Below are positions 1 to 64,000 of a stretch of DNA of 64,000 nucleotides, piece after piece; position 1 is the stretch's first letter; each line of letters starts with the position of its first letter. The position numbers and the translations under genes are program-made. The stretch comes from a virus: positions 1 to 64,000 of IMG/VR virus record IMGVR_UViG_3300022074_000006, one strand, 5' to 3'. The notes under the pieces are model-generated. The model saw nothing but the letters and a program-made list of their open reading frames with translations. It did not search any database and was not told the DNA's origin.

Positions 1-40
1 CTGTATTTCTGTATTTCTGTATTTCTGTATTTCTGTAATC
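1..40. repeat. 8-bp tandem repeat at left window edge
   Basis: Four perfect head-to-tail copies of TGTATTTC occupy positions 2-33, followed by a partial fifth copy that decays at TGTAATC. The array touches the window edge, so its full length is unknown. It lies in non-coding DNA upstream of the first glycosyltransferase gene. It could be a slippage tract, a junction between genome modules, or an assembly artefact at a contig end. Confidence 0.85.
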
Positions 41-193
41 AGTTAACAGATATCTAGTAATTGTGTTCCCTTATTATTAGAATACCTTCCTCATTTTAAA
101 TGTTTAATTGAACAAAAAAAAATGTTCACGTATTGTATTAAAGTTCCCTTCGCACAGCTCTAGAGCTATAGTTTTAAATTTCAGAGGTTTTTT
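41..193 (+). promoter_or_regulatory. non-coding leader before the sugar island
   Basis: This AT-rich leader has no credible ORF. Two small symmetric elements are visible: a hairpin GAACA-(A-rich loop)-TGTTC at 110-127 and a perfect 12-base palindrome AGCTCTAGAGCT at 156-167. A Shine-Dalgarno sequence AGAGG lies at 183-187, six bases before the ATG at 194. A promoter is expected here because the downstream genes look co-transcribed, but I cannot assign -35 and -10 boxes with confidence. Confidence 0.5.
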
Positions 194-2116
194 ATGTTCG
201 ATCAAAATCATTTTGGTGAAAGCCAAGTTCCAAAAATAGAAGAAGATACTCAAGTTATCTTTGTAGCGGATTTTTTCGTAGAAGATATTCAGGGAGGAGC
301 CGAACTTACAACAGAGGCTTTGATTAAAAAGGCTCCTGTCAAGGTCCAGAAAATTAAGTCTACTCAGCTGAGTCTCAATATTTTAGAGCAGGGACAAGAC
401 TGTTTTTGGATATTTTGTAATTATGCGGGGATGGACCCACAACTGATACCCACAATTGTAACGAATATCAAATATTCGATAGTTGAATATGACTATAAGT
501 TTTGTGCTTTCAGGTCTATAGAAAAACACAAAGCTGAAACTGGAAATGAATGCAATTGTCACAACGAACCCATAGGAAAGATGGTTTCTGCTTTTATGTA
601 CGGAGCAAAATCAGTCTGGTTCATGTCGGAAAAACAGCATTCACTCTACATAGAAAAATTTCCTTTTCTTTCTGAAGTAGACTCAACTGTGCTAAGCAGT
701 ACATTTTCAGACGAAGCATTCGCTGCGATGAACGTTCTAAGAGACAAGTACCTAGGTAAAAAGAATGACAAGTGGCTTGTTCTGGGATCTACTAGTTGGA
801 TAAAAGGGACAGACAATGCTATAGCTTGGTGCAAGGAAAACAATCATGAATACGAAATTCTAGAAAACCTGTCTCATGGTGAATGTCTCGAGAAGCTAGC
901 ACAGTCAAAAGGTTTAGTTTTTCTTCCAAAGGGTGGCGATACATGTCCTAGAATAACAATCGAAGCAAAAATGCTGGGATGTGAACTGCACTTAAACGAA
1001 AACGTTCAGCACAAAGACGAAGAGTGGTTTGCTACTAGTGATACTTTAACTTTTGAGTCCTATTTGTACGCTGCTCGAGATGTGTTCTGGAATGGTATAA
1101 TTGAAAAAATAAGCTGGTCTCCAACGATTTCTGGCTACACAACCACAAAAGATTGCATCGAGCATGCTTATCCCTGGAAACAATCTATAGAATCGATGCT
1201 TGGATTTTGTGACGAAGTAATAGTAATGGATGGAGGGTCTGCAGATGGAACATATGAAAAGTTAATAGAGTGGGCTTCCAAAGAAGAAAAGCTTAAAGTT
1301 TTTCAAGCAAAGAGAGATTGGAACCATCCAAGATTTGCCGTCTATGATGGAGCACAAAAAGCACTTGCTAGAAGTAAATGTACTATGGATTTTTGCTGGC
1401 AGATGGATGCTGACGAAGTAGTTCATGAAGAAGATTACGACAAAGTCAAAAGTTTGATCAAGAAATTTCCAGGCCAAGTTGATCTAGTTTCTCTTCCGGT
1501 CATAGAGTATTGGGGATCTCCATCAAAAGTTAGAATGGATATAACACCATGGAAATGGAGACTAAGTAGAAACATGCCTACTTTTACGCACGGGATTCCT
1601 AAAGAGCTTAGACTTGAGGATGAAAATGAACAGCTTTACGCCTCTTTGGGGACAGATGGTTGTGACTATGTAGACAGCGAAAATTATGAAAGAATTCCTC
1701 ATGCTTCTTTTTACACTCATGAAGCTGATGACATGCGAATGAAAGCGCTTCAGGGCAACAATGAAGCGATGAAAAACTACGAGGAATGGTTTAACAGGGC
1801 AGTCGACATGCTTCCCTGCGTCCATCATTACTCATGGATAGATATTCCTAGAAAAATAAGAACCTACAAGAATTACTGGTCACAGCATTGGCAGAGCTTG
1901 TACAATATTGAACAGGAAGACACCCCGGAGAACAACATGTTTTTCGACAAAAAGTGGAGTAATGTCACAGATTCGGAAATAAAAAAGCTGGGAGAAAAAC
2001 TAGCTTCGGAAATGGGAGGCTGGATTTTTCATGACAAGGTCGACTTTTCTAGAAAGACTCCTCACATAACTGTAAAAAGAGAGCAACCTCAGATTATGGT
2101 TAATAATAAAAAATGA
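194..2116 (+). CDS. two-domain glycosyltransferase (GT4-like plus GT2)
   Basis: The protein has 640 residues. Residues about 20-285 look like a GT-B (GT4-like) unit, with a WIKGTDNA segment near residue 203 and an acceptor-type stretch around 245-275 (GGDTCPRITIEAKMLG). Residues about 295-500 are a GT-A family 2 domain, with the nucleotide-binding loop DGGSADGT at 346-353 and the metal-binding motif DADE at 405-408. GT2 enzymes use a nucleotide-sugar donor with a divalent metal, so this domain is probably active. The GT4 half is more degenerate and may be a partner or acceptor-binding unit. AGAGG supports the ATG start. The gene opens a run of overlapping genes and overlaps the next by ATGA. 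Donor and acceptor cannot be inferred. Confidence 0.85.
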   Translation: MFDQNHFGESQVPKIEEDTQVIFVADFFVEDIQGGAELTTEALIKKAPVKVQKIKSTQLSLNILEQGQDCFWIFCNYAGMDPQLIPTIVTNIKYSIVEYDYKFCAFRSIEKHKAETGNECNCHNEPIGKMVSAFMYGAKSVWFMSEKQHSLYIEKFPFLSEVDSTVLSSTFSDEAFAAMNVLRDKYLGKKNDKWLVLGSTSWIKGTDNAIAWCKENNHEYEILENLSHGECLEKLAQSKGLVFLPKGGDTCPRITIEAKMLGCELHLNENVQHKDEEWFATSDTLTFESYLYAARDVFWNGIIEKISWSPTISGYTTTKDCIEHAYPWKQSIESMLGFCDEVIVMDGGSADGTYEKLIEWASKEEKLKVFQAKRDWNHPRFAVYDGAQKALARSKCTMDFCWQMDADEVVHEEDYDKVKSLIKKFPGQVDLVSLPVIEYWGSPSKVRMDITPWKWRLSRNMPTFTHGIPKELRLEDENEQLYASLGTDGCDYVDSENYERIPHASFYTHEADDMRMKALQGNNEAMKNYEEWFNRAVDMLPCVHHYSWIDIPRKIRTYKNYWSQHWQSLYNIEQEDTPENNMFFDKKWSNVTDSEIKKLGEKLASEMGGWIFHDKVDFSRKTPHITVKREQPQIMVNNKK

Positions 2117-2925
2117 GTTTAGAAAAACTTGAAAAAGAACTAGAGAGACTCAAGAGCCTGAGAGATCAAAATCACTGGGAAACTACCAGAAACCCTGTCA
2201 ACTTTGAAAAAAGAAGAATAGACACTCCTTTGGGTGTTCGAACTGCTTGGATTCCCAAAGATGATCTTCACAATAAAGATTTGCAGTCATCTAGATCTGT
2301 GTCCATGAGGGATGTAGAAACGATAGAAGATTTAGAGGCTGGATATGAAGTGGGAATGACTTTAACACACACAGATTATTTAAGGGCAGAAGAAATAGAT
2401 GAGTGTGTGCACACATGGAATAAATTTAAAGATCAAATCGGTCTAGATGAATTCATACCGCTAGGAATGTGTGAAATAGGTTTTCGTTACCCAAGATTGA
2501 TTGAGTTTTATTCTAAAAAGTACAAAATAAATACAGCTGGATACGATATATCAACCCTAGCTGTTGAGTTTGGAAAATCAAAAAACTACAATGTCCATGA
2601 GTGCGATCTAAACAATCTAGACACAAAACCGATAGAGCTGAAAGATTCCAACATTGTATGCATGTATCACGTTTTGGAGCATGTCAAAAACCCAATTAGC
2701 ACACTAAAATACTTGTTCGACTTGATGTCAAGCAAGACATTTTTTCACATAGAGGTCCCCATAGAAGGTGAAAATCCTCAGGTTGAGTTTGGTCACTTGT
2801 TTGGATTTCACCCGGGTGATCTAGCTAAGATGTGTCAAGCTGTAGGTTTTACTGTCTTTTCTGTAGTTCAAAAAAACATAGCGGGAGCTATACAAATAGA
2901 AAGAGTTGGATGTATTAAAAAATGA
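2113..2925 (+). CDS. SAM-dependent methyltransferase, class I
   Basis: The 270-residue protein has a Rossmann methyltransferase domain in its C-terminal two thirds. Motif I is CEIGFRYP at about 120-127, in which the acidic-x-Gly core is kept but the usual GxGxG glycines are reduced. A motif IV-like segment, YHVLEHVKNP, lies at about 185-194 and is typical of the Methyltransf_23/11 group. The first 100 residues are charged and unassigned. The start overlaps the preceding stop (ATGA) and the stop overlaps the next start, so it is probably translationally coupled to the flanking glycosyltransferases. Sugar O- or N-methylation is the natural inference; the substrate is unknown. Confidence 0.85.
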   Translation: MSLEKLEKELERLKSLRDQNHWETTRNPVNFEKRRIDTPLGVRTAWIPKDDLHNKDLQSSRSVSMRDVETIEDLEAGYEVGMTLTHTDYLRAEEIDECVHTWNKFKDQIGLDEFIPLGMCEIGFRYPRLIEFYSKKYKINTAGYDISTLAVEFGKSKNYNVHECDLNNLDTKPIELKDSNIVCMYHVLEHVKNPISTLKYLFDLMSSKTFFHIEVPIEGENPQVEFGHLFGFHPGDLAKMCQAVGFTVFSVVQKNIAGAIQIERVGCIKK

Positions 2926-3644
2926 GCAATAAGTTTGTCTTTATCATGCCTGCCTATAATGCGGAAAAAACTATCGGAAGAGCGATCGGATCTGTTGCGT
3001 TTCAGACTTATTCAAACTGGAAAATTTTAATTAGAGATGATATGTCGACTGACGACACATTGCTCGAAATAGAAAAAGTAAAGAAAAAGTTCAATATACC
3101 TGAAGATAAGATTTCTATCAAGTCTAATACAGAGAAAAAGTGGGAAGTAGCAAACATAATTGACTGTCTAGAAGAAGCCAGCTCCGGAGATATTATATGC
3201 AGACTAGACGCCGATGATTGGCTTAGTGACTGTGACGCTCTCTCTATTATCAATAGCAGGTACGAAACTCTAGGAGTTAGTGTTTTGTGGACTGCTCATA
3301 GATGGGACTTTTCACACCAGAACATATCAGGACCTCTTCCAAAAGGTGCAGATCCCTATAGACACCCATGGGTTAGTTCTCACCTCAAGACATTTAGAAA
3401 GTTTTTAATTGAAGGTGTCAAAGATGAGAACTTTAGAAATCAAAACGGAGAATACTTTAAGAGAATAGGCGATCAGGCAATCTATCTGCCTGTTCTTCAC
3501 CGTTCAGCTGGAAATTGGCATTTCGAACCTTTTGTTGCATATCACTACACCATAGATATGTCTCCTGAGACTTTTCAAACAGATGATGCAAAATTCCAAA
3601 AGTCAGAAGCAGATTTTTTAAGAGAAAGAGGGTTTATCAAATAA
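2922..3644 (+). CDS. GT2 family glycosyltransferase
   Basis: This compact 240-residue protein has a GT-A family 2 fold. PAYNAEKTI at about 10-18 is the first beta-strand and nucleotide loop. RDDMSTDDT at about 38-46 is the second donor-binding loop. LDADDW at 95-100 supplies the metal-binding DxD (D96, D98). It is slightly short for the family but has the whole catalytic core. It overlaps the upstream methyltransferase by four bases (ATGA), and the next gene begins on the base after its stop codon. Sugar and acceptor are not predictable. Confidence 0.9.
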   Translation: MSNKFVFIMPAYNAEKTIGRAIGSVAFQTYSNWKILIRDDMSTDDTLLEIEKVKKKFNIPEDKISIKSNTEKKWEVANIIDCLEEASSGDIICRLDADDWLSDCDALSIINSRYETLGVSVLWTAHRWDFSHQNISGPLPKGADPYRHPWVSSHLKTFRKFLIEGVKDENFRNQNGEYFKRIGDQAIYLPVLHRSAGNWHFEPFVAYHYTIDMSPETFQTDDAKFQKSEADFLRERGFIK

Positions 3645-4499
3645 ATGATTATCGACAACAAAAAACCAATTGACTATTACGGTCATCTAGATAAGATTAG
3701 AGATTCGGTTGCTAAAGGAGACTATATAGGTTGGTCCTTTTCTGATTTCATGAGGCCGTTTGTTTATGAGTATCAAAAAATAGAACTAAGAGTAGACGTT
3801 GATAAAAAAAAGTCTTCTGAATACTGGTCACAAAACGCCGAGTCACTAAGTGATGAAGACTTTTTGGAGTTTTTTAACAAGACCGGCCCTGAATACAGCT
3901 CGAGCTTTGAAGAGGGATCGAAAGACTTCCATGACCTAGTAATGAACGCTAGACTGTCACAAGACTTGACGGTTTCCGAATTCCTAGGGAACGTTGGCGA
4001 GAAAACATGTTTAGAAATAGGTTTTGGCGGCGGAAGACTTCTTCAAGAGGCATGCAAAACATTTAAAATTGCAAAAGGATTAGACATTCATGAATATTTC
4101 GAAAGAACTGAAGGTATCCTGACAGAAAAAAATCTAAAAAACTTCGAACTTATAAATTGTAAAAATATGGGCAAGATAAAAACCAGTTCTGTTGACCTGG
4201 TGTATTCTTTGATAGTGATGCAGCATATCGATACAGTAGAAGAAGTCATAAACCACATAGAAAACACAAGAAGAGTTTTGAAAAAAGACGGTTTGGCAGT
4301 TTTGTATTTTGGTCTCAATAATATGTTACCAAGCGTCGGCGCACTTGAAATTTCCGGACACGAAGAGGGCGGTTACAGCATGCTTTTCAATATAGACTTT
4401 ATGTCCAAGGTCTTAGATCAAAAAAAATTAAATCCGATTGCATTAAACGTAACTGAAAATCTACGTCAGTTTTCCATTATAGCAAAGCCTACATTTTGA
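3645..4499 (+). CDS. SAM-dependent methyltransferase, class I
   Basis: This is a second methyltransferase, of 284 residues. It has the canonical motif I, CLEIGFGGGRLLQEA (E124, then GFGGG), at about 122-136. The motif II acidic residue is near GLDIHE. A motif IV-like segment, SLIVMQHID, at about 186-194 is followed by RRVLKKDGLAVLYF, the usual Methyltransf_11/25 ending. The N-terminal 100 residues are unassigned. It starts directly after the stop of the GT2 gene and ends within TGATG, the next start. It is more typical in sequence than the first methyltransferase in this run, so the two probably differ in substrate. Confidence 0.88.
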   Translation: MIIDNKKPIDYYGHLDKIRDSVAKGDYIGWSFSDFMRPFVYEYQKIELRVDVDKKKSSEYWSQNAESLSDEDFLEFFNKTGPEYSSSFEEGSKDFHDLVMNARLSQDLTVSEFLGNVGEKTCLEIGFGGGRLLQEACKTFKIAKGLDIHEYFERTEGILTEKNLKNFELINCKNMGKIKTSSVDLVYSLIVMQHIDTVEEVINHIENTRRVLKKDGLAVLYFGLNNMLPSVGALEISGHEEGGYSMLFNIDFMSKVLDQKKLNPIALNVTENLRQFSIIAKPTF

Positions 4500-5428
4500 T
4501 GAAGATATTTTTCAATAGAGTTCCTAGGAATGAGCCCTATGGAGGAGGAAACCAGTTTCTAATTGGGATTACTTCTCTTTTAAAAATCTCCGGATTTGAA
4601 GTAGTTTACCACTTAGAAAAAGGTGTCGATCTTATTTTCATGATGGACCCGAGGCCCGGAGATATCGGGTATAGCATACAACATATATTCAACTTTAAAA
4701 AACAGTTTCCAGAAACTAAAGTCATCCACAGGGTAAATGAGTGTGACAAGAGAAAGGGGACAAACGAGATAGACGATCTTTTATTGGCCGGAATGAATCT
4801 TTCTGACCGGGTGATCTTTATCAGCGAATGGCTCAAACAGCACTTTAGAGAGAAAGGCTATAAAGAAAATAGTGATGTAATTTACAACGGGTGCAATCTA
4901 GATCATTTCTTTCCTAAGGTTAACAAGAAACCTAGCAAGAACTTAAGACTGGTTACTCACCACTGGTCTGATAACTGGATGAAAGGGTTTGATCTTTATA
5001 ACCGGCTGGATCAATATATAGCAGAAAATCCAAACTCAGGATTAGAATTTACTTACATAGGAAGGTACTTCAAAGACTACACACCTATCTCCACCAAGAT
5101 AGTGAGTCCAACATTTGGAAAAGACTTGGGTGACAAAATAAGACAACATGACGTGTACGTAACAGCCAGTAGATTTGAACCGTGTGGAATGCACCACATA
5201 GAAGGTTCAGCATCTGGCTTGCCGGTATTGTATCACAGAGATGGTGGAGGAATCAATGAGCTTTGTACCAGACACGGAATTGAATTTGATAACTTTGAAG
5301 AATTTCTACAAGCTGTCAATGTGATTAAAGATAAGAAGGAAGAGTATCAGGCAAAAATAGACTACCCTTACCTGTCTTTGGATCGATGTCTATCTGAATA
5401 TCTAAAAGTCATAAAGGAAATGGCATGA
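4499..5428 (+). CDS. GT4 family glycosyltransferase
   Basis: This is a GT-B glycosyltransferase of 309 residues. The N-terminal half opens with a strand and a GGGNQFL loop (about 15-21), as in GT4 enzymes. The C-terminal half has the EX7E nucleotide-sugar motif: E227 in FEPCG and E235 in EGSASGLPVL, followed by a GGG loop. I place the start at ATG 4499, within the TGATG of the preceding stop. A TTG one codon upstream is possible but less likely. The C-terminus overlaps the next gene by ATGA. It is smaller than cellular GT4 enzymes (about 350-400 residues), a common trait of phage versions. Donor unknown. Confidence 0.9.
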   Translation: MKIFFNRVPRNEPYGGGNQFLIGITSLLKISGFEVVYHLEKGVDLIFMMDPRPGDIGYSIQHIFNFKKQFPETKVIHRVNECDKRKGTNEIDDLLLAGMNLSDRVIFISEWLKQHFREKGYKENSDVIYNGCNLDHFFPKVNKKPSKNLRLVTHHWSDNWMKGFDLYNRLDQYIAENPNSGLEFTYIGRYFKDYTPISTKIVSPTFGKDLGDKIRQHDVYVTASRFEPCGMHHIEGSASGLPVLYHRDGGGINELCTRHGIEFDNFEEFLQAVNVIKDKKEEYQAKIDYPYLSLDRCLSEYLKVIKEMA

Positions 5429-6360
5429 AAATACACTTAGAGAATGTAGACCTGAGTGCCAGGTCCGGCCCCAACTCTTTTGCAAAAAGATTGGCAGTAG
5501 AATTAACTTCTAGAGGACACTCTATTGTAGACCTTTATAATCAATCGGATGTTTCTTGTGTGTTTATCCAGAGTAATTCTTCGATACCAAATGATCATCC
5601 AAAGGTCCATCGCTTAGATGGAATATGGTTTAAGCCTGAACAGTTTGTTTCACACAACGTACAGATCAAAAAAGACTACCTCCAAAGCAGTAGAGTAATT
5701 TGGCAGTCTAACTTTGACAAAAATATGACTAATTTTCATTGGGGACCAAGACCCGGAAGTGTGATCAACAATGGAATCTCTATGGAGACTGTAGAGATTA
5801 CGAACAAAGATATTCTGAACATAAGAAAAAGTTTTGATAATGTGTTCGTTTGTTCTGCAAATTGGCACCCACAAAAGAGACTAGAGAAAAACATAGAAGC
5901 ATACAATATCATAAAGCAGAAAATCGACGGAAGCTCTGTTCTTCTAGTTTTAGGATCTCTGCCTTATGTTCAGGCAAACCAAAAAGACGTTCTCTACACG
6001 GGATCGATTACACACGAAATGTGCCTACAGACTTTTAAAGTCTCAGACTGGATGATTCACATGGCATGGTTAGATCACTGTCCCAACACAGTTGTCGAGG
6101 CTCTTTCCCAAGGGTGTCCGGTGATATGCACAGATTCCGGTGGTACACATGAAATAGTGAGAAAGAATGGCATTGTAATTCCTGAAAATATTAGGTATAA
6201 TTTTGAATTGACAGATTACGACAAACCATATGATCTTAATTTAGAAGGTTTGGAAGAAATAGACTGGTCAAAAAATATTAAGGTAGAGTCAAACTACTTA
6301 GACATAAAAAATGTTGCTGATCTTTACTTGAAAGAGTTTAGGCTGGCGTTGGGTGATTAA
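5425..6360 (+). CDS. GT4 family glycosyltransferase
   Basis: This 311-residue GT-B protein starts with a short strand and the loop SGPNSFAKRLA (about 14-24), a frequent GT4 N-terminus. The C-terminal Rossmann domain begins near NWHPQKRLEKNIEA (about 150). The donor-site region reads CPNTVVEALSQGCPVI, near 218-233. The second glutamate of the EX7E motif is present, but the first position is occupied by Asp-His (WLDHCP), so the motif is atypical. The gene overlaps its upstream neighbour by four bases and the next by eight. It is probably active, but the altered motif leaves some doubt. Confidence 0.85.
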   Translation: MKIHLENVDLSARSGPNSFAKRLAVELTSRGHSIVDLYNQSDVSCVFIQSNSSIPNDHPKVHRLDGIWFKPEQFVSHNVQIKKDYLQSSRVIWQSNFDKNMTNFHWGPRPGSVINNGISMETVEITNKDILNIRKSFDNVFVCSANWHPQKRLEKNIEAYNIIKQKIDGSSVLLVLGSLPYVQANQKDVLYTGSITHEMCLQTFKVSDWMIHMAWLDHCPNTVVEALSQGCPVICTDSGGTHEIVRKNGIVIPENIRYNFELTDYDKPYDLNLEGLEEIDWSKNIKVESNYLDIKNVADLYLKEFRLALGD

Positions 6361-7306
6361 ATTGAAAGTTTTTGTCTTAGCACCAAAAGAAAACTGGATA
6401 TGTGATAGGTTTGTCAGCGAATGGAAAGAGAATCATCAAGAATCCATAACTGAAAACCCTCATGAGGCGGACGTTATCTGGCTTTTGGCAGACTGGTGCT
6501 GGAATCATTTGCCTCACACACTCCTTTCTACCAAGAAAGTTTTAGCTTCCGTTCATCACATTGTCCCGGAAAAGTTTGGAATAAATGAGCAGAGAGAATT
6601 CAAAGTAAGAGACAGCCTGATTGATTATTATCATGTTCCTTGTTTGAAGACTAGAGACCAAGTATCTTCTCTCACCAAAAAGCCTATTTTTTGTAATCCA
6701 TTCTGGGTGAACGGAAGTGTCTGGTCTGAAAAGAGAGATCAAAAAAAAGAACTAAGAAAAAAGTACGGAATAAAAGATGATTGCTACTTAATAGGATCTT
6801 TTCAAAGAGACACCGAAGGCCATGACTTAATCTCTCCCAAACTAGAAAAAGGCCCCGATCTTTTTTGCGACGCTGTCATAGAAAGAAGAAACAGCCGCTC
6901 AGACAAAGGAATGACTGAGGTTGAGGTTCTTTTGGCAGGATGGCGACGTCAATATGTGATGAAGAGACTAGATGACGCAAAGATAAATTACCACTATTTC
7001 GAGCTTCCAGAACTAAGTACAATCAATGATTTCTATTCCATCTTAGATCTTTATATTGTAGCTGCTAGATATGAAGGAGGCCCTCAAGCAATATTTGAGT
7101 GTGCAGAAACAAAGACGCCTATCATATCTACAGACGTAGGTGCTGCTTCTATGATTTTAAACAGAAAGTCTATATTTACTCCTGGTGAATCCTTGCTAGC
7201 AAAACCTGACACTGAGTATTGTAAAAACTCTGTTGAGAAATATTTGATGCCACAAGGATTTTCTCCCTTTGATGATTTCATGAAAAAAATTCATGAAAAA
7301 AATTAA
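6353..7306 (+). CDS. GT4-like glycosyltransferase
   Basis: This 317-residue GT-B-type protein has a divergent N-terminal half (ADVIWLLADWCWNHLP near residues 38-53). The C-terminal half carries YEGGPQAIFECAETKTPII with an intact EX7E pair near residues 243-251. The reading frame opens with GTG at 6353, inside the end of the upstream gene; TTG at 6362 is an alternative. The last codons (ATGAAAAAAATTCATGAAAAAAATTAA) contain a short direct duplication, from which the next small ORF starts. No sugar specificity can be read. Confidence 0.82.
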   Translation: MIKLKVFVLAPKENWICDRFVSEWKENHQESITENPHEADVIWLLADWCWNHLPHTLLSTKKVLASVHHIVPEKFGINEQREFKVRDSLIDYYHVPCLKTRDQVSSLTKKPIFCNPFWVNGSVWSEKRDQKKELRKKYGIKDDCYLIGSFQRDTEGHDLISPKLEKGPDLFCDAVIERRNSRSDKGMTEVEVLLAGWRRQYVMKRLDDAKINYHYFELPELSTINDFYSILDLYIVAARYEGGPQAIFECAETKTPIISTDVGAASMILNRKSIFTPGESLLAKPDTEYCKNSVEKYLMPQGFSPFDDFMKKIHEKN

Positions 7307-7574
7307 AGAAAAACTAGTAGAGAAAGTTGAATTATATTTTTCTACAAAAATGGCTAGAAATACAAATTGGCATTCTGCGGCAGCTAGAAGAATTGCAGCA
7401 GAATTAGCAGTTTCTGCAATAGCTGAAGAATACGAAAAAGCAGAAAAAAGAAAGAGAAAAAAACGTGAAAATTTTAGTAACCGGTGTAAAAGGTGTAGTT
7501 GGAACAAAGCTTCGAAACTCTCTGGAAAAAAAGGGTCACGATGTTTTCGGTGTAGACCTGTATCACGCAGATGA
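7293..7574 (+). CDS. small basic protein, overlapping the next gene
   Basis: This 93-residue ORF fills the 158-base space between two certain genes and then runs 110 bases out of frame into the epimerase. Residues 1-58 look protein-like: a helix with an alanine-rich AAARRIAAELAVSAIAEEY segment (about 30-48), followed by a run of Lys and Arg. Beyond residue 58 the sequence is out of frame with a conserved enzyme, rich in Cys and Arg, and probably less constrained. It starts within the 3' end of the upstream gene. I do not recognise a family. The N-terminal part may be real, with the long overlap an unusual ending. Confidence 0.5.
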   Translation: MKKIKEKLVEKVELYFSTKMARNTNWHSAAARRIAAELAVSAIAEEYEKAEKRKRKKRENFSNRCKRCSWNKASKLSGKKGSRCFRCRPVSRR

Positions 7575-8412
7575 AAATTACGGACACGGTCTAGGAAAAC
7601 ACCCGAAAGAAAACTATTTTAGATCAGACATCGCTGAATTTAGACAAATATCAGACGTTGTCGAGCATGTCAAGCCTGATTTTGTCTACAATTGTGCAGC
7701 TGAGTTTGGGAGGTGGAACGGTGAAAACTTCTATGAAAAAGTATGGAAGTCAAACGCTATCGGAATGAAAAACATGATACGCCTTCAAGAAAAGAATGGC
7801 TTTAAGATGGTCCACTGCTCTTCTTCAGAAGTTTACGGTGACTATGAGGGGGTGATGTACGAAGATGTCATGGATGAAGTTGCTATACCTCAAATGAATG
7901 ATTACGCAATTTCTAAGTGGGTAAATGAAATGCAAATTAAAAACTCTCATGAAATGTTTGGTACTGAAACTGTGAGAGTTAGACTTTTCAACACTTACGG
8001 ACCAGGAGAATGGTTTCACCCGTTTAGAAGCGTCAACTGTGTATTTACGTATAAGCTTTTGACCGGACAACCAATAACTGTTTTTAAGGGGCATTCTAGG
8101 ACTAGTACTTACATAGAAGATTGCGTCGAAGCTCTTTCAAACATATCTTCTAATTTTAAAAATCAAGAATCTTACAACATTGCTAGTCAAACTGAACACA
8201 CTATTGAAGAATTAGCTAATTTGATTTTGAAGCATACAGGTGCTGATCCTTCCTTGGTGACTTTCAAACATCACAAAGAAATACTGACTACTACTCATAA
8301 AAAAGTTGATGCTCAAAAAGCTAGAAACGACTTAGGTATGAAAGAGACAGTTTCTCTAGAAGAAGGCGTCAAGAAAACCGTTGAATGGATGAAGAAGCAT
8401 TATGACTTGTGA
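7465..8412 (+). CDS. NAD-dependent epimerase/dehydratase (extended SDR)
   Basis: This 315-residue extended short-chain dehydrogenase starts at GTG 7465. The cofactor motif is TGVKGVVG (6-13). The catalytic triad elements are visible as CSSSEVYG (about 112-119) and DYAISKW (about 146-152, the YxxxK pair). The downstream FNTYGPGE and STYIEDCVEAL segments are typical of nucleotide-sugar epimerases and dehydratases. The family acts on NDP-sugars with bound NAD. The substrate could be a UDP- or dTDP-sugar. It is followed by an overlapping WecB-type epimerase, consistent with a local pathway making an unusual activated sugar. Confidence 0.88.
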   Translation: MKILVTGVKGVVGTKLRNSLEKKGHDVFGVDLYHADENYGHGLGKHPKENYFRSDIAEFRQISDVVEHVKPDFVYNCAAEFGRWNGENFYEKVWKSNAIGMKNMIRLQEKNGFKMVHCSSSEVYGDYEGVMYEDVMDEVAIPQMNDYAISKWVNEMQIKNSHEMFGTETVRVRLFNTYGPGEWFHPFRSVNCVFTYKLLTGQPITVFKGHSRTSTYIEDCVEALSNISSNFKNQESYNIASQTEHTIEELANLILKHTGADPSLVTFKHHKEILTTTHKKVDAQKARNDLGMKETVSLEEGVKKTVEWMKKHYDL

Positions 8413-9457
8413 TGTCCTTCATGTTGTCGGAGCAAGACCAAATTTTGCTAAGATGGGGCCTGTTTTTTCTGAATTGAAAAACCTAAGAACCAAACAGGCA
8501 ATACTTCATAGTGGCCAGCATTATGACAGTAATATGTCTGATAGTTTTTTTAGAGACTTAGAGATTCCTCCTCCTGACATTGTTTTAACCTCATTTGGAT
8601 CTAATTTTAAAGAAGTCATAGAAGATATTGAGAAAAGTATTATCTCACTAGACCCAAAATTGGTTTGTGTGTACGGAGATATCAACACTACACTTTTGGC
8701 TTCTATTGCAACTAAGAAATCCGGCAAGCTTTTAGCTCATGTTGAATCAGGTCTTAGAAGTGGTGATAAAAAGATGCCTGAAGAAGTCAATAGAATTATG
8801 GTTGATGCTATAACTGACATTCATTTCGTTACAGAATCGTCTGGGGTTGAAAATTTAAAAACAGAAGGCAAGTCTGACTCTGTTTTCTTTGTTGGTAATA
8901 CAATGATAGACTCTTTGTCAAAAGAGTTAGAAAAAATAGAACACAAAGATACTTCACCTTACTATGTAGTTACCTTTCACAGACCTTCTAATGTTGACTC
9001 CAAAGAATCTTTACTGAAGGTCCTGGATATTCTATCTGAGCTAAAGGAAGAAACTTTTTGGCCAATACATCCAAGATCATTGAGCGCTCTTAAGAAATTT
9101 AGACTATTAACAAAAGCAAAAAGAATAAAGAGTCTCAAAATAATAGACCCCATGAGCTACAAAGAATTCATCAAACTAGTCAGATTCAGCAATTGCGTGA
9201 TTACAGACTCCGGAGGAATACAAGAAGAGACTACTTTTATGAGAGTTCCATGCTTGACCTACAGAGAGAACACTGAAAGACCTTCAACGGTAGACGTAGG
9301 TACAAATACACTATTTTCTACAAAAAACGAAATGATAAAAATTTTAGAAGACATAAAGAGTGGAGCCTACAAGAAAGGTAAAATACCGCCACTTTGGGAC
9401 GGAAAGTCGGGTCAAAGAATTGCGTTATCAATCAAGAAAAAACTTTTGACAATATAG
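8402..9457 (+). CDS. wecB: UDP-N-acetylglucosamine 2-epimerase (non-hydrolysing, WecB type)
   Basis: The 351-residue protein matches the non-hydrolysing 2-epimerase that interconverts UDP-GlcNAc and UDP-ManNAc in the cytoplasm. Diagnostic segments: VVGARPNFAKM near the N-terminus, HSGQHYD near 36-42, VYGDINTT with D93, HVESGLRS with E115, MPEEVNR with E127/E128, HRPSN with H193 and DSGGIQEE near 273-280. These correspond to the catalytic Asp, Glu, Glu and His of bacterial WecB. Length is slightly below the usual 370 or so. It overlaps the SDR by 11 bases. With the dehydrogenase at 13337 it could lead to UDP-ManNAcA, the classical WecB-WecC route; that link is inference. Confidence 0.92.
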   Translation: MTCDVLHVVGARPNFAKMGPVFSELKNLRTKQAILHSGQHYDSNMSDSFFRDLEIPPPDIVLTSFGSNFKEVIEDIEKSIISLDPKLVCVYGDINTTLLASIATKKSGKLLAHVESGLRSGDKKMPEEVNRIMVDAITDIHFVTESSGVENLKTEGKSDSVFFVGNTMIDSLSKELEKIEHKDTSPYYVVTFHRPSNVDSKESLLKVLDILSELKEETFWPIHPRSLSALKKFRLLTKAKRIKSLKIIDPMSYKEFIKLVRFSNCVITDSGGIQEETTFMRVPCLTYRENTERPSTVDVGTNTLFSTKNEMIKILEDIKSGAYKKGKIPPLWDGKSGQRIALSIKKKLLTI

Positions 9458-9520
9458 CCTAATACAATTCCTGCTAGCGTCTATATTTTTTAGAGGTTTT
9501 AAATATTAAGGTAGGTATCT
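9458..9520 (+). promoter_or_regulatory. intergenic leader, possible promoter
   Basis: This 63-base gap is one of the few breaks in the sugar island. It contains TATATTTTT near 9482-9490 and an AT-rich TTTTAAATATTAA further on, then a weak purine-rich stretch before the GTG at 9521. The first AT-rich box resembles TATATTTAA seen upstream of two structural genes in this window. It may mark a new transcription start. No clear hairpin terminator precedes it. Confidence 0.35.
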
Positions 9521-10531
9521 GTGAAAGTAACTTTTGGCATTGTTAATTGTAATAGACTTCACTATCTAAGGGCGTGTGTAGAATCCATTTTTATTTCAAC
9601 TTCAGATTATGACAATAAAGAAATAATTGTAGTTGACAACGCCAGCATTGAACCGGGAACAGAAGATTACTTAAAAATCCTTGCTTCTCGAGGAGTGAAT
9701 GTAATTCAAACTACCAAAAGAGATCCTATTAACGAGTTCGCTCGGGCACTAAACACTATAGTAAAAGAGTCTACCGGAGACGTCATTTGTCCACTTAGTG
9801 GAGATCTTCAGTTTGTATTGTCCCCCGGGTGGATTAAACCTTTTTTGAAAATAGTTGCTGAAAAAGAAGACTTAGGATCTTTGATGCTTGACTCTCAAAG
9901 AAGAAAGACTATAGCAGGCAACACTCTAGAGAGACCTGTATTCTATGAAGAAATGAAATTTTGGAAGAACACTTCCAGGCCTCCAATAGCTACAAGTGGC
10001 AACTCTTTTTACAGAAGAGAGGTTTTAGAAAAGCTAGGTCCATGGTCAGAAGAAAACAAGAATCATGAAGGAACAGATGATTCAGAGACAAAAATGCTCA
10101 AAAGAGTGATTAGTTACTGTGTTGAAAACAAAGTAGATTGGAGCCAGTATCAGTCTTGTTTTCCTGCAACCGTCATGATAACGACCGACCCTAGAGGAAC
10201 CAATGCAAGAATCAGAGGCGAAAAGGTGTATGGAAAATATGTAGAAGGAAAAGGTGATTCCGGAACATATTACAAGTTTAGATCTATAGAAGAGCTTCAA
10301 GAAAAGTATGGACTTCATGTTCGAGACTTTCCTTTAGAAATAGAGAAAGTTGCAATTGGGGAAGGATTCGGTATATATCTAGACAGAAACGGAGACTGGA
10401 AAAAAAGCCCCATAAGGGTTGAGGACTGTAACCCGGAAGACTGGTCTTACATAAATCCTGAAATGGAAAAAAAAAGACAAGTAAATAATATTCCAGAGGA
10501 CTACTTGAAAGATTGGATGGAAAGTGAGTAA
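9521..10531 (+). CDS. GT2-like glycosyltransferase
   Basis: This 336-residue protein starts at GTG 9521. It has a GT-A family 2 N-terminal domain: FGIVNCNRLHYLRACVESI (about 5-23) and VVDNAS near 40. The expected metal motif is replaced by CPLSGDLQFVL (near 90-100), which keeps one Asp but has lost the canonical DxD. An acceptor-side motif SGNSFYRREVLEKLG follows near 160-174. The C-terminal third is unassigned. The altered DxD could mean different metal use or an inactive binding role. It overlaps the carbamoyltransferase start by eight bases. Confidence 0.82.
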   Translation: MKVTFGIVNCNRLHYLRACVESIFISTSDYDNKEIIVVDNASIEPGTEDYLKILASRGVNVIQTTKRDPINEFARALNTIVKESTGDVICPLSGDLQFVLSPGWIKPFLKIVAEKEDLGSLMLDSQRRKTIAGNTLERPVFYEEMKFWKNTSRPPIATSGNSFYRREVLEKLGPWSEENKNHEGTDDSETKMLKRVISYCVENKVDWSQYQSCFPATVMITTDPRGTNARIRGEKVYGKYVEGKGDSGTYYKFRSIEELQEKYGLHVRDFPLEIEKVAIGEGFGIYLDRNGDWKKSPIRVEDCNPEDWSYINPEMEKKRQVNNIPEDYLKDWMESE

Positions 10532-12191
10532 TAATTTAGTAGGAGGTTTGTGGGCCGGCCATGACTGTGCATACTGCATTTTAGACGAAAAAGGCACGCC
10601 TTTGATTCATGCAGAACTAGAGAGATACAACAGAGAAAAGTCTCCCAATGGAGATGTAGTTGAATTCATGATTCATAGATCAAAAGATCTTTATGATCGG
10701 TGTGGAACCTTTGGCATTCCATATCCAGTCAAAAAAATAAAGTCTTACAAAGAATCTTTTGCTAATTTGGAGAGTCATGTTAAGTCACTAGGTGGAGACA
10801 TACACTTCTTTTCTCACCATTACTGTCACGCTGCTAATGCATTTTATTCTTCCAACTTTGAAGATTCCATAGTTCTGACAATGGACGGGGGAGGATCTGA
10901 AAATGAGGCAGGAGGAGAGACTTGCTGTACAGTCTGGAGAGGTTCCGGAAATCAGCTTTACCCACTTAAGATATTCACACCTTCAGAAGTCAATATCGGC
11001 GGAGTTTGGTCTAGAATTACCAGGTACGTCTTTGGTCTTCAAAATGGGTGGCCTAGAGGAGGTCAGGAAGGAACAGTGATGGCAATGGCAGCACTAGGAG
11101 ATCCTTCAAAGTATTACGATGACTTTCTAAAAATGCTTACAGTTGACAAGATGTCAGCCGGATTTAAACCACCTAATCAACCAAAAGGGGCTAGAATTCC
11201 AGGCAAAGATCCTGTCCATCCATACCTAGACAGATGGTTTCAAATAGCCCAGTCTTCTGATCAAGAGACTTATAATCTAGCCGCAAGTCTTCAGTTGGCC
11301 ACTGAAAGCTTGATTGAGTCAATACTGAAGTTTGCACATCAATCAGCAGGGAGTGAAACCACAAATCTTTGTTTGTCCGGAGGAGTTACACTAAATTCTG
11401 TAGCTATGGGAAAGATAAACAAATGGATGCCTGGAGCTTTTAGTAGCATTTACATTCCTCCTGTTCCTTACGATGCCGGATTAGCGATTGGTGCAGCCCA
11501 AATTGTGACACACGGAATACAAAGAAAACCTCGAGTCAAATGGGACACAAACTTTCCTTCTTATTTAGGGGAGGTGTGGAAGAAAGACTTTGTAAATGAA
11601 TCGATTCAGGCAGCGGTAGAAAAGAATCCACACGTCCAAGTCGAAACAGGAACAGATGAAGAAGTCGTAGACATGCTAGCTGACCAAAAGATAGTTGCTG
11701 TTTTTAATGGAAAGTCAGAGTCTGGTAGAAGAGCTTTGGGTAATAGAAGCATACTGGCTGACCCTAGAAGTTCTAGAATGAAAGATGACATTAATAAGAA
11801 AGTAAAACATCGACAATGGTACAGGCCTTTTGCACCTTCTGTCCTAGAAGAAGACGGGAAAGAATGGTTCGATGATTTTATAGAAAGTCCTTACATGCAG
11901 TTTGTCTTGCCAATCAAAGAGGATAAGAAAGAAAAAGTTCCTGCCATAGTTCATTTTGATGGTTCAGCAAGACTTCAAACGATAAACGAAAACCACAATC
12001 CTTGGTACTATAGATTTCTAAAGACATGGAAGTCTAAAACAGGTGTTCCAATATTGCTCAATACGAGTTTTAATGATAGAGAGCCCATATGTGAAACTCC
12101 CGTTCACGCAATAAATTGTTTTTTAGGGACAGACATTGATTGCCTTTACTTTCCGGAAGTAGGTAAAGTGCTAAAGAAGGATTCAGAATAA
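10524..12191 (+). CDS. carbamoyltransferase, NodU/TobZ family
   Basis: This is a full-length (555 residues) NodU-family O-carbamoyltransferase. In this family an N-terminal Kae1/YrdC-type machinery makes carbamoyl-adenylate from carbamoyl phosphate and ATP and passes the carbamoyl group to a hydroxyl, usually on a sugar. Features: GLWAGHDCAY near the N-terminus, the metal/active-site histidines H98, H99 and H102 in SHHYCHAANAF, MDGGGSEN near 116-123, LCLSGGVTLNSVAMGK near 287-302, and a C-terminal domain with GRRALGNRSILADPR and WYRPFAPSVL. The start is GTG, overlapping the upstream gene. All major motifs look intact, so it is probably active. In this context a carbamoylated sugar is the likely product; the acceptor is unknown. 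Confidence 0.92.
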   Translation: MSNNLVGGLWAGHDCAYCILDEKGTPLIHAELERYNREKSPNGDVVEFMIHRSKDLYDRCGTFGIPYPVKKIKSYKESFANLESHVKSLGGDIHFFSHHYCHAANAFYSSNFEDSIVLTMDGGGSENEAGGETCCTVWRGSGNQLYPLKIFTPSEVNIGGVWSRITRYVFGLQNGWPRGGQEGTVMAMAALGDPSKYYDDFLKMLTVDKMSAGFKPPNQPKGARIPGKDPVHPYLDRWFQIAQSSDQETYNLAASLQLATESLIESILKFAHQSAGSETTNLCLSGGVTLNSVAMGKINKWMPGAFSSIYIPPVPYDAGLAIGAAQIVTHGIQRKPRVKWDTNFPSYLGEVWKKDFVNESIQAAVEKNPHVQVETGTDEEVVDMLADQKIVAVFNGKSESGRRALGNRSILADPRSSRMKDDINKKVKHRQWYRPFAPSVLEEDGKEWFDDFIESPYMQFVLPIKEDKKEKVPAIVHFDGSARLQTINENHNPWYYRFLKTWKSKTGVPILLNTSFNDREPICETPVHAINCFLGTDIDCLYFPEVGKVLKKDSE

Positions 12192-13340
12192 ATGAAAAAA
12201 GTTACGATAAGAGGACCGGTTCTAACTCAGTCTGGGTACGGCGTTCATGCCAGGCAATTTGTAAAGTACGCAATGAGAAAAAAAGATTGGGATTTGTCTT
12301 TTTCTGTCACGCCTTGGGGGATGACCCCCTGGCTCTTAGACACTTCTGATCCTGTTGTAGACTTTGTTACTAAAAGAACAGCACCTCATGACAACGCTGA
12401 CCTAAGTATTCAGATTCAGCTTCCTAACGAATGGAACCCGGGAATTGCGAAAAAAAATATCGGTGTTACAGCCGCCGTAGAGACTGACTTTTGCAATGGT
12501 ATGTGGGTAGATCGATGCAATCAAATGGATGCTGTAATCGTTCCTTCTAGTTTTACAAAGAGTGTGATTGAAAAGTCCGGAACTGTAAAAACAAATCTTG
12601 TGGTTGTAAACGAGGCCTTTCCTGAAGAGTTTGAAGAAGAAGTTAATCCTCTGGATTTAGAATTGGACACAGACTTCAACTTCTTGGTCTATGGACAAGT
12701 CACAGGAACAAATTCTGAAAATGACAGAAAGAATCTTTTCTATACAGTAAAGTGGCTATGTGAAACATTTGAAGGTGACAAAAATGTTGGAATAGTAATA
12801 AAAACAAATTCAGGAAAAAACACAAAGATAGACAGGATGGTAACTCATAGAACCTTGAGTCAACTTATAAAGACTGTTCGAAAGGGAAATTTTCCAAGAA
12901 TTCATCTCTTGCACGGAAATCTAAAGAACAAAGAAGTGGCAGGCCTGTATGTTCACCCTAAAATCAAAGCAATAGTTTCAGCAACTAGAGGAGAAGGTTA
13001 TGGTTTGCCTCTATTAGAGGCAGCTGCGTCAGGTCTCCCGGTAGTTGCCACAAACTGGTCCGGACACCTGGACTTTCTTAAGAAGGGAAGATTTATATCT
13101 CTAGACTACACACTGGAGTCAATCCCTGATGACATGTCAGACAACAACATTTTTATGAAAGGGTCAAAGTGGGCTCAAGTACATGAGTCTGACTTTAAGA
13201 AAAAGCTGAAAAAGCTTAGAGGTAGTCATGACGTTCCTTTGGGATGGGCAAAAGACTTAAGAAAAGTCATACGAAAAGAATTTTCTCAAAAAGCCATAGA
13301 ACAAAAAATTGATGAAGTTGTGGAGAAAATCATAGGATGA
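12192..13340 (+). CDS. GT4 family glycosyltransferase
   Basis: The 382-residue protein is the most complete GT4 enzyme here. The N-terminal GT-B half begins with LTQSGYGVHARQFV (about 11-24), a glycine-rich loop typical of the family. The C-terminal half has the EX7E motif RGEGYGLPLLEAAASGLPVV with E268 and E276. The start follows directly on the carbamoyltransferase stop, and its end overlaps the dehydrogenase by ATGA. It may be the transferase that handles the sugar made by its flanking neighbours, but only position supports this. Confidence 0.9.
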   Translation: MKKVTIRGPVLTQSGYGVHARQFVKYAMRKKDWDLSFSVTPWGMTPWLLDTSDPVVDFVTKRTAPHDNADLSIQIQLPNEWNPGIAKKNIGVTAAVETDFCNGMWVDRCNQMDAVIVPSSFTKSVIEKSGTVKTNLVVVNEAFPEEFEEEVNPLDLELDTDFNFLVYGQVTGTNSENDRKNLFYTVKWLCETFEGDKNVGIVIKTNSGKNTKIDRMVTHRTLSQLIKTVRKGNFPRIHLLHGNLKNKEVAGLYVHPKIKAIVSATRGEGYGLPLLEAAASGLPVVATNWSGHLDFLKKGRFISLDYTLESIPDDMSDNNIFMKGSKWAQVHESDFKKKLKKLRGSHDVPLGWAKDLRKVIRKEFSQKAIEQKIDEVVEKIIG

Positions 13341-14170
13341 AGGTAGGAATTATAGGGCAAGGATTTGTAGGATCTGCTATAAGAGAAGGCCTGAAAGGTT
13401 TTTACGAAGTTTTAACTTACGACACAGACACCAGTAAGTGTAATTCTTCTCATAAAGAAGTATGTACAGAATGTGAAATAATATTCGTCTGTGTGCCAAC
13501 TCCCATGAGAAAATCAGGTGAGTGTGACACTAGAATTTTACAAGGCGCTGTAAATGAAATAAGTGAGCAATGTAAAGTTTCAGGAAAAACTCCTGTTCTA
13601 GTCGTAAAGTCTACGGTTCCTCCCGGAACAACAGATTCTATCTCTAGCAAAACTAGTTTAAAAGTTTGCTTTAGTCCTGAGTTTTTAACAGAAGCTAATT
13701 CTTTTGATGATTTTAAGAATCAGAGCAGGATTATCATTGGAGGCGAAGGAGCAAAAAAAGTCAAACAAATGTTCCGAAAACCTTTTCCCAACATACCGAT
13801 TGTTGTAACAAAGACTCAAACAGCTGAGATGGTAAAATATTACACCAACTGCTTTCTAGCCACAAAGGTTACGTTTGCAAATCAGATGTACGACATATGC
13901 GAAAACTTAGACATTGATTACGACAAAGTAAGTGAATATGCTCTTCTAGATAAAAGAATTGGCAAGAGTCATTTGGCAGTTCCCGGACCTGATGGCGACC
14001 GAGGTTATGGCGGCCACTGTTTTCCTAAAGACGTAGCAGCAATGACTTACTTAGGTAAGAGTAATGATACAAGAGTTAGATTTTTGCAAAGTGTCGAAAG
14101 GGAAAACGAAGCTTACAGAACCGTAGAAGACTGGAAGAAAATGAAGGGAAGAGCAGTCAGCGATGACTAA
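13337..14170 (+). CDS. UDP-sugar 6-dehydrogenase, C-terminally short
   Basis: This is a UDP-glucose/GDP-mannose dehydrogenase family protein. The family oxidises C6 of an NDP-hexose to a uronate with two NAD. The NAD-binding motif GIIGQGFVG is at 4-12. VCVPTP near 51-56, STVPPGTT near 92-99 and the central-domain FSPEFLTEA near 112-120 are typical. The catalytic loop GYGGHCFPKD carries the nucleophile C228. At 277 residues it ends soon after this loop, whereas the family normally has 390-450 residues with a C-terminal UDP-binding Rossmann domain. The next gene overlaps it by eight bases, so the missing domain is not simply out of frame. Activity is therefore uncertain. Confidence 0.88.
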   Translation: MKVGIIGQGFVGSAIREGLKGFYEVLTYDTDTSKCNSSHKEVCTECEIIFVCVPTPMRKSGECDTRILQGAVNEISEQCKVSGKTPVLVVKSTVPPGTTDSISSKTSLKVCFSPEFLTEANSFDDFKNQSRIIIGGEGAKKVKQMFRKPFPNIPIVVTKTQTAEMVKYYTNCFLATKVTFANQMYDICENLDIDYDKVSEYALLDKRIGKSHLAVPGPDGDRGYGGHCFPKDVAAMTYLGKSNDTRVRFLQSVERENEAYRTVEDWKKMKGRAVSDD

Positions 14171-15020
14171 GAAAATACTAGTTACAGGTGGTTTAGGATT
14201 TGTCGGATCTCATCTAGTTGACGAGCTATTAAAAGACAAAAACAATAAGGTTACTGTTATAGACAACTTATGCTCTGAGTCTTCTAGTAAAAACTACATG
14301 AGAGACGAAGCTGATTATATCATTGATGATATCCGAAATCTCTCGAACGTATTTTATAAAAGCTTAGAGTTTGATGTCATTTATCACCTGGCAGCTTTAG
14401 CTAGAATTCAACCTTCTTTTAAAGACCCCATGAAGTACATGTCAATCGATATCATGGGAACTGCAGAAGTTTGTGACCTGGCTAGAAGGTGCAATTCTAG
14501 AATTATTTACGCAGGATCTTCTTCAGCTTTCGGCGGTCCGATGCTTAACCCATATGCTTTTGCAAAATTTACTGGTGAGCAAACATGTGAAATGTTTACA
14601 AAGGTTTTCGGTGTCAAAACTTCAATAGCAAGATTTTTTAACGTGTATGGAAAAAGGCAGCCCACTACCGGCCCCTATGCTACAGTAGTAGGAGTCTTTG
14701 AAGAGCAAAAAAGAAATAATCAGCCCCTAACAGTGACGGGAAATGGAGAGCAGAGAAGAGACTTTACACATGTAGAAGATATAGTTCTAGGTCTGATTGC
14801 GATGGAAAGGGACGAAGGTGACTCTCATGTATATCAACTAGGGACCGGAAAAAACTACTCCATAAATGAACTAGCTAAAATGTTTTCATCCAACATAGAA
14901 TACATACCCGAAAGGCCTGGTGAAGCTTGGACGACATTGGCTGACATAAAAGACGCAAATGAAATTCTTGGGTGGAGCCCTTCTGTTTCTTTAGAAGAAT
15001 ACATCAAAGACCTGAATTGA
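14163..15020 (+). CDS. NAD-dependent nucleotide-sugar epimerase/dehydratase
   Basis: This 285-residue extended SDR has cofactor motif TGGLGFVGSH (8-17), AGSSSAFGG (catalytic Ser region, about 118-126), PYAFAKF with the YxxxK pair (about 131-137), and RDFTHVEDIVLG near 200-211. The last is a strong signature of GalE/RmlB-like enzymes. It is shorter than cellular GalE (about 340), mainly in the middle. It follows the shortened dehydrogenase with an eight-base overlap. A 4-epimerase or C4 dehydratase on the dehydrogenase product is plausible but not provable from sequence. Confidence 0.87.
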   Translation: MTKKILVTGGLGFVGSHLVDELLKDKNNKVTVIDNLCSESSSKNYMRDEADYIIDDIRNLSNVFYKSLEFDVIYHLAALARIQPSFKDPMKYMSIDIMGTAEVCDLARRCNSRIIYAGSSSAFGGPMLNPYAFAKFTGEQTCEMFTKVFGVKTSIARFFNVYGKRQPTTGPYATVVGVFEEQKRNNQPLTVTGNGEQRRDFTHVEDIVLGLIAMERDEGDSHVYQLGTGKNYSINELAKMFSSNIEYIPERPGEAWTTLADIKDANEILGWSPSVSLEEYIKDLN

Positions 15021-15063
15021 AAATTTTTCTTAAAAAAAGTAATGATCTGTTGTATTATTAAAC
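15021..15063 (+). promoter_or_regulatory. short intergenic gap
   Basis: This 43-base AT-rich gap separates the last SDR gene from the nuclease gene. It contains GTATTATTAAAC immediately before the ATG at 15064 and an imperfect T-run/A-run inverted repeat near 15024-15040. No purine-rich ribosome binding site is visible before the ATG, which is unusual for this window. It may hold a promoter, with the nuclease message leaderless or weakly translated. Confidence 0.3.
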
Positions 15064-15894
15064 ATGAAAGTTAATTTTCCTACCGGTAAACCTCACATAT
15101 CATTTTCTGAATGGAAGTCCTGGAAAGAGTGCCCATTTAGGCATAAGCTGGCATACATTGACAAAATAGATACTTTTCAACCCTCACCCTTTTTAGACTT
15201 TGGAACAGCAGTTCATGAAGGGGCTGAGTCTTTCTTAAATGAGGGATCAGTCCCCAGAGAGAAACTAATAAATGAAATTAGAGAAGCCTGGCTGAAAAAT
15301 GGTTTCGACAAAAAAGAATGGGTAGAGAAACAGCCAGGGTGGTACAAGTACCACCCAGTTGAAGAGTGGGTTGACTGGGCAAACAACATGTGGGATGAGA
15401 TTCCCGATTATCTTGACAAAGAATTTCCAGGATGGAAGCCGGTAATAGCTGAAGAACAGCTCTATGAAGAAATTCCTGGAGTTGATGTCAAATTTAAAGG
15501 TTTCATAGACGTAATAATAAAACAGCCCAGAAAAAACGGAACATGGAAGTATTGGATCTTAGACTGGAAGACTGCTTCACCTCGAGGGTGGTCTCGAGAT
15601 AAAAAGCAAGATTTCAATATGCAGGCTCAGCTGATCCTATACAAACACTTCTGGGGGACTAAACATAATATTAACATGAGAGACATAGGATGCGGTTTTG
15701 TTTTGCTCAAGAGGGGCGGAAAGAAAGGAAACATATGTTCTCTAGTGAATGTTAGTGCTGGACCAAAGATGATTGAAAAGGCTCAAAAAACTACGAGGTC
15801 CATGATAAAGTCTGTAAAGAAAGGTATGTTTTTGAAGAATAGAAATTCATGTACTTTTTGTGACTTTAAAAATACAGAATATTGCCCGAGTTGA
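15064..15894 (+). CDS. PD-(D/E)XK nuclease with Cas4/AddB-like Fe-S cysteines
   Basis: This 276-residue protein belongs to the RecB-like PDDEXK_1 nucleases. Motifs in order: GTAVHEGAE with H51 and E55, FIDV with D149, ILDWKT with D167 and K169 (the D-x-K catalytic pair), and QAQLILY with Q187 and Y193. One cysteine before the catalytic core (C23) and three after it (C263, C266, C274) have the spacing seen in Cas4 and AddB, where four cysteines hold a 4Fe-4S cluster. Such enzymes are metal-dependent 5' or 3' exonucleases on single-stranded ends. It probably works in phage recombination or repair. No cas genes or arrays are nearby, so a CRISPR role is not supported. Confidence 0.88.
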   Translation: MKVNFPTGKPHISFSEWKSWKECPFRHKLAYIDKIDTFQPSPFLDFGTAVHEGAESFLNEGSVPREKLINEIREAWLKNGFDKKEWVEKQPGWYKYHPVEEWVDWANNMWDEIPDYLDKEFPGWKPVIAEEQLYEEIPGVDVKFKGFIDVIIKQPRKNGTWKYWILDWKTASPRGWSRDKKQDFNMQAQLILYKHFWGTKHNINMRDIGCGFVLLKRGGKKGNICSLVNVSAGPKMIEKAQKTTRSMIKSVKKGMFLKNRNSCTFCDFKNTEYCPS

Positions 15895-15896
15895 GA

Positions 15897-17162
15897 ATGA
15901 CAGAAAAGAAAAAAATATTAATGTTGTCAGACCACGCCCTGAGCACATCAGGTGTAGGATGTCAAAGTCGTTTTTTAGTGAACGGTCTTTTAAAAAAGAA
16001 TGAGTGGACTGTTAGACAGTTAGGTGCAGCCATATCACATGAAAACTATGATGTTGTAAAAGTCACAGATGATTTCTATATCAAGCCCGTAGATGGTTTT
16101 GGAAATCCAGAAATGATAAGACAAATCCTTGTTACCGAGAAGCCTGATCTTATTTTTATTTTTACGGATCCTAGGTTTTTTACTTGGCTTTGGGAGATGG
16201 AAGACGAAATACATCAAGTTTGTCCAATTGCCTACTGGCATGTGTGGGACAACTACCCAAGCCCTGAATACAATAAAGTATTGTACGACTCTACAGATCT
16301 CGTCAATTGTCACAGCTATTTGACATACAATATTGTCAAAGAAATGTTTCCGGATAAAGCAGGATTCATTCCTCACGCATTACCTGATGAAGTTTTTTAT
16401 GAAATGTCAGAATCAGAAAAAGTATCAGCTAGAAATGGAATGATAGGCCCGGGATATGAAGATGCTTTTATATCACTTTGGGTTAATAGAAATGCGAAGA
16501 GAAAACGGCCCGGAGACATGATTTGGGCATGGAGTAAATTTATCAAGAAAGTCAAGGAAAGAGAAGGTTCTAATTTTAAGAATGATGCTTTTCTTTTTAT
16601 GCACACGGATCCAAACGACCCAGAAGGACCAAACCTTTACGAAAACATAAAGCTGATGGACGTGGTTGATTCTGTAATACTTTCACCAGACCGAGTTGAC
16701 TTTGCAAAAATGAACGAAATTCACAACGGCGTAGACTGTTGTATACAAATTAGCTATGCTGAAGGTTTTGGTTTGTCAACTTTAGAATCAATGCAGTGTG
16801 CTAATCCCATTATTGCTGTAAAGACTGGAGGTCTGACTCGACAGGTTGTTGACCACCGCGACGGAACAGAAAACGGAATCGGGCTAGACGTAGAATTCCA
16901 GTCAATCGTAGGTTCACAACATGTTCCTTATATATTTGAAGACTATGTGTCAACCGACACTATTGCTGATGCTTTATTGACAATGTATGACATGTCGAAA
17001 GAAGAAAGAAATTCTCTGGGAAGAAAGGCCAAAAAATATGTCCGTGAAGAATTTGGTTATCAAAAAACTATAGACTTGTGGCATGACTCTTTGAAAAATC
17101 TAGTCGAAGACTGGAAAGAAAACAAGGAAAAAAGAAAGCAATGGACCCTACAGTCACTATAG
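15897..17162 (+). CDS. GT4 family glycosyltransferase
   Basis: This GT-B glycosyltransferase has 421 residues from ATG 15897. The track-style start TTG 15882 lies inside the nuclease gene and is less likely. The N-terminal loop is STSGVGCQSRFLVN, and WVNRNAKRKRPGDM near 193-206 is a donor-side helix start. The EX7E motif is AEGFGLSTLESMQCANPI with E289 and E297, followed by KTGGLTRQVVD. It closes the sugar island and is separated from the other transferases by the nuclease gene. The end overlaps the following small membrane gene by 22 bases. The donor sugar is unknown. Confidence 0.88.
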   Translation: MTEKKKILMLSDHALSTSGVGCQSRFLVNGLLKKNEWTVRQLGAAISHENYDVVKVTDDFYIKPVDGFGNPEMIRQILVTEKPDLIFIFTDPRFFTWLWEMEDEIHQVCPIAYWHVWDNYPSPEYNKVLYDSTDLVNCHSYLTYNIVKEMFPDKAGFIPHALPDEVFYEMSESEKVSARNGMIGPGYEDAFISLWVNRNAKRKRPGDMIWAWSKFIKKVKEREGSNFKNDAFLFMHTDPNDPEGPNLYENIKLMDVVDSVILSPDRVDFAKMNEIHNGVDCCIQISYAEGFGLSTLESMQCANPIIAVKTGGLTRQVVDHRDGTENGIGLDVEFQSIVGSQHVPYIFEDYVSTDTIADALLTMYDMSKEERNSLGRKAKKYVREEFGYQKTIDLWHDSLKNLVEDWKENKEKRKQWTLQSL

Positions 17163-17452
17163 CTGCTCTTTGCGTCTCCATAATACTGATGGTATTTTTT
17201 GGTTTTTACGCAATTAAGTTCGGCATTATATTGTTGCGTATTCAAGATCAAATAGAAGAATCTTTAGATATAATAGACGAACAGTACGATAAGATGACAT
17301 ACATTTTAGAAATACCTCTTGCCAGCGATAGTCCTCAAGTTAAGGAGATTGTCAACGCCGTCAGGGAAACTCGAAACGCCGTTCTCGAGGTGTCTCACGC
17401 GTTAGTTCGTCATGCTTCAGAAGAAGAGACGAAAAAAATTGACAAAAATTAA
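17141..17452 (+). CDS. small single-pass membrane protein
   Basis: The 103-residue protein has one strong hydrophobic segment at about 4-31 (VTIAALCVSIILMVFFGFYA then IKFGIILL). A charged, probably helical cytoplasmic part follows, with IQDQIEESLDIIDEQYDKM and VNAVRETRNAVLEV patterns suggestive of a coiled coil. It overlaps genes on both sides, so it is clearly embedded in the operon. I do not recognise a named family. Small membrane proteins of this shape are common near late genes of T4-like marine phages, which is only a loose comparison. A role at the host inner membrane is plausible. Confidence 0.8.
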   Translation: MDPTVTIAALCVSIILMVFFGFYAIKFGIILLRIQDQIEESLDIIDEQYDKMTYILEIPLASDSPQVKEIVNAVRETRNAVLEVSHALVRHASEEETKKIDKN

Positions 17453-18173
17453 AAGAAAAATAAGAAGAAGAAAAAAGGGGACCAAAAGTCGACCTTATTT
17501 CACCGCCGAAACTCAAGAATCAATAGTAAAGTATCAAAATTCTGACTGCATCAAGGAAAAGCAGACTATATACGAAAAAGAGATAAAAAATGCTTTTGAG
17601 AAACTTGTCGAAAACTTAATTCACGTCTACAACTTTAATGCTCCTTACGATACTTTTGATTCTTTGAAGGCAGACTGTGTTTCCTTTCTTTATGAGTCTA
17701 TACACAAGTGGTCTCCTGAAAGAGGCACCAAAGCTTTCTCTTATTTTAACGTATGTGGAAAAAACTGGCTGATAATAAAAACTAGACAACAAAAAAAGAG
17801 GGTGTCTCGTCATATATCAACTTCTGACATGAATGATTTTTCTGCTGCTCAAAAAACATCTTACGCTAATCATGATGTCGTCCCTCCTCCAGATGAGCTC
17901 ATAATGGAGAGACAAAGAAAAGGTGAAATCTTTAGGGTTCTCGAAACCCTCAAACAGTGCACCCATAATGAAACAGAAAAAGTTTGTCTCAAAGCCATAA
18001 CAAAAGTCTTTGAATCAGTTGACACATTAGACTTTTTAAATAAAAGAGCAGTCTTGATATATGTAAGAGACATATCGGGACTAGAGCCTAAAAAACTTTC
18101 CGTCGCGATGTCTTCCTTGAGAAAGCAGTACAAGAAAATCACGAAGGACAAGGAGAGGTTTGATATATTCTAA
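17412..18173 (+). CDS. T4 gp55-like late sigma factor (probable)
   Basis: The 253-residue protein starts with about 27 strongly basic residues. The core at about 60-135 resembles sigma region 2 of T4 gp55: VYNFNAPYDTFDSLKADCVS, FLYESIHKWSPERGTKAFSY, then a WLIIKTRQQKKRVSRHIS stretch. The pattern, a helix pair, a conserved W-x-P-x-x-G-T-K-A segment and a basic helix, matches gp55, which directs RNA polymerase to late promoters. It is longer than T4 gp55 (185 residues), with an extra C-terminal segment. TLDFL near residue 206 resembles the clamp-binding tail of gp55 and gp33 but is internal here. It sits just upstream of the tail genes. Confidence 0.72.
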   Translation: MLQKKRRKKLTKIKRKIRRRKKGTKSRPYFTAETQESIVKYQNSDCIKEKQTIYEKEIKNAFEKLVENLIHVYNFNAPYDTFDSLKADCVSFLYESIHKWSPERGTKAFSYFNVCGKNWLIIKTRQQKKRVSRHISTSDMNDFSAAQKTSYANHDVVPPPDELIMERQRKGEIFRVLETLKQCTHNETEKVCLKAITKVFESVDTLDFLNKRAVLIYVRDISGLEPKKLSVAMSSLRKQYKKITKDKERFDIF

Positions 18174-18553
18174 TGACTAAAAAAGAAAAAACTCTCACGG
18201 ATAGTCTAGACAGAGTAAAGTCTGTGTCTAAAAAAGTAGAAGCTTTCAAAGAACTTCTAGATAACTTAGAAGAAATAGACGACAAAAAGAAAATTCTCTG
18301 GAAAGAGATTTATGACAATGCAGTTAATGACAGAAACATGGCAGACATGTTGTTTACAGATTCTTGGCAAAGAATGAACGGATCAAATCCTCTCACTCAC
18401 GAAGTGGTCGGATCTACGATGTCTAAGTACTTAGAGCGGATGTGCAAGTCAAATGAGCAAATTTTAAGACTGGCGGAGCTTATACATAAGGCCGAGGACA
18501 AGTCTTCAAAGATAAATCCGGATGATCTTTTTGATCAAATCATGGATGAGTAA
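18173..18553 (+). CDS. small helical protein, candidate late-transcription coactivator
   Basis: This 126-residue, largely helical and charged protein starts at the TAATG overlap with the sigma-like gene. The central part MADMLFTDSWQRMNG and the stretch SKYLERMCKSNEQILRLAEL look conserved-helix-like. The extreme C-terminus NPDDLFDQIMDE is acidic and hydrophobic. In T4, gp33 and gp55 bind the sliding clamp through a short hydrophobic-acidic C-terminal motif, so this protein could be the gp33-like coactivator. Position next to the sigma factor supports this, but sequence similarity to gp33 is not evident to me. Confidence 0.5.
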   Translation: MTKKEKTLTDSLDRVKSVSKKVEAFKELLDNLEEIDDKKKILWKEIYDNAVNDRNMADMLFTDSWQRMNGSNPLTHEVVGSTMSKYLERMCKSNEQILRLAELIHKAEDKSSKINPDDLFDQIMDE

Positions 18554-18555
18554 AG

Positions 18556-20391
18556 ATGCAGATATTAAAGTGCTTAGTTGATAGAGTCATACCACATCCG
18601 GGAGATATCACAGACGAAGAGATGACCGAAATAAAGTTAGATTTATCTGCACCTGATAATATACCAGACAGAAGAACTGACGAAAAGGGAGACCAAGAAT
18701 CAGAAGTAGACATTGGGAAGTTGATATCAGACATGCCCAGAAATTCAATAGTAGCTACCCCGATTGGAACTTCTCATCAAGTTTCTAGCATAGACGAGAA
18801 AATAATATGCTACCCTTTCTTTTCTTCACACTTAGTACTTCCGATAAAAGCAGGTGAATTTGTATGGGTGATGTCAGAGAAGTCTTTTGACAACGAAGAA
18901 AACATAGGGTCAGGCCCTTTTTACTGGATGTCCAGAGTGCACGGATCTCTAATTAGTGAAGATGTTTCTTTTACACACTATGAGAGGCAAATGAATGTTC
19001 TAAACATAAGTTTCAGCAAGGAGTCAAGAGGAGAAGAACAGACAAAGAAGCAAATGAGAGAGTATCAGCCTGCGTTTAGAGGAGACAGGATATTTTCTGA
19101 AGACAATAAGCTGACTGCCTATGATGCGAGAGATCATGTCGAAGAGCCGGTTCCTAGGCTTACAAAACATCCGGGAGACCTAGTAATACAGGGGTCTCAT
19201 AATACTTCTATAACAATGGGCACTTCTTACTCTGACATGAGAGGTCTCGATGAAATATTAAACCCAGAATTTAGCCAGGATGAAACTCAAGCTTCTAGGG
19301 CATTTTTTGATCCCGACGTGATGACAGGAGCTATCGACATCGTAGTCGGGAGATCTAATAACTTAAAGAACATAGAAGTAGAAGAGGGGTCTGAAGTTGT
19401 TTCGATGGGAAAAAACGGAGAACCTCTGACGGTTAGAAATGAAGACGGACACTTAGAAGTAAAAAAGAACCCAACATTTCTAGACATAACCGAAGAAAGC
19501 ATAACACACCCTAGACTTTACAATATTAACGAAGGTGATCCAGATATTCTGCACGACGCGTCTAGAATTTATCTAGGACGTGAAGAAGATGTCGACGATC
19601 TTTTTGGAATACCAGAATTATTTGCAAACAACATGTTTAATAAATCGGTAAGCAGTGAAGAACTAAACGGATCTGACAAGGGATCTTCCCCAGAAGTTTT
19701 TAAGTCTAAGAAGTCGTATGAATCAGTATTTCCGATCGCCAAAGACAGCCAGGGTTCCTGCATTGCTGCAAGGTCAAAAAACATAAGAATAGTAGCATCA
19801 TCGTTTGACAAAGACTCTAGGTCCATTCACGTTCGAAAAAAAAATGATGACGACTCTAAAGAGGTCTTCATAGACGGAGAACAGGGATCAATCATATTGA
19901 TCAAAGAGGGAAGAATAGATAGCCTAGGCACTCTGGATCCTTCACAAAGAGAAGACAAGGAGTATGCTTCTGAAAGTAAGTTCGGTGATCAGACACAAGA
20001 TATATCAGCTGAAAACCAAAAATTCACTATTGAGCATGCGTCAGAAGCCGGAAACGGAAGAGCAGTCATAGCACTAGGCGCCGACGGAACCATATACATA
20101 GACGGGCCAAGAATAGTGATTGGGTCCGGAAATGAAAAAGACAACGGAGAAGGAACACAAATTTCCCTAGGAATAGATTCACATGAGCCTGTTGTGATGG
20201 GAAACCAGTTGCATGGGATACTTTCTGCAATTATCAATGTGTTGGACAACCACATACACCCAACAGGAACAGGACCATCGGGAAAGCGAGTCCCGGGAGG
20301 ATCCGAAGTTGCGCCCGGAGCATTTACAAACACTGTTGACGATATCAGCGATTTAAAGCTAATGTTAAGCAAGATTGCAAAGACCAAATAA
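18556..20391 (+). CDS. gp5-like baseplate central spike, without lysozyme domain
   Basis: The 611-residue protein has a likely N-terminal OB-fold region (about 55-135, FFSSHLVLPIKAGEFVWVMS). A long middle segment of unknown fold follows. The C-terminal half is rich in short beta turns (ALGADGTIYIDGPRIVIGSG near 510-529), as in the gp5/VgrG needle. The near-terminal VMGNQLHGILSAIINVL followed by HIHPTGTGPSG is typical of T4-like gp5 proteins. T4 gp5 has a lysozyme insert; I see no lysozyme motif here, as in many marine T4-like phages. It should form the trimeric membrane-piercing tip. The stop overlaps the next start (TAATG). Confidence 0.8.
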   Translation: MQILKCLVDRVIPHPGDITDEEMTEIKLDLSAPDNIPDRRTDEKGDQESEVDIGKLISDMPRNSIVATPIGTSHQVSSIDEKIICYPFFSSHLVLPIKAGEFVWVMSEKSFDNEENIGSGPFYWMSRVHGSLISEDVSFTHYERQMNVLNISFSKESRGEEQTKKQMREYQPAFRGDRIFSEDNKLTAYDARDHVEEPVPRLTKHPGDLVIQGSHNTSITMGTSYSDMRGLDEILNPEFSQDETQASRAFFDPDVMTGAIDIVVGRSNNLKNIEVEEGSEVVSMGKNGEPLTVRNEDGHLEVKKNPTFLDITEESITHPRLYNINEGDPDILHDASRIYLGREEDVDDLFGIPELFANNMFNKSVSSEELNGSDKGSSPEVFKSKKSYESVFPIAKDSQGSCIAARSKNIRIVASSFDKDSRSIHVRKKNDDDSKEVFIDGEQGSIILIKEGRIDSLGTLDPSQREDKEYASESKFGDQTQDISAENQKFTIEHASEAGNGRAVIALGADGTIYIDGPRIVIGSGNEKDNGEGTQISLGIDSHEPVVMGNQLHGILSAIINVLDNHIHPTGTGPSGKRVPGGSEVAPGAFTNTVDDISDLKLMLSKIAKTK

Positions 20392-20975
20392 TGGCTCTGG
20401 ATAAAGACGCTCTAGAGAGAAAAATAAGAGATCTTTTAGACCTGAACAAAGATCCTAAAGCTGCTGATGAGACTGATTGTGCCACCAAGATATCTGAATA
20501 TGTTGACGAATATCTTGCTGATATAGAACTTAATGCGTTTCCTGCACCAGGAATACAGCCTACAGCTCCAACTCCCACGCCAGACCCAACGGGTCCTGCT
20601 CCAAAAGCAGAACCTTCTGCTCCACTACTTGCTGCACAGTTTAAGGTGGACTTAATATCAGTTATGACGGGAAAATCAGGAGACTTTACTACATGCGGAG
20701 TAAAATTCGTTGCAGACATGGCAACAATGGCAGCTGTGTCTGATGCAAATGGTTATGCAGCTGCTGGTGCCTCAGTGTGTGCGACACCTCCAAATATAGA
20801 TGCTGCCTTCAATAAAGGAAAAGATGGCCTCAGCCATGAAGAAGTTGCTAAAGAGCTGGCAAACCAAATACACACCGCAACAACAGCTACAGTATTTACA
20901 GCTGCCGGCCCATATGCAAAAGCAGCTTTTGTTCAAACTCCACCTACACCTCCATACACCTCACCTTTCAAATAG
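20391..20975 (+). CDS. small proline/alanine-rich tail protein of unknown role
   Basis: The 194-residue protein sits between the spike and gp25. Residues 1-50 are charged and helical (ALERKIRDLLDLNKDPKAAD). Residues about 53-80 are a proline-rich linker (APGIQPTAPTPTPDPTGPAP). The rest is alanine- and threonine-rich, with two cysteines and a proline-rich end. I do not recognise a family. The domain-linker-domain layout and its place between baseplate genes suggest a hub accessory or tip protein. It overlaps the gp5-like stop by one base. Confidence 0.65.
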   Translation: MALDKDALERKIRDLLDLNKDPKAADETDCATKISEYVDEYLADIELNAFPAPGIQPTAPTPTPDPTGPAPKAEPSAPLLAAQFKVDLISVMTGKSGDFTTCGVKFVADMATMAAVSDANGYAAAGASVCATPPNIDAAFNKGKDGLSHEEVAKELANQIHTATTATVFTAAGPYAKAAFVQTPPTPPYTSPFK

Positions 20976-21042
20976 CGCACATTACCTTCACAGATTACTC
21001 CAGGACAAATATATTTAATCCAGTGTAGTAGGAGTGTATCTA
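20976..21042 (+). promoter_or_regulatory. putative late promoter and leader before gp25
   Basis: The 67-base gap contains TATATTTAA at 21010-21018, 25 bases before the preferred ATG at 21043. An AGGAG ribosome binding site lies near 21030-21034. The same nine bases recur 27 bases upstream of the structural gene at 58203. T4-like phages use a lone AT-rich -10 box for late genes (TATAAATA in T4), so this may be the local equivalent, read with the gp55-like factor. Confidence 0.5.
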
Positions 21043-21540
21043 ATGGGTAGTACCTTAAAATACAATTTTCAGTCTGTCGGTGATCCTCGAGAATTATTAG
21101 AAAAAATAGAGGAAAGAAGAGAGGCCCAATCCGAACGAGGAAGACCCATAAGCATAAAGACACCACTTCGTTTATCGGAAAACTATGGTGACCTGCTGGA
21201 GATGCACAATGATCAATTTCTTGCTATTAGAGATAATTTGAGAAATTTAATACTAACTAATCACGGAGAGCGCCTAGCCCACTATGACTTTGGAGCCAAC
21301 TTGATCTCTGTAGTCAATGAACTAGGAAGTGAAGATGGAGATGCGACAGCCATGGCTTTGATATCTCAAACTGTTACGAAGTATATGCCTTTTGTTTCTT
21401 TGGAAGGATTTGAAGTCAATACTTCCCCTATTGGGGGAAGTCCCGTTTCAGTTATAACACTCACTTTCTTTGTACCAGCCCTAGATCCAGACAAAGAGCA
21501 TCTACAGGGCCTAGAAGTATATTTGAACTTTGATGGATAA
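21043..21540 (+). CDS. 25: baseplate wedge protein gp25
   Basis: The protein has 165 residues from ATG 21043, chosen because AGGAG sits eight bases upstream. A GTG at 21034 would add three residues. It matches the gp25/GPW family of baseplate wedge proteins. The conserved core, NHGERLAHYDFGANL near 77-91, corresponds to the family's G-x-R-(x)n-F-G signature. gp25 joins the baseplate wedge to the sheath-like core and is found in all contractile injection systems. The order gp25-gp6 matches T4. Confidence 0.92.
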   Translation: MGSTLKYNFQSVGDPRELLEKIEERREAQSERGRPISIKTPLRLSENYGDLLEMHNDQFLAIRDNLRNLILTNHGERLAHYDFGANLISVVNELGSEDGDATAMALISQTVTKYMPFVSLEGFEVNTSPIGGSPVSVITLTFFVPALDPDKEHLQGLEVYLNFDG

Positions 21541-21553
21541 GACAGGATTTTAA

Positions 21554-23401
21554 ATGGCAAACGACATAAGAGATAAAGTTAAAAAGTCTAGAGAGAGATC
21601 TTTTCTAGCAAAAGATTTCGATGGTTTTAGAGTCCAACTTTTGGACTATGCAAGAGTTTATTTTGCTGATAACATCCAAGACTTTTCAGAATCTTCTGTT
21701 GGCGGTCTATTGTTAGATATGGCTGCTTATGTCGGTGATACTATGTCGTATTATCTAGACCACCAGTATAGAGAGCTAGATCCTGTTCGTGCTGTCGAAA
21801 GAAGAAATGTAGTTAGGCACATGGTGAACGCCGGCCTAGAAGTACCAGGACCCAGTCCTGCTTCTGCTAAGTGTAAAATCTCTATCACGGTCGACTCAGA
21901 AAAAGACGGAAATGGTGATTATGTGCCAAAAGCAACTCAGCTTCCGATTTTCAAAACCGGGACGACCGTTACATCTCCGGGAGGAATAATTTTTAATTTG
22001 ACTTCTGATGTAGACTTTGCTGAAAAAGACACGTTGGGAAACATGAAAGGTGAAGTCTCAGTCGTAAGTGTTGATGGAAATTCAAACCCTGTACAGTTCA
22101 GAGTCTCCAGAGAAGAATTTTTTGTATCAGGTCAAGAAACAACTGAAGAGTTTGACATAAGTTCAGTTCATGTACCTTTTAGAGAATTGACTCTTACAAA
22201 CCCAGACGTGACTGAGATAGTAGAGGTACATGACCTAGAAGGAAAACCTTACTATGAAGTAGAGACTCTTTCTCAAGATACTGTCTTTGTTCCCGTAACA
22301 AACGTCAAATCTGACAAAGATGAAGTCTCTAAAAATTTAGAAGTCCGACCAGCACCTAGAAGATTTACGAAAAATCGAGATCCTGACTCTGGTTTTACGT
22401 CTATTAGATTCGGCTCCGGAGACGCAAACACATTAGATAACGACATCGTTCCTGATCCTTCAAAGATATCTTTGCCTCTCTACGGCAGAAAGTCTATTAA
22501 GAGGTTCGCTATAGATCCTTCTTCAATACTCAACACTAAAACTCTTGGAGTTTCCCCAAAAAACACGACAATTACAGTTAGATATAGATTTGGTGGAGGG
22601 TTAAGTCATAATGTAGGCGCAAGATCTATTACTGAAGTAGGAGCGATTGTCACAGTATTTCATCAGGATGCTACTGAGAATGAAAAAACTAATGTTAGAA
22701 GCTCTATGGAGGTAGTAAATACTCTTCCAGCTAGGGGTGGTGATGTTGAGCCCACAATCGATGAAATGAGGGCGTCAATAGCTGTAGCATCTCAGTTTCA
22801 AGGTAGAATTGTCACTAAGCAGGACGTTTTAGCTAGGCTTTACACGCTTCCTGGAGAATTTGGAAGAGTCTTTCGAGCTGGGATAAGAGAAAATCCTATA
22901 AACCCACTATCCTCCAGGCTTTTTATTCTTACAAGAGGTGCAGCCGGAGATCTTCAAATAGCACCTGACACAATGAAAAACAACATAGCAAACTACTTGA
23001 ACGAATTTAGACTAGTCTCAGAGTCTATTGAAATACTGGACGGTAGGGTTTTAAACTTTGGAATAAGGTTTCAGGTAGTCACAAAACCAAATGCAAATAA
23101 GGAATCTGTCTTGCAAGGGATTATAAACGAGCTTTCCCTGATGTACGAAATAAGAAATATGCAAATAGATCAGCCCTTGGTTCTAGACGACATGAGATAT
23201 TCAATACTTCAAAATCCTGGTGTGGTTACTCTAAAGAACTTGGAGATAATTTCTAGAGTTGGAGTCGTGGCAGACAGAGACTATAGCACAGAATCGTTTG
23301 AAAAGACTTCTATTGTCAAGAACGGTCTAGTAGTCGGTCCGCCCGGATCAATATTCGAACTTAAATTTCCTGAGTTTGACATAATTGGGAGCACAACCTA
23401 A
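21554..23401 (+). CDS. 6: baseplate wedge protein gp6 (J-like)
   Basis: The 615-residue protein follows gp25 by 13 bases, the same order as in T4. The N-terminal segment (DFDGFRVQLLDYARVYFADN, then FSESSVGGLLLDMAAYVGDT) is a hallmark of gp6 and baseplate-J proteins. The C-terminal part (GRIVTKQDVLARLYTLPGEF, then IANYLNEFRLVSESIEILDG) matches the wedge-ring domain. gp6 dimers form the ring around the hub. Length is close to T4 gp6 (660). The stop overlaps the next gene by one base. Confidence 0.9.
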   Translation: MANDIRDKVKKSRERSFLAKDFDGFRVQLLDYARVYFADNIQDFSESSVGGLLLDMAAYVGDTMSYYLDHQYRELDPVRAVERRNVVRHMVNAGLEVPGPSPASAKCKISITVDSEKDGNGDYVPKATQLPIFKTGTTVTSPGGIIFNLTSDVDFAEKDTLGNMKGEVSVVSVDGNSNPVQFRVSREEFFVSGQETTEEFDISSVHVPFRELTLTNPDVTEIVEVHDLEGKPYYEVETLSQDTVFVPVTNVKSDKDEVSKNLEVRPAPRRFTKNRDPDSGFTSIRFGSGDANTLDNDIVPDPSKISLPLYGRKSIKRFAIDPSSILNTKTLGVSPKNTTITVRYRFGGGLSHNVGARSITEVGAIVTVFHQDATENEKTNVRSSMEVVNTLPARGGDVEPTIDEMRASIAVASQFQGRIVTKQDVLARLYTLPGEFGRVFRAGIRENPINPLSSRLFILTRGAAGDLQIAPDTMKNNIANYLNEFRLVSESIEILDGRVLNFGIRFQVVTKPNANKESVLQGIINELSLMYEIRNMQIDQPLVLDDMRYSILQNPGVVTLKNLEIISRVGVVADRDYSTESFEKTSIVKNGLVVGPPGSIFELKFPEFDIIGSTT

Positions 23402-26394
23402 TGTACTTAATACTGACAGCTAGCAAAGATAACTACATAACTAATAAAATTATTTCAAATGGTCCTGCTTTTTCTAAGAGAAGTGTGGCTACTTTAAACT
23501 TTGGCGGAGGAATGGATTCCAACACAAAGATTACGATAACCAGCACTGACTTATTGGCAAAAACTTATCTGGTGATTCAAAATGGACATGGATCTATAGC
23601 TAACGGAGACCTAATAGAAATAGGAGACACTCCGGAGGGTCCAAACACATCATCATCCGGGGAAATTGGAATTTCAGGCGGGACTGTTGCTGTCAACGCA
23701 AAAATAACGTTAATCTCTACAGATACTACTTCCTTGACTTACATAGGTGCTACAGAAGGGGGGTCCGTCGCGACCGGAAAATCTCTTGCCATTGGAGATG
23801 ATCCTGATGGGGAAGGAAATATAGCAGGAGGAGACCCTAGGATTGGAATGATAGCCTTTCAAGTAGGAACAAATGCTGCATCCGGTGCAAATAATCTTCA
23901 GACTGCCATTAACTCTGGAGCAGGTCATAACTCCGGAACTCCTAATTCAAAAATCTCTATAAGCAATGACGGAGCCGGAAAACTAACGCTTACACAGGTC
24001 ACAGCCGGCTCTGCAGGAAACACTAATATAGTAGAAGAAGGAGACTCAACAAACGTTATTACTGTTACAAATTTTTCAGGTGGCAACACTTACACAGCGA
24101 TAGTCGGCGGAGACGAAAGAATAGGGATGACAGCAATTCATGCAGGTAACAGTGCAGGAACTGCAGCAAACAATGCGCAAACTGCTATCAATAGCGCAAA
24201 TGGAAACAACTTGGGTGAGTCTGACTCCAAAATTATTATCGCGAACAACGGCGCCGGATCTCTTGTCCTGACACAGGCAGTTGCCGGAGAATCCGGCAAT
24301 CAAAGAATTGTGATAACATCTGACACAAACAATGTTATCACACTGGCAGACGAAGGTTTTGCAGGCGGTAAGACAGCTGCACCCATAAGAGCAACAGATG
24401 CCAATGTCGGACAGGCAGGTACCTTGGACATTTTCAAGCTATACGGAGAAAATACAATAGCAGGAAACGAAGACGACTTGATTGAGTTAAGCAGAGCCTT
24501 GATAAAGTTCGATCATGATGCTATCATTTCTCACTTGTCTAAAAGCTTGGACATAAACAGTGTCAATTTTAAAGCTGAGCTTAGACTTAGAGACATAACA
24601 ACAGGCAGAGCTGCACCTTCTAACTTTACATTGATGGCTCTTCCCCTTTCTAAGTCTTTTGATGAAGGGATCGGAAGATCTGTTTCGACATTTAACGACT
24701 TAGATATAGCTAACTTTGTGACTGCTTCTTTTGTAGGAAGTCAACCTGTTTTGTGGAATGTTGAAGGGGCGAACGCAACAGGTTCTGCACCTGGAAACTG
24801 GGATGCTTTGACAGCGGTTCAAGCTCGATCGCCATATTCAGGTGCACCAAACTCTGATCCCGCTAATTCTCCAACCACAGTCAATCTCAAATCAACTTTT
24901 ACTGCGGTTCGAGGAGACGAAGATGTTATTTTTGACGTGACAAACGCAGTTTCTTCTACGTTAAAGTCAGATATTGCAAATCACGGATTTAGAGTTAGCT
25001 TTGAAGAGAGTGAAGAAAACAACAAACAAACTTATTTTATTAAGCGACTAGGGTCTAGACACGTTAGAAACATAGATCTTAGGCCTGAGCTTCATGTTTT
25101 CTGGAATGATTCGCAAATAGACAGTTTAGAAAATGCAGAATTTGACTCGGACAACAGCGTGTATCTAAAAAACTACAAAAAGGGAATGCCTAAAAACATA
25201 AGATCAGGTACAGTCGGAGGAGATCCCGCTACTACCACAATGTCAGACATTGCAGGTGCAAACTGCATGAAGCTTATACTTTCCAAAAGTGAACTAAAAA
25301 AGACGTATAACGTTTCCCAAGTCCTAAAGGGAACAGACAGTACAGGTGAAGAAGGAAATTATACTGCTTCTTTTAACATAGACTTGTTTTCAAGTGATGT
25401 TCTAGTTGCCAGTAAGTCCGGGTCTACAACGATTACTTTCCTAGGTGGTCCACTGGACTTGAATACAAAAATTACTTTTTCTTCCACAGACGGGACTTCT
25501 AAGTCTTATCTTGCAATCACAGAAGACCATGGATCTATCGCTAACGGAGACTTAATACAAGTAGGAGATAATCCGGACGGATCTGGAGCAATAATTGCAG
25601 GGGACGAAAGAATAGGTTCTGTTGCTTTTATGGCAGGAAGCAGCAACGTTGATGCTGCAAATAATTTTGCTGCTGCTATAGACTTGGCAAATGGTCACAA
25701 TGCCGGTAATGCTAATTCAAAAATTACAATAGCAAACAACTCTAAGGGTGTAGTGACTTTGACACAAACTACTGCGGGTGGACTAGGTAACAGAAGCATT
25801 GATGTCGTGGGAGACAGCTCCCGAAGACTTAGGTTTACTCGAAACTTCTATAAGTTCACAGGAGGATCAGATTCAAAGACAGTTGAAAAAGAAGCGAGAG
25901 TTTCCGGAAGCATTACATTTGATGTATTCTGGAAGTCCAATGATGAAACTGTTACCTATCATAAAACGAAAATAAAAGTCCGAGATAATTCAGTAGGTCC
26001 GCATGGTCATGGAACTCAAACACCTTCAATTACAATGTCAAACTTGAAGTCTATGTATTCTCAAAAAGATGAAGTCAGAATAAGAGTTTTCCCCTTTGAT
26101 ATGAACGAAGACTTTAAGAACCCAGTGAAGATTCCTCACTCTAGAAAACCTTCTTACGTAGGCGACATTTACTGGAGACTGGTAAATGAAACCACGGGCC
26201 GGGTGATGATCGATTATGAAAAGAACATGGGTTCAACAAAACTTAGTTTTGATAAAGAAGGGTATTATTTTGATTTCTCAATGTCAGTACCTCCGCCTGG
26301 CGTGACGTGCAGGTTTGAGTTCTGCAGGGAAAATCAAGGAAAGGCTCAGATAATGATGCAAAGAAGATTTGCAAGATTTAGGGTGATCAAGTGA
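23401..26394 (+). CDS. large tail/baseplate structural protein with repeated domains
   Basis: This 997-residue protein lies where T4 has gp7. About half of its length is built from copies of a repeating beta-rich domain: a half copy near 41-90, a full copy near 97-229, a C-terminal half near 235-324 and a full copy near 675-823. Signature pieces are KITITSTD, DERIGM, AINSxNGHN, SKIxIxNN, LTQxxAGxxGN and TNFSGG. The middle (about 330-660) has tandem modules with SRALIKFDHDAI and an LxxLxLRD pattern. No catalytic motifs are seen. It is a virion protein by context; the exact place is unknown. Confidence 0.8.
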   Translation: MYLILTASKDNYITNKIISNGPAFSKRSVATLNFGGGMDSNTKITITSTDLLAKTYLVIQNGHGSIANGDLIEIGDTPEGPNTSSSGEIGISGGTVAVNAKITLISTDTTSLTYIGATEGGSVATGKSLAIGDDPDGEGNIAGGDPRIGMIAFQVGTNAASGANNLQTAINSGAGHNSGTPNSKISISNDGAGKLTLTQVTAGSAGNTNIVEEGDSTNVITVTNFSGGNTYTAIVGGDERIGMTAIHAGNSAGTAANNAQTAINSANGNNLGESDSKIIIANNGAGSLVLTQAVAGESGNQRIVITSDTNNVITLADEGFAGGKTAAPIRATDANVGQAGTLDIFKLYGENTIAGNEDDLIELSRALIKFDHDAIISHLSKSLDINSVNFKAELRLRDITTGRAAPSNFTLMALPLSKSFDEGIGRSVSTFNDLDIANFVTASFVGSQPVLWNVEGANATGSAPGNWDALTAVQARSPYSGAPNSDPANSPTTVNLKSTFTAVRGDEDVIFDVTNAVSSTLKSDIANHGFRVSFEESEENNKQTYFIKRLGSRHVRNIDLRPELHVFWNDSQIDSLENAEFDSDNSVYLKNYKKGMPKNIRSGTVGGDPATTTMSDIAGANCMKLILSKSELKKTYNVSQVLKGTDSTGEEGNYTASFNIDLFSSDVLVASKSGSTTITFLGGPLDLNTKITFSSTDGTSKSYLAITEDHGSIANGDLIQVGDNPDGSGAIIAGDERIGSVAFMAGSSNVDAANNFAAAIDLANGHNAGNANSKITIANNSKGVVTLTQTTAGGLGNRSIDVVGDSSRRLRFTRNFYKFTGGSDSKTVEKEARVSGSITFDVFWKSNDETVTYHKTKIKVRDNSVGPHGHGTQTPSITMSNLKSMYSQKDEVRIRVFPFDMNEDFKNPVKIPHSRKPSYVGDIYWRLVNETTGRVMIDYEKNMGSTKLSFDKEGYYFDFSMSVPPPGVTCRFEFCRENQGKAQIMMQRRFARFRVIK
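23521..25869 (+). repeat. four copies (two partial) of a recurring beta domain
   Basis: Copies lie at about 23521-23670 (N-terminal half only), 23692-24087 (full), 24103-24372 (C-terminal half only) and 25423-25869 (full). The full unit opens with K-I-T-x-x-S-T-D, continues through a G-D-D-P-D-G segment and D-E/P-R-I-G, then an Ala-rich helix ending A-I-N/D-x-x-x-G-H-N. It closes with S-K-I-x-I-x-N and L-T-Q-x-x-A-G-x-x-G-N. Similarity is clear at protein level and modest at DNA level, so the copies are old. The same unit occurs in genes at 30720, 33205 and 60294. Confidence 0.85.
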
Positions 26395-29300
26395 CTAGAA
26401 GAAGACTTTTTGACGCTACCATAAGAGACCCTCTACCGATTATCAAGTCTGTTCTAAGCGATAGCAGTCCTGTAAAAGAGAAGACTTTAAATGCCATAAG
26501 CAGCTCTTATTCTCATCCAACTGGGTCTTGGAGATTTGATCCTCCCGGGTCTGGAGTAAAGTCAACACAGCAGCTTCACATAGACTTTTCTAAATTTGAA
26601 AACCACGTATTTTTCAACTCCGCAAGAGCAAAAGTCAATATGGCTTTTGATAAGATCATTAACAGATATCCGTTTGACGGGTCAAAAGAAGAAGTCCAAG
26701 AATTCATTGATGGTCTCAACGGCTTTGAAAGATACGTCTTTGAAAGAATCCCTAGCAGCATAGGTAGTTTGGCTTTTTTGGGGTCACAATATATAAATGT
26801 AAGTGACCGATCAGGAGTCCTCTTTCCTTCCTTGTCTAGAAAGAAAGAAGGCCTTTCTGTCGTGGATCCTAAAGAGGGATCTTTCTGTATAGACTTTCAG
26901 ATATTTGTCCCGAAAAATGTTTTAGGAGCTACAGCAAGAAAGCCGATTCTTCACAAAGTCAATGAAGCAGGAGACGTCGGGCTGACAGTTTACATGAAAG
27001 AATCCGATGCTTTTGGGACAGCACCTTCGGGATCACTTTCAATCTTGTTGTCTGATGGCATATCTTCTCTTTCTTCGTCTATGGAGGTAGAAAAAGGAAC
27101 ATTTGATCATGTTTCTATAAACGTAGCTAGGTCAGGAAAAGACACTCAGATCTCCATGTTTAGAAATGGAAAGCTGACACAAACTTCTGAGGAAAGGCTG
27201 CTGAATACAATCGACACAAAAGGGGCTCCTCTATTGATAGGATCAGCGTCTTCACATGCAGCTGATGTCATCGAGGGAGGAAAGCTTCAGTTTGCTTCTT
27301 CAGAATATTTTTCAGGATCTCTGGATGAACTTAGAATATTTCACAAGACCAGAACAGAGCACGAGATCAATTACAGTATGGACTCTAATGTGTATAGCTC
27401 TGACTATCTTAAGCTTTACTACAAGTTCAACGAACCCTCTGGCTCTCATGGAGGGAGCGATGTAGTTCTAGATAGTTCTGGAAACAGCTTGCATGCAAGA
27501 ATAGAAGGGTATCAGGGGGTCTGCAGAGGTCTTAGAGGTTCTGGACTCGCAGAGGAGGATCCTATCCTCTCTCCTGTCTTGTTTCCTTCACATGTAGATT
27601 TGATCGACTTAAACAAGTCGCTTCTTTTTACAGCATCTCGGTATGATGACTCTAACCCTAATGTAATTACTCGTCTTGTTCCTACTCATTATTTAAAAGA
27701 AGCCCAAATAGATCAGGCACTCTCAACTTTTGATGGTGGAGTTGGAGATCCATATGGGACTTCTTTAGGTGTTCCAGGTTCCGGAAAAATATCACAACCT
27801 CAAATTATATCCAGCCTTCTTTTTACCTGGGCATCTCTTTTTGATGACTTGAAACTTTTTGTGCAAACTTTAGGAGATGTAGAATTTATTTCGCTTGTTA
27901 AGTCAGGAACAGTTCCAGATCAGTTTCTGATCGACAAAGCCGAAAGGATGGGATTCCCACTTCCTGATTTATATTCAAATGCGTCTTTATCGCAGTTTCT
28001 TTTTGCTGCGAGCACTCAGAAGGAAAAAGGCTTAATCACAAAATCTTTAAACTCAGTTCAAAATGAGGTGTGGAGAAGAGTCCTGTCTGATCTTCCTGAA
28101 ATCATGAGATCGAAAGGAACAATTCACTCAGTTGAGACTTTTTTGAGAAATGTAGGCATAGAACCAAATGGTTTGTTTAGGCTTAGAGAATACGGAGGTT
28201 CTAGAAAGATATACCTCGGAAGAGAGCGGCTGAAGAGAAAAGAAGTAACTCCTTTTCTTAACTTTACGTCTTCATACAATAATTTCTCTCCTGCTTATGA
28301 CGCCAATAATATGTCTACAAATTTTCAAGTAGTCAAATCACCGTTTCTCATTGCTTCTAGAAGCGAACCGGGAACGCCTCAAATTACAGAGCATCATAAT
28401 CTAGCTGAATACTACGTTGCGAGAGGCAAGGAGTATGGGTCTGCAGACAACTTAGTAGCTCTGTTTAGGTATTCGTCCGGATCAAGTGGGAAAGTGTCAC
28501 ACCCTAACCACGATGTTGGTCTAACCCTAAAGGATGTTACAGGTTTTGTTTCACCTCTTACGGCATCAGCCCACCAAGCCGGTGCCGGCGTCTCTGTTGG
28601 TCACGGAATTATTACTGGGTCTATATCACCAAAGATAAAGTTAGAATTCGCAGAATATCCAGATGGGCAGGCTCAGTATGGAGAAATTCCCGACAACGAT
28701 AGTTTGTCATTCGGATCAGGCGCTCTTTCTGTGTCTATGTGGGTTCAATTTAGCACAGGACATCCGGGTAATGACAAGCTGATAATTAAAAAGTCTACTG
28801 AATACACAGTTAAATTCGACGCTAGTGGAGACTTGACCTATACTTTAGTTGACAGCGCCGGCGGCTCTAAAACAATGGTGGTATCTGCTGACACCCCTTC
28901 TTCACATTATCTTTTTGATGGCCGATGGCACATGATTACACTTACCCATGAAGGTGGCGGAGGAAACAATGGTGTAAACACTGGAAAGATGAGAATATAC
29001 ATCGATGGCTCGCTAGAGGCAACAGGAGGCACTGTTTCTGGAGGAAATTTCTCTCAAATGAGAAACACAGGAAACAATCTGTTTATAGCTTATGAGCCCG
29101 GGGGAGGCAATACGGGTTGTAAGGTGAATCTAGCTGACTTAGCACTTTGGAGTGCAAGTCTTGATGCAACCACCGTGGAGGCAGTGTACAATTCATACAG
29201 GCGGGAAGAAGACAAGGAAAAGATTGGCCCAGATTTACCACATGGTCTATTGACATCAGGATCATGGGGATACGAAGGGTGGTATAAGTTCAGACCGTTC

Positions 29301-30719
29301 TTCATAAATGGTAAACCTCGAAAGATGCCAATAACTCAAAGTCTTGTTAGAATGTATACGACAGGATCTTCCGTTCCTTCTAGTAAAGGAGGCCTGATAG
29401 GCAATCTTGTTTTGCGATCCGGTTCAGATGACGCCGGTCACTCTCTGGTTCTTCACATGAGACCGAATGTATCTGGAGATCTTTTTAGTCTAGCGCTCAC
29501 CGGTGTGAATTGCTTCAATGGAGATCCGTGGCAAGTATCTTTCGGGAGAGCGAGAAACGATCTTACAGGTTCAGCAGTGTCATCTTCTTACTATTTAAGA
29601 GCAGGATCTGTGAGCAACGGAAAGCTTAGTGGTTTTGTTGAGACTATCGGCGGCTACAAAGACAATTCAGATTATAGTGCCAGAGAAGATCAAAGAACTT
29701 CACTTTTTTCCAGCGGCTCTAAAGAGCTAAACAGTAGCGGAACGTTTTTTGTTATTGGAGACAGTCAAATTACTAATGTTTCGAATGGGGGACTGTTTCT
29801 TCACAATCAAAATTTTGACGAAGAAACAAGAGTAACCAAATTCAAGGGTCAGCTAGGCCCCATCAGATTTTACTCAAAAGAGATAACTCTTTCTGAAACC
29901 AAAGAGCACATTAAGAACTTTAGGTCTGTCGGAGTGGAGAATCCACATAGAAACTTTAACTTCAACATCTTTCGAACCGGTTCATTTGAAAGACTCAGAC
30001 TAGATGCTCACTTAGATCAGGAAGATTTAGTCCCAGACGGCAACGGTTTTCTGGAATTTGTTGACTTTTCAAACAACAAAAACGAAATCTCTGTGACAGG
30101 TCTAGATCCTAAAGTTAGCCCTTTTGATCATGAAACTATGCAATACTCTATACCTTCACCTTACATTGATAGATCTGTTACTAGCAGCAAAGTAAGAGTT
30201 AGAGGATACAAGTCAAGGGATCATGTTAAGAAGTATCACTATTCACAATTTTCTCCGGTGTACGATGTCAATCCTTATGAGGAAAATTTAGATGACAATA
30301 GATTCGCTGTTGAAGTTTCTTCAGTTCAAGGACTCAATGAAGATATCATGAATATTCTGGGAACAATGGATTCGATTGAGGATGCCATCGGAAAGCCTAA
30401 TCTGGTTTTTGCTAGTGAGTATTCTGACTTATCATCTTTGAGAGAGACTTATTTCAAGAGGTTGACTGCTAAGGTCAACTACAAGGAGTTTTTTGAATTC
30501 TTCAAGTGGTTTGATCGATCTATCGGCGGGTTTATTGATTATCTTCTTCCCTCTAAAACAAACTTTCTAGGAACTAATTTTATAATTGAAAGTCACTTTC
30601 TAGAAAGGCATAAGTATAGATACTACTTTGACGATATCTACTTAGGAGAATCTGACAGAGACGGGCTAAAGGGAGAAATAAGACTTCAGCTCATAACTGG
30701 AAGCATAAAGAGGTTGTAG
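26391..30719 (+). CDS. giant tail structural protein with two LamG-like folds
   Basis: This 1442-residue virion protein starts at GTG 26391 in a GTGA overlap. A first LamG/concanavalin-like domain spans about 150-360 and ends with GSLDELRIFHKTRTEHEI, the classic Laminin_G_3 closing strand. The second, at about 760-960, includes ALSVSMWVQFSTG, GRWHMITLTHEGG, MRIYIDGSLEA and ADLALWSASLDATTVEAVY. LamG folds bind sugars or proteins. The C-terminal 150 residues (FFEFFKWFDRSIGGFIDYLL, LERHKYRYYFDDIYLG) look like a separate attachment domain. Its place after gp6 suggests a baseplate or fibre-network part. No enzyme motif is seen. Confidence 0.8.
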   Translation: MTRRRLFDATIRDPLPIIKSVLSDSSPVKEKTLNAISSSYSHPTGSWRFDPPGSGVKSTQQLHIDFSKFENHVFFNSARAKVNMAFDKIINRYPFDGSKEEVQEFIDGLNGFERYVFERIPSSIGSLAFLGSQYINVSDRSGVLFPSLSRKKEGLSVVDPKEGSFCIDFQIFVPKNVLGATARKPILHKVNEAGDVGLTVYMKESDAFGTAPSGSLSILLSDGISSLSSSMEVEKGTFDHVSINVARSGKDTQISMFRNGKLTQTSEERLLNTIDTKGAPLLIGSASSHAADVIEGGKLQFASSEYFSGSLDELRIFHKTRTEHEINYSMDSNVYSSDYLKLYYKFNEPSGSHGGSDVVLDSSGNSLHARIEGYQGVCRGLRGSGLAEEDPILSPVLFPSHVDLIDLNKSLLFTASRYDDSNPNVITRLVPTHYLKEAQIDQALSTFDGGVGDPYGTSLGVPGSGKISQPQIISSLLFTWASLFDDLKLFVQTLGDVEFISLVKSGTVPDQFLIDKAERMGFPLPDLYSNASLSQFLFAASTQKEKGLITKSLNSVQNEVWRRVLSDLPEIMRSKGTIHSVETFLRNVGIEPNGLFRLREYGGSRKIYLGRERLKRKEVTPFLNFTSSYNNFSPAYDANNMSTNFQVVKSPFLIASRSEPGTPQITEHHNLAEYYVARGKEYGSADNLVALFRYSSGSSGKVSHPNHDVGLTLKDVTGFVSPLTASAHQAGAGVSVGHGIITGSISPKIKLEFAEYPDGQAQYGEIPDNDSLSFGSGALSVSMWVQFSTGHPGNDKLIIKKSTEYTVKFDASGDLTYTLVDSAGGSKTMVVSADTPSSHYLFDGRWHMITLTHEGGGGNNGVNTGKMRIYIDGSLEATGGTVSGGNFSQMRNTGNNLFIAYEPGGGNTGCKVNLADLALWSASLDATTVEAVYNSYRREEDKEKIGPDLPHGLLTSGSWGYEGWYKFRPFFINGKPRKMPITQSLVRMYTTGSSVPSSKGGLIGNLVLRSGSDDAGHSLVLHMRPNVSGDLFSLALTGVNCFNGDPWQVSFGRARNDLTGSAVSSSYYLRAGSVSNGKLSGFVETIGGYKDNSDYSAREDQRTSLFSSGSKELNSSGTFFVIGDSQITNVSNGGLFLHNQNFDEETRVTKFKGQLGPIRFYSKEITLSETKEHIKNFRSVGVENPHRNFNFNIFRTGSFERLRLDAHLDQEDLVPDGNGFLEFVDFSNNKNEISVTGLDPKVSPFDHETMQYSIPSPYIDRSVTSSKVRVRGYKSRDHVKKYHYSQFSPVYDVNPYEENLDDNRFAVEVSSVQGLNEDIMNILGTMDSIEDAIGKPNLVFASEYSDLSSLRETYFKRLTAKVNYKEFFEFFKWFDRSIGGFIDYLLPSKTNFLGTNFIIESHFLERHKYRYYFDDIYLGESDRDGLKGEIRLQLITGSIKRL

Positions 30720-33203
30720 ATGAGCAAGTTTGCTATTCAAAATATAAAATACAGACCAACAATAAACTTCAGAGCAGGACCGGGCGACGGGTTCGCGTAC
30801 ACGATGTCTAATGCTGTTCTAAATTGGTGGAGCTTAGAGAGTGTAAACATTGAGCCGACTGATGCAGCAACGTATAGATCTGAAGATCACGTCGATGCTA
30901 GAAGCAAAATACCTTTGATTTACGCTTCAAATGCGGCAAGATCACACGTATCAAGCGACGTCCCCTCTAGAAAAATAACTAAAAGTTCTATCAAGTTCGG
31001 AAATACAGGTCAGATAGCTCAGACTAGTACAAATGCAGTTAGTTTTGCTAATACGTCAATTAGTTCCGGAGATGATCCCTTTAGTATTTCTTTTTGGGCA
31101 AAAAAAGTGGGCGGCGACGCCAGTTCAAAGATAATCATTGCAAATTCAAGCCCGTCTGGCTACACTAGTAGGAGAGAGTATACAGTTGCTTTTGCTTTAG
31201 GCACTCAGCCTATATTGGAAGTATACGGAAATCAAGATTTAAGTGAGTCAATATCAATAAAAGCCCAGCATGCTTCGTCACTCTTAAGTAGTTCAGAGTG
31301 GAAGCATTATGTTTTTTCGTATTCGGGGAAGCCCATCTTCAACGGATCTACAATGGCAAGTTCTGGATTGAAAATCTATGTAAACGGTGAGGTTCAGACT
31401 TCAAATCTTGCACAGCAACTAGAAGATGACTATTCCGGGATGAGAACAAATCCTTTGAATGTTTTTACAATTGGAGATGTCGGTGGAGGCGGAAATATTC
31501 TTCTTTCTGATTTGATAGTTTTTAACAAAGAAATTGACTCTGATTCTGTTAAAGCTTTGTACTACTCCAAAGACGGATCATTCATAAGAACTAGAAACTA
31601 TCTTAAAAAAGGTTCAAAAGTTAGTTCTCCTGAGGGGTCTGAGATTGACGGCTTTAGAGAGGGCGTGAGCATCCGAAACGGTGAAGACCTGTCCACGTCA
31701 ATAAGAATGAAAATACATTCAACTTTAGACTTTGTAAGAGCACACTCAGGTTCTGCAGTCTCAGTTGACTCTCCTTTTGATGACGCAAACATTCCTTTTT
31801 ATGTAGCACAAGATTCCGGAAGCTACAAGGGAGTTTTGGACTCTACTAGAGGTCATAGCGGCTATAGTTCAGTCCTCCTTCACGAAGTTGAAAAAAGAGA
31901 CTTTGGAATTTTCAACAGGCACCAAGACGGAACCCCTTTTAACGATACTCTTTTCGACACTCCACAGAAGGTACTTGAGGATGTGAGAACGATTGCAGGA
32001 GATCCTGACGATCGACACCTGAGGGTTTATATAGGTGAGACTCCAAACGAGCTCTACAATTCAACAGACGTTTATGACAAAGAAGCCCGAGTAGACATCT
32101 TCGAAAGAAGTATTGATTTAAGGTCAATAATTCCGGACCTAAGAGACGGAGAAAGAGATTTTACTAGAAGATCCAGAAGGCTTACAAGAAGTGGATCGAT
32201 GACCATACCTGCACGTACAAGAGGGTTTAGTGGAGAATGTAACTGTATTGGAATTACAGATGTTAGATTTAATGACAACAGAGAATCTTCAATCCCCTTT
32301 TACGAAGTCTATAGAGAAGGAGACATGCACTTTACTTCATCGGCAGTCAAGGATGGATATATGCATGCAGGACGAGGAACAATAGAAACTATCTTAAGTC
32401 AATCTTCCGGACCACGACATATTGATACATCTTACAGTAGGAGGTCTGAGCCTTACGGTGTGTATGCTCAGTCGACAGTTGATACTTTCTACGGTTTGCC
32501 AGGAGCAGACAAGCTTCAGGGCAGGACGTTTACAGCGAGATATAGGGTAAGCTCAGCTGACAAACCCTTTAGAGACGAGTCTAAGGAAACTTTCGTTGAA
32601 GAGAAGTTTAATTCTTCAAATTTTAATTTTGATGCAGGAGTCGGAGCTTCAGCTCAATTAGTTTATGGAATTGGTGCGAACCTTAGTAACCTAGATACAA
32701 TCACCATAACGTCCACGGACCAGACAACAAAGTCTTATAGAATCTCCTCCGGAGGAGGCCTTTCATCAGGAATGGTTGTCGGAAACAAAATTGTTGTTGT
32801 CTTGGGAGCCAACAACAGTGCGACTGCCGCCCAAATAGTGGCTGCGATAAATACATCAAATGGTCATAACGCCGGTACTCCCAACAGTAAAATAATCTTA
32901 GAGCAGGCAGCCATCAATGATGACGAAGGCACGATTACGTTCACTCAAGCAGTTGGTGGAACTGCAGGAAACACAGCAGTCACTAAGAATCAATCAGGAG
33001 ACTTTACTGTGACAAACTTTTCTGGAGGAAAACAGTCTGATAACAAAGACTTCGTAGATACTCTAAAGAAAATGTACATGACTGGGTCTTCTATTCACGA
33101 AGGTCCCCAGACGGGTTATACTATTTCCACTAGAGGAATCCAGGGAGATACAGGCCAGTATAAGACTGACTCAATTGTCTTTGTAGGAATGAAGAGGAAC
33201 TAA
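30720..33203 (+). CDS. tail structural protein with LamG-like fold and repeated domain
   Basis: The 827-residue protein begins directly after the upstream stop. The LamG-like domain at about 95-280 includes PFSISFWAKKVGG, SEWKHYVFSYSGKP, LKIYVNGEVQTS and ILLSDLIVFNKEIDSDSVKALYY. The middle part (about 300-640) is charged and unassigned. Residues about 653-770 are one full copy of the recurring beta domain (TITITSTD, AAINTSNGHN, VTNFSGGK). It probably interacts with its neighbours, since it shares both fold types with them. Confidence 0.78.
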   Translation: MSKFAIQNIKYRPTINFRAGPGDGFAYTMSNAVLNWWSLESVNIEPTDAATYRSEDHVDARSKIPLIYASNAARSHVSSDVPSRKITKSSIKFGNTGQIAQTSTNAVSFANTSISSGDDPFSISFWAKKVGGDASSKIIIANSSPSGYTSRREYTVAFALGTQPILEVYGNQDLSESISIKAQHASSLLSSSEWKHYVFSYSGKPIFNGSTMASSGLKIYVNGEVQTSNLAQQLEDDYSGMRTNPLNVFTIGDVGGGGNILLSDLIVFNKEIDSDSVKALYYSKDGSFIRTRNYLKKGSKVSSPEGSEIDGFREGVSIRNGEDLSTSIRMKIHSTLDFVRAHSGSAVSVDSPFDDANIPFYVAQDSGSYKGVLDSTRGHSGYSSVLLHEVEKRDFGIFNRHQDGTPFNDTLFDTPQKVLEDVRTIAGDPDDRHLRVYIGETPNELYNSTDVYDKEARVDIFERSIDLRSIIPDLRDGERDFTRRSRRLTRSGSMTIPARTRGFSGECNCIGITDVRFNDNRESSIPFYEVYREGDMHFTSSAVKDGYMHAGRGTIETILSQSSGPRHIDTSYSRRSEPYGVYAQSTVDTFYGLPGADKLQGRTFTARYRVSSADKPFRDESKETFVEEKFNSSNFNFDAGVGASAQLVYGIGANLSNLDTITITSTDQTTKSYRISSGGGLSSGMVVGNKIVVVLGANNSATAAQIVAAINTSNGHNAGTPNSKIILEQAAINDDEGTITFTQAVGGTAGNTAVTKNQSGDFTVTNFSGGKQSDNKDFVDTLKKMYMTGSSIHEGPQTGYTISTRGIQGDTGQYKTDSIVFVGMKRN
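32676..33030 (+). repeat. recurring beta domain, one copy
   Basis: One full copy of the domain described at 23521-25869. It shows T-I-T-I-T-S-T-D-x-T-T-K-S-Y, a Gly-Ala-rich middle, A-A-I-N-T-S-N-G-H-N, S-K-I-I-L, F-T-Q-A-V-G-G-T-A-G-N and a V-T-N-F-S-G-G-K end. The closing half is the part most like the copies in the 997-residue protein. Confidence 0.85.
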
Positions 33204-33204
33204 A

Positions 33205-36200
33205 ATGCCTAGGATTGAACGTAAATCTATTACACAAAACTTCGACATAAGTACCATAGATCCTTTTGAAAACACAGGATCAGCCTCGTCAGGTGCTGTT
33301 GTCGTTCAAAAAAGCGTTGAATTAATCGACCAGCCGAACAAAGAGCCAGGAACTGTTAATTTTGGATCTGCGGCCGAAGTCGGCACCATGCAAAATATCG
33401 AACCAGGAACAAAAGTCATCTTGTTGGGTCGACAAAGCGCTGAAGCCGGCAATGCAGCTTCTCACCAGGATCGTTTTTTTTACTTAAATAAAAAGTACTC
33501 GGGAAACCCAAAGATCACTGTTTCGATTACAGCGATTTGCGGAGACAATACAACCGATCCTGCAGTAATTCGACAGGGAGGCAGTGTCCTAGAATTGTCA
33601 ACACCTGAAAACGCGTCGGGTGACATATTGGAATTACAACACTCTGTGGACGGAGACACATGGACAACGTTTAGAAATGTCAGACCCCATGATGCAGGGA
33701 ACGGTGTTCGAGATCTTACCTTTTCAGAGTTTAGAACAGTCACAACGACTTTTACACCACCTGATGGTCAAAGTGTCTACATAAGAGTGAACCAGAAAAA
33801 TTATCACGGCAACACTCATGACCACTACGCTGTCAAGAGTCTGGTAGTTGACGAATCGGGTGGCAATAGATCAACCTACGGGGGAGGCAATAGGATGGCC
33901 TCTGGTTTTACAACTCTAAATCCGAAGATTGTTCAGATCATTCACGATAATTCAGAGTCAGATTCTTATGTGGCACAAAACCTATCTATTAAAAATAGAA
34001 GAAACATCTCTAAAAGCATAAGAAATTCGTCTTTTGACGACCAGAAGGAATTGAGACCTCCCAATACAACCAGAAAAGAAGTGATCTCCATATCCGTTAA
34101 ATCAGCCCGGGGTCTCATAGACAGGTGCAAGATATTCATCAGAGGAGCTGATGGAATTGAGATGAAGTCATATGCTTTTGTTTCATCTGACAGAGATGAC
34201 ATTGAATCTTTTGAGGGAGGATTGACCGCAGCCGATACAAAAATAAATATTTTGACTGAATTAAGAAAGATTCCTTTTAAACTGAGGAAAAAAAGGGCTT
34301 CTATTGCAAGGGCAATTGCCAGCTCTTTAGCACAAGCAATAGAAGCTGATAAGTCTCTCAAGATAAAAGCACGATCTTCTGACAACAAAGTATACCTTGA
34401 AGATCATTACGTAGAAAGCGCAGTTCCACACCCAGTGCGTTACATCTCTGGTATCTCACCACCCAGAGCAATACAGCACCCAGCCAAAGCGATTAGATAC
34501 GCGCGGGGTACGCACACAAACTTAGCTAACACCGAAGAGGGAAAAACGATCACGATAGTGGATGCTCAGGGTCTCAAGAGAGTTTACGCTCTAGTAAATT
34601 CTTCTCAGACTTCAATGACCACCGGAACTGTAATTAATACCGGAGATGATATAGGATCTGGAACTGCAAGCAGCGGTTTAAAGGGAGCCATAGCAGTTGC
34701 TGTTAACATATCATCAACACTATCGTCGACTACCCTGAAGGAGTTGAAAGTTGCGATAAATCACAAAAATGGTCACGGAAGAAGAATTTCTGTGAGTGAT
34801 GTCTACGAGACTATAACGTATGGGTACATGCAAATTAGATCAGCTGTCCCTCCCTTGAGAGAAGGTCAAGGGATTCAGGTGTCAGAAAATACTGCGTCAT
34901 TTACTCTAGTCGATACAATTAGAGATGAAACTTCTATGGGACCTCCTACTGCTTCTATCACTTTTTCTTCTCTGCCAGCAGTTAATTCGTATATTGAGAT
35001 TAGACCTAGAGACAATGTCTTAAAAAGATATGTTTCGTGTAGATCAGACGGAGATGTTAACACGGGAGATACTCTTAAGTCGGGAGACATTGTAGATGGT
35101 CCAGGTACAGCAGTTGGAGCCGCCGGAATCGGAGGAGTTGCTGTCGTTGCCAACGATCGCTCTAATTTTGAAGAACAGTTTGTAAAGGCAATCAATTCAA
35201 AAAACGGTCAAAGGGGGAAGGTTAAAATTAGAAAAGTCGTACCACTAGCAGGTGCGAACGAGTACGTTTTGACGGACAAAACTAGTTCAAAGTATTCTTT
35301 TGATACTTGGGGTACACAATCAGTCACGTCTACGGCTGGCGGAGCAGCAACAGTCAGCACATGGAAAGGAGCTTCAGGAGGAAAAATAGTTGAAGCCATA
35401 CAGGGGGATGAAAAGTCTGTTAGTTCTATCAAGGTTGAAATTGTGTCCTATGGCGGCCCGACTCCAGATATCATTGCTGGAATAAACTATACTAATATAG
35501 ATGTCGCCAAAGAGGCTGGTGTCAATGACCACAAAGCCCCAGACATTCAGTTTCGATCTCCTGTTTTGCATGGATCAGGACCAAATAAAAATATCTTTAA
35601 TCCTACCACAGGATCTTTTAATCCTTTTAAAGAAGTGGGCCTATATGAATCATTCGATGGAGAAACAGGTCCTGGTGTCAACTTAGAGCACACGTACGTA
35701 GCTAGACAAAATGAAGCCTCTTTGACGTCTGCTCTTGGTAAAGGTTTTGAGGGTTCACTTTCTTCAAAAGAGTGCATAGAAATAGAGTTGGACGGATCAG
35801 GAGCTACTACGGCCACTATATATCGATCAGGCAATGGCGCCGGAGATAATCTTAGACCCTCCATGGCTTATCTTTCAAAGACAGGTGTGTGGACTCCCTT
35901 GACTCACGACCCACCTTGTGACACGCGTTTTCCAGGAGCACAAAGCTCTCAGTTTCCCAATCCATTGGCCGCCATCTCAGCTTTGTATCATCAGATATCT
36001 GAGAGAGCTATGATAGGATTTAGCCAAAACTATTCTATGTTAATATCTCGATTAGAAAACTCTACTTATATTGAGAGATCATCTTTAGGAATGTCCGAAG
36101 AGACTTTTGAATCTGAAAAAGAAAGGTTTGCTTTTGTAGAAGGTGCTCCAAGTTCTTGCATTAACACTTTTGGTTTTCCTTCTCACCCTAAGTTTTCTCG

Positions 36201-39200
36201 AGATGACAGCTTAAAGTTTGACATGTCTGACTATATAGATGACGACTTTCTTGTTGAAAACATAGTCGTTGATTGTCAGCTGGCAATGTCGGGTGGTACT
36301 GTTACTAAAACCAACCTGAACTACCTCGGTGATTTTGCGGAGCTCATGCCCGAAGGTTTAACTTTTTTCATGCTGTGCGAAAGAAAAGGAAAAATCACAG
36401 ATCAGGCCTCAGAAATAGCATTTCAAATGGAGATTGATGAAGACTTAAACGGTGATGTAAATAATGTCTCTAGAATTACTAATGCTTCTTCTTTTTCTAT
36501 ACCAGCCTGGTATCCTTATGGTAAAAGTCTTGCGTGGCCTGCGTCTTTTGACCCGGGTTCCTCTGAGTTTATACCTAATTCTACCATTTATAATGGAGAA
36601 TCAGCAGCAACTATAAACGCCGGCGTCGCGGCATCTCGAGGGTGGTCTTTTTATGATGTTATGGGCAACTCCGGAGTTTGGGATACACCAATAGTCAGCG
36701 GTGATCGGTGGCTACAGTGTAGATGGCAGTATATTTCAACTTCAAATATAGATAAGATCAATCCGGTATCTCAGATTGATTCTCTCTATACGGCAAACAG
36801 CCACAAACCACACATAAACATTCCTTTGTCTGAGGGCTACTCTGAGAACTCATATCTTACTACAGATTACGGTTATCGTCTTAGATTTCAGGCTTATGTT
36901 GCATTTGAAGACGCAAACGGCGATTCGATACCAGACATTCTTCAAGATATCGGTGATTTTGGCCCCGGCGGAGCCGCAGCTTTTCAGAGGGGCTATTGGC
37001 GGAGATTTAATCGCGTCAACGTGTTTGCGACTTACTTAGACAGCGTTAAGAGTGGAAAATCTGACGGGATTAGAAATCTTGTTGCTTCTGTTGACATTGA
37101 GGACCATTTTTCCGGATCTCCAATACCTCTAATATATGACGTTCCAATTCGAACTGAGTTTGCTAGTAATTCTGCCAACGCCAGAAAATTCAACTTAATG
37201 ATAGAAGTGATTACTTCCAATGCTGTTATGGAACCCAGCTCTAGTGATATCAATGAGTCAATTTATATTTCTAATCTTGAAATTTCGAGAACTGAAAAAT
37301 CTCAATATGTTGACACCATTAGAGACATTGTTGGATGGGGAAATATTGCAACTTTTCCGGAAGATTACAACGAGATTCAAAAAAACCTCTCTTCTAAGTC
37401 GATCGACATTAGAGAGAGATTTAGCACCGTGATTGACTCAGACATTCCAGTGACTGGAAGGTACGTAACAAGATTTCCAGCTTTAGCTCCGGTTCCAGGA
37501 GACGTTGGAACAATCTCGGCATACAGCTCTGTGGGGGCTAGCCCTTACGACCTCATAGTCACGAACTGGGATTCTCTAGGAAGATCAGGCATCGCCGGGA
37601 TGCCTTCTAACAGATCAGTTGTCAGGTCACTGCCAGGAAATAAGCCTGCATATACAACAAGACAGTTTCGAACTAAGTACAGAGTTCCTATCGCCAGACA
37701 TAATTCTCAAGTCTCTCCCTATTTGCTTAAAAAGTCGGACAAGATAATAATTGGGGCACAGGCACCTATGTCTTATTTTATCAGCGAATCAAGCACCACA
37801 GCCGGTGCGACTGATCTTTTGCAAGGAAAGGTCAGAGTCAAGATCTACGGATCTAGAGTTTTGAATGAAAGGCTCACGCATAATAATCAGAAGGATTCTT
37901 TAAACACAGATTCAGTTCACCAAGTCATTGGTGACATTCCTGTAAGGGACCAGATTGAAGCTTATTCAAGATCAGACCTTAGCGATACTTACATGGACAA
38001 AATAATGTTTGGTGATCCTTCTTTGACAAAATTTGCAAGAGGAGCTGAGCTAGTTGATATCGGGATTGGAAAGTCTTACAACGTTTCCAATATATATGCA
38101 AACACTATCATGTTCAAAGCTTACATGGATGGTATCATCGCCGAAAGATACGTTCCTGTTAAGTCCAAACCCATAGGAACAAAGAACAGAGATGGATTTG
38201 GAAAGTACGGAGACTTCTTGCCAATGTGCGCAACTATTGTTGTTGAAAAAGGCACAGACTGGAATGCAGCAAGCCAGGCCAACTCCTGGACAGGAAAGTG
38301 GATACAAGTCACAGACCATAGATATCAAAAGGTGAGGCGTTTTATCTTTCAAACGACCGGGACTACTGGAACTACTTTTGTGAGTTCAGGAGGATTTACG
38401 TATGTTAGAGTGGTGACCTCTGCGGCTGCCAACATCCGGAGTAAAATACAAGAGCTAAGAAAAGCTATTCTACAGCCCCTTGCCTTTGGTCAGGCAGGAG
38501 CCGACGCCAACGCGATACTTGATAACGCTTTAAAGCCTGAGTCTCCTCTTGCCGTCCATGACAACTTTTTCGCGCTTGCCTTGCTTGATTTGACTGACTC
38601 CAATTCAGATCTCATTCCTGACAGTGGGCACTACGTAGCAGCCTTACAGATTTTTCCTAGAATATTCTCTAGAGCAGAAGCAGACCTCTATGACAAGTCT
38701 ATGGGTCCTCACGGAGAAGGAACGAATTCTCTTATTGAGATTTCCCTTGCAGGAGGGGGATGGACAGACGAGATGTCTGTAAGATTATTGCCCGCTTTCG
38801 GTCAGTTAAGTTCCACGCACCACGTAGCTAGGCCTGTACAGGGGTTGAGCACTCCATGGAACATGTTGAGAAAAGATAGAGTGTTTAATCGAGGTGTTGT
38901 AACAAAGCCGTCAGAAGGAACTTCCGGAATCACAGGATCACTTCAACATTTTGCAACCCTTGTCGATAGCGAGGTCGTCAAGTATGACTCTCTGGTTCCT
39001 CCTGTTTATGAGTTTCTCAAGAACTTTGATGTCAAAGTTCCTGTTTCTGGCGACTCCGGAGTTGGTGGGTTTATAAGTGGATCATTTCTGCCGATATTTC
39101 AGCGGTGTCAAGTAATCAACACAAGTGGATCTGCGTGCACAGGAAGAGGAGCTTTTCCTCACAGTACTCCTTACGTTCAAGCACCCGGAATTATAGGTTT

Positions 39201-40278
39201 TGACAAAAATATTACAAACTTGTGGAGCAGATGGGTCAACGAAAGAGGGGTAATGGCAAAAACAACAGACCCTCTAAATCCAGAAACTTTTAGAGTGGAT
39301 TCTGCGACTTTTAGCACTTCCCTTGGTAATTTTGTCACCCATCCGAATGATTTCAAAGAGGCTACCCCGATCGCAAGAGTTCAGGTCCCGGACATGAATA
39401 GATTTGGGGCTCAAGTATTTGTTAGCCGAACCACACGAGCCGGCGACAATATCGCTACCTCAGCACATCCGTGTCACTATACAGGATCTCTTACAGGTTT
39501 TGGTCGAAGGACCGGAGACGAAAAAGGCAACCAGGCACCGCCATGGGGAGTAGTGCAGTCAGAAAAGCTTACATCAGGATCTCAGTTGTCAGTCATCGGA
39601 GGGACCTCTATACTCCATGACCCAGTAACAGCAATTTTCTCTCCACTTCTAAACGAGAACGTCGCAAAAGATACACTGAAAGCTCTTTATGGTTTCGAGA
39701 CTTCTTTTTATTCCAGAGCGGGAAATCAGACTGATGAAAAGCACGATCCTTCGAATGGAATGGTTCAGACCGGCATCGGGGTAGTTCCCTTCACTCTGAA
39801 GACTACCACCGTATTGACACCGCAGTCATCCGATGTTGATGTGCACGGAGCTAGACCGGTTAAAGCACCGGTAGTTGTCAGGGGAATGAGATATGGCTTA
39901 GACAACTTTTTACCCACATCTAATACAGTGAAAGTTAGATTTAATAGATTTGGTCAGTTTAGAGATCTCTTAGAGCAAAGGTTGTTTACATCAGAAACCA
40001 AACCAGAGGATTCAACTATATCAAACGACAGGCCTGTTGAAGTAGTATACATGTCTAGACCTTCCTATGACGAACTAGGGAACATTAGGGCAGTGAGAAA
40101 AAGAGCTATTCCAGCAACTGAAACAAATAGCCAGAACCTATCTAATTACGCAACTTCTAGTTTTCCTTACTTTGACGAATGGGACGAAGCAGTTCCGACA
40201 CAGTATAGGTTTGGGAGAGATAGATCATCATCGTTACCGGATGATAGCTCTGTTACGGTTGTAACTGAGGTGTCATAG
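33205..40278 (+). CDS. giant virion protein, 2357 residues
   Basis: This is the largest complete gene in the window. The N-terminal 250 residues include a beta-rich segment (PKITVSITAI, SGDILELQHSVDGDTWTTF). At about 442-555 and 583-727 lie two divergent copies of the recurring beta domain (KTITIVDAQG, VAINHKNGHG; KAINSKNGQRG). The middle and C-terminal parts contain long unassigned stretches. A DANGDSIPDI segment near 1234-1243 resembles a thrombospondin-3/EF-hand-type Asp-rich turn, a possible calcium site. No signal peptide is present. It lies immediately before the tail fibre, so it may link the fibre to the baseplate. I do not recognise a named family. Confidence 0.75.
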   Translation: MPRIERKSITQNFDISTIDPFENTGSASSGAVVVQKSVELIDQPNKEPGTVNFGSAAEVGTMQNIEPGTKVILLGRQSAEAGNAASHQDRFFYLNKKYSGNPKITVSITAICGDNTTDPAVIRQGGSVLELSTPENASGDILELQHSVDGDTWTTFRNVRPHDAGNGVRDLTFSEFRTVTTTFTPPDGQSVYIRVNQKNYHGNTHDHYAVKSLVVDESGGNRSTYGGGNRMASGFTTLNPKIVQIIHDNSESDSYVAQNLSIKNRRNISKSIRNSSFDDQKELRPPNTTRKEVISISVKSARGLIDRCKIFIRGADGIEMKSYAFVSSDRDDIESFEGGLTAADTKINILTELRKIPFKLRKKRASIARAIASSLAQAIEADKSLKIKARSSDNKVYLEDHYVESAVPHPVRYISGISPPRAIQHPAKAIRYARGTHTNLANTEEGKTITIVDAQGLKRVYALVNSSQTSMTTGTVINTGDDIGSGTASSGLKGAIAVAVNISSTLSSTTLKELKVAINHKNGHGRRISVSDVYETITYGYMQIRSAVPPLREGQGIQVSENTASFTLVDTIRDETSMGPPTASITFSSLPAVNSYIEIRPRDNVLKRYVSCRSDGDVNTGDTLKSGDIVDGPGTAVGAAGIGGVAVVANDRSNFEEQFVKAINSKNGQRGKVKIRKVVPLAGANEYVLTDKTSSKYSFDTWGTQSVTSTAGGAATVSTWKGASGGKIVEAIQGDEKSVSSIKVEIVSYGGPTPDIIAGINYTNIDVAKEAGVNDHKAPDIQFRSPVLHGSGPNKNIFNPTTGSFNPFKEVGLYESFDGETGPGVNLEHTYVARQNEASLTSALGKGFEGSLSSKECIEIELDGSGATTATIYRSGNGAGDNLRPSMAYLSKTGVWTPLTHDPPCDTRFPGAQSSQFPNPLAAISALYHQISERAMIGFSQNYSMLISRLENSTYIERSSLGMSEETFESEKERFAFVEGAPSSCINTFGFPSHPKFSRDDSLKFDMSDYIDDDFLVENIVVDCQLAMSGGTVTKTNLNYLGDFAELMPEGLTFFMLCERKGKITDQASEIAFQMEIDEDLNGDVNNVSRITNASSFSIPAWYPYGKSLAWPASFDPGSSEFIPNSTIYNGESAATINAGVAASRGWSFYDVMGNSGVWDTPIVSGDRWLQCRWQYISTSNIDKINPVSQIDSLYTANSHKPHINIPLSEGYSENSYLTTDYGYRLRFQAYVAFEDANGDSIPDILQDIGDFGPGGAAAFQRGYWRRFNRVNVFATYLDSVKSGKSDGIRNLVASVDIEDHFSGSPIPLIYDVPIRTEFASNSANARKFNLMIEVITSNAVMEPSSSDINESIYISNLEISRTEKSQYVDTIRDIVGWGNIATFPEDYNEIQKNLSSKSIDIRERFSTVIDSDIPVTGRYVTRFPALAPVPGDVGTISAYSSVGASPYDLIVTNWDSLGRSGIAGMPSNRSVVRSLPGNKPAYTTRQFRTKYRVPIARHNSQVSPYLLKKSDKIIIGAQAPMSYFISESSTTAGATDLLQGKVRVKIYGSRVLNERLTHNNQKDSLNTDSVHQVIGDIPVRDQIEAYSRSDLSDTYMDKIMFGDPSLTKFARGAELVDIGIGKSYNVSNIYANTIMFKAYMDGIIAERYVPVKSKPIGTKNRDGFGKYGDFLPMCATIVVEKGTDWNAASQANSWTGKWIQVTDHRYQKVRRFIFQTTGTTGTTFVSSGGFTYVRVVTSAAANIRSKIQELRKAILQPLAFGQAGADANAILDNALKPESPLAVHDNFFALALLDLTDSNSDLIPDSGHYVAALQIFPRIFSRAEADLYDKSMGPHGEGTNSLIEISLAGGGWTDEMSVRLLPAFGQLSSTHHVARPVQGLSTPWNMLRKDRVFNRGVVTKPSEGTSGITGSLQHFATLVDSEVVKYDSLVPPVYEFLKNFDVKVPVSGDSGVGGFISGSFLPIFQRCQVINTSGSACTGRGAFPHSTPYVQAPGIIGFDKNITNLWSRWVNERGVMAKTTDPLNPETFRVDSATFSTSLGNFVTHPNDFKEATPIARVQVPDMNRFGAQVFVSRTTRAGDNIATSAHPCHYTGSLTGFGRRTGDEKGNQAPPWGVVQSEKLTSGSQLSVIGGTSILHDPVTAIFSPLLNENVAKDTLKALYGFETSFYSRAGNQTDEKHDPSNGMVQTGIGVVPFTLKTTTVLTPQSSDVDVHGARPVKAPVVVRGMRYGLDNFLPTSNTVKVRFNRFGQFRDLLEQRLFTSETKPEDSTISNDRPVEVVYMSRPSYDELGNIRAVRKRAIPATETNSQNLSNYATSSFPYFDEWDEAVPTQYRFGRDRSSSLPDDSSVTVVTEVS
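34528..35385 (+). repeat. recurring beta domain, two divergent copies
   Basis: The copies lie at about 34528-34870 (K-T-I-T-I-V-D-A-Q-G and V-A-I-N-H-K-N-G-H-G) and 34951-35385 (A-S-I-T-F and K-A-I-N-S-K-N-G-Q, closing G-A-S-G-G-K). They keep the opening strand and the AIN-GH core, but the LTQ-AG closing motif is lost or weak. They are the most diverged members seen here. Confidence 0.65.
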
Positions 40279-43200
40279 TGAGCAACACTTACAGCAAAGC
40301 AGAGATCGACAGAGCTGAAAAGCTTGTCAATCGAAACGCAACTAATTCTAATGTCACAAGCGTGACTTTTCCTCATAAGTTTCAAGTTGGGTTAGACGAC
40401 GAAAACTTTAGATCAGAGCTTGTAGCAAAAGGGAACATTAGGCTTTCGGAATTATCCAATCCTCCCACTAGACCGACCGACGGTCAAGGAGGCGTCTTAT
40501 ATGTCAAAAATGATGGTAAGCTTTACTATGCTTCCCATGAACAAGCAGAAAAGAATCTACTTTCAGGAGGTGATCTGTCTTCCATAACGAGTGGGGGAGT
40601 TACATTTGATGGTACTTCTCTGCACGTGACTACGACAGGTGATAGAGTGAGCTTAGCATCTGCAGGTGGAGCGCTAATCTTAGGCAATAAGGCGGGGCAG
40701 CACTTATCTTTTGACGAAAATGAAATTGCATCCAAGTCAGACGCGACCACAGCAGGCACCCTATATTTGCAGGGAGATGGAGGAAAAGTTTCGATTGGGA
40801 GTCTTACAGAAGCGGACTTAGGGATTGGTACGGAAACCCCGTCTTACAGATTCCACTTGATGTCAGACACAGCTTCAGCAGCAGAGATTGGGGTTACTCA
40901 AATAAACAATGACACAGCTACCGATGGTGCAAACGTTCGAATGCTAAGAGCTAGAGGGACAAAAGCTTCACCAGCTATAGTTCAAGATGGAGATGCCCTC
41001 GGAGTAATCACTTTTCATGGATACGATGGTACAGACTACGCTACTAACGCAGCACAGATATGGGCTCAAGCGGACGGCACCCCGGCTGAAAACGACATGC
41101 CAGGAAGAATTCTCCTTAGAACCACTCCTGCTGGTTCTGCGTCTCCGGTAACTAGGGTGACTATAAAGTCCGACGGGAATACCGGTATAGGAACTACGAC
41201 TCCTGATGAAAAACTGGACGTTGCCGGAAGAATTGCAATATCTTCTGAATCATCAACACCAACAGTCTCTGCCGGCGTAGGAGTTCTCTACACTAAGTCA
41301 GGAGGAAGCCTGTATTTTAAGTCAGGCGACGTTGGAGAAACTGATCTTTTAGCATCGGCGGGATCAACTGCTAACCTCATACAAACAGCAGCTTCAAGCA
41401 CAGCCGCTAACCACTATGTTCCATTTTTTGCAAATCAGACTGGAGCTCAAGCTATAAAGACTGATGGCGGGCTTCTCTATAATCCGTCGACTAATCTATT
41501 TACTGTCTTTACAACAGGAAATGCTTCAGAGTTCACACCTTTGAGGCTGTACAACAAGAATTCAAATACAAATGCATCAGTCTCAGCAAGGTTTGATCTT
41601 GTCGACACATCGAACAACTCAGTAGACTCTGGAAAAATAAAGGTTTCGAAAGAGCAATCTTTTACATCTACATCTAGTACCCAAGACTCTTCGATGTCAT
41701 TTTTCACATCTCTAAACGGGACTTTAACAGAACAAATGATCTTAAAGTCAGATGGAAAGCTTGGGCTTGGGACAAGTGTACCTGCAGCAAATCTTCACAT
41801 ATCAGACACGGCCGGCGGAAATCTCATTCGTCTAGACACATCAAATAATGTGTCAAATGATCCACAATTCTACATGACAGGCCAGTCTGGTGACACTACC
41901 GAAGGTTTCGCTCTAAACTACGACAACAATACGGGAGACATAAGGTACGATGTTTTCTTTACCAGCGGAAACCATATCTGGCGTCTTAAGCAAGATACTG
42001 ACGCAAGTGTTGGTATCGAAGGAATGCGATTGACGCACGATGGTAAGCTAGGAATTGGAAACACCAATCCGGGATACGAGCTAGATGTTACGGGAGATAT
42101 CAATAGTTCAGGTGCAGTAAGGTCAAACAACTATCTCTTGGCAACAAAAACAGGAGGAGACCCAGCTCAGATAATTCTCCGTAACAATACAAATGAACAC
42201 ACAAGCGGAGGAGCTGAGTCTGAGATACTTTTCAAGGATCACGGTAATAACAACCTTGTCAAAGTAGAAGGATCACACGACGGATCTTCTGATGACACAA
42301 AAGGTAATTTTAGTGTCTATGTCAACAATGGATCGTCCGAGACCTTAAGAATGTCTATAAATTCCGGAGGATCTTCGAACTTTTATGGGCCAGTGGTTAC
42401 AAATAGTTCCATTTCCGCAACCGGAATGATAGCAGCATTAGGTGGAATAAGTGCACAAGGAAACATACTATTATCCGGACAAAATAAGATTGCTTTCAAT
42501 ACTGATCCCACAAATACTTACATTGCCGCCGGAAGTGGAGCAACAGAAGATTTAGAGATTCACGCTGATGACGATATAAAGTTCAAGCCTGATGATGACA
42601 TTCACATCTATAAAGGAGACGTTCTTTACTCAACTTTTGACGGCAGCGACTACAGACTCAGGATGATTAGAAGTACAAATTCAATTGTATATCCCTTACA
42701 GGTGATAAACAACGACAGTACTTCAGGAACTTCAGCGGGAATAGGGATGCAGTTCCAGCTAGAAAACACTTCAGGAATTGAGTCGACTGCTGCATCAATC
42801 TATACAAAAAAATCTAGCAACTGGAGTACAGCAGCACTTACCGACGCGGCTTTGTATTTTAATGTTTCTCAAAATGGCGCTTTGTCAAACAAGCTGACCA
42901 TTGGAAACACAATCTCATCATTTACTACTAATTTGACTTCCAATGGCCTTATTACAGCTGAATCTGGTATTCTTTCAAACGGTAACATTACCCTTTCTAG
43001 TCAAAACAAGGCTGTTTTTGGCACCACAGACACATACATTGCTGCAAACGCAGAGAATCCAGAAGATTTAGAGATACATGCAGATCAAGATATGCATCTC
43101 AAACCTGACAACGATATTCTTGTCTACTATGGTGGAACACAATACGGAACGTTTGATGGATCCCAGTATAGACTTCGTCTGTTTAGAGAAACAAATGCAA

Positions 43201-45911
43201 ATGTTTACCCACTTCAACTAGTCAACAAAGAAGATGCTGGAACTGATTCGGGCGTAGGAATGGAGTTTCAGCTAGAAAACACTTCTGGAACTGAGACTAC
43301 CGCAGCAAGGATCACAGTGGACAAAGCTTCCAGCTGGAATTCTGCTGTCAACACTGATGCAAGAATGGTATTTGATGTTGTTTCAGACGGTACTTTGTCA
43401 ACGATTTTAACACTTCGGGATGGAGCCTCAGTCTTTAATACACCTCTAACTGTTTCGCCTGGAATTATCACAGCTGGAGGAGGAATCACTTCCGCGGGAG
43501 ACATATTGTTGACCGGTCAAAAGAAGATTGCATTTGGTTCTGACTTGGTCAATACATACATTGCTGCAGACGCCAACAACCCGGAAAACTTAGAAATTCA
43601 CGCTGACGCCAACATAGAACTAAGGCCCGATGGATCGATATATCATCTTGCTGCTAGTAATTATTTTTCTGAGTACTTGCGTCATAATGGAGATACAGAT
43701 ACGTACATGAGGTTTACAACTGACAAAATAGACCTTTATGCGGGAAATGTCTCTATGATCACTATGACGGAAGACGATTCGCAAGATAAAGTCCAGGTCA
43801 ATGTGGGTCAGGCTGATGTTGACTTTGAGGTTTACTATGACTCCGGAATTGCGTCGAGGATATATGGTTCAGACGGTTCCATTTACTTTTATCGTCCCGT
43901 AACCATGTTTGGCCAAACACAATTAAAATTCAGCTCTTCGGATTCATACATTGCTGCAAACTCAGAGAATCCAGAAGATCTGGAGATACACGCAGATCAG
44001 GATCTTCACTTAAAACCAGACAACGATGTCACTATCTACTACGGTGGAACACAATACGGAACGTTTGATGGATCACAGTATAGGCTGCGCCTTTTTAGAG
44101 AAACAAATGCAAATGTTTACCCACTTCAACTAGTCAACAAAGAAGACACTGGAACTTCAGCAGGAATAGGAATGGAGTTTCAGCTAGAAAACACTTCTGG
44201 AACTGAGACTACCGCAGCAAGGATCACAGTGGACAAAACTTCCGCCTGGAATTCTAATGCTAACACTGACGCAAGAATGGTATTTGATGTTGTGTCAGAC
44301 GGCACTTTAACAACACTCTTGACAGTTCAGAATGGAGCTTCAGTCTTCAATACACCCCTGACTATGCCGACTGGGCTTATCACAGCTGGAGGAGGAATCA
44401 CTTCACTTGGGAATATAACAGTATCAGGTCAAAATAAAATCACATTTGACAGCGCAGACACATACATTGCTGCAAACACTGATAATCCTGAAGATCTTGA
44501 GATCGCTGCAGATCAGAACATCAATATGATTCCTGACAATGACGTTGATATCTACTATGGAGCTTCAAGATACGCTAATTTTGATGGTAACAACTACAGG
44601 CTAAGGATGTTAAGGGAAACAAACGCAGTCGTATGCCCTCTTCAGCTGGTCAACAAAGAAGATACTGGAACTTCAGCAGGAATAGGAATGCAGTTCCAGC
44701 TAGAGAACACTTCTGGGACAGAAAAAACAGCGGGGCAAATAGAGGTAATAAAGGCTTCTGGGTGGAACAGCGGTCCTAACACTGATGGTGAAATGATTTT
44801 CAAAGTAGTCCAGAACGACTCTCTAGGCGAAGTTTTCAGGATCAACTCTTCTCAATTGCTTGCTACGAAAGGCATAGCCAGTAACGATTACCTTAGAGCA
44901 TCTTCAGATGTTTATGTTGGTGGAAACATATATCACTACGGTGACACTAACACCAAGTTAACCTTCGGAGATGATTCGATTACTATCTCGGCGGGAGGCG
45001 TACCTTTCATTAACATAGTAGAAGGGGGAACAGACTCTTTAGTCATAAATCAAGACGGCGGCGACATAGACCTTAGAGTGGAAAGCGACACACTTCAGTA
45101 CGGATTTTATTTGAGAGGAAGTGATGGAAGAATAGGTATAGGAGAAAGCGGCCCGGAAGGCAAGCTGCACATAAAGCAGGTAGCGAACGGTGCTGCTAAT
45201 AACTACGCAGGTGACGCTCTAGTAATAGAAAACGTAAATGGAGCAAGCAAGTGGTACATAGGAATAGATAGCGATGATGAGTTGGTATTTGCTCACAATA
45301 ACAGAAACCCCAGTGAAAACGCAGGCGGCTATCTTTTGGGAAGCGGAAACGGGTCATTTGTTGGAACCATTGACTTTACCGGTCAGCACAGATCTGTTCC
45401 TGCGTCAGGATCGATCTCCGAGTATGAAAATAGAATCGGTATGATAGTAGTGTCTACAGGAGAATATCTAAACCACGAAGGAGAATCTAACACTATTGAC
45501 ACGGCGCTTCCTAAAATAGAACTGAGCTCTTCACCGAATCAAAAGACAGTCTATGGTGTTGTGTCTGCAATTACAGACCCAGAAAAAGAACACCAAACTT
45601 ACTTGCAAGGAGTGTTTGGCACAGTTCTCCCGAAGAAAGAAGATAGGGTCATCATAAATTCTCTGGGCGAAGGGTCAATTTGGGTTTCTAACTTGAACGG
45701 AAATTTAGAGAACGGAGACTACATAACGACGTCAGAAGTCTCGGGCTATGGAATGAAACAAGACGATGACCTTCTACACAACTTCACAGTTGCTAAAATA
45801 ACTCAGGATTGTAATTTTGATATGGAAGGTGAATACCCTTGTGAGGAATTTGAGCATGAAGGAGTCACTTATAGGAAGGCGTTTGTGGGATGCACATATC
45901 ATTGTGGCTGA
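40278..45911 (+). CDS. modular tail fibre / adhesin, 1877 residues
   Basis: This long fibre starts at GTG 40278. It contains repeated fibre modules G-I-G-T/N-x-x-P-x-x-x-L-x-V (about 175, 300, 495, 595 and 1620), typical of phage fibre shafts. Two GVLYxKxxGxLYF modules lie near 72 and 334. Between about 735 and 1530 are four copies of a 172-residue unit (FDGSQYRLRLFRETNA, then PLQLVNKEDxG and QLENTSGTE). The last 180 residues are a distinct end domain with EYENRIGMIVVSTGEYL and a cysteine-rich tail finishing in CTYHCG. I see no S74 self-cleaving chaperone. The end domain probably contacts the host or caps the trimer. No receptor can be named. Confidence 0.85.
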   Translation: MSNTYSKAEIDRAEKLVNRNATNSNVTSVTFPHKFQVGLDDENFRSELVAKGNIRLSELSNPPTRPTDGQGGVLYVKNDGKLYYASHEQAEKNLLSGGDLSSITSGGVTFDGTSLHVTTTGDRVSLASAGGALILGNKAGQHLSFDENEIASKSDATTAGTLYLQGDGGKVSIGSLTEADLGIGTETPSYRFHLMSDTASAAEIGVTQINNDTATDGANVRMLRARGTKASPAIVQDGDALGVITFHGYDGTDYATNAAQIWAQADGTPAENDMPGRILLRTTPAGSASPVTRVTIKSDGNTGIGTTTPDEKLDVAGRIAISSESSTPTVSAGVGVLYTKSGGSLYFKSGDVGETDLLASAGSTANLIQTAASSTAANHYVPFFANQTGAQAIKTDGGLLYNPSTNLFTVFTTGNASEFTPLRLYNKNSNTNASVSARFDLVDTSNNSVDSGKIKVSKEQSFTSTSSTQDSSMSFFTSLNGTLTEQMILKSDGKLGLGTSVPAANLHISDTAGGNLIRLDTSNNVSNDPQFYMTGQSGDTTEGFALNYDNNTGDIRYDVFFTSGNHIWRLKQDTDASVGIEGMRLTHDGKLGIGNTNPGYELDVTGDINSSGAVRSNNYLLATKTGGDPAQIILRNNTNEHTSGGAESEILFKDHGNNNLVKVEGSHDGSSDDTKGNFSVYVNNGSSETLRMSINSGGSSNFYGPVVTNSSISATGMIAALGGISAQGNILLSGQNKIAFNTDPTNTYIAAGSGATEDLEIHADDDIKFKPDDDIHIYKGDVLYSTFDGSDYRLRMIRSTNSIVYPLQVINNDSTSGTSAGIGMQFQLENTSGIESTAASIYTKKSSNWSTAALTDAALYFNVSQNGALSNKLTIGNTISSFTTNLTSNGLITAESGILSNGNITLSSQNKAVFGTTDTYIAANAENPEDLEIHADQDMHLKPDNDILVYYGGTQYGTFDGSQYRLRLFRETNANVYPLQLVNKEDAGTDSGVGMEFQLENTSGTETTAARITVDKASSWNSAVNTDARMVFDVVSDGTLSTILTLRDGASVFNTPLTVSPGIITAGGGITSAGDILLTGQKKIAFGSDLVNTYIAADANNPENLEIHADANIELRPDGSIYHLAASNYFSEYLRHNGDTDTYMRFTTDKIDLYAGNVSMITMTEDDSQDKVQVNVGQADVDFEVYYDSGIASRIYGSDGSIYFYRPVTMFGQTQLKFSSSDSYIAANSENPEDLEIHADQDLHLKPDNDVTIYYGGTQYGTFDGSQYRLRLFRETNANVYPLQLVNKEDTGTSAGIGMEFQLENTSGTETTAARITVDKTSAWNSNANTDARMVFDVVSDGTLTTLLTVQNGASVFNTPLTMPTGLITAGGGITSLGNITVSGQNKITFDSADTYIAANTDNPEDLEIAADQNINMIPDNDVDIYYGASRYANFDGNNYRLRMLRETNAVVCPLQLVNKEDTGTSAGIGMQFQLENTSGTEKTAGQIEVIKASGWNSGPNTDGEMIFKVVQNDSLGEVFRINSSQLLATKGIASNDYLRASSDVYVGGNIYHYGDTNTKLTFGDDSITISAGGVPFINIVEGGTDSLVINQDGGDIDLRVESDTLQYGFYLRGSDGRIGIGESGPEGKLHIKQVANGAANNYAGDALVIENVNGASKWYIGIDSDDELVFAHNNRNPSENAGGYLLGSGNGSFVGTIDFTGQHRSVPASGSISEYENRIGMIVVSTGEYLNHEGESNTIDTALPKIELSSSPNQKTVYGVVSAITDPEKEHQTYLQGVFGTVLPKKEDRVIINSLGEGSIWVSNLNGNLENGDYITTSEVSGYGMKQDDDLLHNFTVAKITQDCNFDMEGEYPCEEFEHEGVTYRKAFVGCTYHCG
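42462..44850 (+). repeat. four 172-residue (516-bp) repeats in the tail fibre
   Basis: Equivalent Tyr codons fall at 42627, 43143, 44055 and 44571 (residues 784, 956, 1260, 1432), spaced 516, 912 and 516 bases. The middle spacing equals 516 plus 396, so a 132-residue module is inserted between copies 2 and 3. The insert resembles the segment following copy 4. Copies 2 and 3 are nearly identical in DNA over about 100 bases around AATACGGAACGTTTGATGGA, which points to recent duplication or conversion. Copies 1 and 4 are more diverged. Confidence 0.9.
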
Positions 45912-47087
45912 CTAGTCGATGTAGTCGAAATATCCTCTAATAGTATAACCATTTTGAAAAGCCCATACGTCTAAGATTTCAAGATCACTCATAGGAATAC
46001 CCATTCCTCCCATTTCCATTACATTTTCGTTACCTTTTCCTGCAATAAGAATGGTGGCATTAGTAAACTCAGAAAGGGAAGTAGTGATTGCTTCTCTTCT
46101 GTCAAGCTTTATTGAAACTCTGTCTATCTTTTCAATACCAGTCAGTATGTCTTTTATAATTTCTCTAGGGTTTTCTTCTCTTGGGTTGTCGTTTGTGAGT
46201 ACAACGTAGCTGCTTAGCCTTGACGCCACTTCTCCCATTAGAGGTCTTTTTTCTTTTGACTTGTTTCCGCCGCACCCAAATATTGTTACTATTTTTCTAA
46301 TCCCTTTGTTTTCATTTAGGAAATTAAGCTGATTCTCTAAGCTTGTGTGCGTGTGAGCGTAGTCTATCACTACTAGAGAGTCTGTCTCAACTATGTGATA
46401 AACATTAGATCTACCTTTGACACCCGGAAAAGACTTGATAGACGCTATGATGTCTTCACATGCGATGCCGTACATTTGACAGCATAGAAAAGCAGCAGCG
46501 CAGTTTTGAGCATTGAATTCTCCGTACTGAACAGTTGAGATAGTGTGTGTGTCACCATTCAAGTCTTTGAGATCAAAAGTCATAAGACCCGAAGTGTGCA
46601 CAAGATTAGATAGAATGACATTAGAGCCTTCTGAGAAACCATATGAGACAACTTTGTCCTCATGTCCAATAATAATGTCATCAAAAAATTCCGTGTCCTT
46701 AGAGACAAAAACTCTGCCTCCTGGAGCAGTGAAATGAAAGATATTTCTTTTCGCTTCTAGATATTCACCCGAAGTTTCATAGAGTTCGGAATGCTCTGTT
46801 TCTTCAAAACCTGTAAAGACACCAATATCTATCGGATTGTCTCTGTAACAGTCTAAAGTTAGGACGAAAGAAGTAGCTTCTGATATGATGACGTCTGACT
46901 CATTTTTTGCTGGGTGGTCAAAGTAAAGCTCAGCACTTCTAGAAGGGTTGTCAGGAAATCCATCAACATAAGGACCGTCTATTCCATATTCTCCAAAAAC
47001 TGACTTTCCGTTAGACATGAGAACATGCTGAACGATTCTAGTGACTGTCGTTTTTCCTTTTGTGCCTGTTATTGCTATATGATTCAT
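45912..47087 (-). CDS. MurE-like Mur ligase lacking the N-terminal UDP-binding domain
   Basis: This 391-residue protein is the only minus-strand gene. It matches the ATPase and C-terminal domains of MurE, the ATP-dependent ligase that adds the third amino acid to UDP-MurNAc-L-Ala-D-Glu. Motifs: P-loop GTKGKTT (8-14); YLEAKRNIF with K113, the position of the carbamylated lysine; DYAH (242-245); GCGGNKSKEKRP (271-282); DNPR (300-303); DRREAI (329-334); AGKGNE (349-354). DNPR with the later Gly/Glu is the signature of meso-diaminopimelate-adding MurE. Cellular MurE (about 490 residues) has about 100 more N-terminal residues that hold the UDP-sugar. Here the protein begins almost at the P-loop. 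GGAG sits six bases before the ATG. Catalysis looks possible; the acceptor must differ or be bound otherwise. Confidence 0.9.
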   Translation of the reverse strand: MNHIAITGTKGKTTVTRIVQHVLMSNGKSVFGEYGIDGPYVDGFPDNPSRSAELYFDHPAKNESDVIISEATSFVLTLDCYRDNPIDIGVFTGFEETEHSELYETSGEYLEAKRNIFHFTAPGGRVFVSKDTEFFDDIIIGHEDKVVSYGFSEGSNVILSNLVHTSGLMTFDLKDLNGDTHTISTVQYGEFNAQNCAAAFLCCQMYGIACEDIIASIKSFPGVKGRSNVYHIVETDSLVVIDYAHTHTSLENQLNFLNENKGIRKIVTIFGCGGNKSKEKRPLMGEVASRLSSYVVLTNDNPREENPREIIKDILTGIEKIDRVSIKLDRREAITTSLSEFTNATILIAGKGNENVMEMGGMGIPMSDLEILDVWAFQNGYTIRGYFDYID

Positions 47088-47108
47088 TTTTAACTCCGAG
47101 TAAGAAAA

Positions 47109-47137
47109 AGTATACCATTGAACGGGCTACTGTTTAA
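47109..47137 (-). promoter_or_regulatory. sigma70-like promoter for the MurE-like gene
   Basis: Read on the minus strand, TTAAAC (plus 47132-47137) and TATACT (plus 47109-47114) are separated by exactly 17 bases, the best spacing for a bacterial sigma70 promoter. Transcription would start near 47102, leaving a leader of about 15 bases that includes the GGAG at 47094-47097. This suggests expression by unmodified host polymerase, unlike the late tail genes around it. Confidence 0.6.
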
Positions 47138-47214
47138 GGAGGTCGACTGTGGGATCACTAGATTAACTGTAGACTCACTGTGTTGAATACTTATACTTCT
47201 GAGGAGTATGCAAA
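47138..47214 (+). promoter_or_regulatory. divergent intergenic region before the 322-residue gene
   Basis: The rest of the gap between the divergent genes precedes the GTG at 47215. GAGGAG at 47201-47206 is a good ribosome binding site, eight bases from the GTG. A TATACT at 47192-47197 and AT-rich bases around it could be a -10 box, but the spacing to the start is very short and no clear -35 is visible. A short dead-end ORF from ATG 47208 is not credible. Confidence 0.4.
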
Positions 47215-48183
47215 GTGGCTGGTATATTAGATCCTAAAACTAGAGTCATGGACTTTATCATGACAGAGCTGGGTAGAGAGCAAGCTGCTCAAGGAGAAAT
47301 GAGAATTAAGTACGCAACGTTTACGGACCGCGCGGCATTCTATTCTTCAGGCTCAATCAAAGGAGTTGCAGATCCTGCAGAAAATAGACTTTACTTCGAG
47401 GCTGCATCTTCGCCTCATGACTCTATTGTAATAGAATCTGACTTTGATGGAAATATAAAACCATTTGATGCCGATGAATTTAAAATAGATGGATCTGATG
47501 TAATAAAACAAACAGCTCTTCCAGGTCAAGATATTGTTTTAAAGACAGGCCAGATATTGCCGATCGCTTCTAAGATATTGAATAGTATAACTTCTTCAAT
47601 AGAAAGCACTCAGTATATTAGAACCACCGATCTTTTCATAGAAGATAGAGACTTTGTTGCAGAACCTAAAACTCTTTTCTATTCTTACAATGACGATCCT
47701 GACTTGCCATCATCACCATACTCAGAAAGCGCGAAGAGTGTTGTTCTGGTAGATCAATTAACCAGTCTTTTTCAAGACAAGAAACTTGCTCACATTCCAA
47801 GCTTTCATTTTTTACCACCTAGGAATATGCCGAGCCCTGAGAATAATGACGGAAATTCTCTGGGTGAATATGCAAAATTTAGAGATGAATATGACGACAA
47901 GCAAAATCCAAGAAAAGCTTACGATGATTCTCTAAATTCTGGCTTTGAAAAAAGAAGAATCTATTTTAACGAAAGAACTCCTGACAACAATCTAATAGTT
48001 CAGCCGTTTCATTTTAGTGAAGACGGAGTTGACAAGCTTTCTGTAGTCGATGGAGGCCAATACGTTAAAGAGACGACAGGAGAAAGACGTCATGTCTTTT
48101 ACATAGGTCGACTTTTCGCTGATACGAAAAAAACTACCACCTACATTCACCTGTTTACTTTAGTCTTTAGAGAGAGAAATTAA
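47215..48183 (+). CDS. virion structural protein, paralogue of the protein at 58203
   Basis: The 322-residue protein starts at GTG 47215, supported by GAGGAG. The N-terminus (VMDFIMTELGREQAAQGEMR, then IKYATFTD) aligns with that of the 236-residue protein at 58203: both follow D-x-x-(I/L)-T-(E/D)-x-G-R-x-Q-x-A-x-(G/R)-x-(F/M). After about residue 60 they diverge. No catalytic motif is visible. The C-terminus FLADTKK-like end and the order among tail genes point to a baseplate or tail-tube-associated part. I do not recognise a named family. Confidence 0.7.
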   Translation: MAGILDPKTRVMDFIMTELGREQAAQGEMRIKYATFTDRAAFYSSGSIKGVADPAENRLYFEAASSPHDSIVIESDFDGNIKPFDADEFKIDGSDVIKQTALPGQDIVLKTGQILPIASKILNSITSSIESTQYIRTTDLFIEDRDFVAEPKTLFYSYNDDPDLPSSPYSESAKSVVLVDQLTSLFQDKKLAHIPSFHFLPPRNMPSPENNDGNSLGEYAKFRDEYDDKQNPRKAYDDSLNSGFEKRRIYFNERTPDNNLIVQPFHFSEDGVDKLSVVDGGQYVKETTGERRHVFYIGRLFADTKKTTTYIHLFTLVFRERN

Positions 48184-48184
48184 A

Positions 48185-51061
48185 TTGAGAGTAAGAATTC
48201 AACTTCCAGTTTATGGTTTAAACTTATCTAAGAAAGAGTCTGATTCGAAAACCCAATCAGGAAAAAAGTCTAAGGCAAAATTTTCTAGAAAAGCGAAAGT
48301 CAAAAAAAGAAAAACAAGCAAAATTATTAGAAAGAAAGGTTCTCCCGGAGCTTACAAGGGGAAAAAGAAAAACTCAGATAGAACTAGAGTTACTAAGGCG
48401 GGCACCGGATTTAACCCTGGAAAATTTGTTGTCAAAAAGCCTTTTCTAAAAAAGCCTAAAAACTTTGCAAGAAAAAGAAAAATCGAGACTGAACTTATAC
48501 CTGACATGAATCGGTTTGGATCTTTTGACGACATCGTCAAGATGAGCGAAGGAGACTTAACAATACCTGACGTAGATCAGGCAAAAAGGTCTTTGAAATT
48601 TACTGACTCAATACCTGTTTCTCTTAGGTTTTTTGTTGATGCAAATCTCATAAGGGACAATAAAATAACTAGTGCTGATATCACCTTAGAGAAACCCAGA
48701 ACAACAAGAGGAACAACAAGAAACAGAAATATTGTAACTAGTCCTTCCGTCGATAGATCTTTTTATGAAAGACAGGCAGATAATTCAGAAAAGTCTATTA
48801 TTGGAAGAAGATATGTCGGATTCGAAAACATATACGACTTAAAAGAAGATATCGAATACAAGGTGTATCTTTCTAAGCAGCAGCTGAAAGCTGTTCAAAC
48901 GTTACCTGAGCTTCATTTTGGAAATATCAAGAGCTCTAGAGTTAAGATTCCTTCCATAGTCAAATCTTCACCGCTATTACAAACAAAAGGCTACAGCAGT
49001 CAATTTAAAGATTGGCGAAAAGGAAAAGGAAGAGACCCAGGAGACCAAATTAACAAGAGTCCTGCGATAAGTCCAGCTCAGGGAGTTCTAGGGGATCCAA
49101 GATCTTTGCTGAAAACTGTAGGCGCATCTTTTGGGATTCAAGTGGGCAATGTTTTGTCACGTTCTGGGCTTCCAACAGGTGCCTTTATCGGTACAAACAA
49201 GATGAGTCCTGCCGCGGCTTCACTTTCAGTTGTTACGTCTCCTGAGGTTCAAAGAAACTTCTTGAAAATTAAGTCAAAGTTGATCCCAATAGTCGTAAAT
49301 TTTTATATCAAAAATCCAAAGTATATCAACAACATAGTTGCAAGGATCTCTTTAAAGTCTAAGAATTCTCTGGGAGAACAAGTCGTGGCAATTGGATCAA
49401 GAGCTTATTCTATAGATAGAAGAATGAGAGCTTGCCTTTTGCCGATCACGCCACCTGACATAAAAGCACAACCCCTTGGCAGTGGAAACGTAAAAATAGA
49501 CATTGTCCAGAAAGATTATCTAGGGACTCATGCCACGATTTACGCAAAGTTTCTCGATGCAGACGGTGAGACTGTTGTGGGCTGGACTAAGCAAAAGACC
49601 GTTGAGTGTCGAGAGGCGACGACAACTTTTATGAATTTCTCTTCGTTTAGGCATACTTTTGTTTGTCTGCGGGCAGTTGGTGTAAATGGAATGGGAAAAA
49701 CTTCTTCGTACACATCAGCCCAATGCAAGAACGCAAGGCCGATAATAAGGGCCGGCCTAGAAGAAAATTATGCATCATTTAGAAAAATGCCTACTGTTTA
49801 CGCTCGACAAGAAAAATACGGAGCCAGAGTCTATCTAGAAAATCTAGAAAGTTCCGGAAAAGTTACAGTGTACAGGGAAGACCTGTCTACTGGAAAAACC
49901 CACAAAGCATATTCAGCCACCCTGTCTGGAAAAGGTAGTACTTTTTTTAGTGATCGATCAGTAAAGGTAGGTTCTGTGTATCGATACTATGCTGTATATG
50001 ATATATCAGAGCCTATCCCTAATTTCAAGACATCCTATAAAGACTGTGTGTATAAACACAGGTTGCTGGATGAGACTGCTCAGAGTTTAAATTTATCGAT
50101 AAGAGGGAGTCAAACATCTAACGGGACATCTTCGTCTTTGAGAGATGACAGTGTGTCGATCAGCTTAGGATTAAACCCTTCTACTGAGGGGCTTAAAAGC
50201 GTCCTGGAGGTTCTAAGAAACGAAGAAGTTGATAATTTAAACTCAGAAGATCAAAAGTCTGCAATTAATAGCTTAGAAGATTTTTATGCAATTAGAGCAA
50301 CCAGGATTGACTCTCTTACTGGCGAAAGAGTACTGTTTGACTTTGTCCCTCTAAACGTTTCTGACAACAGAGTGTTGGTGAGTGACTCACCAGGAACAAG
50401 ACAGAAATCAGATAACAGAAACGCTTTACCTCCTATTCCGGGAAGAAAATACATCTACAAAATAAAACTATACAGGACTTCGGTTGAAGACTTAATGGGA
50501 AAAGAATCCGAAGCTTCTATTCAAATTGAAAGACCGATCGGTAATCTCTCTAAGATAACTGGGGTGGAAAGAAGATTTTTTAAAGATGAGTCTTCCAGTA
50601 GGGGGATCATGAGAAGCGAGGGGTTTGTGAAAAACGACAGGAACTATTCCAAGAGATCTCTTTCCTATTCTAGAAATTGTACCGGTGTAGAACTAACTAC
50701 TACTGTAAAAATTCCTGTGTCTAAAAATAAGATTGTCAATGTTGACATAGACAGCGTTTCTAACCAGTTTGATATATTGACTTGGGAGTATACTGGCAGG
50801 GTGGTTGACCTAGACCACTTTGTGATCTTAGAGAAGTCACAAGATAGGTGTGTGCCTGTTGGTGCTAAACACATTGATGACGATTCCCATAGATTTAGCT
50901 TTAACTTAGTAAACAGTGACCCGACATACGATAGACACTATATCATAAGAGCGTATGACGATGAGGGTGAAGTCATAGCTGAAGAAGCTTCAGATGACAA
51001 AGAGCTGGAATATCCTTTCAATATTGAGGTGTTGAAAAACATGTTTGGAAGAATTAGATAG
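48185..51061 (+). CDS. 958-residue structural protein with lysine-rich N-terminus
   Basis: The apparent start is TTG 48185, two bases after the upstream stop. Residues about 15-105 are extremely rich in Lys and Arg (KSKAKFSRKAKVKKRKTSK), with low complexity. The rest is beta-rich; segments such as GKVTVYREDLSTG, VYRYYAVYDIS and LTWEYTGRVVDLDHFVILEK look like fibronectin-III-type strands. No enzyme motif is seen. The basic arm may bind nucleic acid, anionic polymers or an acidic partner in the virion. This mix of a basic arm and FN3-like domains is unusual for a tail protein. Confidence 0.7.
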   Translation: MRVRIQLPVYGLNLSKKESDSKTQSGKKSKAKFSRKAKVKKRKTSKIIRKKGSPGAYKGKKKNSDRTRVTKAGTGFNPGKFVVKKPFLKKPKNFARKRKIETELIPDMNRFGSFDDIVKMSEGDLTIPDVDQAKRSLKFTDSIPVSLRFFVDANLIRDNKITSADITLEKPRTTRGTTRNRNIVTSPSVDRSFYERQADNSEKSIIGRRYVGFENIYDLKEDIEYKVYLSKQQLKAVQTLPELHFGNIKSSRVKIPSIVKSSPLLQTKGYSSQFKDWRKGKGRDPGDQINKSPAISPAQGVLGDPRSLLKTVGASFGIQVGNVLSRSGLPTGAFIGTNKMSPAAASLSVVTSPEVQRNFLKIKSKLIPIVVNFYIKNPKYINNIVARISLKSKNSLGEQVVAIGSRAYSIDRRMRACLLPITPPDIKAQPLGSGNVKIDIVQKDYLGTHATIYAKFLDADGETVVGWTKQKTVECREATTTFMNFSSFRHTFVCLRAVGVNGMGKTSSYTSAQCKNARPIIRAGLEENYASFRKMPTVYARQEKYGARVYLENLESSGKVTVYREDLSTGKTHKAYSATLSGKGSTFFSDRSVKVGSVYRYYAVYDISEPIPNFKTSYKDCVYKHRLLDETAQSLNLSIRGSQTSNGTSSSLRDDSVSISLGLNPSTEGLKSVLEVLRNEEVDNLNSEDQKSAINSLEDFYAIRATRIDSLTGERVLFDFVPLNVSDNRVLVSDSPGTRQKSDNRNALPPIPGRKYIYKIKLYRTSVEDLMGKESEASIQIERPIGNLSKITGVERRFFKDESSSRGIMRSEGFVKNDRNYSKRSLSYSRNCTGVELTTTVKIPVSKNKIVNVDIDSVSNQFDILTWEYTGRVVDLDHFVILEKSQDRCVPVGAKHIDDDSHRFSFNLVNSDPTYDRHYIIRAYDDEGEVIAEEASDDKELEYPFNIEVLKNMFGRIR

Positions 51062-51078
51062 ATTGACATGGTAGAGAA

Positions 51079-54000
51079 ATGACTGTAAGACCTAATTCAC
51101 AAAGAAAAGCGATGATCACGATTCAGCGTGGTCCTAGAGAAAATGACAATGAGGCATCTGTTACTGTTGATGCGTCTTCTATAGAGACGGCTACGCCTCT
51201 TTCTGAAGCTCAAACCCCGGAGGAAGAAAGGAGGGAAAACAAGAAGAGGGCTCAAATAGTCGGAATGATGGGGCTAGATACAATTGCGTCTTCTGTTGGA
51301 TTTGACAATTTTTTCAACTACTTTACGCTCCGAAGCATAGAGTCCGAGCTTACACAAGAAATACTCGAAACTCAGCTAGAAAACTTTGACTTAAGCGATC
51401 GAGAAGACAAGAGAGTCCTTGCGATGGTGGCAGGTCAACAAAGAGTACATAGAATTTATGGAAATATGATTTTCGGTTATCATGAGGCTCTTAGAAACAT
51501 AACTAAAGGGGTAGATCCATCTGAATCAAATTCAGGTTTCAGGTCGTATTTTCGGTCTGGAGAAGGAGGGTCTCCAAGAATGTCACTATACAGTTTTTAT
51601 CCTTCCGAAGAGGAAAGAGCAGGATCGTCTGATTTAGACTTTCCGGAAGCAGTGGAGAAATACCTAGGAATAGAAGATTTCTATAACGAAAGACCAACAA
51701 TCCAGTATTTAAAATTGTATTCTGACTATTACGCTTCTTTCTTTCCTAGGACCGGCCCAAATTACTTCAGGTACGACAATCGTGCAACAAGGTTTGTTGG
51801 AATGGGTGATAGGTTGTCTGGTTACATCAATGAAAGAGCCAATCAAAGTGCAGAAGGCTTTAAAGATAGACATAATATCGTAGAAATGACAATTCATGAC
51901 GCTGCGATGGTTCCCACCATCAAGTGCAATACGAAAGGAGATCCACTAAGAACTTCTGAAGGAGCTCCTTTTAAAAAGATTAGAGGGTCTCATTCAACAC
52001 CAAAAATGCTGGCAGCGATGATACATGTTATCTCCAGAGATGCAGAAGTCTCTTCTTTTGTTCTAGACACCGAAAAGAAAAGCCGGCTTCAAGTATCTAG
52101 GATCACAAACTCTGTAAGACTAAGAACTGTCATTAAGGACTTAGAAGAGGCTAACAATCACATAGCAGCCTCCGTTGTTGTTCCTAGGCGAGAATATCCG
52201 ATGAGAGATTCTAACGGGAACTTTAGGCAAAAATTTGCCAGAATTCTTTCATATGAAAGAGTGGGAAATGAGAGAATTGCAAGGGGAAGAAGAAATTCTC
52301 CAATGACAATTTCAACAGGTCAAGCTTATGAACTAGTTCAGGGTGGATCTAATTCTTCTATGCTCTTAGAGGACATAAACGAAGATAGAAGAGAAAGAGC
52401 AATCAATTCAATGGCTGCTCTAGTCGACACGGGATTCAAAAACGTCTCAAGCGGTCTAACGTCTCAGATCGGAAATTTCCTAAAAACACTTGACCTCTAT
52501 GTATCCCGAATGGTCAGAGGGCTCGAAAGAATTAACCCGAAGTCTTTTGATGAATATCTTGCTGATGGCGGAGATGGAGGTGGCGAAGGATTCACTTTTA
52601 TGGACGAAACTAGAGCCAAAGCTGCCGGAATATCAAAAGCAGACTATCTAGCAACCCTAAATCCTGAGGGTAGCCCTGCAGCAGATCGAGGGGCATGGCG
52701 AAACGCAAAACATCGAACTGAATCTCTTCTAAGTAGGGCAGGAGGGGGAATTGGCGGCGCCGGCATATCATCAGTAGAAGATGAAGACAAGGAAAGATTA
52801 AGAGAGCTGCTGAACGACTTTTTAAGAGAAATTACTGACTTGCCTGCTCCAGGCAAATATAACGCAGCCTCTTCAGGGGTCATCCACATAGATTCTGAAG
52901 TGACAACCAAGGGGTCTAATTGGAAAAGACAGATCGGACATCAGAGAGTTGCAATGGGCCTTGCATTGGTTCTTGGTGCAATGAAAAAAAGAAACACGAA
53001 GGGGAGCAACAACAAGCCAGAATATTACCATAGACTCTATTCAAGATTTAAGTTCGGTGTCTTTACGAAGTTAACTCAGGACTATGAAGGGCTTTTGTCT
53101 TCTGACCCTAATCTCGCTTATGTTGATCACAATTTATCATCAGGTGCCTCTAGAGATCAGGGGGTTGAAACTTCTCTAAGCAGGGGAGGAAACGCTGAAG
53201 GCTCACCTTTTGTTTTAGGAGGAGTGGACATGGCCTTTCGGCGCCCCTATGTTCCTCGAGGGGGCCTAGGGAAAATTCCTTTTAGGGCATACGGGAATCG
53301 TCTTTCTGCAGACGCCTCTAGAAAAATTAATCACATTTCTGCGGAAGGGCTAGACTTAGATAAAAAGGGAGAATTTTTTGGGTACATAAAGATGCCCAAT
53401 AAGTATGGAGGAAAAATAAGAATCCCTACTAGTGAAAACTCTAGAGTTTTTTACGGAAAGCTGGGAGGCTATACAGGAAATGGAAACATGCTGATAGATG
53501 CATCAGCTTCAGACATTGCTGATCTTGTCAATAGGTGGTACAGCAATGATATCATTTCAATTTGTGAGAGGTCGAGGCGTCACGGAGATCTTGAAGAATA
53601 TTCAGGTGCTAACGGTTCAGAAAACTTTGGAGTCACGCTTGCGGGAGGGCAAGCAGAAGAGTACTATGAGATCGGGTGGGCTCTCATAGGAGACATAGTT
53701 GCAAATAGAATAGTTGGCCTAGATGATGAATACAAAAGAAAAGATGTTATGACAGCGGAAGGTTTGACAAAAGTTGGTGGCGTTGGATTAGATTCTATTC
53801 TCTCTATCTTTTTTGAATTGCTGGGAATGGTTGCAGATGCAATTCCAGTCCACGTTTGCTTTGCAACTGACTTTGTTGGAAATAGTTCAGATTCAAACGA
53901 TACGGTCCACATAGAAGACGTCGACCTAAGAAACGCTGTTAATGAAAAGATTGGAAGCGAGTTCTTTCCTGACTACGATCAGGCCACAAGAGGGAGCTTA

Positions 54001-56223
54001 TTTTTATCAAAGTCCGGAGTTGATCTAAATGAATCAGAATCATCAGAGTCCATAGGTGATGTAGAATCTTTTAACGAACTCTATAGAGAATTAAGAAGAG
54101 CTATTACTCACGAAGATGCTTTGGTAAGAATGACTAGCGGTCTTATGCAAAACGATGGATCTTTTGCGGGACAAAGAGCAATTGTCAATGCGGCCCAAGA
54201 TGCAATTGGAGAATCAAGCACCAACAAAAAAGCATCCACTTGGGTTAACAGAATGATAGAAGACCTAGAAGACAGATTAGACTCTGTGGCATCGGGTCCT
54301 GACGACACCCGCAATTTAGATGTCGCGATAGTCGTGAACAAAAAGCTCACCTTTACAATGAAGGGAAGAAGAGCAAGATCTTTTGAAGGATGTAAGACAC
54401 TAGGGTGGATCGGATCGATAGCAAAATACTTTCAGGACGGTGTTCCTTTTCGCAGTGCCATAAAAAAGTATGTAAATGATCATCCGGATTCAAAAGGTGG
54501 AAATGTATTGTTTGAAGGCTACTCCCCAGACGGCAATATCGAATTAGGTCAAGGGGAACGATTAGACATGGCAATCGACTACTACCAGACTTGTGACAGC
54601 TATTTAGACTCTTTGGGGACTTTGAGAAAAGGATCCATTCAGGATATTTTTAGCTTGGCTTCTCATCTTTATGAAGCTGAGGCTGCTCAAATGATTGCTT
54701 ATCGAGGGATGATGGCATTTAATCATTGTCTCATGAGAGACACATCGGCGACCAATTCTATGATCAAGAAATACACTGGCGCCGCTCATGAATCAGATAT
54801 GATGGCCTCAGTTGCCTTCATGGCTGGCGGACAGTTTGGAGAAAAACACTTAAAAGAGGCATATGAGAACTTTGACTATACATCAAAAGATAGACCTACA
54901 AGAACTGCTGCCAAACTCTCGCCTAAGGGATTTGCAACCCAAAATTTGTCAATGGATCTGAGAACTCTGACCCCTGACGACTATAACCCTTCAGAGCTGC
55001 TTCAGATGTCTTGCACTAGTGAATATTCAGACAAGATAAGAAGAATCGTCCAGATTTACTTTAATTCCCCTAAGTACAAAGTTGATGATACGAGAGAGTC
55101 GATCGTTGTTCTCGGATGTCCGTCTGGAACAGATCAGTCAATCCTTTCGTCATCTGCCAAAAAACCGTTAAAAGTCAACGGAAGGTTCGGAAGATCTGAT
55201 TTTAATGTAAACGCATTTGACAACAGCAATAGTTCAGGGGCTATTCTGAGACACTTTAGGTTGACGGTTGATAGAGACTTTACGGTAGGACCTGATGAAG
55301 AAAATGCTTTTAGTGTAGAAAGAAAATATCTTCACAAGTATTTTCTTCTTCCTGAGTCTTTTGATGAAGTTGATCTAGATGACGCAGCAGGAAACTCTAG
55401 AGGTTTCGTTCGAGGTTTAGCAGAGAATGCTCGATGGTATTACTGTAAGAAAAAAGCGGTTGGAAATGGCATTGATATCGGGGCACCTCTCGCTTATAAA
55501 AGCTTTACATCCATTACGAGAGAATCAGGATCAGGAACCCGATCCGAAAGAAAGCGAGCCCTTGAAGACATGACGGAATCATTTATTTTACAGTGGATGT
55601 TTGCTATGTCAACGGGTGTATATATAGATCAGGACCTCTTGTTCGAAAATGAAAGAAATATCAATTCTATGGATCTCTTGATGCCTGGAACAAATGCCAC
55701 TTCTCTTTCATATTTTACAAGAAAAGAAACTGCAAAGGTTGACGGAGGAGGATACCCTACATTAGGGTTTGATCCGAATGTAACGGAAAATCTCTTTGTA
55801 GAAAGCCCAATTCCGGATGATAGGCCTATCATAGAAAACATCAACCATACGATCTTTGGAACGATATTTGGCACCCCTAGGATGGGCTTGGTGACAGACG
55901 CAGAAGCAAGAAATCTTGTGGTTGACAACTATAGAACAGAGCTAGACCCAGACACAGGGGCTGAGGTTATTGTTCCGATTGTCGCTGATATCAAGCCCTG
56001 GAACATAAGGTTAACTTCTGGCTTAATGAATACTTTTATGCATAGAGGGCCTTTGAATACAAAAACCATGATAAGAAGGCCTATGTTCGACTATCTGATG
56101 TTTATCAGAGTCAAAAAAGATGATATTGATAGAATGGGGATTAAAAAGGTAGATGTTGTGTCCTATAGAGGGACGATCACTAGAGGATCGTCTACAGATT
56201 ACCTAAGTGCAATAGAGGATTAG
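51079..56223 (+). CDS. 1714-residue virion protein of unknown fold
   Basis: The gene sits between two structural genes, with a short AGAG before the ATG. The first 60 residues are acidic and probably disordered. The rest is charged and mixed, with many helices (DLSDREDKRVLAMVAGQQRV, IRRIVQIYFNSPK) and no hydrophobic membrane segment. I recognise no domain. The size and genome order fit a baseplate or tail scaffold part such as a tape-measure-type or wedge component, but the usual coiled-coil-repeat look of a tape measure is absent. Function is unassigned. Confidence 0.65.
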   Translation: MTVRPNSQRKAMITIQRGPRENDNEASVTVDASSIETATPLSEAQTPEEERRENKKRAQIVGMMGLDTIASSVGFDNFFNYFTLRSIESELTQEILETQLENFDLSDREDKRVLAMVAGQQRVHRIYGNMIFGYHEALRNITKGVDPSESNSGFRSYFRSGEGGSPRMSLYSFYPSEEERAGSSDLDFPEAVEKYLGIEDFYNERPTIQYLKLYSDYYASFFPRTGPNYFRYDNRATRFVGMGDRLSGYINERANQSAEGFKDRHNIVEMTIHDAAMVPTIKCNTKGDPLRTSEGAPFKKIRGSHSTPKMLAAMIHVISRDAEVSSFVLDTEKKSRLQVSRITNSVRLRTVIKDLEEANNHIAASVVVPRREYPMRDSNGNFRQKFARILSYERVGNERIARGRRNSPMTISTGQAYELVQGGSNSSMLLEDINEDRRERAINSMAALVDTGFKNVSSGLTSQIGNFLKTLDLYVSRMVRGLERINPKSFDEYLADGGDGGGEGFTFMDETRAKAAGISKADYLATLNPEGSPAADRGAWRNAKHRTESLLSRAGGGIGGAGISSVEDEDKERLRELLNDFLREITDLPAPGKYNAASSGVIHIDSEVTTKGSNWKRQIGHQRVAMGLALVLGAMKKRNTKGSNNKPEYYHRLYSRFKFGVFTKLTQDYEGLLSSDPNLAYVDHNLSSGASRDQGVETSLSRGGNAEGSPFVLGGVDMAFRRPYVPRGGLGKIPFRAYGNRLSADASRKINHISAEGLDLDKKGEFFGYIKMPNKYGGKIRIPTSENSRVFYGKLGGYTGNGNMLIDASASDIADLVNRWYSNDIISICERSRRHGDLEEYSGANGSENFGVTLAGGQAEEYYEIGWALIGDIVANRIVGLDDEYKRKDVMTAEGLTKVGGVGLDSILSIFFELLGMVADAIPVHVCFATDFVGNSSDSNDTVHIEDVDLRNAVNEKIGSEFFPDYDQATRGSLFLSKSGVDLNESESSESIGDVESFNELYRELRRAITHEDALVRMTSGLMQNDGSFAGQRAIVNAAQDAIGESSTNKKASTWVNRMIEDLEDRLDSVASGPDDTRNLDVAIVVNKKLTFTMKGRRARSFEGCKTLGWIGSIAKYFQDGVPFRSAIKKYVNDHPDSKGGNVLFEGYSPDGNIELGQGERLDMAIDYYQTCDSYLDSLGTLRKGSIQDIFSLASHLYEAEAAQMIAYRGMMAFNHCLMRDTSATNSMIKKYTGAAHESDMMASVAFMAGGQFGEKHLKEAYENFDYTSKDRPTRTAAKLSPKGFATQNLSMDLRTLTPDDYNPSELLQMSCTSEYSDKIRRIVQIYFNSPKYKVDDTRESIVVLGCPSGTDQSILSSSAKKPLKVNGRFGRSDFNVNAFDNSNSSGAILRHFRLTVDRDFTVGPDEENAFSVERKYLHKYFLLPESFDEVDLDDAAGNSRGFVRGLAENARWYYCKKKAVGNGIDIGAPLAYKSFTSITRESGSGTRSERKRALEDMTESFILQWMFAMSTGVYIDQDLLFENERNINSMDLLMPGTNATSLSYFTRKETAKVDGGGYPTLGFDPNVTENLFVESPIPDDRPIIENINHTIFGTIFGTPRMGLVTDAEARNLVVDNYRTELDPDTGAEVIVPIVADIKPWNIRLTSGLMNTFMHRGPLNTKTMIRRPMFDYLMFIRVKKDDIDRMGIKKVDVVSYRGTITRGSSTDYLSAIED

Positions 56224-56230
56224 ACTAAAA

Positions 56231-58129
56231 ATGCCATACTTGCCGATATCACATAAAATAACTACAGTTTCCGCAGCAAGGCCAGAGATAATTGCAGTCA
56301 GATTCATATACAATAAATTCGAATCTGACGAAGCGATAAACGATATGCCTCTTGATGAAGAAGGAAACCCACTTCAAGCTTTCGAGATGTCAGAACAAGC
56401 TGCTGCTGAGTTTGAAAAAAGAAAGTCATTTTCTCAAGAAAATGCTCGTCTAATAGCAGTAACTTTGAGGTCTAATACTTTTCTAGGTAACACACCTCCA
56501 GAAGAAATAAAAGCTCTTCTTGCTGATAGAGACTTGGAAGATATTATACTCAAAGACATAGACTTAAATTATCCCAATGTTATGGGGACTAGGATCGGTG
56601 ACGGAGAGATAATTGGAAGAATCGCTAAGCTTACAAGGCATCTGCACGCTATAAAGTCAGGAGAAGTAACAGACGATCCTTCGAAGGTTAGAAGCACCCT
56701 AGAAAGTTTGTTTGTAGATGAAACAGGCAACATAGATCATGACAGAATAGAAGCAGTAGACGCGTGTTTCGTTGCTGTAGACCCTATAGCCCCAACACAC
56801 GGAGACGGACATGAAAGAGTAGTCAGGCCTCATGAATCAATGAAGACTGTAAACGTCCTATCAGAGCTTCCAGCTGAAAACCGATTTGTTAAGTCAGCGG
56901 CATATTCAGTTGATCTTAAGCTGTCTTCTAGATATTTCGATGATTGTCTAGGCTACGGAGCCAATTTTTGCTCAACTCCTTTGACTCAATTTGTTTTGAC
57001 AAACTATAGCGATATCAAGCGCCTAGGGAAAAACTCACGCAGAGTGTCTGAATCTTTTGTAGGCGGGTCTGAAGACTCCCTGATTGTTCCTCTTTACTTT
57101 GAGAAGGTGAGAAGGCATGCTGCACCTGAATACGTTAACGCAGGATTAGTTTTGCAAAAATATGAAGCTACCGAAAAAGGACTTCAGCATATTGAAGACT
57201 CCATATACGAGGTCACGAGAGACAATACACAGTTTACTGTTTTTGATCCTAAGATCAAGTATGGAGCAACTTACGCATATACGTCACGTGAGCTTTATCT
57301 TGTAACTGCTACAGTAAATGCAAACGTTCCAGGGATGGGTCCCGGAGTTTATAAGGTAAAGTTTTTAATAGAAGGGTCGCCATCAAAGACTCAGTTTGTC
57401 TCGTGTTTTGAAAAAATAGCACCTCGCCCACCAGAAGCCATATTTGTCAAAAGAGGACTGGGCGCCGAGGGAATTCAATTGCAATGGCAGTTCCCAGTAA
57501 ATCCTCAGCAAGACATTAAAAAGTTTCAAGTTTTTAGAAGAAAAAATATTCAAGAGCCTTTCTACCTGATTAGACAGATAGACTTTAACAATGCCGATCC
57601 TGTTATACCTTCTCCGGAGACAGTTGATCGTTCACTAATAGAGTACGCTGACTATCCTAAAACTTTTTTCATCGATAATGCTTTCACTCGAGATGATAAG
57701 TTTATCTATTCTGTATGCTCTGTTGATGCCCATGGATTTAGTTCAACACTCAGTGCACAGATAGAAGTAAGTATTGACAAAACCCGAAACAAGCTCAGGA
57801 TTAGAACTGTCTCTCCCGCAGGAGCTCCAAAACAGTATCCGAACATGTACGTTTCGTACACAGAATCAGAAAACATCAACCAGATAAGGCTGACTGAAGA
57901 TATCATAAGAACTTCAGGCTATGATGAGGTAGATGTCTTTTTTGAACCTGAAGCAAGAGGAGTCAAGAGAGGGTCAAAAACTTACAATATGTATCATCTG
58001 TCTAAATCACCGAATCCTGAAAATGAACCTAAGTTTGTTCTGCAGTTCATTAATTTAGACAACGGAAAGACACAAAATATAGACATCCTAATTAGAGATG
58101 TTAGAAAAGACAAAAGTCAACCACTTTGA
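56231..58129 (+). CDS. structural protein with fibronectin-III-like segments
   Basis: This 632-residue protein lies seven bases after the upstream stop. The first third is charged and helical. At about 400-520 a strand pattern typical of fibronectin type III appears: RPPEAIFVKRGLGAEGIQLQ, QWQFPVN, IKKFQVFRRKN and FIYSVCSVDAHGFSS. FN3-like folds are common decorations on phage tails and can bind host surface sugars or act as spacers. The C-terminal 100 residues (FINLDNGKTQNIDILIRDVR) form another beta domain. The 958-residue neighbour seems to share this fold. Confidence 0.7.
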   Translation: MPYLPISHKITTVSAARPEIIAVRFIYNKFESDEAINDMPLDEEGNPLQAFEMSEQAAAEFEKRKSFSQENARLIAVTLRSNTFLGNTPPEEIKALLADRDLEDIILKDIDLNYPNVMGTRIGDGEIIGRIAKLTRHLHAIKSGEVTDDPSKVRSTLESLFVDETGNIDHDRIEAVDACFVAVDPIAPTHGDGHERVVRPHESMKTVNVLSELPAENRFVKSAAYSVDLKLSSRYFDDCLGYGANFCSTPLTQFVLTNYSDIKRLGKNSRRVSESFVGGSEDSLIVPLYFEKVRRHAAPEYVNAGLVLQKYEATEKGLQHIEDSIYEVTRDNTQFTVFDPKIKYGATYAYTSRELYLVTATVNANVPGMGPGVYKVKFLIEGSPSKTQFVSCFEKIAPRPPEAIFVKRGLGAEGIQLQWQFPVNPQQDIKKFQVFRRKNIQEPFYLIRQIDFNNADPVIPSPETVDRSLIEYADYPKTFFIDNAFTRDDKFIYSVCSVDAHGFSSTLSAQIEVSIDKTRNKLRIRTVSPAGAPKQYPNMYVSYTESENINQIRLTEDIIRTSGYDEVDVFFEPEARGVKRGSKTYNMYHLSKSPNPENEPKFVLQFINLDNGKTQNIDILIRDVRKDKSQPL

Positions 58130-58202
58130 CTGAAGTACAAATAATTTACGCTATCTTTAGCCGTATGTATATTTAACATGGAGAACTGGAGAGAAACTTA
58201 AT
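58130..58202 (+). promoter_or_regulatory. putative late promoter before the 236-residue gene
   Basis: The 73-base gap contains TATATTTAA at 58168-58176, 27 bases before the ATG at 58203. A GGAGA/GGAGAG purine stretch follows near 58180-58193 as ribosome binding site. The same box and near-identical spacing occur before gp25 (21010-21018). No -35-like element is evident, as expected for T4-type late promoters. Two occurrences are too few to prove function. Confidence 0.5.
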
Positions 58203-58913
58203 ATGGGATTCCTGGATCATTCTACAAACAATATAATTTTAGATGCAGTCTTGACCGACGCAGGTCGTAGGCAACTTGCTGCAAACAGAGGCGACTTTCA
58301 AATTGCGTATTTTTCCTTAGCAGACGATGAAGTCGACTACACGCTGATTACAAAGTTCGGAAGAGCAATAGGAAAAGAGAAAATCTCTAAAAACACACCG
58401 ATTTTTGAAGCTCAAACCAACTCGCAAATAGCTTTAAAAAATAGACTGCTTTCTCTTCCGGACCCAACAGTTACAGTGCTTCCTAAGATAACTGCAACTG
58501 TAAATGGCACAGAAGAGGTTTCTCTTTCCAGGCTGACTGCCTCGAGACAGACGGCGACAATCAGACTTGAGCAAACCATAGAGTCGGGCAGACCTATTCC
58601 AGACGGTGCAGTTGACTCTTCTTTCACAGTCATAGTTCCGGATAGATTTGTTAAAATACCAAACGCAGACCCTAATGCTATAGATGAAATAAGCAGAATG
58701 GCAAGTTATGATGTGATCGCTGCCGGATCTCGAAACGCATCTGGAGGAGCTGACACCGGCTTTCAAGTAAGAGTTTCTCCAGGACTAGACGATGAAATGT
58801 TTGACGGGTTTGGGGATCAAGGAAATAAGTCTCAGATCTCTTCGATAATAACTGTGATCGGAAATCAAACCGGTTTTAGAAAAGACGTAGCTGTTAAGAT
58901 TACAAAGACGTGA
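58203..58913 (+). CDS. virion structural protein, paralogue of the 47215 protein
   Basis: The 236-residue protein has a conserved N-terminus: MGFLDHSTNNIILDAVLTDA, then GRRQLAANRGDFQIAYFSLA. This matches the paralogue at 47215 in the D-x-x-L-T-x-x-G-R-x-Q-x-A pattern. The remainder is beta-rich, with no enzyme motif. Position, a preceding late-type promoter and the next gene starting 18 bases later indicate a small virion or baseplate component. The duplicated N-terminal region may be a shared docking module. Confidence 0.75.
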   Translation: MGFLDHSTNNIILDAVLTDAGRRQLAANRGDFQIAYFSLADDEVDYTLITKFGRAIGKEKISKNTPIFEAQTNSQIALKNRLLSLPDPTVTVLPKITATVNGTEEVSLSRLTASRQTATIRLEQTIESGRPIPDGAVDSSFTVIVPDRFVKIPNADPNAIDEISRMASYDVIAAGSRNASGGADTGFQVRVSPGLDDEMFDGFGDQGNKSQISSIITVIGNQTGFRKDVAVKITKT

Positions 58914-58931
58914 TATAGGAGTTAAAGCAAA

Positions 58932-60284
58932 ATGGCAGTGTTGACAGGAGGAAGCTTTAAGAGAGTTTCACCGTCCGATATAGTGACCAGAAAGAGTAAT
59001 TTAAATCAACTGGTCGACGTGATTCAAGAGGACATATCAGGATCTGCAACTCGCAGAAAGTATCAGGTTTTTGTTACAGGTGGCCAAGGCCCAGGGGTTA
59101 CATCTTCATTGTTTCAGACAGTCTACGATCAAGATTTTACACTTCAGACTGCTAATCCAATTTTCGATATGACAGTCGGGCTTAGTAGTTTGTCCCAAGT
59201 TGTAACTTCAAGTAGAACTGCTACAGATGCTGCAACAGGAAAAATGCTGTTTCCGTCTCAGACCCTCATGATGAGAGAAAAGATGGATGTTTACAGACAA
59301 TATGCAAAGACTCTGCTAGGTAATTCTGATACAAAGTTTTTTGCGCCTATTACGACCACAGACGTGTCAGATACTAACGCAGCCGGCGATCCTAATCCAG
59401 ATCGAATCGACGAAGCAATGTTTATTTCTTTTCGTCGGCTTTTTGCAAGAGACAAGATGAAAAAAGAAACTTTTGCAATGCGGTTCTATATGTCTGCATC
59501 TGCCGGTGATGGAAGCTTTAACTTCGCCGGGACCACAGCTGTTAACGATTCTAACAACATCTTGTCAAATCTGGACAGAACGACAATATCAGGATCTGTG
59601 ATTTTGACAGACATAGGAGCGGCAACTAACACAACAACTAGGTTTGGCGGAGAAGTTGCTTCAATTGTTAAAGCGAATGACACATCACAAAGAGTAGGAC
59701 TGGTTTTTTACGATCACGGAACAGTAGTCTTGGACCTTAAGAAAATCACTAGCGCTTCTCAGCATATGTCCGGTGTGATCGATGGAATGAGCGGAGGAAC
59801 TATAGCAGGAACCGTTGGAGCTCTTCCGTCAGGAAAATGCCACCTAGGTAGAAATCTAACAGGTGCAACAGACACCTCTGCAGAAACAAAAGTAAAGATC
59901 GGAAATCCTTTCGCAAAGTTCATACCTGACTTTTTAGCTAGTGGCTCTATTGACAATATCATAGATCACATTGCAGGAACAAGATTTCAGTCAGGCTCTC
60001 TAACTGGGATGACGTTTCAGAACATTACGCGCATCAACTCTACCCTTATATTCTGTAGAGCTACCGCAGATGAGTTTAACTTTTCTACAAATCCTTCATA
60101 TGTAGATGCGTCTGGAAACATTGTCGCTGTAGAGACAGGAACAGATCAGAGAAGCTTTGCTTTTCCGACAACTATTGGACTTCACGATGAAGCAGGTACA
60201 GTCCTTGCAGTTGCAAAGCTTTCTCGACCTGTTGAAAAGAACGACGAAAAGGACATTACCTTCAGAGTAAGGCTCGACTTCTAG
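58932..60284 (+). CDS. 450-residue virion structural protein
   Basis: The ATG at 58932 is supported by AGGAG (TATAGGAGTT). The protein is beta-rich with no membrane segment. Its C-terminus (TTIGLHDEAGTVLAVAKLSR, then a RVRLDF end) looks like a compact terminal domain. I see no tail-sheath or tube signature, and the length is well below T4 gp18. It is followed closely by the last gene, whose ribosome binding site overlaps its stop codon. Function beyond structural is unassigned. Confidence 0.7.
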   Translation: MAVLTGGSFKRVSPSDIVTRKSNLNQLVDVIQEDISGSATRRKYQVFVTGGQGPGVTSSLFQTVYDQDFTLQTANPIFDMTVGLSSLSQVVTSSRTATDAATGKMLFPSQTLMMREKMDVYRQYAKTLLGNSDTKFFAPITTTDVSDTNAAGDPNPDRIDEAMFISFRRLFARDKMKKETFAMRFYMSASAGDGSFNFAGTTAVNDSNNILSNLDRTTISGSVILTDIGAATNTTTRFGGEVASIVKANDTSQRVGLVFYDHGTVVLDLKKITSASQHMSGVIDGMSGGTIAGTVGALPSGKCHLGRNLTGATDTSAETKVKIGNPFAKFIPDFLASGSIDNIIDHIAGTRFQSGSLTGMTFQNITRINSTLIFCRATADEFNFSTNPSYVDASGNIVAVETGTDQRSFAFPTTIGLHDEAGTVLAVAKLSRPVEKNDEKDITFRVRLDF

Positions 60285-60293
60285 GAGGGCTTG

Positions 60294-63200
60294 ATGGCCA
60301 TTATACCTCTAGAGCCGGGAAATTTTGATTCATTTGAAATTGTCGGTCGACCTCGGAGTAAGTTTAGCTCAGGAAGTCACATGGGTCCAACTGGATCGAT
60401 GCCTCTTGTTAGCAACAAGACGACTGCAATAAAGGACGTTGAAGTTAGAGAAGAGTTCGGATCTGGTCCTGTTGTTGACAACTCTTACAGAGCAGTACTT
60501 GAGGGAAGTCGACTTAACGATTTCGCTCAGTTTACAATAACCATTCAGTCCGGATCTTACAGGCACAAGTCTAAGTCAGCCCAGATCAGTCTAGCTTCTA
60601 CATCGACAAGGCTGGGCTATAGATTCAATTTGCTGACATCTGCTAGTCAAGCAAAGGAAACTACTTTTAGAGACACAGATGTTGACATAATAGACATAGC
60701 TGCTCAATCTCCTGCAGCATTTCTTGCTAACAAGAGCTTAGGACTGATCGCTCAGAGAATTCAAACAGCAATAAATAGTCCTCTAAATACACCCGACCCT
60801 GCTGATGTGACTAAATATATAAAGGTCCAGCACTACTTGGCTTCGCCTCCTGTTCCAAATAATGCCAACCCTCCGACTGAATATACAATCGATGTCCAGT
60901 TTATTAAGACTCCGTATTACTCTGGGGGTCAACCAAGACAGTTTCAGACTGGTGAGGTTATGGTTAACAAGATCAACAGAAGTTCTCATAGAAACGCAGC
61001 CGGAGTATTTGACGCTAATGACAGTATACAGTTCAGTGCAATAACGATTCAGTCTGGGTCAAATCTCGAAACAAAACTCAACAACCTTTTGAATGAAACT
61101 AGAGATCAGCCTGTAGCAGCAAATTACGGCAAAGAGTTGCGAGTAGTAAGGTTTGAACCATCTGTTAAGTTCACTAAAGATACAATGAGAAAAAACGTAG
61201 TGAAAGACGTTTTGTATCCTAGCTACAGGCACCTGTATCCTAATCTGCACTGGTCTTACACAAATTATCATTCTATCAATTTCTTTACTGGGAGCGGTAT
61301 TCCTGAGGATACTGCAATTCTCTATTTGAACAAGCTTAAACCTAAGTTTTCTGTGGAAATACCGGTGTTGAAAGACGGATCTTTCAACACCGATGAGTTC
61401 ACTAAGAACTCTGACTCTGATTTTGTGTCTCCTCAAGCAGGATTCAACGTTGAAGGTGTCACTACAGATGACAAGGTTTTTGTTTTTAATTCTACACAGG
61501 CTGTAGGTCAACAATCATCTGGGTTTGGCAGGAATATATCACTCAAAAGAACCATCCCATCCAACACCCTCGCTACTGTAAGAATGGACATCATCAAAGC
61601 GAAAGGGTCGTCTATTCCTGGGGTAGGGTCCATTTTCTTAAGAAGCGGAACTACGCCTGATCAAGCCAACGGCATTAAGATCAGCATCATAGACAATGAG
61701 GGATCTCCAACAACTAAAGTCTATGTCTTGGATTCTTTTGGAGACTATTCTGTCGCAGGAAATGAAGTCAAAGTAGATATTTCAAGCCAGACTGGCGTCA
61801 ACGGGATTTTAAGCACCCTCAGGACTTCAATATTGTCCGCCGGCGGTCATAACAACAAGGTCCTGGTAGGTCCGGTCTTGAATAACACTCTGGAGTTAAC
61901 TCAAGCGACAGGAGGTACTTCTGGCAACAAGACAATTTCAGTATCTGGCGACAACTTAGAAAAAATCATAGTGTCTTCTTTTGCTGGAGGAGCTGCTAGT
62001 GATCAAGTTAATCGACCCGACGGGGGTGCTTTAGAGGCCCCTGATCCTGCTGTTGCTGCAGACGGTTCCATAACAGTTGACAATTCTAGCCCTACAATAA
62101 CTAACGGCACCACCATCACCATGTCTTCAACAGATCAGACAGAGATCGTGTACGTGATAGACACGGGCCAGTCAAACACAGGACACAAAAACGGGTTAGG
62201 ACAGGTCGTGATTGGATTGAACGGTGGTCCTAACGCAAATGCAATAGCATCAAAAATCCAAAAAGCAATACTGTCAGGCAATGGGCACAATGGAAAGATA
62301 AGAGCAGAATTAAGCAACAACGTAGTGACGTTGACTCAGCAAGCAAAGGGTGCAGCAGGCAATGGATCGATTGTAATTGCAGGAGATACTGACAGCCTTC
62401 TGACTCCGTCTAATTTTACTAACGGTTTTACAGGAGAAGATGTTGTCATACTCCACAAGAAGAAGTCTGATGCGTCTTTCAAAGAAATCTACAGAATAGA
62501 CATTGCAACTCTTAAGACGCCCAATCAGAATGAGTGGAAAAAGGTTGAGTTTGATATATCGGGTGATCTTATTGACGAAGACTATGAGGTTAAAATAGCA
62601 CAGTCTGCACCTTCCAGTGACAATCATGATCATCTTATTGTTCATGACGCTAAAATTACTCTAGAAACATTGCCTGAAGACTCTACTGTCAAACTTCCCT
62701 ATGCATACTCTCCTAGAGAAGATTTCACTATGTCATTCTGGATAAAGCCTAAAATAGTAGGCAGAGACAAAAATGGAGGATATAAGGCAGGCACAGTTTT
62801 GCACTTGTCCAGCTCTTACGCAATATCAGTCCTGTCAGGAAGCTCAGTCGACGGTTTCGGCAGATCAGATAAGTTTAGATTGATGTTCCAGTTTGATACG
62901 AGTGCCAACATTGCACCTTCTAAAGTCCCTCTTAAAAAGTACGCTAGAAGCGATTCTGAGCATGATCCTGCTTTGTGGAGTGTAGGAAGTAACTTTAAAA
63001 ACGGTGAGTATCCAAGGGACGGAAGAGTTATCACGAACTCTTTAGTTTGGAAAGATGATGCCGATCTTATATTCTTGTCGTCTGACAATGCACTTTCCGG
63101 AGATACGTGGCATCACGTCGCCGTAAGATGGTCTGCCCACAAGAACAATAGGTCAGGATCGATCTATATAGACGGAGAGCTGGATTCTACTTTTCACATA

Positions 63201-64000
63201 AACTCTGGCTCCGCAATGCCGAGGTCAATGCCCGATTCGAGAGGCGATCCATCTGTTCTTTTTGTTGGTAACTACTTTGACGGCAGGAATGACGGTGACG
63301 AAGGCATGCTCATGAGTCAGTTTTTCAACGGGAATGCATCGTACCAGGAAGGGCTACCGCTTGCTTTCAAAGCAGTGGAAAACGCCATTCCAAACTATCA
63401 GATTGACAACTTTTTGTATAGAGACCCAAGTGACAGCCTTTATGAGCTGGATCATCCTCTCAAGGCTGAAATTCATGAGGTCAAGCTATACAATAAGTTT
63501 AAAAATCAGCTAGAAATTAAATCAGGAATGTCAAAACAGATTGATTTCCCAGATCAGGGTTTGATATTTTATCTTCCTGTGTTTTTTACACCTGAGACTC
63601 CAACTAGAGATATCATGCAAACCCCGTTCCAAACGTTCAGGTCTACGACAAACGATCCGTTCAACGTAGCACTATCATTTGGAGTAGGAGGAAAAACAAT
63701 GAACTTGCCTAACTTCTTAAGAGAGCACGTTCAAAAGAATTATCCGAGACTCTTAAATTTGACTGCTAGTGCTATTACCACAACAGACACTAAGTCTAGG
63801 ACAGCAGATGAATGGTTAGGATCAGTTCCAGCTCATAGAAAAGGTAACTACACAATACTTCCATGTGACAATGGACTTTTTCGTCCGACGTATTCCTCCA
63901 TAATAACCGGCTCTCAAACTACTAAAGTACGGACTGGATCGATCAACTACGTCTATAGAGACGACAACAATTATCTTAGAAACGGCTTGATTAGCTTGAG
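60294..64000 (+). CDS. incomplete tail structural protein with LamG-like fold and two repeat domains
   Basis: An open frame runs from ATG 60294 to the right edge with no stop (at least 1235 residues). AGGAGGG at 60283-60289, overlapping the upstream stop, is a strong ribosome binding site. The N-terminus includes DNSYRAVLEGSRLNDFAQ. Two copies of the recurring beta domain lie at about 458-567 and 602-713. A LamG-like domain at about 800-985 shows FTMSFWIKPK, TWHHVAVRWS, SIYIDGELDST and VLFVGNYFDG. Its architecture recalls the 827- and 1442-residue proteins of the baseplate region, so it is probably another large virion part. The C-terminus is outside the window. Confidence 0.85.
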   Translation, partial: MAIIPLEPGNFDSFEIVGRPRSKFSSGSHMGPTGSMPLVSNKTTAIKDVEVREEFGSGPVVDNSYRAVLEGSRLNDFAQFTITIQSGSYRHKSKSAQISLASTSTRLGYRFNLLTSASQAKETTFRDTDVDIIDIAAQSPAAFLANKSLGLIAQRIQTAINSPLNTPDPADVTKYIKVQHYLASPPVPNNANPPTEYTIDVQFIKTPYYSGGQPRQFQTGEVMVNKINRSSHRNAAGVFDANDSIQFSAITIQSGSNLETKLNNLLNETRDQPVAANYGKELRVVRFEPSVKFTKDTMRKNVVKDVLYPSYRHLYPNLHWSYTNYHSINFFTGSGIPEDTAILYLNKLKPKFSVEIPVLKDGSFNTDEFTKNSDSDFVSPQAGFNVEGVTTDDKVFVFNSTQAVGQQSSGFGRNISLKRTIPSNTLATVRMDIIKAKGSSIPGVGSIFLRSGTTPDQANGIKISIIDNEGSPTTKVYVLDSFGDYSVAGNEVKVDISSQTGVNGILSTLRTSILSAGGHNNKVLVGPVLNNTLELTQATGGTSGNKTISVSGDNLEKIIVSSFAGGAASDQVNRPDGGALEAPDPAVAADGSITVDNSSPTITNGTTITMSSTDQTEIVYVIDTGQSNTGHKNGLGQVVIGLNGGPNANAIASKIQKAILSGNGHNGKIRAELSNNVVTLTQQAKGAAGNGSIVIAGDTDSLLTPSNFTNGFTGEDVVILHKKKSDASFKEIYRIDIATLKTPNQNEWKKVEFDISGDLIDEDYEVKIAQSAPSSDNHDHLIVHDAKITLETLPEDSTVKLPYAYSPREDFTMSFWIKPKIVGRDKNGGYKAGTVLHLSSSYAISVLSGSSVDGFGRSDKFRLMFQFDTSANIAPSKVPLKKYARSDSEHDPALWSVGSNFKNGEYPRDGRVITNSLVWKDDADLIFLSSDNALSGDTWHHVAVRWSAHKNNRSGSIYIDGELDSTFHINSGSAMPRSMPDSRGDPSVLFVGNYFDGRNDGDEGMLMSQFFNGNASYQEGLPLAFKAVENAIPNYQIDNFLYRDPSDSLYELDHPLKAEIHEVKLYNKFKNQLEIKSGMSKQIDFPDQGLIFYLPVFFTPETPTRDIMQTPFQTFRSTTNDPFNVALSFGVGGKTMNLPNFLREHVQKNYPRLLNLTASAITTTDTKSRTADEWLGSVPAHRKGNYTILPCDNGLFRPTYSSIITGSQTTKVRTGSINYVYRDDNNYLRNGLISL
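61666..62431 (+). repeat. recurring beta domain, two adjacent copies
   Basis: The copies lie at about 61666-61995 (S-I-I-D-N-E-G, S-I-L-S-A-G-G-H-N-N-K, L-T-Q-A-T-G-G-T-S-G-N) and 62097-62431 (T-I-T-M-S-S-T-D-Q-T, A-I-L-S-G-N-G-H-N-G-K-I, L-T-Q-Q-A-K-G-A-A-G-N). Both have the GHN and LTQ-x-x-x-G-x-x-GN landmarks. This is the only place in the window where two full copies stand almost next to each other apart from the 997-residue protein. Confidence 0.85.

Follow-up and report, generated by a model that had tools for sequence, protein, structure and literature searches.

The minus-strand gene at 45912-47087 of the analysed DNA (the window: 64,000 nucleotides, part of a record of 133,292 bases from a large uncultured phage) encodes a two-domain MurE-like ligase that lacks the UDP-binding domain of MurE. 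We consider it, with a probability of roughly 0.55, to be an active enzyme derived from MurE that joins diaminopimelate, or a close analogue, to a new acceptor, perhaps modifying the envelope or a receptor. Judged by sequence, the ligase chemistry is well supported and an active ligase with a changed acceptor is likely; its envelope- or receptor-modifying role, proposed by analogy, is tentative. The initial annotation had already proposed a trimmed ligase with a different acceptor, and this gains support from two features found in both known homologues: the UDP domain is absent and the acceptor residues of the central domain are replaced, with the donor and ATP sites kept. The domain content, the residue changes, the fold, the second phage homologue and the insertion sites are computed results, from which we infer the activity of the ligase, its donor, acceptor, timing and role.

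To our knowledge, phages are known to cut peptidoglycan or to block its synthesis, whereas they are not known to encode a wall-type ligase for amino acids themselves. An active protein would be the first Mur ligase of a phage to have a substrate of its own. It would also provide a natural MurE scaffold of two domains in which the acceptor has changed, and it would point to a new phage route for altering the host surface or precursor pools. Should diaminopimelate indeed go to an acceptor other than peptidoglycan, the reaction would be a type of amino-acid ligation as yet undescribed in phages.

Results

Gene extent and domain content

The open reading frame starts with ATG, encodes 391 residues and has no internal stops. 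Pfam assigns Mur_ligase_M to residues 6-202 (7.6e-24) and Mur_ligase_C to residues 233-352 (2.5e-23), both far over the curated cut-offs, and returned no other domain for this protein. As first described, the protein begins at the P-loop (TGTKGKTT, residues 7-14, preceded by six residues) and carries the probable carbamylated lysine K113 and the DNPR motif at 300-303. Table 1 lists the features.

The UDP-binding domain is missing, as had been claimed. Given the whole open frame comprises 404 codons, only about 13 residues of upstream extension are possible, so the domain is truly absent rather than missed through a wrong start. PF01225, the Mur N-domain, matches 11 of 14 control genomes but neither the window's contig nor that of the related phage G034 described below. 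On neither phage contig does a different gene provide the UDP domain. This absence is not, however, a peculiarity in itself, as two-domain Mur ligases without the domain are already known: MurT, CapB/PgsB, FolC and the ligase half of cyanophycin synthetase (CphA).

The base composition of the gene (GC 0.389, GC3 0.332) and its codon use are within the range of its neighbours. It had been described as standing alone on the minus strand, and it is in fact the sole sizeable minus-strand gene of the entire contig, with two further candidates of 113 and 93 aa being doubtful.

Table 1. Features of the ligase gene and its surroundings in the window.
Feature	Position	Strand	Basis or remark
Glycan-synthesis cluster, left 17 kb	194..17162	+	Context for the ligase
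Tail-fibre gene, 1877 aa	40278..45911	+	PHROG tail fiber, 2.6e-23; convergent with the ligase
Two-domain MurE-like ligase, 391 aa	45912..47087	-	Mur_ligase_M and Mur_ligase_C, without N-terminal UDP domain
GKGNE, residues 350-354	46026..46040	-	Glu354 = E. coli Glu469 (Glu-468 in PMC3829189), diaminopimelate side-chain contact
DNPR motif, residues 300-303, diaminopimelate recognition	46179..46190	-	Alignment; function from PMC3829189
Lys113, probable carbamylated lysine (E. coli 225)	46749..46751	-	MurE alignment
His99, metal-ligand position (E. coli 211)	46791..46793	-	MurE alignment
Residues 70-80, EATSFVLTLDC, replacing MurE E-V-S-S-H-x-L-x-Q-x-R (acceptor contacts Ser185, Gln191, Arg193)	46848..46880	-	MurE alignment
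Residues 36-55, acceptor-binding Thr-Thr region of MurE, shortened or replaced	46923..46982	-	MurE alignment
P-loop TGTKGKTT, residues 7-14	47046..47069	-	Sequence and MurE alignment
Candidate own promoter TAAACA-16-TATACT, extended -10 TG, and Shine-Dalgarno GGAG	47094..47136	-	Consensus match
Conserved structural-type gene, MAGILDPK...	47215..48183	+	Divergent neighbour of the ligase; marks the empty site in relatives

A second phage member

Scanning IMG/VR contigs with the C-terminal motifs retrieved one homologue, of 388 aa, at L121:4221-5384 on IMGVR_UViG_3300032278_004048 (G034, 50,592 bases). It is 40% identical to the window's ligase end to end (E 3e-86), with the same start point and the same truncation. 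Further scans of the viral collection using other parts of the family gave no third member, and the ligase was found in none of 39 terminase-related records, many of which are fragments. The initial annotation knew of no described phage system of this kind; in agreement, our search of open-access papers found no description of a phage MurE-like ligase, and a library of predicted viral structures held no full-length match.

Other matches were rejected as phage relatives or short forms. Those in INPHARED records labelled as Listeria, Acinetobacter, Salmonella and Enterococcus phages are cellular murE: two annotated ones lie inside intact ftsI-murE-murF operons, and the unannotated ones that were opened encode full-length MurE. 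Such records (e.g., CAKLQH020000003.1 and AFYI01000001.1, with host ftsI-murE-murF-mraY operons) are mislabelled or chimeric bacterial sequence within a phage collection. Viral contig L012 encodes a full-length MurE followed by a frame that appears MraY-like by eye, and L013 carries a fragment at the contig edge. Of the plasmid matches, the only one opened proved to be a MurE of full length, carried by a plasmid of Streptomyces. Among 249 Pseudomonadota genomes, 57 gave a strong match, and in all 57 the open frame is at least 482 aa, as expected for full-length MurE.

Family scores, predicted fold and phylogeny

The best curated models for the ligase are the MurE equivalogs TIGR01085 and NF001126, with scores under their cut-offs (240.1 of 373, and 228.7 of 257.3); on the same models the G034 homologue scores 253.9 and 241. 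Scores on the models of other ligases without the UDP domain are also under the cut-offs: 78.7 bits of 850 for cyanophycin synthetase, where only the ligase half is matched, 17 of 222.7 for the PgsB/CapB poly-gamma-glutamate synthase, and 35.2 of 162.65 for FolC. The MurT combination of its C-terminal domain with a GatD partner gene is lacking, the neighbours being a fibre gene and a structural-type gene. By the sequence features tested, the ligase is not MurT, CphA, PgsB or FolC. A PHROGs search yielded one weak family of unknown function and nothing else, and PADLOC gave no match. Among solved structures, MurE enzymes are the closest by sequence.

An AlphaFold2 model, built on a four-sequence alignment, is a two-domain Mur ligase with a mean pLDDT of 79.4 and a pTM of 0.76; the P-loop region is well modelled, and residues 352-365, adjoining the donor motif, are weak. 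Foldseek ranks MurE structures first (E 1.4e-28), followed by cyanophycin synthetase and MurC. TM-scores of about 0.5 with large rmsd probably reflect, in this model, a changed angle between the two domains.

In the tree, the phage pair comes out as a long-branched clade (100/100), which groups with MurE at 99/98 against MurC, MurF and CphA. The initial annotation had asked whether the protein nests in MurE or forms a phage clade. The distinct clade is recovered; as for nesting, the AU test of placement inside versus beside MurE gave p 0.57, and on sequence the ligase is a descendant of MurE or its sister. A CphA-like hairpin (DGxYxxG) near the P-loop is suggestive only, and a search with the N-terminal part of the ligase finds MurE and CphA about equally, both weakly.

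These results bear on whether the gene is a decaying fragment of a host murE or an assembly artefact. Its rarity, with a single other member in five differently aimed scans of the viral collection, speaks for such an origin. Against this, the frame is open without stops and the motifs are intact, the base composition is phage-like with phage genes on either side, and an independent full-length homologue exists on another phage contig. This reading is largely refuted, and we regard it as very improbable. The initial annotation had named two signs of a remnant, a fold without the ATP site and homologues with broken motifs or a decaying frame. Given the predicted fold is that of a Mur ligase, and the G034 homologue retains intact motifs in an open frame, the ligase is not a remnant.

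Residues kept and lost relative to MurE

The two phage proteins were aligned with 29 MurEs, with MurF and MurD as outgroups (E. coli numbering, including the first Met). Most MurE rows were chosen by a pattern including the P-loop, DNP and AGKG motifs, so that the conservation of these motifs across the MurE set partly reflects how the rows were selected; the acceptor positions lost from the phage proteins played no part in this choice.

Both phage proteins keep the ATP-site and catalytic positions Gly116, Gly119, Lys120, Thr/Ser121, Glu183, His211, Lys225, Arg342, Asp357 and His360, and hence the whole set expected of a MurE at this site (P-loop, Glu183, His211, carbamylated Lys225, Arg342, Asp357, His360); the P-loop of the G034 homologue reads GKST instead of GKTT. 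Also kept in both are Arg395, Asp414, Asn415, Pro416, Arg417, Gly465, Gly467 and Glu469. The MurE diaminopimelate site (DNPR, Gly465, Glu469, Arg390) is therefore present save for Arg390, a diaminopimelate contact, which is Lys in both proteins (Lys276 in the window's ligase). His468, the His of GKGHE, is Asn in both (Asn353 in the window's ligase). The Asn, Arg and first Asp of DNPR, together with Glu-468, have described roles in diaminopimelate recognition (PMC3829189). We infer diaminopimelate as the donor from this motif, with one donor contact (Arg390) being Lys.

The acceptor side presents a different picture. Thr158, Thr159, Ser185 and Arg193 are identical in 29 of 29 MurEs and changed in both phage proteins, and the usual Gln191 of MurE is likewise lost in both. 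From the annotation of E. coli MurE, we take the first four to be contacts of UDP-MurNAc-dipeptide. The counterpart of Thr158/Thr159 is a gap in the window's ligase and D and A in the G034 homologue; those of Ser185/Arg193 are T/C and T/T, respectively. Neither phage protein has the MurE contacts to UDP-MurNAc-dipeptide, and the N-terminal domain that binds UDP is lacking.

By the tested sequence features (no UDP domain, lost acceptor residues, scores under the cut-offs) the ligase is not MurE, yet it may work like MurE all the same. It would then add diaminopimelate to UDP-MurNAc-dipeptide, to the same peptide on lipid I/II, or to free recycled L-Ala-D-Glu, and so top up or unbalance host wall synthesis. 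MurE is the nearest family by sequence, tree and fold, and the donor motif is kept. Moreover, MurT, likewise without a UDP domain, is reported to stand in for MurE in vitro (PMC6113224), and loss of the domain alone therefore leaves the normal acceptor possible. The loss from both phage proteins of the four positions invariant in the 29 MurEs argues against this reaction, which we consider unlikely.

The loss of the substrate domain would also suit a decoy for which catalysis is unimportant: bound to diaminopimelate, ATP or partners of Mur ligases, it would inhibit synthesis of the host wall. A MurE-like protein of plants, PAP11, is a subunit of the plastid RNA polymerase (PDB entries). However, the P-loop, the metal ligand, the carbamylated-lysine position and the donor residues are kept in two proteins just 40% identical, which fits selection for catalysis and makes a decoy improbable.

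Placement, empty sites and promoter

The stop codon of the fibre gene abuts that of the ligase, with 0 bases between them, and this convergent junction has no unusually stable fold. In G034, the ligase converges on another fibre gene (L121:5427-8591) across a gap of 39 bases, and on its other side lies the gene that opens the G034 glycan cluster. The genomic junction thus differs between the two phages, with the ligase in both cases at a fibre gene's 3' end on the opposite strand. Eleven related phages have no ligase at the window's site (fibre, then the MAGILD gene), and five have none at the G034 site (fibre, then glycosyltransferase); these empty sites in relatives mark the gene as an accessory insertion. 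In its C-terminal part, the fibre of the window is similar to the one at the second, G034-type site in two relatives (G002 and G030). The recurrent placement against a fibre end, seen in two cases, is a lead, not a proof: with only two members known, it could be due to chance.

Plausible promoter and ribosome-binding sequences of its own precede the ligase in both phages. Promoter-like sites in the ligase region are no more numerous than in shuffles, so the candidate in Table 1 is to be read as a consensus match only.

The convergence of ligase and fibre gene in both phages would be expected if the ligase modified a protein by joining an amino acid to one of its carboxylates, the simplest candidate being the tail fibre next to it. 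Nevertheless, the two fibres have no detectable similarity, their C-termini are unlike (Peptidase_S74 occurs in that of G034 only), and the ligase lies on the opposite strand with its own promoter-like sequence. We know of no Mur ligase that acts on proteins, and hold such a modification to be quite unlikely.

Phage relatives, glycan cluster and other observations

The nearest isolated relatives of the phage by terminase are Microcystis phage Mel-JY01 and Flavobacterium phage immuto, at about 40% identity, with many closer relatives among uncultured IMG/VR contigs. The glycan cluster of the window comprises glycosyltransferases, epimerases, a UDP-GlcNAc 2-epimerase, a carbamoyltransferase, a member of the UDP-sugar dehydrogenase family, methyltransferases and one exonuclease-type gene. 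A role of the ligase within this cluster, with uronic acids supplied by the dehydrogenase-like gene, was considered and dropped as main evidence. No such dehydrogenase-like gene was seen in the glycan cluster of G034, and the link is weak because the cluster also occurs in related phages in which no ligase was detected.

The dehydrogenase-like gene (window 13337-14170; UDP-glucose/GDP-mannose type) encodes only 277 aa, with partial NAD-binding and central domains and no match to the C-terminal domain; it is another shortened sugar-nucleotide enzyme in the same phage as the ligase. The carbamoyltransferase (10524-12191) is of NodU/CmcH type and has both domains.

Elsewhere, structural-type proteins at 47215-48183 and 58203-58913 have similar starts, MAGILDPKTRVMDFIMTELGREQ and MGFLDHSTNNIILDAVLTDAGRRQ, and may be paralogues; related phages conserve the first, and no PHROG matches either of them. 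Two very large proteins in succession (1197 and 1061 aa; L004:6321-13150, positions 87320-94149 of the window's own genome) have ends that resemble phage tail sheath by eye, suggesting a duplicated sheath gene. In G034, about 20 copies of the N-terminal peptide MKITKRQLRRIIREE occur within 8 kb (L125:2804-11135), heading a tandem array of small, otherwise unlike proteins, with extra copies within longer frames. By analogy with T4 internal head proteins, this looks like a targeting peptide or propeptide shared by many cargo proteins. The pattern was not found in the window's genome.

Discussion

In the mechanism we propose, the ATP and donor chemistry would be that of MurE and the acceptor would be changed. 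Its own promoter would drive expression of the ligase separately from the late virion genes. The enzyme would join an amino acid that carries a charge to an envelope precursor of the host, either soluble or lipid-linked (a glycan or a peptide), thereby altering the host surface that the neighbouring fibre recognises. A broader version is doubtful: a phage-specific ligase family that puts diaminopimelate onto a non-peptidoglycan acceptor (a surface glycan or peptide that is lipid-linked) and accompanies tail-fibre genes as a module for modifying receptors and excluding superinfection.

Comparison with known systems

MurE is the best match of the ligase in sequence and structure, and shares with it the P-loop, the metal His, the carbamylated Lys, the ATP-site Arg/Asp/His, and the DNPR and GKGxE donor motif. 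The phage ligase differs from MurE in having no UDP N-domain, in the loss of Thr158, Thr159, Ser185 and Arg193, in its sub-cut-off scores and in its separate, long-branch clade.

The ligase half of CphA also has no UDP domain, and there is some likeness near the P-loop (the DGxYxxG hairpin). It joins a basic amino acid to a side-chain carboxylate. In contrast with CphA, the phage ligase has no ATP-grasp half, scores 78 bits against a cut-off of 850, and is placed with MurE in the tree (99/98); the CphA compared here has no DNPR motif.

MurT, the ligase of GatD/MurT in lipid II amidation, likewise combines the middle domain of Mur ligases with the C-terminal one and has no UDP domain, but it works with the amidotransferase GatD and, in a subset, has a zinc ribbon, whereas the phage ligase has no MurT-specific domain match and no GatD-like neighbour. 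MurT offers the precedent that loss of the domain goes with an acceptor that is not UDP-linked, namely lipid II (PMC6113224). In phage T5, the receptor-blocking gene llp adjoins the receptor-binding gene oad (PMC4728585). It is this adjacency, together with the MurT precedent, that leads us to favour a ligase acting on an envelope precursor. The likeness to T5 is by analogy only, that of an accessory gene adjoining a receptor-binding gene: Llp is not an enzyme but a receptor-binding lipoprotein, and the phage ligase is likened to it by gene position alone.
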